DNA of 29,069 bases from a virus, in the IMG/VR virus record IMGVR_UViG_3300032313_000425, positions 1-29,069 of that record. One strand, 5' to 3'. The position numbers and the translations under genes were made by a program. Shown here piece by piece: positions 1 through 29,069 of the stretch (position 1 is the stretch's first letter; each line of letters opens with the position of its first letter). The notes below the pieces were generated by a model, which worked only from the letters and a program-made list of their open reading frames with translations, did no database searches and was not told the origin of the DNA.

Positions 1-375
1 ACCACTTTCATGTCCACATTGTGCTAAGAAGTGTGCTAATCTCAATGGAGTATTAATTTGGAACTTAGCTGCCGTATCAGGAATCATTGCGATTACTGCA
101 TCAGGAATATGTCCTTTTAATTTATCTAATTTTAATCCACCTACCGGTGCTATTGGTGCAGATACGATTGGAGTAGGAGCTGCCGCAGATTCTCCCATAA
201 TCTTTGCCCAAGTCGATGGTCCTACAATACCATCCGGAGTTAAACCATTCTTTGCCTGCCATTCTTTTACAGCTGCTTCAGTTTTAGGTCCAAAGTTAGT
301 TACTGCTGGTTCAATACCCAGCTTTTGTTGCATCAACTTAACATTTTCGTTGTTATCGCCTTTTTTTAATAACAT
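1..375 (-). CDS. Endolysin, peptidoglycan-binding domain plus GH19 lysozyme/chitinase (3' part missing)
   Basis: Translation from the ATG at 375-373 stays open to the window edge, giving 125 codons. Residues 1-60 form a peptidoglycan-binding type 1 domain: LLKKGDNNENVKLMQQKLG, then FGPKTEAAVKEWQ and GLTPDGIVGPSTW. A Pro/Ala linker follows (about 64-78). Residues 111-125 read LRLAHFLAQCGHESG, the start of a GH19 catalytic domain; in that family the Glu of the HES motif (Glu123 here) is the general acid. The enzyme would cleave the glycan chains of host peptidoglycan at lysis. It starts 8 nt after the stop of the 143-aa gene, so the two are probably co-transcribed. No signal peptide is visible, so release would need a holin, which is not in this window. 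The rest of the catalytic domain, including the second acidic residue, lies outside. Confidence 0.9.
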   Translation of the reverse strand, partial: MLLKKGDNNENVKLMQQKLGIEPAVTNFGPKTEAAVKEWQAKNGLTPDGIVGPSTWAKIMGESAAAPTPIVSAPIAPVGGLKLDKLKGHIPDAVIAMIPDTAAKFQINTPLRLAHFLAQCGHESG

Positions 376-383
376 AATACAAA

Positions 384-815
384 TTATTTAGATTGTCCTT
401 CCGTAACTTCTTTATTTCCTTGTCCGAAATCAATTACTTCAAAAACTCTTGTCTGAATTTTCTTAGTACCTTCGGCGTTTGTTAATATAATTGAATTTTT
501 GAATTTTTGCCAATTGATGACAAATGCGGTATCTAATACGCCACCATTTTCCTCTTTAACTAATTCGTTAAGAGCATTAATAGTGTAAAGTGAATTAGAT
601 TCTTTTTTTCTATGTATTAAGATTGTGTTTTCCAATGGAGTATCCGGTTGGAAAGCAGTATCTATATTATAAGTCACAAACAATTCCTCTAAATTGGACT
701 TGTTTTGTAATATATAAATATAGTTGTAGACTATATGATAAGTCTCTCTTATTTGTTGTAGAGTGTTTTGTAACTCTTCCTTTGTTGTAAATGTACAAAG
801 TAACTGTGTCTTCAT
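384..815 (-). CDS. Conserved-looking phage protein of unknown function, 143 aa
   Basis: I do not recognise this family. It is a soluble, mixed alpha/beta-looking protein with no signal peptide or membrane span. The N-terminus (MKTQLLCTFTTKEELQNTLQQI) looks like a strand followed by a helix. The middle (about residues 55-70) and the end (VINWQKFKNSIILTNAEGTKK, then FEVIDFGQ) look strand-rich. The ATG is preceded by a purine-rich AGAGGAAG at good Shine-Dalgarno spacing, and by a TATTTATA box 26 nt further up, so it probably begins its own late transcript. The endolysin follows after 8 nt, which suggests a shared late role, but nothing in the sequence says whether it acts in lysis, in the virion or as an assembly factor. 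Confidence 0.75.
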   Translation of the reverse strand: MKTQLLCTFTTKEELQNTLQQIRETYHIVYNYIYILQNKSNLEELFVTYNIDTAFQPDTPLENTILIHRKKESNSLYTINALNELVKEENGGVLDTAFVINWQKFKNSIILTNAEGTKKIQTRVFEVIDFGQGNKEVTEGQSK

Positions 816-841
816 TCTTCCTCTTGTTTCTTTTTATTATC

Positions 842-849
842 TATAAATA
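842..849 (-). promoter_or_regulatory. Candidate late promoter box ATATTTATAG upstream of the 143-aa/endolysin unit
   Basis: On the coding strand the 8-mer TATTTATA sits 26 nt before the ATG at 815, inside the 64-nt gap after the 1,495-aa gene. The same box recurs at similar distances before other units in this window. There is no TTTG element 20 nt upstream, so it is not the host-type promoter seen before the tmRNA. Promoter function is inferred from recurrence and position only. Confidence 0.45.
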
Positions 850-879
850 TTAAAAAACGATTGGAAGGGTAAAATCGGG

Positions 880-3800
880 TTATTTTCTAGCCTGCCTATT
901 AGCCTTTCGTCTAGCATCAGCTTTAGAAGCTACACATCCTCTAAGACCATCACCAAGTTTCTTTTCAACTTTTTGAGATGTACCAGCCGTTCTCCAAGTA
1001 TCTTCTGCTAATGTTACAGTACCTTTATCATTTTTAATTAAGATAGCATGTGATACAGGATCTAAAGTACATCTTTCAGTTAAATGTTTATTTAAAGATG
1101 CTCTATTTTCAGCTTCTGATTTTTTAGGGTTTGATTTAAACCCACTCAATTCAGACATACAATTTCTAAAGTCTGCAGATGTAGTTCCTCTAATACCTGT
1201 AATTGCTCCCAATCTTTTATCATAATTGGTTATCATTAAATCTAAATGCATTGAGTGCATTACAGTAGTAAGATATGCTTGCTTATGAGGTCCATTTATT
1301 CCCTTTTCTTTACCAGGCCATGTTTTTAATGCTTTATCAGCTGATTCAATTGCACGAACTACATTTTTATGCACTTTAGCAGTTAATTCCTTTTCACTAT
1401 TTTTATTTTCAACAGCTGCTTGAATTCCAGCTGTATTGAATTTTATATTATCTTGATATTTTCTAATATATGTTGATTTCTGCCCTAATTCACCTACTTT
1501 AGTTAAAAGTTTTCCAAATTTTTCATATGATGGATTTTCTCCTGCATCAAGTTGAGATTGAACATATTGTTGGGCAGATGCCATCCATCCTAATAATTTT
1601 GTAGGAGGATATTTTTTACCCATTTTTTCTTTTAACCATGCATTAAACTTTTTATCGGTTTTCAATGCAGTAGTATATTTTTTCAATTCAGGAGTTTCTA
1701 ATACCTTTAAAAAATTAGAATCTATTTTAAAATTTGCAAACTCTCTATTTGTTGCCATTTTTGCATCAGATACATCGGCAATACCAGCATCAATTACTTT
1801 AACAACTTTAATAGCTACTTTAGGGTCAAATTGATTTTTAATTATATTAAGCATATATGCTGGAGTTGTGTTTCCCCAAATATCTGCTAAATTATCTTGC
1901 TTTTTATTTGTTATACTAAATACGCAGGTTCTTCCGTTTTTATCAAATCCAACAGCCATCGTATCATGAAATCCTAATTTAGTAAATGCATCAACTTCTT
2001 CTGAATAGTGTTGTATATCTTCTTGATTTCCTGATTGTTTGGCTTTTTCTAATCTATCCTTTAAATGATTTAAAATACCAATATCATGTCCTTCGCCCTC
2101 TACTGTATTTGATTGAATAACAACATATGGTTTTGTAGTATCTATAAGACTTTCATTTTCAATTAAATCTTTTGTAGATAATGCTCCATCAAACATAGCT
2201 TTAGCCCAAGCATTAAATGCATCTTTATCTTGTCCAAATCCTTGCTTACCTTCTTTAGTCCATATTGAATTTTTATTAGATGCTAATCTTTGAAATTCCT
2301 GCTCACTAAATACAAGCCTTGCTGCTAAATATTCAATAACTGCTTCCTCATCTTGTGGTAAAGTAAAGCCTAATTGATTAGCTACTTCATTTATCGCTGA
2401 TTGGAATTTTGATTTCTTATCTTTGATTTGTTGCATTTTAGCATTCACTTCTTCTATATTATCATCAACAAATCCCCCATACCCTCTTTCTCTTAAAGTA
2501 TTTGCAGTTCTACATAATCCGGCTTCACCATAAGAAGCAACAGGACCACCCATTCCAGAGACACCAATATCTCTATTACCCAATAAATTATCATTACATT
2601 CTGTCAATGCTGTTAAATCTCCATTATCCAATCCTTCTTTTACTTGTGAAGGTGTTACAGTTGGTGCTATATACCCTTTTGGAAATTGTTTTTCTTTTTT
2701 CTTTTTACCTTTTGGTTTTGGTTCATCAACAGGTTGTTCTTCTGATGCAGCTGCTGCTTTAGCAGTTGCTTTCTTTTGTTGTTTAGGGTCAATTGTTTGT
2801 ACTTTAACTTTTTTACCCTTTGCAGTTACTTTATTAACAACTGCTTCAAATAATAAATATGCCAAACTCTCATCACCTTCAATCAATACTTTTTCAACTA
2901 CACCTTCAGCTTTAATATATTGTGCAGGGCCGCCCGGAGTATCAGAATAGTAATTACCTCCAATTGAATAGATTACTCCACCCGGCTTTTCATTAGCTGG
3001 TTTTGGTTCTGGTAATTTATCTTCAGGCTTTTCAACTTTGTTTTGTTCTTTTTGTTTTTTGCTTAATAAATCAATATGCCCTTCACCTGCAATTGAAATA
3101 GGAATTTTACCTTGCTTTTGTAATTCTTTTGTTTTTTCTAAAAGGTTTTCATCTCTAATATCATTAAATGCAACTTGGATATCATTTACTTTTGTTTCTT
3201 TATCACCATAGTCTTTAGGGAATGATAATCTATATAATGTATCTATATCTTCTTCAGATGGATTATCCCAATTTTTTATTTCAGGAAGTCCAGCTTCTTT
3301 AGCTGCATCTTGTAAAAATTGTTTACCATCACCATCTAAGAATGTGGTTGTTTTCATAGTATCCGTACCTTCTCCCTGCCCAATCATACTAGCCCAATTA
3401 CCTGCATTAACCTGCGATTGTGTAAGACCTGTTTTTTGAATTTGTTTTTTGTATAATTTAGAATCCGGTTTATGAACATCTAAATCATCACCATCAAATG
3501 TATCAACACTAGCACCCATTTCTTTAAACTTTGGAACTGCATAATCCATTTCATCGTTGAATTCTAATTCACCTGTTTCTTTATTGGTTGCTCCACCTTC
3601 ACCTACGAATACAATATCTTTCCATTTTTCTTTTGGTATTTTTGATTTAACATCATCAATTATATCATCAACCATTTTAGTATTTTTGTGAACAGTTCCA
3701 TAAACTTGTCCACCACCATCAAATTCAATTGTTTTTATTTCTTTACCAGATGTCTTACCTTTGATAGTTTTTGTATCAGTTTCATCTCCTGTTGGTGGAG

Positions 3801-5367
3801 TTGTATCCGGTCTTGATGGCTCATCCTTTGGAGGTTCTGGATTTTCTCCAGATTGAGGTCCAGTTTGTTTACCTGATTTAGCCGCTACTCCAAAGTTACT
3901 TGCAAATTCATTTGAAATATCAATAGCTTCATCAATATCCTTATCAATAATCATAACATTCATTGGAAGTGGATTATCCGGATTCTCTATATTATGAGCG
4001 GTAATTGCTGCCCATCTATGATGACCATCTACCACATATCCATCTTTACTTACAAAAATTGGTGCAGTTATTTTTTTGAATGCTGGATGGTCTGGTCCTT
4101 TGTCTAAAACCGATTTCATACCCATTACCTTATCACCCACTAATTCACTTTGAGTAGCCTTTAAAGAGTCAGCTGCTATTTGAGCGTCTGTTACTTTAAT
4201 ATCTTTATCTGCCAACAATTGTCTAAAGAATGGTTCTCCCTCAACTTCGGTATCCGTCTCTTTATATTTACCACTTTTTTTACCAGCTTCCAATTCATTC
4301 CAAGCTTGACTTCCTTCTTCAGGCTTACCTTTGAATTGTGGCATCTTATCTCTTGTAATTCCTTTATTACCATCACAAAATAAGTTAGTACCCGGTATGC
4401 TTATACTACATAAATTGAATGTTGGTTCTTGATTCTTTTTAACTTCATCATCGTATGCTTTAAATTCAGCTGAATCTTTATCTTTTGATAATCGGTTTAC
4501 ATCCTGTTGAGTATATCCAAATACCTTCATGGCTTTTTCTTCAGCCTGCAATCTATCATCTTTAAAATGATTATACCAATCTCCCATTTTAGTACTAATC
4601 TTTTGTAAAAAAGATTTTGGTACTTCATCTAACCCACCTTCAGCTTCAATTTCAGTTCCTGCTATCTTACCATCAGAATCTACTTCACCCTTTTCATTTT
4701 GAGGTGGTGGTTCTGATATTGGTGGATATTCACCTTCTGGTGTTTCATCCGATGTAGCCTTTTCAGCTTCCGCATCAGCATCACTTTTTTCTTTATCTTT
4801 TTGTGCTAATTTAGCATTTGCCGCTTTCTCTCTATCTAAACGAGCTCCCATAGCAGGGTCTGCTTTTGGGTCAAACATAGCAGCTGCTGCTTTTGCTTTT
4901 TCTTCTTCACCACCTCCCTTTTCTTCTCCACCCTCTTTACCTTTCTCATCTTCTTTACCTTTCTCTTTATCACCGCCTGTACTCTTACCATCTTTCTCAC
5001 TTCCTAAATCTTGCATTGCCGAATCTCTTTCTTCAGAACCTTCAGGTGGCATTAGTTTTTCAGCTGCTACTCTACCAGGACTATCTTTTGGTAATCTTAA
5101 TAAGTTACCTACGATTCCTTTCTTTTGAGTACCATCTGCTCCTTTATATGGAATTTCTTTATTAAGAATTGCGTTTTTAAAATTCTTATCAGCTTCTGTA
5201 ATGTTTTCAAATAATTCATCTTTAATATTTGATAATCCCATTTCGGAAAGCACTATTGATAATTGGGCTAAATGCTTTTTGTTCTTTGGATTTGGTTGCC
5301 CATCATCCACTCTATAAGCCCATTCGCTTAGTATCTCATTAATTAATTCAGATAAATTCATATTCAT
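880..5367 (-). CDS. Giant multidomain phage protein with ParB/sulfiredoxin-like motif, 1,495 aa
   Basis: Function is unknown. The N-terminal 50 residues (LSELINEILSEWAYRVDDG then PNPKN) form a compact helical segment. Residues about 105-240 are a very charged, low-complexity Lys/Glu/Gly linker. Residues about 315-345 hold a Cys-containing block (FNLCSISIPGTNLFC). Around 440-460, VSKDGYVVDGHHRWAA matches the GxHR-type active-site loop of the ParB/Srx fold. Residues about 583-765 begin FVGEGGATN and end GKIPISIAGEGHIDLL, faintly like TraB/EreA-type domains; that is a guess. A second Lys/Pro-rich linker lies near 860-900 and the C-terminus is basic. It could be an internal virion or injected protein, or a late enzyme; its size and modular build favour delivery with the DNA. 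Its ATG overlaps the nuclease stop (TAATG). A second Met two codons in is an alternative start. Confidence 0.85.
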   Translation of the reverse strand: MNMNLSELINEILSEWAYRVDDGQPNPKNKKHLAQLSIVLSEMGLSNIKDELFENITEADKNFKNAILNKEIPYKGADGTQKKGIVGNLLRLPKDSPGRVAAEKLMPPEGSEERDSAMQDLGSEKDGKSTGGDKEKGKEDEKGKEGGEEKGGGEEEKAKAAAAMFDPKADPAMGARLDREKAANAKLAQKDKEKSDADAEAEKATSDETPEGEYPPISEPPPQNEKGEVDSDGKIAGTEIEAEGGLDEVPKSFLQKISTKMGDWYNHFKDDRLQAEEKAMKVFGYTQQDVNRLSKDKDSAEFKAYDDEVKKNQEPTFNLCSISIPGTNLFCDGNKGITRDKMPQFKGKPEEGSQAWNELEAGKKSGKYKETDTEVEGEPFFRQLLADKDIKVTDAQIAADSLKATQSELVGDKVMGMKSVLDKGPDHPAFKKITAPIFVSKDGYVVDGHHRWAAITAHNIENPDNPLPMNVMIIDKDIDEAIDISNEFASNFGVAAKSGKQTGPQSGENPEPPKDEPSRPDTTPPTGDETDTKTIKGKTSGKEIKTIEFDGGGQVYGTVHKNTKMVDDIIDDVKSKIPKEKWKDIVFVGEGGATNKETGELEFNDEMDYAVPKFKEMGASVDTFDGDDLDVHKPDSKLYKKQIQKTGLTQSQVNAGNWASMIGQGEGTDTMKTTTFLDGDGKQFLQDAAKEAGLPEIKNWDNPSEEDIDTLYRLSFPKDYGDKETKVNDIQVAFNDIRDENLLEKTKELQKQGKIPISIAGEGHIDLLSKKQKEQNKVEKPEDKLPEPKPANEKPGGVIYSIGGNYYSDTPGGPAQYIKAEGVVEKVLIEGDESLAYLLFEAVVNKVTAKGKKVKVQTIDPKQQKKATAKAAAASEEQPVDEPKPKGKKKKEKQFPKGYIAPTVTPSQVKEGLDNGDLTALTECNDNLLGNRDIGVSGMGGPVASYGEAGLCRTANTLRERGYGGFVDDNIEEVNAKMQQIKDKKSKFQSAINEVANQLGFTLPQDEEAVIEYLAARLVFSEQEFQRLASNKNSIWTKEGKQGFGQDKDAFNAWAKAMFDGALSTKDLIENESLIDTTKPYVVIQSNTVEGEGHDIGILNHLKDRLEKAKQSGNQEDIQHYSEEVDAFTKLGFHDTMAVGFDKNGRTCVFSITNKKQDNLADIWGNTTPAYMLNIIKNQFDPKVAIKVVKVIDAGIADVSDAKMATNREFANFKIDSNFLKVLETPELKKYTTALKTDKKFNAWLKEKMGKKYPPTKLLGWMASAQQYVQSQLDAGENPSYEKFGKLLTKVGELGQKSTYIRKYQDNIKFNTAGIQAAVENKNSEKELTAKVHKNVVRAIESADKALKTWPGKEKGINGPHKQAYLTTVMHSMHLDLMITNYDKRLGAITGIRGTTSADFRNCMSELSGFKSNPKKSEAENRASLNKHLTERCTLDPVSHAILIKNDKGTVTLAEDTWRTAGTSQKVEKKLGDGLRGCVASKADARRKANRQARK

Positions 5368-5969
5368 TAAAATTTGTGGTCTTTTGCTTCACATAGCATT
5401 TCCAATTCTTCCCAAGAAAATTTAGGTTTTTCATTTAGAAATACATAACACTTCCATTTTTTTTGTTTTTCAAAATAGATGTGTTTTTGTAAGTGAGATG
5501 GGATTGCTGCTCCAGTTGCTACTCGTTTTACAGGAGTATCAAAGAATGTTTTTATTAATACTGTAATGTTTTCGTTATCATCCCATTTGCGGATTTGTTC
5601 TTCTAATAATCTCCATTCACCTCTATTAAGATACTTATCCTGCATTATACAATTTAGATAAGAAAACGTTTGCTTTAGATTTACCATATTATCAGAAAAT
5701 GTTGCAGCTGGTGCTCCATGTCCTTTATCATATATGTTTGCTTTATAATCTTCTCCATCTGATGTTTTGATTGTTGGTTCTTTATAAAAATCCATAGCTC
5801 CTCTATTCACATTTGTAGGACGGTTTGTTGAACGATACTTAATTACTAAGGGTTGTTCTAACGATTGTGAGTATAAAACCTCAAACACATTATTTTTAAT
5901 TCTTACATTTTGTCCTAAAGAAACCAAAGAAAGGATTAAAAAACTAAAAAGGATAACGATTTTCTTCAT
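5367..5969 (-). CDS. Secreted DNA/RNA non-specific endonuclease (NucA / beta-beta-alpha-metal type), 200 aa
   Basis: Residues 1-20 are a signal peptide: MKK, then a hydrophobic run VILFSFLILSLVSLG, with probable cleavage near Gln20. The nuclease core follows. YDKGHGAPAATFSDNM (80-95) corresponds to the DRGH motif with catalytic His84. LNRGEWRLLE (114-123) supplies the metal-binding Asn115 and the conserved Trp and Glu. ATGAAIPSHLQKHIY (151-165) matches the segment preceding the last strands of the fold. Families with these motifs cut DNA and RNA without sequence preference using Mg2+. A signal peptide implies export to the periplasm or outside, unusual for a phage gene in a tail/lysis module. 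It may act on extracellular or competing DNA, or be carried with the virion. Its stop overlaps the start of the 1,495-aa gene as TAATG, so the two are translationally coupled. Confidence 0.88.
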   Translation of the reverse strand: MKKIVILFSFLILSLVSLGQNVRIKNNVFEVLYSQSLEQPLVIKYRSTNRPTNVNRGAMDFYKEPTIKTSDGEDYKANIYDKGHGAPAATFSDNMVNLKQTFSYLNCIMQDKYLNRGEWRLLEEQIRKWDDNENITVLIKTFFDTPVKRVATGAAIPSHLQKHIYFEKQKKWKCYVFLNEKPKFSWEELEMLCEAKDHKF

Positions 5970-5993
5970 ATTATAGCATATTTTTGTATATAC

Positions 5994-6001
5994 TATAAAT
6001 A
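5994..6001 (-). promoter_or_regulatory. Candidate late promoter box ATATTTATAG upstream of the nuclease
   Basis: TATTTATA on the coding strand ends 24 nt before the nuclease ATG at 5969 and lies in the 39-nt gap after the polymerase gene. It shares the preceding A and following G with the boxes at 842-849 and 17714-17721. The nuclease and the 1,495-aa gene could therefore be transcribed separately from the polymerase. Confidence 0.45.
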
Positions 6002-6008
6002 TGGGTTC

Positions 6009-7292
6009 TTATAGTTTTCCGTAATCCAAACCCCAACTTGCTTTTATCGGAAACCCACCATCCTCAATGATTTCTTTCAATCCTTTAATTATATTCTTAT
6101 CAATATCAGTCGGAACATCAAAAAGGAATGAATCATATGTGTATAAGCAAAAGCTAATTCCGCTTCCACCAACATAATCCAATATCCGTTTCATCTTATC
6201 CACATTCATTTCAGTTTCTACCGCTTGTAGTAGGTAGTTAAACACTTTTTGTGGGTTAGGTTGTTCTATCCACTCCAAAGGAATCTCTCTATGTGGTGTT
6301 TGTAGGAATCCGCTCTTTTGTGTTTCAATCCATAAGTTATCAATGTAATCAGCTACCGAATTAAGATATGGGATTTGTCTGAAGTCATCATCAATACCAC
6401 CATATAGTAAACGGAACGTAATTCCCTTACCTTCGTTCACATCACATCCATATTGTTCAGCCAACCATTCATGTACATTACCCTCCGGCATATGGAACTT
6501 AATCAACTTACCAATTAGACGAGGGTGATATGCGTTATAATCCATTTGTAGATAAATTCCATCCGATACAAAACATTCTCTACTACCATCCGTTTTGTTG
6601 AGGGCGGCATAGTTCACACCACCATGTCTATTGGATGGTCTACCTGTCACCGTAAATGGATTGTATTCCGTAAACACAAGGTTATCAGGTGAAAGCTGTT
6701 TAAGGGCTTGAGGCCATCTATCAATAAATTTTTCCCTATCGACACGGATTCCCATTTGTTCGATACGAGCTAATGTAGGTATAAAAATATCATTATACCA
6801 ATTATAAGTTTTAGATTTCTGATTTGTATATCTTTTAAGTTTGGGCTCAATTGCTTCACACAATTTGAGAATGGGAATGGATTGAATGATGTCCTCTTTG
6901 TAACCCTTATGAATAAAGGGAGCCACTAAGTTTTGTATTGGTTGAGAATAGTCTATTGTTTTACCATGCTTTAAGAAGTAAGCAGTGTCAACATCATTCA
7001 AGCCTTCCCTTACATCCGTAAAAGATTGTAGTAGCTTTTTCTTTTGGAATACCCATTTTTCTCCGGCAGTATTTAGTACCCCACATATTTGCTCATTAGA
7101 GAGTGGTAGAGCGTCTGTATGTTGTTGTGGTAGTATATACTTGTCCGATTGGGTTTTAACGAATATAAACGATATATGAGTGTTATTAGGGTGCTTATCA
7201 TTATCCACCCACATAGGATACCAAATGGAAGCTTCGGTCTCCAGCTTTACACTCAATTCGTTTAATTCATCAATAGACTCAACAATTATCAT
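6009..7292 (-). CDS. Compact family A (PolA-type) DNA polymerase with altered catalytic motifs
   Basis: From the ATG at 7292 this is 427 aa; positions below count from an upstream in-frame TTG at 7301 (430 aa). TLARIEQMGIRVDRE (176-190) is the usual segment joining the exonuclease and polymerase regions. FTVTGRPSNRHGGVNYAAL (216-234) is the T-x-TGRxSS motif. QMDYNAYHPRLIG (252-264) is motif A with Asp254. KGITFRLLYGG (292-302) resembles the O-helix motif. NYLLQAVETEMN (355-366) and YTYDSFLFDVP (387-397) match the segments around motif C. Residues 1-150 look like an exonuclease fold without the DxE residues. The distance from motif A to motif C is about 135 residues against about 177 in E. coli Pol I, so the fingers are reduced, and motif C reads YDS rather than HDE. 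It may be a specialised polymerase or a degenerate relative. I chose the ATG because the TTG lies inside the -7 promoter element. Confidence 0.82.
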   Translation of the reverse strand: MIIVESIDELNELSVKLETEASIWYPMWVDNDKHPNNTHISFIFVKTQSDKYILPQQHTDALPLSNEQICGVLNTAGEKWVFQKKKLLQSFTDVREGLNDVDTAYFLKHGKTIDYSQPIQNLVAPFIHKGYKEDIIQSIPILKLCEAIEPKLKRYTNQKSKTYNWYNDIFIPTLARIEQMGIRVDREKFIDRWPQALKQLSPDNLVFTEYNPFTVTGRPSNRHGGVNYAALNKTDGSRECFVSDGIYLQMDYNAYHPRLIGKLIKFHMPEGNVHEWLAEQYGCDVNEGKGITFRLLYGGIDDDFRQIPYLNSVADYIDNLWIETQKSGFLQTPHREIPLEWIEQPNPQKVFNYLLQAVETEMNVDKMKRILDYVGGSGISFCLYTYDSFLFDVPTDIDKNIIKGLKEIIEDGGFPIKASWGLDYGKL

Positions 7293-7298
7293 AGGATA

Positions 7299-7330
7299 CA
7301 AAGATACAAAAAAAATCCCAAACTACCAAA
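7299..7330 (-). promoter_or_regulatory. Bacteroidota-type promoter for the polymerase gene
   Basis: On the coding strand TTTG (7330-7327) is followed by exactly 20 nt and then TATCTTTG (7306-7299), a full match to the phylum's TAnnTTTG -7 element with a -33 TTTG. The predicted start of transcription falls at about 7294-7292, at or next to the ATG, so the mRNA would be leaderless or nearly so. The -33 element lies in the loop of the tmRNA terminator and the spacer holds its T-tract. Confidence 0.72.
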
Positions 7331-7350
7331 TTAATGTAGAATGGGATTTT
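7312..7350 (-). terminator. Intrinsic terminator of the tmRNA gene
   Basis: A 9-bp stem pairs 7312-7320 (aaaatccca on the + strand) with 7342-7350 (tgggatttt). After a 2x2 internal loop a second 4-bp stem pairs CTAC with GTAG (7323-7326 / 7336-7339) around a 9-nt loop. On the minus strand it is followed by a run of eight T residues. It starts at the last base of the tmRNA CCA end, so the mature 3' end must be made by processing the hairpin away. It shares its sequence with the polymerase promoter. Confidence 0.75.
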
Positions 7351-7485
7351 GGTGGAGATGAGGGGAATCGAACCCCTGTCTTACAAAGTAATCATAATAC
7401 CAGCATATCACACGTTTAGGTAAAGTTTAATCTTATTCACTTTCCAAAATAATTGGGGCCGTATGGTTAGTACAGCTTTCCACCA

Positions 7486-7520
7486 ACCTATCAGTTTTTA
7501 AGAGCCGATAGGTAGAGCTC
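7486..7520 (-). other. H-type pseudoknot of the tmRNA, 3' of the tag frame
   Basis: On the + strand acctatc (7486-7492) pairs with gataggt (7507-7513), 7 bp. The loop contains gagc (7502-7505), which pairs with gctc (7517-7520) beyond the first stem. That is the geometry of the pseudoknots that follow the tag frame in standard tmRNAs. The pairing is visible by eye but was not folded computationally. Confidence 0.65.
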
Positions 7521-7568
7521 CGTTTTGTTCACTTCTATTTAAATGTTCCACGAGTGATGCGGAATGAA

Positions 7569-7598
7569 CTAAGCAGCGTATGCGTACTCAGAAGCCCC
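7569..7598 (-). other. tmRNA proteolysis-tag reading frame, GASEYAYAA
   Basis: Nine codons and TAG within the tmRNA: GGG GCT TCT GAG TAC GCA TAC GCT GCT TAG. The length, leading Gly and Y-A-x-A-A end match the nine-residue tags I recall from Bacteroidota tmRNAs. The terminal Ala-Ala is the main recognition element for ClpXP-type proteases. The penultimate-region Tyr in place of the common Leu or Met (YAYAA instead of YALAA or YAMAA) is unusual. The frame is also open upstream of GGG, so the resume codon is inferred from family length, not proven. Confidence 0.8.
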
Positions 7599-7745
7599 AA
7601 TGAATTCCATCATAGAATCAAAGGTCATAGTTGACATTTCGTCAGTTATTGTTTTGTACAGATTTAAAGACATCTAGCACTTCTGTCTACGTGTGGTACT
7701 ACCATTCTCATTGCAATCAAGTCCATGGCATCCCCATATAATATG

Positions 7746-7777
7746 TAAATATACGAATAATAATTTAGATTACCAAA
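7746..7777 (-). promoter_or_regulatory. Bacteroidota-type promoter for the tmRNA gene
   Basis: TTTG (7777-7774), a 20-nt spacer and TATATTTA (7753-7746) on the coding strand fit TTTG-N20-TAnnTTTG with one mismatch in the -7 box. The box ends 10 nt before the first G of the mature tmRNA, leaving a leader of a few bases for RNase P. The spacing and the TAATTTGGTA context at the -33 element are identical to those of the polymerase promoter. Confidence 0.68.
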
Positions 7778-8173
7778 TTATTTTATTTTTGCAAACTGCA
7801 AAAGATTTGAAAGGTAATATGATATATTAGGAATTATTTTTGAAGCCTCTTTTACAGATTGTGAATTAGAATCCATAATTTGCTGAGGAGTACCTATTAA
7901 TCTCCATGTTAAATTAGTTACAGTATAATATCTGCTACTTGTTATTTCATTAATATCATTTGAATTTATTTCTTCAATTGGTGCATTTATATCGTTTACC
8001 TTTTGTACGAAATATCTTTCTATATACCCATTTAAATAATCATTATCAGTTATATGTGGGGTATGTGCTAATATTTTTGGAACAGATACTTTTGGTAAAT
8101 TTCTATCTAATGATAATTTTGAATAAGCAAATATGTTATTTAGTCCGTTTTCCATATTATTATTTTTCAGCAT
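7778..8173 (-). CDS. Small tail/baseplate-associated protein of unknown function, 131 aa
   Basis: I do not recognise the family with certainty. The first ATG at 8173 overlaps the end of the hub gene by 14 nt. A second ATG at 8155 (MENGLNNIFAYSKLSLD) lies 4 nt after the hub stop and would give 125 aa; neither has a clear ribosome binding site. The central part, YLNGYIERYFVQKVNDINAPIEEI followed by RYYTVTNLTWRLIGTP, is aromatic-rich and looks well folded, and the C-terminus is helical. No membrane span or signal peptide is present. Being the last gene of the tail operon, directly after a probable hub protein, suggests a small baseplate component, but this is inference from position only. Confidence 0.75.
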   Translation of the reverse strand: MLKNNNMENGLNNIFAYSKLSLDRNLPKVSVPKILAHTPHITDNDYLNGYIERYFVQKVNDINAPIEEINSNDINEITSSRYYTVTNLTWRLIGTPQQIMDSNSQSVKEASKIIPNISYYLSNLLQFAKIK

Positions 8174-10907
8174 GCTGTCTATACTGGCCCGTTACGGTTG
8201 TTGTCCATAAATTACCATCTAGATTTTGTTCGATATTAACTACTTGAAAAAATCCATTTTGTTCATATCGTTCAGGTATTCCGATTACATTAAATATATC
8301 ACCACGACGAATTCCACTCTTTCCCAAAATTTTAAATGTATATTTTATTGGTAATAGTATTGAAGTTTTACCAACCGTAGCCCCAGCACCCATATATGAT
8401 TCAAATGCATTGTTTTTTAAAATATCAAATATTTGAGTATCTGTACAACAATATATTCTAAACCCATTTTTTAATTTTTGATATGTATTCGTTGAATCTT
8501 CAAATGCTGCCTGTGGATAGCCTATAGTCATTGTTGTTATTGCTGGATTTGCAATTATATCAATTTTATTTATATTATTACTTAATGTTGTTGTTTGTGT
8601 TTCTTCTACCGCATCTTCCAATCTTTTTATTTCAGCAAGTAATGCATCCCATGAAACTCCCTGAGCTGTACCAGAACCCTTTTCAGTTGCCGTACCACCT
8701 AATGTAGTAGGTATTACTTCGGTATATACATGTTCTTTTGTTGTTGGGTCTAAATATTCTGTGATTGATGCACCACCGGCTGTAGCTAGATATCTACCAA
8801 CTCTTCCTAAAAAAGTTTTATCTACTACTAATTTTTTTTGCCAATCGGCCTTTTTTTGTTTTGCCGTTTGTAATTCGTTTTTTAAATCAGCTATTGATGT
8901 ACCTCCCGTTTTACTCAATTTTGAATTATCTTCATATCCAATTCCGGTAAAAAATAAATCTTTATTATTTGTAAAAATACCACCCATATCTAATCCTTGT
9001 GAATTTGGATTAGCTATATAATTTTCTCTTTTTAAAATTATCTGATTAGTCATTTCAGATGGTATATCTATTTGTAAATTTGCTTCTAAAAAAGTAGATA
9101 ATTCGCCAGCGTGTCTAAATAATTGAATTTGTGATTTTGGAATTGGACAGTAACCACACCAGTTTTCATCTATGATTGCAATTTGAATATTTCCATTTTC
9201 ATCAGTTTGTTCGTTCAATTGAAAATTCCAAAATGAATTCACTGCATCGGACATTTCATTTAACATATCCAATAATACATCTTTCATTGATTTGTTTGCT
9301 GAATTTTTTATAGCTTTACAAAATACATCAAAATTAACATAAAGATTTTCAATATCTCCATAATATCCTTCTTTTTCAAAAAAACCCCCATATGTTTTAT
9401 AACTTGGAGTTGTTCCAGTTGGACTAGGACCCGGTAGAGGTTTATTTTGTACAAATGCAAATGCTCCAATACTTGCATCAAATTCACTATTTATTATTGA
9501 ATCGATAGGAGTTTCACTATCATTTAAATAATACGCAAAGAAATCAGGTATTTTTCCCGGTATTACTAATTTAGCTGGATTTGTTGAAAATATTTTTGGA
9601 AATGCTCCAATAAATGCACGTGGATGTATTCTTACTTTTACTTCTTTATCACCAACTTTATATGTAGTTAATCCATTGTTTGCATTTAAAATTCTAATTG
9701 CCAATCCAAAGTTTATGTATTTATAATCAGAACCTAATTTTTCTCTAGGAACAGACCAAGTACCAACTTTAAATTCTTTGGTTAATCCCAATTTCATACC
9801 AACACTTTCTAAACCACTAATAGATTTATAAGAATTTACTATTTCATTGATAGTGTAGTCAAATCCAATTAAATCAAAATATCCATATCCATCACTAACC
9901 CCAAGAGCAGCCTTATCAACAAATTTAGCAACTTCGGATGTCTGTCTTTCTGCTGGTAAGTTATTGAACATATATTTATATCTTCTTGCACTAGCTATTG
10001 CGTCTGTTGCTCCGGCTGCTGATATATCATTAACACCATATAATCTTATTGATTGTAATGGTTTTACTACTTTTTTATCTTTTCCCGTTGTTGTTACTAC
10101 CTTTAGTTCATTTACATTTTTTTGTTGTTGTAAAAATGTAGGTAATCCGGGCATACCTCTAAGTGAAACAGATACTATAAAATTTTCATTTTCAGATACT
10201 ACACTACCACCAACTATGAATGCAAAAAACGAATCATAATTTCCGTATGAGGAAACACGTTTTGCATGTAATACATCATAATTTAAATTTTCATCAGCAG
10301 CTTGCTTTACAATTGTTCTTGCATTTGTAGTATCTATTAATTGTCCTAATGCTTCAGCATCACCCCATCCATATTCTATTAATATACTAAAACCAGGCTC
10401 CATAAAATACCTTTGTACTTCTTCCAATTGTGGTAATGAAAAACATTTTATTACTAATGTTCCAACTCTTGATATTTGGTCCTTTCCTTCTTTTATTTCT
10501 AAACTAGTAACAACCGGAGATGGTCTTAATACCCAATCTTGAGTTTCCGTATTGTATGTATTAGTATTGGTATTATTTATTTGATATTTTATTGTTGGAA
10601 ATACCCATTTTTTATCAAAATCTTTACCCATCGGACCACTTCCGTTTACATTACCATAACTACCCGGTACAACAATTGAATTTTTTCCAGAAATTACAGT
10701 GTTATCAACAATACCCAATTCATCCGATAAAGTTGCAGATTGAAATATAAGTCCTTTCTCTGCTCCAGAAAAAATTCGTATCCAAGGAAATTTCCCAGAT
10801 AATGTTTTGTTTCTGTTTTTAAATAAATAACCTGTTCCTGACATTCCAGATACTATACTGTTACATACATTATCCGATATTCTAGAAAACTTTGGAAATG
10901 TTCCCAT
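8160..10907 (-). CDS. Probable baseplate hub protein (gp27 / late-control-D like), 915 aa
   Basis: The N-terminal third contains ISRVGTLVIKCFSLPQLEE, then a turn PGFSILIEYGWGD near residues 165-182, the type of region seen in hub proteins that bridge tail tube and spike. The last 60 residues (LPIKYTFKILGKSG, RRGDIFNVIGIPERY, GFFQVVNIEQNL, WTTTVTGQYR) look like the beta-barrel with which gpD/gp27-type proteins end. Between them lie about 500 residues of extra sequence, including a Lys/Glu coiled-coil stretch near 680-705. T4 gp27 has 391 residues, so this protein is more than twice as long. It follows the gp53/LysM gene with only 1 nt between, in the tail operon. A hub role is my best reading; another large baseplate structural protein is possible. 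No lysozyme domain was seen, unlike T4 gp5. Confidence 0.55.
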   Translation of the reverse strand: MGTFPKFSRISDNVCNSIVSGMSGTGYLFKNRNKTLSGKFPWIRIFSGAEKGLIFQSATLSDELGIVDNTVISGKNSIVVPGSYGNVNGSGPMGKDFDKKWVFPTIKYQINNTNTNTYNTETQDWVLRPSPVVTSLEIKEGKDQISRVGTLVIKCFSLPQLEEVQRYFMEPGFSILIEYGWGDAEALGQLIDTTNARTIVKQAADENLNYDVLHAKRVSSYGNYDSFFAFIVGGSVVSENENFIVSVSLRGMPGLPTFLQQQKNVNELKVVTTTGKDKKVVKPLQSIRLYGVNDISAAGATDAIASARRYKYMFNNLPAERQTSEVAKFVDKAALGVSDGYGYFDLIGFDYTINEIVNSYKSISGLESVGMKLGLTKEFKVGTWSVPREKLGSDYKYINFGLAIRILNANNGLTTYKVGDKEVKVRIHPRAFIGAFPKIFSTNPAKLVIPGKIPDFFAYYLNDSETPIDSIINSEFDASIGAFAFVQNKPLPGPSPTGTTPSYKTYGGFFEKEGYYGDIENLYVNFDVFCKAIKNSANKSMKDVLLDMLNEMSDAVNSFWNFQLNEQTDENGNIQIAIIDENWCGYCPIPKSQIQLFRHAGELSTFLEANLQIDIPSEMTNQIILKRENYIANPNSQGLDMGGIFTNNKDLFFTGIGYEDNSKLSKTGGTSIADLKNELQTAKQKKADWQKKLVVDKTFLGRVGRYLATAGGASITEYLDPTTKEHVYTEVIPTTLGGTATEKGSGTAQGVSWDALLAEIKRLEDAVEETQTTTLSNNINKIDIIANPAITTMTIGYPQAAFEDSTNTYQKLKNGFRIYCCTDTQIFDILKNNAFESYMGAGATVGKTSILLPIKYTFKILGKSGIRRGDIFNVIGIPERYEQNGFFQVVNIEQNLDGNLWTTTVTGQYRQHAEK

Positions 10908-10908
10908 C

Positions 10909-11193
10909 TTATCTCATTGTTTGATTTACCACATCCTGATAATTTACAGGAATTCTTAAAATTGTTCCATCTTTAAATCCAATTGGTGCTGTATGTATAT
11001 TATTTGCAGCTGCTATAACCCACCACAAATTTGGGTTTTGATAAAATTGTGTAGCTAATGTATCTAATCTATCTCCCGTTTCAGTTGCTATCGTTATATC
11101 CAAAGGATTTTGTGGAATAGTGCGCATTATAGTTGCTCTATATACTTCCTTACCATCTAATGTTTTTTTAATAGGATTATTATTATATCTCAT
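10909..11193 (-). CDS. Baseplate wedge protein with LysM domain (gp53-like), 94 aa
   Basis: Residues about 33-85 form a LysM-like fold: TETGDRLDTLATQFYQNPN, LWWVIAAANNI, then GTILRIP. LysM domains of this length with a WWxIAxANNI core occur in T4 gp53 and in small baseplate proteins of other contractile tails, where they contact the tube and wedge rather than peptidoglycan. There is no signal peptide. The protein is about half the length of T4 gp53, so it consists mainly of the LysM unit with a short N-terminal arm (MRYNNNPIKKTLDGKEVYR). It ends 1 nt before the hub gene and starts 39 nt after the 631-aa gene, so it is part of the tail operon. Confidence 0.82.
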   Translation of the reverse strand: MRYNNNPIKKTLDGKEVYRATIMRTIPQNPLDITIATETGDRLDTLATQFYQNPNLWWVIAAANNIHTAPIGFKDGTILRIPVNYQDVVNQTMR

Positions 11194-11232
11194 ATTTAAT
11201 AAGTATTTGGTTTAATTAAAATTCTTAACGTT

Positions 11233-13128
11233 TTATTTTCCTTGTTTCATCCATGATGGATTTTTTGGAGTTTCTACACTGGTTTTTGGAGGTGTACGGC
11301 GTACTCCATTTTCTATTATTGCTACAGTTTCATTATATGTTTTTATCCAAAAGTTTAATCTATCTAATTCCTCTGTCTCTGCCGGTGTCCATGGTTTTGC
11401 AAATAAACCCATAAAACTTGCTTCATGTTGTTTTTTTAAATTGGCAAGTTGTTTTTGTAATTCAGCTCTTTTATCATAAATAGCTTTATTAGTTTTATCT
11501 TTTTTTGCTTCTTCTTCTATATTACGTTTTTGATATGGTGTTGCAAATACATTCCCTTTTGATTCTGTATTTCCATATGTGTCTATTGCTAAAAAGTCTC
11601 TCATTTCATCTTCAGTTGCAAGCCTTAGAGATTTTCCTTTGAGTCCTCTTGTTTGTTTTATATACAACTCTTTAGTACCAAGTGCCTTTACTACTTGTTT
11701 TCCTTTTTCAGGTTTTTTTGTAGGGTCAGTGATTGCCGCATTTACCGCTAATGCCAGCTGAATATCATATGCAGTACTAGCAAATGGTTGTGCCACTGTT
11801 GCAGTACCAGTGTTTATTACACTTCTACCAAAATAAAGTAAATTCCTAACCCCCGTAAAAAGATTAGCCGCAAGTGTAGCTCCACTAGCTAGTTGAGCTA
11901 ACGCAGATACTTTTTGAAAAATATCTCCATTTACAAGGTTTTCTTTTACTTCCCAATTATAATTTTGTATCCAAGTTCTATTTTCGGTAATTTGTTCCTG
12001 CAAAAATATACCTTTATTTTGATGTTCATACACATACTCTCCTAAAAAGTTAAGCCCCTCTGCTTTGTTTTTAGCATCTCTTGAAAGATATCTATCGTAT
12101 GCAGTTCCAGATCTTCCCGCAGTTACATTAATTTCTTCAGCTTGTCTATCTAAATCAGCGTTTTGTGATGCAGCTTTTATATCACTTGTAGTATAATAAC
12201 GATTTCCATAATAATCATTAGAACCCAAAACATACCCATCACCTTTTTTCATTTGCATCGAATACAATTTTGGAGTGGTATTAAATTTATTTTTATATAA
12301 GCCGGTTCCTGTAAACCATTGTTTTTCCAAATTATCCAATCCAAAACTATTATATAAATTAGTAACTTTAAAAGTTGCTCCAAATACAGTTCTGTCTCCG
12401 TAGTTATTAAAAAGTGAAAAGCTATTCTCTTCTGCCCAATGATGCCACTGGTGAGATGTATGTGCAATTTTATATAAAGTACTTCCTTCAGAAAGCATAC
12501 CTTTTGTTAAATCATAGAAATTTCCAAATTTAACCTGTCCACCAAGTCCCAATGCCAATGAATATCCCCAACTATTAGGTACTGGCCCTGATTGTTGAGC
12601 TGGGTCATAACGATATCTGAGCGTTGAAAACCCCGCCTTAACACCTATCAAAGCCCTTCTACTATTATTTAGAACATTAAACGTTCTACCTGCAAACGCA
12701 ACAGTTGATGCACCTCCAGTTGCCGCTAATCCCAAACCTTGAACTATTCCATCCCCAATATTCCATACTAGCTTCGATTGCCAACCATATCCAAGAGTTG
12801 TATTTAAAGCTTCTTCTTTAGTTGTTCCATATTGGTAAGTGTGAGTTTTTCCAAGTATATCATCCACAAGAGTAGGAGGTGGTGTTGATGGATAAACTAT
12901 ATCATGTATAGGTACTTTCTCTTCATCAGATGGAGGTGGTTCTACTTTGGCCGCTTTAGTTACCTTACTTACTTCTTTTGTATTTACATTAGACACATTT
13001 TTAGTATTGGCTTTAAATCCCTGACTACCAAATGTATTAGTAGTTGGTTTTGAAATAACATTCTTTAAACTAAAGCCTCCAACGCTTCCTTTGTTACTTA
13101 AACTTAATGATAAATTCCCATCTGCCAT
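11233..13128 (-). CDS. Tail/baseplate structural protein of unknown function, 631 aa
   Basis: I do not recognise this family. Residues 1-75 are a Ser/Asn/Lys-rich disordered-looking arm ending in a Pro-rich stretch (PPPSDEEK, STPPPT). Residues about 110-160 hold Gly/Ala-rich segments (GDGIVQGLGLAATGGAST). Aromatic-rich blocks follow (TSHQWHHWAEENSFSLF, NNYGDRTVFGATFKVTN). A second Ala-rich helical region lies near 410-470, then a charged Lys/Glu helix near 540-580, and a Pro-rich tail ending PSWMKQGK. There is no signal peptide. It lies between the tail-tube-initiator-like gene and the gp53/LysM gene, with a 15-nt gap upstream, so a tail or baseplate role is likely from position. The hydrophobic stretches are Gly/Ala-rich and I do not call them membrane spans. 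Confidence 0.75.
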   Translation of the reverse strand: MADGNLSLSLSNKGSVGGFSLKNVISKPTTNTFGSQGFKANTKNVSNVNTKEVSKVTKAAKVEPPPSDEEKVPIHDIVYPSTPPPTLVDDILGKTHTYQYGTTKEEALNTTLGYGWQSKLVWNIGDGIVQGLGLAATGGASTVAFAGRTFNVLNNSRRALIGVKAGFSTLRYRYDPAQQSGPVPNSWGYSLALGLGGQVKFGNFYDLTKGMLSEGSTLYKIAHTSHQWHHWAEENSFSLFNNYGDRTVFGATFKVTNLYNSFGLDNLEKQWFTGTGLYKNKFNTTPKLYSMQMKKGDGYVLGSNDYYGNRYYTTSDIKAASQNADLDRQAEEINVTAGRSGTAYDRYLSRDAKNKAEGLNFLGEYVYEHQNKGIFLQEQITENRTWIQNYNWEVKENLVNGDIFQKVSALAQLASGATLAANLFTGVRNLLYFGRSVINTGTATVAQPFASTAYDIQLALAVNAAITDPTKKPEKGKQVVKALGTKELYIKQTRGLKGKSLRLATEDEMRDFLAIDTYGNTESKGNVFATPYQKRNIEEEAKKDKTNKAIYDKRAELQKQLANLKKQHEASFMGLFAKPWTPAETEELDRLNFWIKTYNETVAIIENGVRRTPPKTSVETPKNPSWMKQGK

Positions 13129-13143
13129 ATTACTATTTTATTA

Positions 13144-15090
13144 TTAAGGTGTAGGTGCGGTAGGTGTAATATAATCATACAACGCATTACCATACTCAAA
13201 TGTTGAATCATAAACTGTAGATTTACTTTCAATAAATTTAACAGTAATATCAACATCAACTATCATAGGTAATACAAAATTTTTACCTGTTAATGTTTCA
13301 TCCATAGCCATATTGTATCCGACCGCGCCACCTCCATTGCTAAGTGGGGCCGGCATGATTACGTTTGCAAATAACTTTCTGTTCATTCCAATTTCCCAAG
13401 GTGAATTTTCATCAACACTAAATGTCATATTTTCTATAAAACAACTTCGTTTTTCGTACATATTTCCTAATGTAAGAGCAATTATCGGAGGCGCCACTGC
13501 ATTAACCTCTCCTCTATATCCTTGTGGGTAAACAAGACCTGCCAATGCATTTAATCGTCTCCAAGCATTTATATGCTCAACTAAGTTCATTGAAAAAACT
13601 TTAAATTTAAATGATAAACTTCGTTCAACACCACCATATGTATATGAATTAAATGGGTTTCCTATAAACTTATTAGGCTCCCAACTTGGTGTAAATGTTT
13701 CTTGTAAATCAGTAACAGTACATCTAAATTGTAATGTCATTCCTTTAAATTCACTATAAAATTTAAGTCTTACTAAATCAAAATCATCATATGGAGTTTT
13801 ACCATCGCTTGATAATGCTGTTGTACCAGGGTACATAATATCAGGACTTAAATTGAATACATCTCCATTGGATGTCATTCCTCTTTTTATATATAATGAA
13901 TCTTTTTGTGTGGAATCATGAACATCTTGATATTTGGGTGTATCTTGTACAACATCTCTTAATGCCGCATCCATCAGTATACCCGGATTGTTTGGTAAGT
14001 CAACCAAATTTGTATCAGGATCTATATAAGCTAAACCTTCAGAAACCAATTTATTTAATATAGTTCTTCTATAATACGCCTCCAAATCTCTTTGGTCTGC
14101 TAAATAGTTAGGATTGATGGATTTTATTAAGGTTTGTTCGTATTTATTTTTAGACCACCATAATTTAGCTTGGTCTGGAATAGTTGGGTCTGTTCTTCTC
14201 CTACTTTCGGGTCCAAGTATCACATTTGCCATTTGCTTACTAGTAATTGCTCCTACTGCTTTACTAACTAATAAACGGGCTCCGGCTTTAAATAAATTAG
14301 ATACAATACCAGCACCTGTTGATATTAAAAAATCTTTACCTTGTGCTAATATATTTTTGTTGGGTTTTAATAAATTATTAACAAACCCAGGTACTTTATC
14401 TTTATTTTTTAAATCAATTATTTTCTTTCTTATATCAGATTCACGTACATAATCTCTTTTATTAGAATCATATCCTTTTCCAAATTCCTCAGCTACTTTA
14501 CTTGGAATCATTGGTCCTGGTAATATAGAACCTAATAATCTACCACCAACATCAGATATTGCATTCAATGCTATTGGTGTTATATCAGGTTTTGGTGGTA
14601 ATGATGCTTTTTTTCCAAATGTAAGGAAATTAGCCATAGCATCGCCAGCATATTTTCCAACTGCATCACCAATAACATCATCAAGACCTCCAGCTGCACC
14701 TTGTTCAGTTGCTCTTTTCATTACTAATAAAGTCTGTGTATTTTTATTTGTAATTCTAGTAAAATCTAAACCATATATTACAGGTCTTGCAAAGTTTTGA
14801 AATTGCTTTAAACCTAATTCTTCTTGTTCATTTAAAGTTTCTGAAAGTCTTATACTTCTAGTATTTCGTAGCCTATTCATATTTGTAAGAACATCAAATC
14901 CTGCTGCAATATTACCAAACAATCCTTGTCTTGGAGTTGTTCTATTTAATTGATTAATTGCATAACTATTTGATGTAATAGGTACAATTCTTTTACTATC
15001 TTGAGGAGCATATATTTCCTCTGCCGTTTTACCTGTATTTGGTCCAGATGTATTTTTCTTTTGTCTAAATAATTCTTCTAAACTTGGCAT
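13144..15090 (-). CDS. Probable baseplate / tail-tube initiator protein, 648 aa
   Basis: Residues 1-430 contain a helical, Lys/Arg-rich N-terminal part and an Ala/Gly segment (LISTGAGIVSNLFKAGARLL). Residues about 440-640 form a beta-rich domain: KGMTLQFRCTVTDLQETFTP, then YGGVERSLSFKFKVFSMN, then NALAGLVYPQGYRG, PPIIALTLGNMYEKRSC and MTFSVDENSPWEIG. Such domains with a strand-rich tube-like fold and a PWEI-type end occur in proteins that cap or initiate the tail tube (gp48/gp54 role in T4). The gene begins 3 nt after the tape-measure stop, the place where tube-initiator and hub genes usually lie. The assignment to gp48 or gp54 is not secure, because the large N-terminal part has no T4 counterpart I can name. 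Confidence 0.45.
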   Translation of the reverse strand: MPSLEELFRQKKNTSGPNTGKTAEEIYAPQDSKRIVPITSNSYAINQLNRTTPRQGLFGNIAAGFDVLTNMNRLRNTRSIRLSETLNEQEELGLKQFQNFARPVIYGLDFTRITNKNTQTLLVMKRATEQGAAGGLDDVIGDAVGKYAGDAMANFLTFGKKASLPPKPDITPIALNAISDVGGRLLGSILPGPMIPSKVAEEFGKGYDSNKRDYVRESDIRKKIIDLKNKDKVPGFVNNLLKPNKNILAQGKDFLISTGAGIVSNLFKAGARLLVSKAVGAITSKQMANVILGPESRRRTDPTIPDQAKLWWSKNKYEQTLIKSINPNYLADQRDLEAYYRRTILNKLVSEGLAYIDPDTNLVDLPNNPGILMDAALRDVVQDTPKYQDVHDSTQKDSLYIKRGMTSNGDVFNLSPDIMYPGTTALSSDGKTPYDDFDLVRLKFYSEFKGMTLQFRCTVTDLQETFTPSWEPNKFIGNPFNSYTYGGVERSLSFKFKVFSMNLVEHINAWRRLNALAGLVYPQGYRGEVNAVAPPIIALTLGNMYEKRSCFIENMTFSVDENSPWEIGMNRKLFANVIMPAPLSNGGGAVGYNMAMDETLTGKNFVLPMIVDVDITVKFIESKSTVYDSTFEYGNALYDYITPTAPTP

Positions 15091-15093
15091 ATC

Positions 15094-17442
15094 TTATTTT
15101 CTTTGTCCGTATGAAAAATTGTTCCTACTGCTTCTTTCGTTTGCCAAAGCAATACCACTTGTAACTTTTTGACCATCCAAATAAACATCATTGGATTTAT
15201 TAGAAAATTCTTTCCTCAATGCTTTCATTTCATTTACTAAAATATCAATTGCTTTAGATTGAAGCGCACCTCCAGCAATTGGAGTAACGGCTCCCATTTT
15301 TCCAATATTAGATGCTGCATTTAAATTTTCAATTGCATTTGGTGCTGCTACTAAATCATCATTTGGCGATAATTCCAATAAACCACCTTCTTTTGTTGAT
15401 ATTCGAGTTCTACCATTAGCAGGTGACATTACATCACCAACACTTTTTGCTTTACCTATGGATGATATTAATGCTGCTACAACACCAGCTGCCAACGCAA
15501 CACCAATAAAAGGCATTGCTCCATATGCACTCCAAACTTTAGCAATTGCTGCCATTTTAGCTGCTATGGCAACTTTCATAGTCATTAACCACATTGCTGT
15601 CAATCCTGCTATAATTGCAGGAAATACTCCAGGTATATAATTTAATACTTTAAATACAAATCCAAATGCTTCGGCTATTATAGTAACAATAGGTGCCAAT
15701 CCTTCCATTAGTGGTAGTAATGCAGTACCAAGAGATGCAACTATTCCTTTAAATGAGTTTTCCATTTGAGTAACTTTGTCAGCTATTTCTTGCTGAGCTG
15801 CTAACTCTTTGGTTTTATTCATTAATTGGTCTTGTGTTAAAGTGGTTATATCTAACCCTTTATCTATTGCTTGTTGTGCTTTTATAGCGTCATCATCGGT
15901 AAGACCTGATAATAATTTTTGTATTTGTAATTGCTTAGTAAGTTGTTCAACTGTCATACCTGCCGCATCTGCTAATACCTTTTTAGTAAACATATCCTGG
16001 TCAGCAAATCTACCACTTCTTTCAACTTGTTTTAATATTTCTTTCTGAGCATCTACGTTCTTACCAGCATATGCTAATGCTCTTGCTTGCGATAAATTAA
16101 ATTGACCACCAACGAATGTTGCAGCTACTAATTCCTTCTCAATACCATTTTCAAAATCTAAAAGGTCTTCGGTTGTTTTTAATACATCTTTTAATGTAGT
16201 ACCCAATCGTCTAGCTTCAATAGCTTGCTTAGCTATTAAATTAATATCTCCTTTAAAGTAAGTGTATGTATCTTCAGCTGATTCAGCTATATCCGCAAAT
16301 ACTTTTGAAGGGGCTACTCCAGACAAATTGGCCATTTGAGCTATTTGCTGAGAAATTCCCTCTGCTGTTTCTGCACTATATCCGGCCATACTCTGCATTA
16401 TCATATTTACTTTGGCCGCATCTTTTTGTGCAATCCCAAAGTTTTTATTTAATACAGTCATTGATGATACCAACGCTTCAGATAATCTAGCATTATCAGC
16501 AAATTCTCCTTTTAATGCACCAATTGTATCATATAAATCATCAGCCTCTAATCCCAATTGAGAAAAATTATTTCTAATCTTTTTAACTTGATTATCTAAA
16601 TCTTTTGATTGAGATGCAGTTATTCCAGTTTCTTCTCTAAACTTTTTAGATGCTGCCGATAATTCTGTAAATGAATCTACAGCTGCTGCTAATAATAATC
16701 CTATCAATACAAGTGGTAACATTCCAGACATTAACCCCTTACCTAAATCTTTTGCTAAATCAACACCATCTTGAAGAAACCCTGGAAGTTTTTCATATAA
16801 TCTATTACCTTCTTCTTTTATTTGATTTAATCGTTCTTCTTGTTGAATTAAATTTTCATTTAATTGAAATAAATCTTTTAATTTCTTTTGCTCTTCGGGT
16901 CCTAAACTTGCAATACTTTCTTCAAATTTAAGTCTTCTATTAGCTGCTTCATTTTGACCTAAAATTTCATCTTTTACTTTAGCTGCTTCTTCCGCTTGAG
17001 TTGTAATAGATGTATATAGGTTTGAATATAGTTCTAATTTTTTTTGATTAATTTTTAACTCATCATCGCTTAATCCAAATTGTTGTTCTTTTAAATCTAA
17101 AATATCTTTAGCAAGAGAAGCAAATGCAGAACCTCCTACTTTATTTGTAGTTATTAATTTTCTAGCATTAATGTTTAATTTTGTAAAAGAAGTTCCTAAA
17201 GAATCTTGTAAATCTTCATATTCTTCAGCTAATGTATTTTGTTTCTCTAATGGTTCTGCTTGTTTTTGTAAAATCTTTAGCTTTTCCTTCTCTTTCTCAA
17301 TTCTCTTTTCAAGTCTTTTACGTTCTTCCGCACCAACTATCGCAGCCTTTTTGTTTTGCTCCTCAATACGCTGATTAGTTTCCTCAATTTCTCTAAGAAG
17401 TTCTAACCTAAGCTCTTCTGCACTATCTGATAATCTATCCAT
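15094..17442 (-). CDS. Tail tape measure protein, 782 aa
   Basis: Residues 1-90 are a long charged coiled coil (EETNQRIEEQNKKAA, ERKRLEKRIEKEKEKLK). Further helical heptads run to about 230. A hydrophobic segment, MSGMLPLVLIGLLLAAAV, follows near 240. The middle (270-530) is helical with the Ala/Gly/Gln-rich composition of tape measures (QSMAGYSAETAEGISQQIAQM). A second hydrophobic region lies near 570-660 (ALLPLMEGLAPIVTIIAEAF, IGVALAAGVVAALI). The protein sets tail length and is threaded inside the tube, and its hydrophobic parts probably enter the host membrane. At about 0.15 nm per residue the tail would be near 115 nm. The start overlaps the stop of the 89-codon gene as TAATG. The length fits a T4-like contractile tail (T4 gp29 has 590 residues). 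Confidence 0.85.
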   Translation of the reverse strand: MDRLSDSAEELRLELLREIEETNQRIEEQNKKAAIVGAEERKRLEKRIEKEKEKLKILQKQAEPLEKQNTLAEEYEDLQDSLGTSFTKLNINARKLITTNKVGGSAFASLAKDILDLKEQQFGLSDDELKINQKKLELYSNLYTSITTQAEEAAKVKDEILGQNEAANRRLKFEESIASLGPEEQKKLKDLFQLNENLIQQEERLNQIKEEGNRLYEKLPGFLQDGVDLAKDLGKGLMSGMLPLVLIGLLLAAAVDSFTELSAASKKFREETGITASQSKDLDNQVKKIRNNFSQLGLEADDLYDTIGALKGEFADNARLSEALVSSMTVLNKNFGIAQKDAAKVNMIMQSMAGYSAETAEGISQQIAQMANLSGVAPSKVFADIAESAEDTYTYFKGDINLIAKQAIEARRLGTTLKDVLKTTEDLLDFENGIEKELVAATFVGGQFNLSQARALAYAGKNVDAQKEILKQVERSGRFADQDMFTKKVLADAAGMTVEQLTKQLQIQKLLSGLTDDDAIKAQQAIDKGLDITTLTQDQLMNKTKELAAQQEIADKVTQMENSFKGIVASLGTALLPLMEGLAPIVTIIAEAFGFVFKVLNYIPGVFPAIIAGLTAMWLMTMKVAIAAKMAAIAKVWSAYGAMPFIGVALAAGVVAALISSIGKAKSVGDVMSPANGRTRISTKEGGLLELSPNDDLVAAPNAIENLNAASNIGKMGAVTPIAGGALQSKAIDILVNEMKALRKEFSNKSNDVYLDGQKVTSGIALANERSSRNNFSYGQRK

Positions 17443-17687
17443 TAATTATAATCTTTTGGTATCAATCCCCAGTCCTGAAACATTTTGAACATTTCAGGTT
17501 TATCATCTTTTAATTTATCGATTTCAGGCTTGTATTTGTAGTTTAATTTATCCACATCAGCCTTTAATTTTTGTAAGACAGGGTCGTTATCAATCATTTT
17601 CTGAAGTTTTTGTGGTGTTCTCTTTTTAGTGAACAATCCAAAAAATTCTTTTAATTTAGATTTTTTTATTTTATAATGTGATACCAT
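17442..17687 (-). CDS. Small basic protein of unknown function, coupled to the tape measure
   Basis: From the ATG at 17687 the protein has 81 residues, starting MVSHYKIKKSKLKEFFGLF. An in-frame TTG at 17711 would add eight residues, but it sits only 2 nt below a TATTTATA box. The ATG has a purine-rich AAAGAAG just before it and a spacing to the box (26 nt) identical to that of other units. The N-terminal third is very basic; LQKMIDNDPVLQKLKADVDKL looks like an amphipathic helix, and the C-terminus ends GLIPKDYN. No signal peptide or membrane span is seen. The stop overlaps the tape-measure ATG (TAATG), so it may help tape-measure folding or assembly. That role is inferred from coupling alone. 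Confidence 0.72.
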   Translation of the reverse strand: MVSHYKIKKSKLKEFFGLFTKKRTPQKLQKMIDNDPVLQKLKADVDKLNYKYKPEIDKLKDDKPEMFKMFQDWGLIPKDYN

Positions 17688-17713
17688 CTTCTTTTGTTTA
17701 TAGTTATTCAATC

Positions 17714-17721
17714 TATAAATA
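17714..17721 (-). promoter_or_regulatory. Candidate late promoter box ATATTTATAG upstream of the tape-measure operon
   Basis: TATTTATA on the coding strand lies 26 nt before the ATG at 17687 and directly downstream of the terminator at 17736-17776. This is where a new promoter would be needed if transcription stops there. Confidence 0.5.
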
Positions 17722-17735
17722 TCTAATAAAATAAA

Positions 17736-17776
17736 AAAGTTAGGAATAAGAGTGGTTATCTCTTAATCCTAACTTT
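17736..17776 (-). terminator. Intrinsic terminator at the end of the 67-aa gene
   Basis: A 10-bp stem pairs aaagttagga (17736-17745) with tcctaacttt (17767-17776). After one mismatch a further 6 bp pair taagag with ctctta around a 7-nt loop. On the minus strand it is followed by TTTATTTTATTAG. The hairpin contains the last codons and the stop of the 67-aa gene. It separates the chaperone-like genes from the tape-measure operon. Confidence 0.75.
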
Positions 17777-17959
17777 AGATGCGTTTGCAGATTGAGCTTT
17801 TTTAGTATCTTCGTTTTCTTTTTTCTTTGATTCTACTAATTTATTATAGTAAAATCTCCTAAGATGGGTTGGCATTTTGTACAATTCCATCATCGAAAAA
17901 CCATTACTATATTCCACCATTTCAAATATTTGAGTGTGGAGTAATAGACTATGATTCAT
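17756..17959 (-). CDS. 67-aa protein overlapping the baseplate gene; possible frameshift extension
   Basis: The ATG at 17959 lies upstream of the preceding gene's TAG (17951-17949), so the frames overlap by 11 nt. Residues 1-45 read MNHSLLLHTQIFEMVEYSNG, then FSMMELYKMPTHLRRFYYNK, a helical segment of the kind found in the second frame of tail-assembly chaperones encoded just before tape measures. The C-terminus is basic and disordered-looking. The frame is open upstream of the ATG across a T7 run (17975-17969), so it could also be made as a C-terminal extension of the 253-aa protein by +1 or -2 slippage, giving about 317 aa. The 3' end is embedded in a terminator hairpin. Independent translation and frameshift fusion are both possible. 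The family is not one I can name with certainty. Confidence 0.7.
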   Translation of the reverse strand: MNHSLLLHTQIFEMVEYSNGFSMMELYKMPTHLRRFYYNKLVESKKKENEDTKKAQSANASKVRIKR

Positions 17960-18710
17960 CGCCAGGCCAAAAAAACCCTACGCCCATTGGAATAGGCGCC
18001 ACCTCACTTTCTCCATCTTCATGTACATATGTAAATGTCATGTTCATATCTGGAGAGATTTTTTTAATATGTTCTCTGAATGCTCTGCTATCTTTTGCTA
18101 AAAATGAGTTATTAATGAATTTGTTGATATGACCTAAATCTGAATTTCCATCCACACTTTTAATCATATACCTTAATCTAGTTGTAATTTCATACGAACC
18201 ATCTTTATTCATTTTTTCCAATGCTGCTATATCCTTATCAATTAACTTCTCATCACCATGCGTAAGTAACTTAAATGTTAATTTATTACCACTTGGTGTT
18301 GTAAATTCAAATTCATTTTGATTAGCAAAATTAGAATAATCAACATCTTTTGTTTTAATTTGAGCCAAATCTACTGTTGTTTCGATAGATTTTCCTGCTT
18401 TTGATGAATAAAATGAAATATTATAGTTAGGACCATATCCTAATAGTCTTGTTGCTAATACAATTGCATTTTTATCACCTAATAAAATATCATCGATATT
18501 AACCGCATCAACAATAATAGATTCAAATAACTTATCTAATACAATTCCTTTTTTAATAAGATTTGTAGAAGAAAGTATATCTTCCTCTTTTGCAGTCATA
18601 TATTTTATTGTAATTTGTCCAGAAGATAGAGGATGCTCTTTTGGATATAATTTACCCTTTGATGGTAAATCCAACACTTCTGTTGGGAAATCGAATTGTC
18701 TTTGATTCAT
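17949..18710 (-). CDS. T4-type baseplate/tail-assembly protein (gp26-like), 253 aa
   Basis: The protein begins MNQRQFDFPTEVLDLPSKG and continues LYPKEHPLSSGQITIKYMTAKEEDIL, the typical start of the T4 baseplate protein family that includes gp26. A helical middle follows (IDDILLGDKNAIVLATRLLGYG), then a zinc-finger-like position without the Cys pairs seen in some relatives (YNISFYSSKAGKSIETTVDL). The C-terminal helices are KLIDKDIAALEKMNK and RYMIKSVDGNSDL. In T4, gp26 is needed for baseplate hub assembly. In many phages the protein in this place, between tube and tape measure, acts as a tape-measure chaperone. The sequence ends GVGFFWPGDES, and the F-F-W codons contain a run of seven T residues where slippage into the 67-aa frame could occur. 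A TATTTATA box lies 26 nt before the ATG. Confidence 0.75.
   Translation of the reverse strand: MNQRQFDFPTEVLDLPSKGKLYPKEHPLSSGQITIKYMTAKEEDILSSTNLIKKGIVLDKLFESIIVDAVNIDDILLGDKNAIVLATRLLGYGPNYNISFYSSKAGKSIETTVDLAQIKTKDVDYSNFANQNEFEFTTPSGNKLTFKLLTHGDEKLIDKDIAALEKMNKDGSYEITTRLRYMIKSVDGNSDLGHINKFINNSFLAKDSRAFREHIKKISPDMNMTFTYVHEDGESEVAPIPMGVGFFWPGDES
17969..17975 (-). other. Candidate programmed frameshift site (T7 run) in the tail-assembly gene
   Basis: The zero frame reads GGG TTT TTT TGG CCT, then TAG six codons after the run's last codon. A +1 or -2 shift on the run continues GGC CTG GCG ATG AAT CAT into the 67-aa frame. A Phe tRNA on TTT can re-pair with TTT one base along, as +1 slippage requires. 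Position and gene order match known tail-chaperone frameshifts, most of which are -1 while a few are +1 or -2. Confidence 0.4.
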
Positions 18711-18736
18711 AACTTTACTTTGTTTAAGTTTGTATA

Positions 18737-18744
18737 TATAAATA
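18737..18744 (-). promoter_or_regulatory. Candidate late promoter box GTATTTATAT upstream of the gp26-like gene
   Basis: TATTTATA lies 26 nt before the ATG at 18710 and about 30 nt downstream of the terminator that closes the tail-tube gene, so a fresh start of transcription is expected here. Confidence 0.48.
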
Positions 18745-18774
18745 CATAGTTTTTAAAAAATTAGAAAGCATAAA

Positions 18775-18800
18775 AAAGGGGATATTTTAGTATCCCCTTT
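18775..18800 (-). terminator. Intrinsic terminator after the tail tube gene
   Basis: A perfect 10-bp stem pairs aaaggggata (18775-18784) with tatccccttt (18791-18800) around a 6-nt loop. On the minus strand the stem ends CCCC followed by six T residues. It lies 22 nt downstream of the tail-tube stop. The + strand also has a T-rich tail, so it could work in both directions, but no + strand gene ends here. Confidence 0.82.
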
Positions 18801-18821
18801 ATTTTTATGTTTTTTTGAATA

Positions 18822-19322
18822 TTAGTATTCAAGAATTGCGTAATCGTATGTTAATGTTAAATCAATAGTAACTGGTTCATTTGTGTTAGAAAAGTCCAAT
18901 TCACCAAAAGCAGCTTTAGTAATAAATGCTCCTTTTAAAGTCCATTGTTCAACCTTATCACCAACAGGACCTAACATATAAAAAGTAATATCTTTTTTAT
19001 AGAATTCAGCGTAGCCATCTCTACCAGTAATTGATTCATGTGATAATCTCACCCACTCCATTACTAATTGAGCTGCCGAAGGAACTACTGGGTCATACAA
19101 AGTGATATTTAAGTCCTGCCACTCACCTTTACCCTTTAATTTTCTATAAACGTTGATATGGTCTATTTTTACAGTTTCAAAATTTATTTCTGGTCTGTTT
19201 GCTGTTTTAACCATATAAGCTGGGATACCCACACTTGTCATTTCCATGTAGTAGCGGTTTTTCATCTTCGGTTCGAAGGTATCCGCTATCATTTGGGTAT
19301 AATTTAATATATTATCTGCCAT
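18822..19322 (-). CDS. Tail tube protein (gp19-like), 166 aa
   Basis: Length and sequence fit the T4 gp19 family. It starts MADNILNYTQMIADTFEPKM, then NRYYMEMTSVGIPAYMVKTANRP with the K-x-x-x-RP turn. FETVKIDHINVYRKLKGKGEWQDLNITLYDP is the tube-specific beta region, and VTIDLTLTYDYAILEY is the final strand. Subunits stack as hexamer rings to form the inner tube through which DNA passes. The gene lies directly downstream of the sheath and is flanked by a TATTTATT box upstream and a strong terminator downstream, so it can be a monocistronic, highly expressed unit. The ribosome binding site is a weak GGAAC 5 nt before the ATG. Confidence 0.93.
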   Translation of the reverse strand: MADNILNYTQMIADTFEPKMKNRYYMEMTSVGIPAYMVKTANRPEINFETVKIDHINVYRKLKGKGEWQDLNITLYDPVVPSAAQLVMEWVRLSHESITGRDGYAEFYKKDITFYMLGPVGDKVEQWTLKGAFITKAAFGELDFSNTNEPVTIDLTLTYDYAILEY

Positions 19323-19346
19323 TTTTGTTCCGTTTTATTTTATATT

Positions 19347-19354
19347 AATAAATA
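19347..19354 (-). promoter_or_regulatory. Candidate late promoter box, variant ATATTTATT, upstream of the tail tube gene
   Basis: TATTTATT differs from the common box in its last base. It lies 24 nt before the ATG at 19322, in the 53-nt gap after the sheath gene. Confidence is lower because of the mismatch. Confidence 0.38.
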
Positions 19355-19375
19355 TCTACTTTGTTTATTTTCGTA

Positions 19376-21724
19376 TTATGCTGAGAAAGATGCTCCAGTT
19401 GGTAAGATGTTGAAATCAATTACTATGAATTCAGCTGTCTTAGTTGGTTGAAGGAATATTGCTCCAGCTAATATGTTTCTATCAATTACATCCGGTGTGT
19501 TATTAGATTCATCCATTACAACATTGAATGCGTACAAACCTTGTCTTTGTTGGATTGATTCTAAATAAGGAGTCACAGTGTTAATGAATCTTGCTCTAGT
19601 TTCAGTTGTATTTTGTTCAAATACTAAGTAACGAGATGTAGATGCTATGAACTTCTTCATAGTGATTAACAATCTTCTAACATTGATTCTATCTAAAGCA
19701 GATGCTCTATCTTGCAATGTCTTTTGTCCGAATGCTACAATACCTTGTCCAGGGAAAGTTGCGATAGGGTTTACTTTATTTTCATAAAGGATATCTCTTT
19801 CAGCATGTGTTAATCTATTTAATACACTAACTGCTCCAGTGATACCACCTCTATTCAAACCAGCCGGTGCGAACCACTCTGCTGATAATCTATCACTACT
19901 AGCGAATACCGCTGGTAACAATGTAGAAGGAGGTACAGTTGTAAGTTTGTTTGTATTACTATCTATAGTCTTAACCCAAGGATAGTAACAAGCTGCGTAG
20001 TTTGAATCCACTGCTTGTGCTTGTTCAGTTGCTGTTGTGATTGAAGAATCATAATCAGTAAAGTCAGCAATATAGAAACAATCTTGTCTATCTTCAACCA
20101 TATCAATCATTTTAGTAACGATTGCAGGGTGTAATTCTCTATTAATACCAGGTATTGATACTAAGTTAATATCATATTCATCAGGATTAGATAAAGCGTT
20201 GATTGCTTTTGAATATCCTAAAGAACCAGATGCTGTTGATTTAGAACAGTTTAAACCTTGCGTATTAGCTGCTCCCCACTCATCATCACCAGCTAATGCT
20301 ATCTTCACAGTTGGAGATACACCATCAAAACCACCTTGGAAACCTAAAATAAATTGTCTCTTAACCATATCAGCTCCAGCTGAACCAGTCATAACATAAC
20401 TCAATTGAGAATCAAATGAGAATGCTGTATTTGCTCCCACAACTGCTCCAACAGGAATTGGATTTAAATAAATTGCGTTATCACCAGCTACTCCAGCAGT
20501 ATCAAAATCCATACCACTATAATATACAGTAGAGGTTGTTGTGTTATTTGCTGAACCAGTTTGGTAAACTACCGTTGGTACATATGATGCTTCAGTTGAG
20601 TTATTAGTTGCAATTGGGTTTATATAAGCTGCGTGTCCAAATGGTGCTGCTGATATTGGGAATGAACCTGGTTCAGATACTTCAACTCTAATGTGAATTG
20701 ATTTATTTGAATAATCACCATTTTCAGTAATTTTACCATTATCATCAATTGTAAACTCTCTGTCACCAATCACTCTAGCAATATATCTAGGAGATGATGG
20801 GTCTAAGTTTACATTACCAAATGATTCAATTATACTAGCTCTCTTATCACTATCACCATAAGTTCTAAGTGTTACAGAGAATGTTGAGTAATCAGTTGAA
20901 CCATCTTCACCAGCTGCCTTAACATTAGAAATACCAATTTTGTATTTAGTATTATATGGAGTACCATGTCCTAATGTATGGAAACGGAAAAGTTGATATC
21001 TATCACCACTAATTGTTTGAGATACAACCCAAGGAGTATATGCTTCTTGAACATCATATTCAAAGTTTTGGTCAGGTAAATAAACTGCACTTATTACAGC
21101 TTTGTTACCAATTGCATCAGATGAACCAGTAAATGAAGTTGCTATATTTTCGAAGAATGTGTATGCGTATGCTGCTTTAGCGCCGAATGGAGATTCACCA
21201 AATACATCAGCAACATCATTAGTTGCACTTGCTATAATTGATGATGAAATCGAAGTCCATGCATTTGTTGCTGATAGAGTACTACCTACTGTAAATGCTC
21301 CAGCAATTGTTTGGCTACTTGTTACAAAAGTAGTTGCAGGTACAAATCCAACATCTTTAAGTCCTAATGTAGTTGAATGTAAAGTAGAAATTAATTTAGG
21401 AGTACTTCCATTAGTAGAACCTGATACTAAAATACCTAAAGGTTTTACTTGTCTATATCCATTAATTCCACCAACTCTTACAATAGTTGCTGAACCAGCT
21501 TCTCTTAAATAGTTTTGTACTGCATATTCAGTATAATATGTTCCATCAGGTGTTCCAAAAATTTGTTGGAATTCTGATTGACTTCTTACAATAGTTGGAA
21601 TGAATGCAGGTCCTTGTTTAAAAGGTCCTACGAATGCTGCTCCAATTTGTCCTACTCCTTGCGCTAAGAAGGATAGGTCATTTTCTCTTGTAAATACACC
21701 AGGTGATACGATTCTTTCTGCCAT
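19376..21724 (-). CDS. Tail sheath protein (gp18-like), 782 aa
   Basis: The N-terminus MAERIVSPGVFTRENDLSF and FVGPFKQGPAFIPTIVRSQSEFQQIFG are characteristic of contractile sheath proteins. The C-terminal domain is typical as well: NVRRLLITMKKFIASTSRYLVFEQN, then TRARFINTVTPYLESIQQRQGLYAFNVVMDESNN, then IFLQPTKTAEFIVIDFNI, which forms the subunit-linking and tube-contacting part. The middle (about 100-450) contains Ser/Thr/Asn-rich beta domains that decorate the surface. T4 gp18 has 659 residues, so this one carries roughly 120 extra, probably in the outer domains. Sheath contraction drives the tube through the host envelope. It has a good ribosome binding site (AGAGG-like GGAGA at 21735-21731) and a 60-nt leader with a hairpin. 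Confidence 0.95.
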   Translation of the reverse strand: MAERIVSPGVFTRENDLSFLAQGVGQIGAAFVGPFKQGPAFIPTIVRSQSEFQQIFGTPDGTYYTEYAVQNYLREAGSATIVRVGGINGYRQVKPLGILVSGSTNGSTPKLISTLHSTTLGLKDVGFVPATTFVTSSQTIAGAFTVGSTLSATNAWTSISSSIIASATNDVADVFGESPFGAKAAYAYTFFENIATSFTGSSDAIGNKAVISAVYLPDQNFEYDVQEAYTPWVVSQTISGDRYQLFRFHTLGHGTPYNTKYKIGISNVKAAGEDGSTDYSTFSVTLRTYGDSDKRASIIESFGNVNLDPSSPRYIARVIGDREFTIDDNGKITENGDYSNKSIHIRVEVSEPGSFPISAAPFGHAAYINPIATNNSTEASYVPTVVYQTGSANNTTTSTVYYSGMDFDTAGVAGDNAIYLNPIPVGAVVGANTAFSFDSQLSYVMTGSAGADMVKRQFILGFQGGFDGVSPTVKIALAGDDEWGAANTQGLNCSKSTASGSLGYSKAINALSNPDEYDINLVSIPGINRELHPAIVTKMIDMVEDRQDCFYIADFTDYDSSITTATEQAQAVDSNYAACYYPWVKTIDSNTNKLTTVPPSTLLPAVFASSDRLSAEWFAPAGLNRGGITGAVSVLNRLTHAERDILYENKVNPIATFPGQGIVAFGQKTLQDRASALDRINVRRLLITMKKFIASTSRYLVFEQNTTETRARFINTVTPYLESIQQRQGLYAFNVVMDESNNTPDVIDRNILAGAIFLQPTKTAEFIVIDFNILPTGASFSA

Positions 21725-21756
21725 TTTATTTCTCCGATTATATTGTTTTTAAATGC

Positions 21757-21780
21757 TAATATTGAGTATATACAATATTA
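21757..21780 (-). promoter_or_regulatory. 5' leader hairpin of the sheath mRNA
   Basis: On the coding strand TAATATTG (21780-21773) pairs perfectly with CAATATTA (21764-21757) across an 8-nt loop. It lies between the TATTTATA box at 21785 and the ribosome binding site of the sheath gene. A 5' hairpin of this kind can stabilise an mRNA; that role is inferred. Confidence 0.45.
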
Positions 21781-21784
21781 CCTA

Positions 21785-21792
21785 TATAAATA
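21785..21792 (-). promoter_or_regulatory. Candidate late promoter box ATATTTATAT upstream of the sheath gene
   Basis: An exact TATTTATA lies 60 nt before the ATG at 21724, farther than in the other units. A leader hairpin fills the extra space. It lies just downstream of the inverted repeat at 21799-21846. Confidence 0.42.
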
Positions 21793-21798
21793 TAAAGA

Positions 21799-21846
21799 AA
21801 ATGTCCAAAACACAAATTTGTTTATAAATAAGTGCTTTGGACATTT
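21799..21846 (-). terminator. Inverted repeat, probable terminator after the 133-aa gene
   Basis: An 11-bp perfect inverted repeat pairs aaatgtccaaa (21799-21809) with tttggacattt (21836-21846). The 26-nt interior contains a small palindrome, acaaatttgt, so the structure may be branched. On the minus strand the second arm is followed by TTCTTTATATTT, a moderate T-rich tail. It lies 24 nt after the 133-aa stop and before the sheath promoter box. The long loop makes it weaker than the terminators at 18775 and 17736. Confidence 0.55.
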
Positions 21847-21870
21847 CACAATAAAAATATTTAAATATTA

Positions 21871-22272
21871 TTAAGTTGTTGGTGCGATATCCGGAGGTGT
21901 TGGTGTAGCACTACCAGATGTTGGTGACCAAGGTAAATCAATTTCATTTACATCAACTCTAGCATATTTCACATAATCAATTTGCTTTTGTATTTGTTGA
22001 TTTATATGATTCATATAGTTTGATGGAGATGAACCACTTACATGATTTTTTATCCAACCCAATACTAATTCTTCGCTTAAATCACGATAATCTACAAAAC
22101 CATCACCATTAAGGTCTTGTATTTCAAACGGAGTTGCTCCATTAAATATACCACTATTACCATCGTCATCAGTACCTGTTAATTTCCATGTAGTACCAAC
22201 AATTACATCAGATAAATCTTCTGTGTTTTGTTTTTTAAGTCCTACTAATTTCCAATCGTATGTTAATCCCAT
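21871..22272 (-). CDS. Small phage protein (DUF7936-like) with EF-hand/dockerin-type loop, 133 aa
   Basis: The N-terminal half (MGLTYDWKLVGLKKQNTEDL, then GTTWKLTGTDDDGNSGIFNGATPF) resembles a small protein common in T4-like cyanophages and related phages that I recall as DUF7936; the tryptophan and G-ATPF positions agree. Between this and the family-typical LSEELVLGWIKNHV is DLNGDGFVDYRD (about residues 53-64). That is a perfect calcium loop pattern, D-x-N-x-D-G-x-V-D-x-x-D, as in dockerins and EF hands. The C-terminal tail is Pro/Ser/Thr-rich. It lies between the fibre operon and the sheath gene and has a TATTTATA box 18 nt before its ATG. Its function is unknown; a surface or fibre-associated virion part fits position and calcium loop, but this is inference. 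Confidence 0.75.
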   Translation of the reverse strand: MGLTYDWKLVGLKKQNTEDLSDVIVGTTWKLTGTDDDGNSGIFNGATPFEIQDLNGDGFVDYRDLSEELVLGWIKNHVSGSSPSNYMNHINQQIQKQIDYVKYARVDVNEIDLPWSPTSGSATPTPPDIAPTT

Positions 22273-22290
22273 AATTTTTTGTTTATATGT

Positions 22291-22298
22291 TATAAATA
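22291..22298 (-). promoter_or_regulatory. Candidate late promoter box ATATTTATAA upstream of the 133-aa gene
   Basis: TATTTATA lies 18 nt before the ATG at 22272, the shortest distance in the set, in the 35-nt gap after the 143-aa gene. Confidence 0.4.
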
Positions 22299-22307
22299 TA
22301 TTATTAT

Positions 22308-22739
22308 TTAAATTTCAACCGAACCACTGTAATAATTTGTAGTTAAAAGATGTCTATATGATTGTTCCATATGATTTAATGTAGATGGAACTTCTAATAT
22401 AAATCTACAATAATGGTCCATTCCAGCCGTTCCAATACTTACACCATATTTGTTATCCCCTGCATTTACTCCAACAAATCCAATTGGTTTTGCATCAGCA
22501 TCTCTAGCTGCTTTATCTTTCCAAACAGTTACAGATATAGTTGCTACATATCCGGCCGCCCAATAAACTTCTTTACCTTCCTCACGACCACCCATAGTAA
22601 GACCATCCGGTCTAGTTGGGTCTGGTGGTGGTTGTATATCCGCCATTCTTTTTTCAATTGCAACATTTGTAACCACATGATATGCGTTTGGTACAGTTAC
22701 TCCAGTTCCTGGTAATTCGTAATCTCTTATAAGTGCCAT
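22308..22739 (-). CDS. Phage protein of unknown function following the tail fibre gene, 143 aa
   Basis: I do not recognise the family. The start MALIRDYELPGTGVTVPNAYHVV is followed by VAIEKRMADIQPPPDPTRPDG, then WAAGYVATISVTVWKDKAARDADAKPIGFVGV. The composition is beta-rich with one charged helix, and there is no signal peptide. It begins 3 nt after the fibre stop, with AAAGGAT as a good ribosome binding site, so it is co-transcribed with the fibre. A short protein just downstream of a fibre gene is often a fibre attachment or assembly factor, but no motif shows that here. Confidence 0.75.
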   Translation of the reverse strand: MALIRDYELPGTGVTVPNAYHVVTNVAIEKRMADIQPPPDPTRPDGLTMGGREEGKEVYWAAGYVATISVTVWKDKAARDADAKPIGFVGVNAGDNKYGVSIGTAGMDHYCRFILEVPSTLNHMEQSYRHLLTTNYYSGSVEI

Positions 22740-22742
22740 AGT

Positions 22743-25700
22743 TTATCCTTTAATATTAAGTATTAAATTATTTAAAATTTCTTTCAATTCTTTAATTTCA
22801 TCCGATTGTTTTTCTATTATTTTATTTTGGTCTTTAACAGCTTCAATTAATAAACCTGTTAAATTACCATAAGCAACACCATATTCATCATTAACATCAC
22901 AATAGGTGACTGCTTCAGGTAGTACTTCTTCAACTTCTTGTGCAATTACTCCTATTTGCCTTTTTTTAGTTTTATCATCAATTCTATTATAAAATACACC
23001 TCTCATTTTAAGAACTCTATCCAATCCAGAATCAATAGTTACTATATTTTCTTTAGCACGTCTATCGGAATATGCCACAATATTTTCGGTAGCGTATATA
23101 CCTCTACTAACATACATACCATAAGATGGGGATGTTGCTGAGGTATTTACTCCGACACAATTGTATGGGAAATAATGGTAGAACATCCATCTACCAGATT
23201 GATAATAAATACCACCATTACCACCACCATCAAACATCAACACAGGTGTATTACCTACGTCAATTAATATACCACCATATCCGTTTCTACTACCATCAAT
23301 TCTCCATTGTCCATATGTAGAGTTGTTTGGATAAATGTGCGCTGAGTTGATTCCAGAATATATTCCGTGATATCCTTCCAATCTCTGCCATGTATGCCAG
23401 AATGAATAGTTTGAAGGTCCACTTAATTGAATAAGAATACCACTCATATCATAATCGGAGTAAACCCTAACACCCTCATAAGAAGGACCGTTTGCTCCCA
23501 ATTTAAGACCTGTATGATATGCAATTCTTAAATCCGGATAAGGATATCCCCATCCACCACCTTCTTGGAATATATTATAAGCGTTTGTACCTTGTCCAGA
23601 GTTACCACCAACACCAATGAAATCAATACGAGCTGCTCTCATATAGTTGTTGAATTCACCAGAACTCATTTGAGAATATCCAGTAGGGTCAGTATAATAT
23701 GCCGTATTGTTTTGGTCATAGAATATAGGTGCTCTAGAACTACCATTTGAGTATGAGTTACCACCTCTATCAATATAGAAGTCAGTAGTACCCCAACTTT
23801 GGTTTCTATGGCCGTGGTCGTGGTTGATTCTAAAATAAGAATCATCTGCATAACCATATCCACAACTCCATGTTGAACTATTAAATCCACTTGAGAATAG
23901 AATAGAAGGTCTATCACCACCAGGTCCACCATTAACTCTAAATTCACCAACAATACCCCAAGAGTTATCACCCTGGTTGTTTGCTGCCATAAATGCTCTA
24001 CTATTAGGACCTGTTCCTATTTTTACAACTTCTAATACTAATCCAGTTTGTGAAAAATAACTAAATCCATTAGGGTCACAATATCTAGATGTATCGTTTG
24101 AATCGTAATAAATTCCAGCATATAAAGCCCCACCACTACCATCGTTACGGTCATGCATTGCAATAGTTGTCCAACCACTTGCACTTGGCCAAGAATTTCT
24201 AAATCTTAAGTTACTTATTGGGCCACCAACCATTTGCCAACCATACATACTATTGTATGCATTAGTGTAGTGAGAAGTTTGAACACCTACCCAGTGTGAA
24301 GTACCTGATGGTTGGTTTGCTGGATTTGACCATGTATCAATAAATCCACTACCCCATGTCATTACTTCATTTAAGTCTCTCGTACCCCAACCCATAGTAC
24401 CTACCCAATAGTTAGAATCTCCAGTTATATCCGGTCTCTTCCAATTTGTTTTTCCAGTTAGACCAGTTTGAGCCTTACCTCTAAGTGTTAATCCTTGCCA
24501 GTTGGTTTCACTATTAAAGTCACCATAGTATCCAGTATCGTGGTCATAGAAGATTGGTGCCATCATTGAAGTTCTTGCCCAAATTCTAGAAGAAAGTGCT
24601 GCAAAGGTTGTACCATAATTCATTATTAGTGCACCATGGTCATTCAAATATGATGCCTGTCCACCTGCGTTTGGATGTGACCAAGCTATACCATATAAGT
24701 TACCCGGATTAGAACCATCAATTGCGGGTTTGTATGCATCGCCCATTGAGAATACACCCTGATATCTAGTCGATGTGTAAACACCCACAATAGATTGTCC
24801 GTAGTTGTAATCTAAATAAAGGTTATTATTCGTATTAATTCTAACCGGTGAATTAAAGTTTGCAATACCTCCACCATTTTGGAAACCTATTCTTGATGCC
24901 CACGTATTATTATTTTCCAATGACCAGAATCCACCACGTTCACCGGCAATATAACTACCATCAACTAATGTATATCCTTGTCCACTTACATCTAAAATTA
25001 CAAATTCAGCACCAGCTCCAAATGTTAATCCCCATCTTCTAGTAAATCCATAAGATGCTAAATCAGCCATCCAGCTACCACTATTGTACCAAACTTGTGC
25101 ACCACCAATGGTCATATTTGATGCGTTGATACCACTATTTGTAAATGTTGCGGGAACTTGACCAGTACTACTTTGTACTCTAAATCCAGTTCCAGTATAA
25201 AATCTCATTTCCTCCCAATCATCATCAGCATTCCATATAAAGTGATTTGTATCTCCATTGGTTCTTAGATATAATCTTTGGTCATTCAAACCAAATGAAC
25301 CAGTCATATTAATACCACCACTAATAGGAATTGCATAAGAACCATAGTTTCCAGCATGCAACATTGCTCTCCATCCACTTTGCCAGTTTGTAGTACCATA
25401 CCATCCGTATCTATGAAGAATTTCACCCTGATAGAAGTAATATTGGTCATGTTGATGTCCACCTAATCCATAGTATTCAATTAATGTACCATATGAAGAT
25501 GGTGCTCCACCTTGAGTGTAACTATCCCACATTCTAAATGACATTGATTGCGTACCACTACCATTACCATGTGCTCCCCAACTAAAATCCCATTCTCTAT
25601 AAGGGAATGTTACTTGGTTTACTACTATTCTATTACTATTCCATAAATAAGTTGTATCATTTGAAATATAATATAATGGTGAGCGGAATGTACCATTTTG

Positions 25701-28700
25701 AGAATCCGGAGTTATATAAACATCCTGATTTGACATTCTAATTGTTGCAAAGTTAGAACTACCTTCAGCTCCGGTATTTAAATCAATTACTCTAGAACTT
25801 CTTGCTGATACAAGCATTTTACCAGAACCATCATGATTCCAGCTAAATCCATCAGCTGCGTAAGCTGCGTATGAACCAAACGATTGAGATGACCCACCTA
25901 AACCAAAGAATCCTTTATGAGAACCATTTAATTGGAAATCAACTAAACCATATGCAGTTGCATCATTTAAATTAAGTTTTAAATTTTGACTTGTATTATA
26001 ATTGTTTCTTATATTAACAGAACCAACTGTTGTTAATTCGTTTAAAACAGATGTACCATCTCCATTAAATCTATATCCAGTATCTGCGGAATCGTAGAAT
26101 ATTGGTGACCTCATATCCGCTGATACAAATAATGTACCACCATTGCTTAATGACATCAATTGTGTTGATGCTGAACTATTATACCAATCATAGCCTCCCG
26201 TACCAAAGTTTCTCCAACGAGATATTCCAGCGTCTTGTATGAATCCAGTATAGTTTGAGGCATCTCCAATATTCAAACCAGTTCCCCAACCTACACCACC
26301 GGCACCGCCTGCCCAAATACTTACTCTACCAGAAGAAATTGCCGAAGTACCACTTAATACAGTTTGTCCACCATATACATAAAAAGGAACTGATGTTGAA
26401 CCAGGAGAACCAACGGATACACCTGCTGTAAAGTTATTATATCCATTAAGGTATAACATGTTAGTATTCCAACCGCTATATCTCCCTATTGCTTGCCATC
26501 CAGTTAATTGTACAGTCGTATCACCACCACCTGCTACGTTTAATGTAGGTCCAGCAAAATATCCATTACCACTTTCATTTACTGAAAATAATTCGTTTGA
26601 TGCCTTTCTTGCATTATTACCTACTATGAATTTTCTATCAGTTTCATTATTATTAGAATCTATACTAACAATAACATTACCAGCTCCTGCTAAATAAAGT
26701 CCGTTACCAGATGAGTTATCTTGAACTACAACTACATCATATGTGTTATCTCTATATATACCAGCAGCCGTATCACTTAGGTAAAATGCCCCACCATTAC
26801 CACCAGAGTTTGCAATTACCTGATTGAATACAACGTTATCAGTTGTACGAACATTTTGGTTCATATTAGCCGCAAAAGAGTATGATGTTGTATCCATTAT
26901 ACGTTTCCATGCTCCCCATGTAGTAGAACTACCATATCTCAACCACATATTACCATTATCGGTAAATCCTAATTCGTTTGCACCACCACCAGACCAATCA
27001 GTAGATGAACCATATTTTCTGAAATACATTACACCATTGTAAGTACCTCCATCACTTAATCCGTTTGTTGAGTTTTGTTTGAAATCAAATCTAACTCCCT
27101 GATTTGCGTTTTGAGTTTGTGGTGTTGTTACTGATGCTCTTGTATCCTGAACGTTTAAGTACAATGCTGTTGTTGCTGTTGTTGCATTACCTATTAAGGT
27201 TGAAGTTACCTGATTAAATGTTACGTTATCGGTTGTTCTAACGTTTTGGTTCATTAAATGAACTTCCGTAGCCCCCTGCCCAGTATCTACCGTAGCAAAA
27301 GTTACTGCATCAGTTGTACGAACATTTTGATTCATTGCGTACAATTCGTTAGCTCCCTGCCCAGTATCAACCGTAGCAAAAGTTACTGCATCAGTTGTAC
27401 GAATATTCTGATTCATTAAATAAACTTCTGTTGCACCAATACCAGTATCTATTGTACCACTAAGAACTACATTACCAGCAACATACAATCCATCTTCTGC
27501 ATACCATCTATCAGCTGCTTCATCCCAATAAAATGCTTTTGTTGCCGATGAACCTCTCTTAACTTCAATACCAGCGTTTTGAGTTGGTGCACCAGATGCA
27601 AAATCTGCATTTAGTGTAATAATATTATCACCTATGTTAAGAGTCGTTGTATTAATATATGTTGTTGTACCACTTACAGTAAGGTCACCACTAATTGTAG
27701 CGTTACCAGTTACTGCTAATGTAGTTCCATCAAAAGTTAAATTACTTTCAACCGTTCCATTTGGTGCAGTTCCGTTTAGAGTAATTACACCATTATTTGT
27801 TGTACCTGTTAATGATAATAATCCAGATGAACCAGATGTACCACGTGTTCCAGATGTGCCACTTGTACCAGACGTTCCTGATGTGCCACTTGTACCACTT
27901 GTGCCAGATGTTCCTGATGTGCCAGATGTTCCTGATGTGCCACTTGTACCAGACGAACCACTAACTCCAGAAGTTCCTGATGTGCCACTTGTACCAGACG
28001 AACCACTAACTCCAGAAGTTCCTGATGTTCCTGATGTTCCTGATGTTCCTCTTGTGCCAGAAGTTCCTGATGTGCCAGAAGTTCCTGATGAACCACTAAC
28101 ACCAGAAGTTCCTGATGTACCACTGGTGCCAGATGTTCCCGATGAACCACTAATACCAGAAGTTCCTGATGTGCCTGAAGTTCCATTTGAACCTTGTGCT
28201 CCAGATGTACCAGAAGTTCCTGATGTGCCAGATGTTCCGGATGAACCTTGTGCTCCAGAAGTTCCCGAAGTACCAGATGTTCCTGATGTACCCCTTGTGC
28301 CAGACGTTCCTGAAGTACCACTTGTACCACTTGTGCCAGACGTTCCAGCTGAGCCAGATGAACCTTGTGCTCCAGAAGTTCCTGATGTGCCACTTGTACC
28401 AGATGAACCACTAACTCCAGAAGTTCCTGATGTGCCAGACGAACCAGACGTACCAGAAGTTCCCGATGTGCCTCTTGTGCCAGAAGTTCCCGATGTACCA
28501 CTTGTACCAGATGTACCACTACTACCAGAAGCACCACCACCACCAGTTAAACCACTTGTGCCAGATGTTCCCGATGTACCAGAAGTTCCCGATGAACCTC
28601 CCGTACCACTTGCTCCACTACTACCAGATGTTCCTGATGTGCCAGAAGTTCCCGATGTACCTCCACTACCAGATGAACCACTACCACCACCTGCTCCAGT

Positions 28701-29069
28701 TAGACCAGAAGTTCCCGATGTACCGCTTGTGCCAGATGTACCACTTGTACCAGAAGTACCCCCACTTCCACCAGTTCCAGTTGAACCAGTTGGTCCTATT
28801 GATCCTGATGTACCCGACGTTCCAGATGAGCCACTACTACCACTCACTCCACTACTTCCGCTTGTACCAGATGACCCAGAAGTTCCCGATGAACCAGAAG
28901 TTCCCGAAGAACCAGATGTTCCATTACTACCAGAAGTTCCTGATGTGCCAGAAGTTCCTGATGAACCAGATGTTCCTGATGTGCCAGAAGTTCCTGATGT
29001 GCCAGACGTTCCACGACTTCCTGATGTGCCAGAAGTTCCTGATGTGCCAGAAGTTCCTGATGTGCCAGA
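22743..29069 (-). CDS. Giant tail fibre with collagen-like shaft and S74 intramolecular chaperone (5' end outside window)
   Basis: The frame is open to the window edge with 2,108 codons inside; a GTG at 28847 lies within the repeats and is not a convincing start. In-window residues 1-416 are Gly-Thr-Ser type collagen triplets. A fibre head follows: LTGTTNNGVITLNGTAPNG, then TTTLNIGDNIITLNADFASG and FYWDEAADRWYAEDGLYVAG, a strand-rich domain known from phage fibres. Three tandem 27-residue units with MNQNxRTTDxVTF come next. The long central part has at least five APIFYD-type repeats. The C-terminus is a Peptidase S74 domain: YSDRRAKENI with the Ser/Lys pair, then QIGVIAQEVEEVLPEAV and a coiled coil ending the protein. 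In that family the chaperone trimerises the fibre and cuts itself off before the Ser. Its length and position next to the sheath fit a receptor-binding fibre. Confidence 0.9.
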   Translation of the reverse strand, partial: SGTSGTSGTSGTSGTSGSRGTSGTSGTSGTSGTSGSSGTSGTSGTSGSNGTSGSSGTSGSSGTSGSSGTSGSSGVSGSSGSSGTSGTSGSIGPTGSTGTGGSGGTSGTSGTSGTSGTSGTSGLTGAGGGSGSSGSGGTSGTSGTSGTSGSSGASGTGGSSGTSGTSGTSGTSGLTGGGGASGSSGTSGTSGTSGTSGTRGTSGTSGTSGSSGTSGTSGVSGSSGTSGTSGTSGAQGSSGSAGTSGTSGTSGTSGTSGTRGTSGTSGTSGTSGAQGSSGTSGTSGTSGTSGAQGSNGTSGTSGTSGISGSSGTSGTSGTSGTSGVSGSSGTSGTSGTSGTRGTSGTSGTSGTSGVSGSSGTSGTSGTSGVSGSSGTSGTSGTSGTSGTSGTSGTSGTSGTSGTSGTSGTRGTSGSSGLLSLTGTTNNGVITLNGTAPNGTVESNLTFDGTTLAVTGNATISGDLTVSGTTTYINTTTLNIGDNIITLNADFASGAPTQNAGIEVKRGSSATKAFYWDEAADRWYAEDGLYVAGNVVLSGTIDTGIGATEVYLMNQNIRTTDAVTFATVDTGQGANELYAMNQNVRTTDAVTFATVDTGQGATEVHLMNQNVRTTDNVTFNQVTSTLIGNATTATTALYLNVQDTRASVTTPQTQNANQGVRFDFKQNSTNGLSDGGTYNGVMYFRKYGSSTDWSGGGANELGFTDNGNMWLRYGSSTTWGAWKRIMDTTSYSFAANMNQNVRTTDNVVFNQVIANSGGNGGAFYLSDTAAGIYRDNTYDVVVVQDNSSGNGLYLAGAGNVIVSIDSNNNETDRKFIVGNNARKASNELFSVNESGNGYFAGPTLNVAGGGDTTVQLTGWQAIGRYSGWNTNMLYLNGYNNFTAGVSVGSPGSTSVPFYVYGGQTVLSGTSAISSGRVSIWAGGAGGVGWGTGLNIGDASNYTGFIQDAGISRWRNFGTGGYDWYNSSASTQLMSLSNGGTLFVSADMRSPIFYDSADTGYRFNGDGTSVLNELTTVGSVNIRNNYNTSQNLKLNLNDATAYGLVDFQLNGSHKGFFGLGGSSQSFGSYAAYAADGFSWNHDGSGKMLVSARSSRVIDLNTGAEGSSNFATIRMSNQDVYITPDSQNGTFRSPLYYISNDTTYLWNSNRIVVNQVTFPYREWDFSWGAHGNGSGTQSMSFRMWDSYTQGGAPSSYGTLIEYYGLGGHQHDQYYFYQGEILHRYGWYGTTNWQSGWRAMLHAGNYGSYAIPISGGINMTGSFGLNDQRLYLRTNGDTNHFIWNADDDWEEMRFYTGTGFRVQSSTGQVPATFTNSGINASNMTIGGAQVWYNSGSWMADLASYGFTRRWGLTFGAGAEFVILDVSGQGYTLVDGSYIAGERGGFWSLENNNTWASRIGFQNGGGIANFNSPVRINTNNNLYLDYNYGQSIVGVYTSTRYQGVFSMGDAYKPAIDGSNPGNLYGIAWSHPNAGGQASYLNDHGALIMNYGTTFAALSSRIWARTSMMAPIFYDHDTGYYGDFNSETNWQGLTLRGKAQTGLTGKTNWKRPDITGDSNYWVGTMGWGTRDLNEVMTWGSGFIDTWSNPANQPSGTSHWVGVQTSHYTNAYNSMYGWQMVGGPISNLRFRNSWPSASGWTTIAMHDRNDGSGGALYAGIYYDSNDTSRYCDPNGFSYFSQTGLVLEVVKIGTGPNSRAFMAANNQGDNSWGIVGEFRVNGGPGGDRPSILFSSGFNSSTWSCGYGYADDSYFRINHDHGHRNQSWGTTDFYIDRGGNSYSNGSSRAPIFYDQNNTAYYTDPTGYSQMSSGEFNNYMRAARIDFIGVGGNSGQGTNAYNIFQEGGGWGYPYPDLRIAYHTGLKLGANGPSYEGVRVYSDYDMSGILIQLSGPSNYSFWHTWQRLEGYHGIYSGINSAHIYPNNSTYGQWRIDGSRNGYGGILIDVGNTPVLMFDGGGNGGIYYQSGRWMFYHYFPYNCVGVNTSATSPSYGMYVSRGIYATENIVAYSDRRAKENIVTIDSGLDRVLKMRGVFYNRIDDKTKKRQIGVIAQEVEEVLPEAVTYCDVNDEYGVAYGNLTGLLIEAVKDQNKIIEKQSDEIKELKEILNNLILNIKG
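27220..27462 (-). repeat. Three tandem 81-nt repeats within the tail fibre gene
   Basis: The segment gttactgcatcagttgtacg occurs at 27301 and again at 27382, with a diverged copy at 27220, so the spacing is exactly 81 nt (27 residues). The units encode MNQN(I/V)RTTD(A/N)VTF followed by VDTGQGA-type turns. The two middle units are nearly identical at the DNA level, which suggests recent duplication. A lone further copy of the NMNQNVRTTDNV segment lies near 26830-26870. Confidence 0.85.
27822..29069 (-). repeat. Collagen-like Gly-x-y repeat region of the tail fibre
   Basis: About 416 consecutive residues of Gly triplets, mainly GTS, with variants GSS, GVS, GAQ, GTR, GLT, GGG. At the DNA level units such as TGATGTGCCAGAAGTTCC recur many times with small synonymous changes. 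The region runs off the window, so its full length is unknown. No proline occurs in the common triplets. Confidence 0.92.

Follow-up and report, generated by a model that had tools for sequence, protein, structure and literature searches.

A conserved poly-T run and a probable +1 ribosomal frameshift in a putative gp26/gp51-family tail assembly chaperone gene of a phage with a contractile tail

The window, that is, the whole stretch of 29,069 nt (29 kb) that was analysed, is a fragment of a phage with a contractile tail. The minus strand carries, in this order, the genes for the tail sheath and tail tube, a gp26-like gene, a 67-aa frame, a small gene, and the tape measure gene (Table 1). The gene order agrees with the placement given in an earlier, sequence-only reading of the same DNA, in which the pair of frames lay just upstream of the tape measure gene with the small gene between them. 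The tube protein was 48% identical to the protein at the same position in Flavobacterium phage immuto. The tape measure gene was assigned from its product, which over 478 columns is 25% identical (E 7e-19) to the protein annotated as the tape measure in immuto. Family scans of the small gene gave no convincing match. The chaperone-type gene likewise sits between the tail tube and tape measure genes in immuto, SP-15, and LIS04. Elsewhere on the minus strand, a phage-encoded tmRNA gene was detected at 7350-7735 (ARAGORN, tag DEMSTMTFDSMMEFIGASEYAYAA; Rfam RF00023, 89.1 bits, full length), and a 2034-aa ORF at 22743-28847 begins with a very long Ser-Gly-Thr (SGTSG) repeat and has a C-terminal SDRRAKENI motif resembling a tail-spike intramolecular chaperone domain.

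Table 1. Positions of the tail genes and of the elements of the predicted frameshift in the window
Feature	Position	Strand	Evidence
gp26-like gene = TAC-N (short tail assembly chaperone), 253 aa, zero frame	17949..18710	-	
T7 slippery run, zero frame TTT TTT T(GG)	17969..17975	-	sequence
+1-frame stop TAG, directly 5' of T7; upstream limit of frame change	17978..17980	-	
Zero-frame stop TAG; downstream limit of frame change	17949..17951	-	sequence
+1-frame segment encoding TAC-C, FFGLAMNHS...KVRIKR then stop	17756..17977	-	pN/pS, hhalign
TAC-NC, predicted frameshift product, 317 aa	17756..18710	-	translation with one +1 step
ATG from which a 67-aa ORF could be annotated; confined to the window's subclade and not required	17957..17959	-	
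Tail tube protein gene, upstream neighbour	18822..19322	-	PF06841; phrog_4542 E 1.1e-30
Tail sheath gene	19376..21724	-	PF04984 + PF17482
Small gene, 89 aa from TTG, between TAC-C and tape measure gene	17442..17711	-	ORF list
Tape measure protein gene, 782 aa	15094..17442	-	likeness to immuto tape measure protein

The 3' end of the gp26-like ORF reads GTA GGG TTT TTT TGG CCT GGC GAT GAA TCA TAG. The 67-aa frame, with its ATG at 17959..17957 and its stop at 17756, overlaps this ORF by 11 nt and lies in the +1 (equivalent to -2) frame. The T-run, the two frames, their overlap, and the 317-aa joint product had been described exactly in the sequence-only reading, as the sequence and its translation confirmed. 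Because a +1-frame stop is located directly 5' of the T-run, a frame change is confined to the interval from that TAG (17980..17978) to 17949.

TAC-N matched PF12322 (T4_baseplate) with 29.6 bits (cut-off 24.5) and phrog_150 with E 1.2e-9. By itself, its match to phrog_150 stopped at profile position 150; the +1 fusion spanned positions 17-281 of 282, and T4 gp51 positions 13-280. The hhalign comparison of TAC-N with T4 gp26 (E 4.9e-9) placed the C-terminal Phe-Phe in register. T4 gp26 ends in EFFELL with no extension, and gp51 is a separate full-length protein. Frameshifting is reportedly conserved in several T4-like groups, T4 being said to use genes 26 and 51. By hhalign, TAC-C in the +1 frame was homologous (E 1.1e-7) to the domain that T4-like relatives carry in -1, and direct hhalign of the gp51 C-terminus against the +1 C-domain aligned the expected region without reaching significance. 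An AlphaFold2 model was built for TAC-N using the standard code (pLDDT 90). Among 990 chains compared with VIA-align, the HK97 tail assembly chaperone 2ob9 ranked first, weakly (Z 4.4, 91 residues), and a Foldseek search of the model against the PDB gave no match at E<0.001. Since the fusion matches the gp26/gp51 family over its full length, as T4 gp51 does, and the genes follow the order sheath, tube, pair, and tape measure, the pair was assigned as a putative tail assembly chaperone.

The motif TTTTTTTGG occurs once in the window, compared with 1.53 occurrences expected in shuffled sequences; thus, the T-run by itself is unremarkable, and its conservation is the evidence. Scans of IMG/VR with both proteins retrieved 92 loci having both parts, 55 of them distinct. 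One of these (L053) was left out because an internal deletion joins its frames: at 4976-5016, a clean deletion of about 175 nt puts a truncated TAC-N and TAC-C in one frame, and the locus is either a deletion variant or an assembly chimera. In all 54 remaining distinct relatives, TTTTTTTGG, preceded by G or C, was kept in phase with the second frame in +1, although these relatives share kinship, so that such counts carry no exact probability. The T7 columns were invariant in 28 representatives. TTC made up 16.5% of the Phe codons outside the T-run in these genes and was absent from the two T7 codons of the 54 relatives. The conservation of the T-run in close relatives is not due to chance. The programmed frameshift suggested earlier for the two frames is therefore supported by an unbroken T-run and a constant second frame across the 54 junctions.

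The immuto protein, which is 49% identical, opens a larger clade. A scan with it yielded at least 600 matching stretches and, among the matches listed, 61 distinct junctions, all of them +1. Among these listed junctions, the sites were TTTTTTTGG (29), TTTCTTTGG (28), TTTCTATGG (3), and TTTCTTTAC (1), and all 61 fitted the pattern TTT[CT]T[TA]T, that is, TTTTTTT, TTTCTTT, or TTTCTAT. Comparison of the T-run and overlap across relatives, and a search for loss of the run, had been proposed earlier as checks. The two frames were never separated in the 54 junctions of the window's clade or in the 61 listed junctions of the immuto clade; the run was invariant in the former, and its only listed variants in the latter, TTTCTTT and TTTCTAT, still allow a +1 slip. 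No -1 position of the downstream domain was found in any of these 54 + 61 distinct relatives (the 61 among the matches listed). The domain was also found in +1 in the distant phages Mel-JY01, LR756508 (an uncultured phage of 484 kb), RM378, SP-15, LIS04, and SagM-GXN1. A common NCC CGA occurs in the overlap, just downstream, in SagM-GXN1, SP-15, and LIS04 (L099, L101, and L103), and it may be their real +1 site (CC C re-pairing) instead of the T-run. S-RIM8, phiM9, Aeromonas 65.2, OLIVR6, Atu_ph07, PA5oct, and RAS14 carry the domain in -1, with sites of the TTTTTTC or TTTTTTG type. In the tree of directions, +1 and -1 phages each clustered, and the best tree has two changes for +1; a single origin of the +1 direction is possible. 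In the immuto genome (L096, 4741-4964), the annotation of TAC-C is limited to a hypothetical protein of 36 aa that begins at an internal ATG, leaving most of the domain unannotated.

The second frame can be reached by slippage of +1 or -2, both of which had been allowed in the sequence-only reading, and T7 permits both, so that T7 alone does not decide the direction. A programmed -2 frameshift at the T-run, known for phage Mu (PMC5009743), would let tRNA-Phe re-pair two bases back and would add one Phe (FFFGL instead of FFGL). The re-pairings between the two limiting stops were listed for each of 81 distinct junctions. Re-pairing without mismatch was found at 77 of the 81 junctions for -2 and at every one of them for +1; the four exceptions for -2 are the three TTTCTATGG sites (L122, L133, and L144), where tRNA-Phe moving from UUU to UUC is the only good re-pairing, and SagM-GXN1, and +1 works at all four. 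In addition, TTTCTTTGG offers re-pairing from CUU to UUU and resembles the +1 site CUU U of prfB. Since +1 fits all 81 junctions and -2 is lacking at four, the +1 option is retained with considerable confidence, and a -2 slip appears improbable.

Homopolymer runs can cause slippage of RNA polymerase, seven residues being a short run for it. Loss of one U (or addition of two) in transcripts of T7, followed by normal translation, would yield the fusion, and loss of one U gives exactly FFGL; slippage of this type was reviewed in PMC5009743. About half of the listed immuto-clade sites are TTTCTTT or TTTCTAT, however, and 32 of the 61 junctions among the matches listed have the same frames without any run of more than three T at the site, which makes transcriptional slippage very unlikely as the common mechanism.

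An ordinary overlap, in which the 67-aa protein is made separately from the ATG at 17959 by coupled re-initiation, was the alternative given earlier. That ATG, overlapping the stop by 11 nt, is present in the window and in near-identical relatives (11 of the 54 distinct close relatives), but it is missing from the other 43, where the codon is AAG, CCG, AGG, ACC, ATT, CTG, or another, followed by the invariant Asn-His-Ser of the conserved flanking peptide. The overlap also leaves the conservation of T7 unexplained, and as the sole explanation it is rejected as very unlikely; a 67-aa protein made separately from the ATG is conceivable as an additional product in the window's own subclade. In most relatives, the +1-frame stop precedes T7 by 2 nt, and the interval from this stop to a Met located 31-37 nt past the zero-frame stop is free of ATG, GTG, and TTG. 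Likewise, 41 of the 61 immuto-clade junctions among the matches listed lack any start codon within 45 nt of the stop. From the zero-frame stop to the conserved Met (M14), pN/pS in 28 representatives was 0.32 when read in +1, compared with 5.3 for the zero frame and 1.3 for -1; after M14, it was 0.22 in +1. In the overlap from T7 to the stop, the constrained frame was +1 as well (0.35 vs 1.5). Of the three frames, only +1 shows protein-like evolution in the stretch from the zero-frame stop to the first conserved Met. Because this stretch is start-less and constrained, the +1 frame would be translated from at or near T7 and entered from the upstream gene. In the window (17948-17956) and its relatives, AAT CAT AGT after the slip site is nearly invariant, wobble positions included, even where the zero-frame stop sits 6 nt further upstream; the TAG stop explains part of this conservation. 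A start at the conserved Met, which is invariant in the window's clade, would give a protein of about 54 aa and no peptides from NHSLLLHTQIFEM. The evolution of the preceding codons as a +1-frame protein and the absence of the Met in immuto, Mel-JY01, and LR756508 speak strongly against it. Finally, a sequencing or assembly error, with an indel in a single intact gene at an error-prone homopolymer, is hardly conceivable, because isolated phages and 54 + 61 distinct junctions, drawn from many independent metagenomes, show the same arrangement.

The two frames thus very likely represent one tail assembly chaperone gene expressed as the short TAC-N and, via a +1 frameshift, the long TAC-NC. Judging from the sequence comparisons, ribosomes on the gp26-like gene very probably slip one base forward occasionally at the conserved T7. 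Most ribosomes would continue in the zero frame to the TAG at 17949 and release TAC-N. In a minority, at TTT TTT T, the P-site tRNA-Phe would re-pair from UUU to the overlapping UUU, and these ribosomes would then read GGC CTG GCG and onwards in +1 to 17756, producing TAC-NC. By analogy with lambda G/GT, TAC-N would coat the product of the tape measure gene just downstream, and tail tube subunits, whose gene is just upstream, may be recruited by the additional C-terminal domain.

Codon use and RNA folds were searched for a clear frameshift stimulator, and none was found. A hungry-codon model was rejected since the A-site TGG is not rare (12.7 per 1000 vs 5.6 for GGC in the window's phage). As a downstream RNA stimulator, the consensus fold was an invariant 5-bp pairing about 100 nt apart, which shows no covariation and is explicable by coding. 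For a 6-bp hairpin located 5' of the site, 90% of cells are paired, but covariation is marginal (23 of 500 shuffles were as high), and the hairpin is not claimed.

Most long-tailed phages use frameshifting in their tail chaperone genes, the shift being -1, -2, or +1 (PMC5009743). The sequence-only reading held that such a frameshift was not commonly described for T4-like phages; this proved incorrect, as it had already been described by Vladimirov, Gautam and Davidson (2022, Virology 566:9), who identified the chaperones of T4-like phages, as far as their work is cited in PMC10885494 and PMC12846349. The latter refers to it on poly-T signals for -1 shifts in the TAC-N genes of T4-like phages, and in some T4-like phages a separate fused copy replaces frameshifting (PMC10885494). 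The T4-like gp26/gp51 chaperones share with the window PF12322/phrog_150, the C-terminal domain, a position near the tape measure gene in several groups, and the location of the slip, at the same Phe-Phe pair close to where TAC-N ends. They differ in that the domain is in -1 on TTTTTTC/TTTTTTG-type sites in the relatives checked and T4 has separate genes, whereas the window has +1. In lambda G/GT, too, a single gene situated between those for the tube and tape measure proteins gives a short and a long form, diverging near its 3' end; however, lambda uses -1 (PMC5009743), and the likeness drawn here is one of arrangement. In Pseudomonas phage Adele and other Vandenendeviridae (PMC12846349), a conserved poly-T (GTTTTT) ends TAC-N and the downstream frame is start-less, a comparative argument of the same type, but the frame is -1 and the phage families are different. 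The chaperone of the haloarchaeal virus HSTV-2 has a +1 frameshift (very likely, PMC5009743) in a myovirus tail gene pair; it is an archaeal virus, likened here by direction. The +1 site of prfB (RF2), CUU UGA, has the same CUU U re-pairing as TTT CTT TGG of the immuto clade; unlike prfB, which differs in function, the window and immuto-clade sites have no A-site stop or identified Shine-Dalgarno-like stimulator.

Within the gp26/gp51 family, a large group of phages (Flavobacterium-type and others), most of them uncultured, probably uses +1 throughout, and compared with the -1 relatives, the direction would have switched while the Phe-Phe slip site was kept. The literature search, which covered work other than Vladimirov et al. 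2022 itself, found no report of a +1 frameshift in this family. What is new here is the +1 direction in the gp26/gp51 family, the strict conservation of T7 in the window's clade, and the apparent switch relative to the -1 relatives; the kind of event is ordinary.

This chaperone gene is present in many environmental phages, as the matches to the immuto protein indicate, and in relatives with annotation it appears split or is annotated incompletely. The family allows +1 and -1 slippage to be compared in nature at a single homologous poly-T site, where the variants TTTTTTT, TTTCTTT, and TTTCTAT serve as ready-made mutants, and a cultivated model, Flavobacterium phage immuto, is available.
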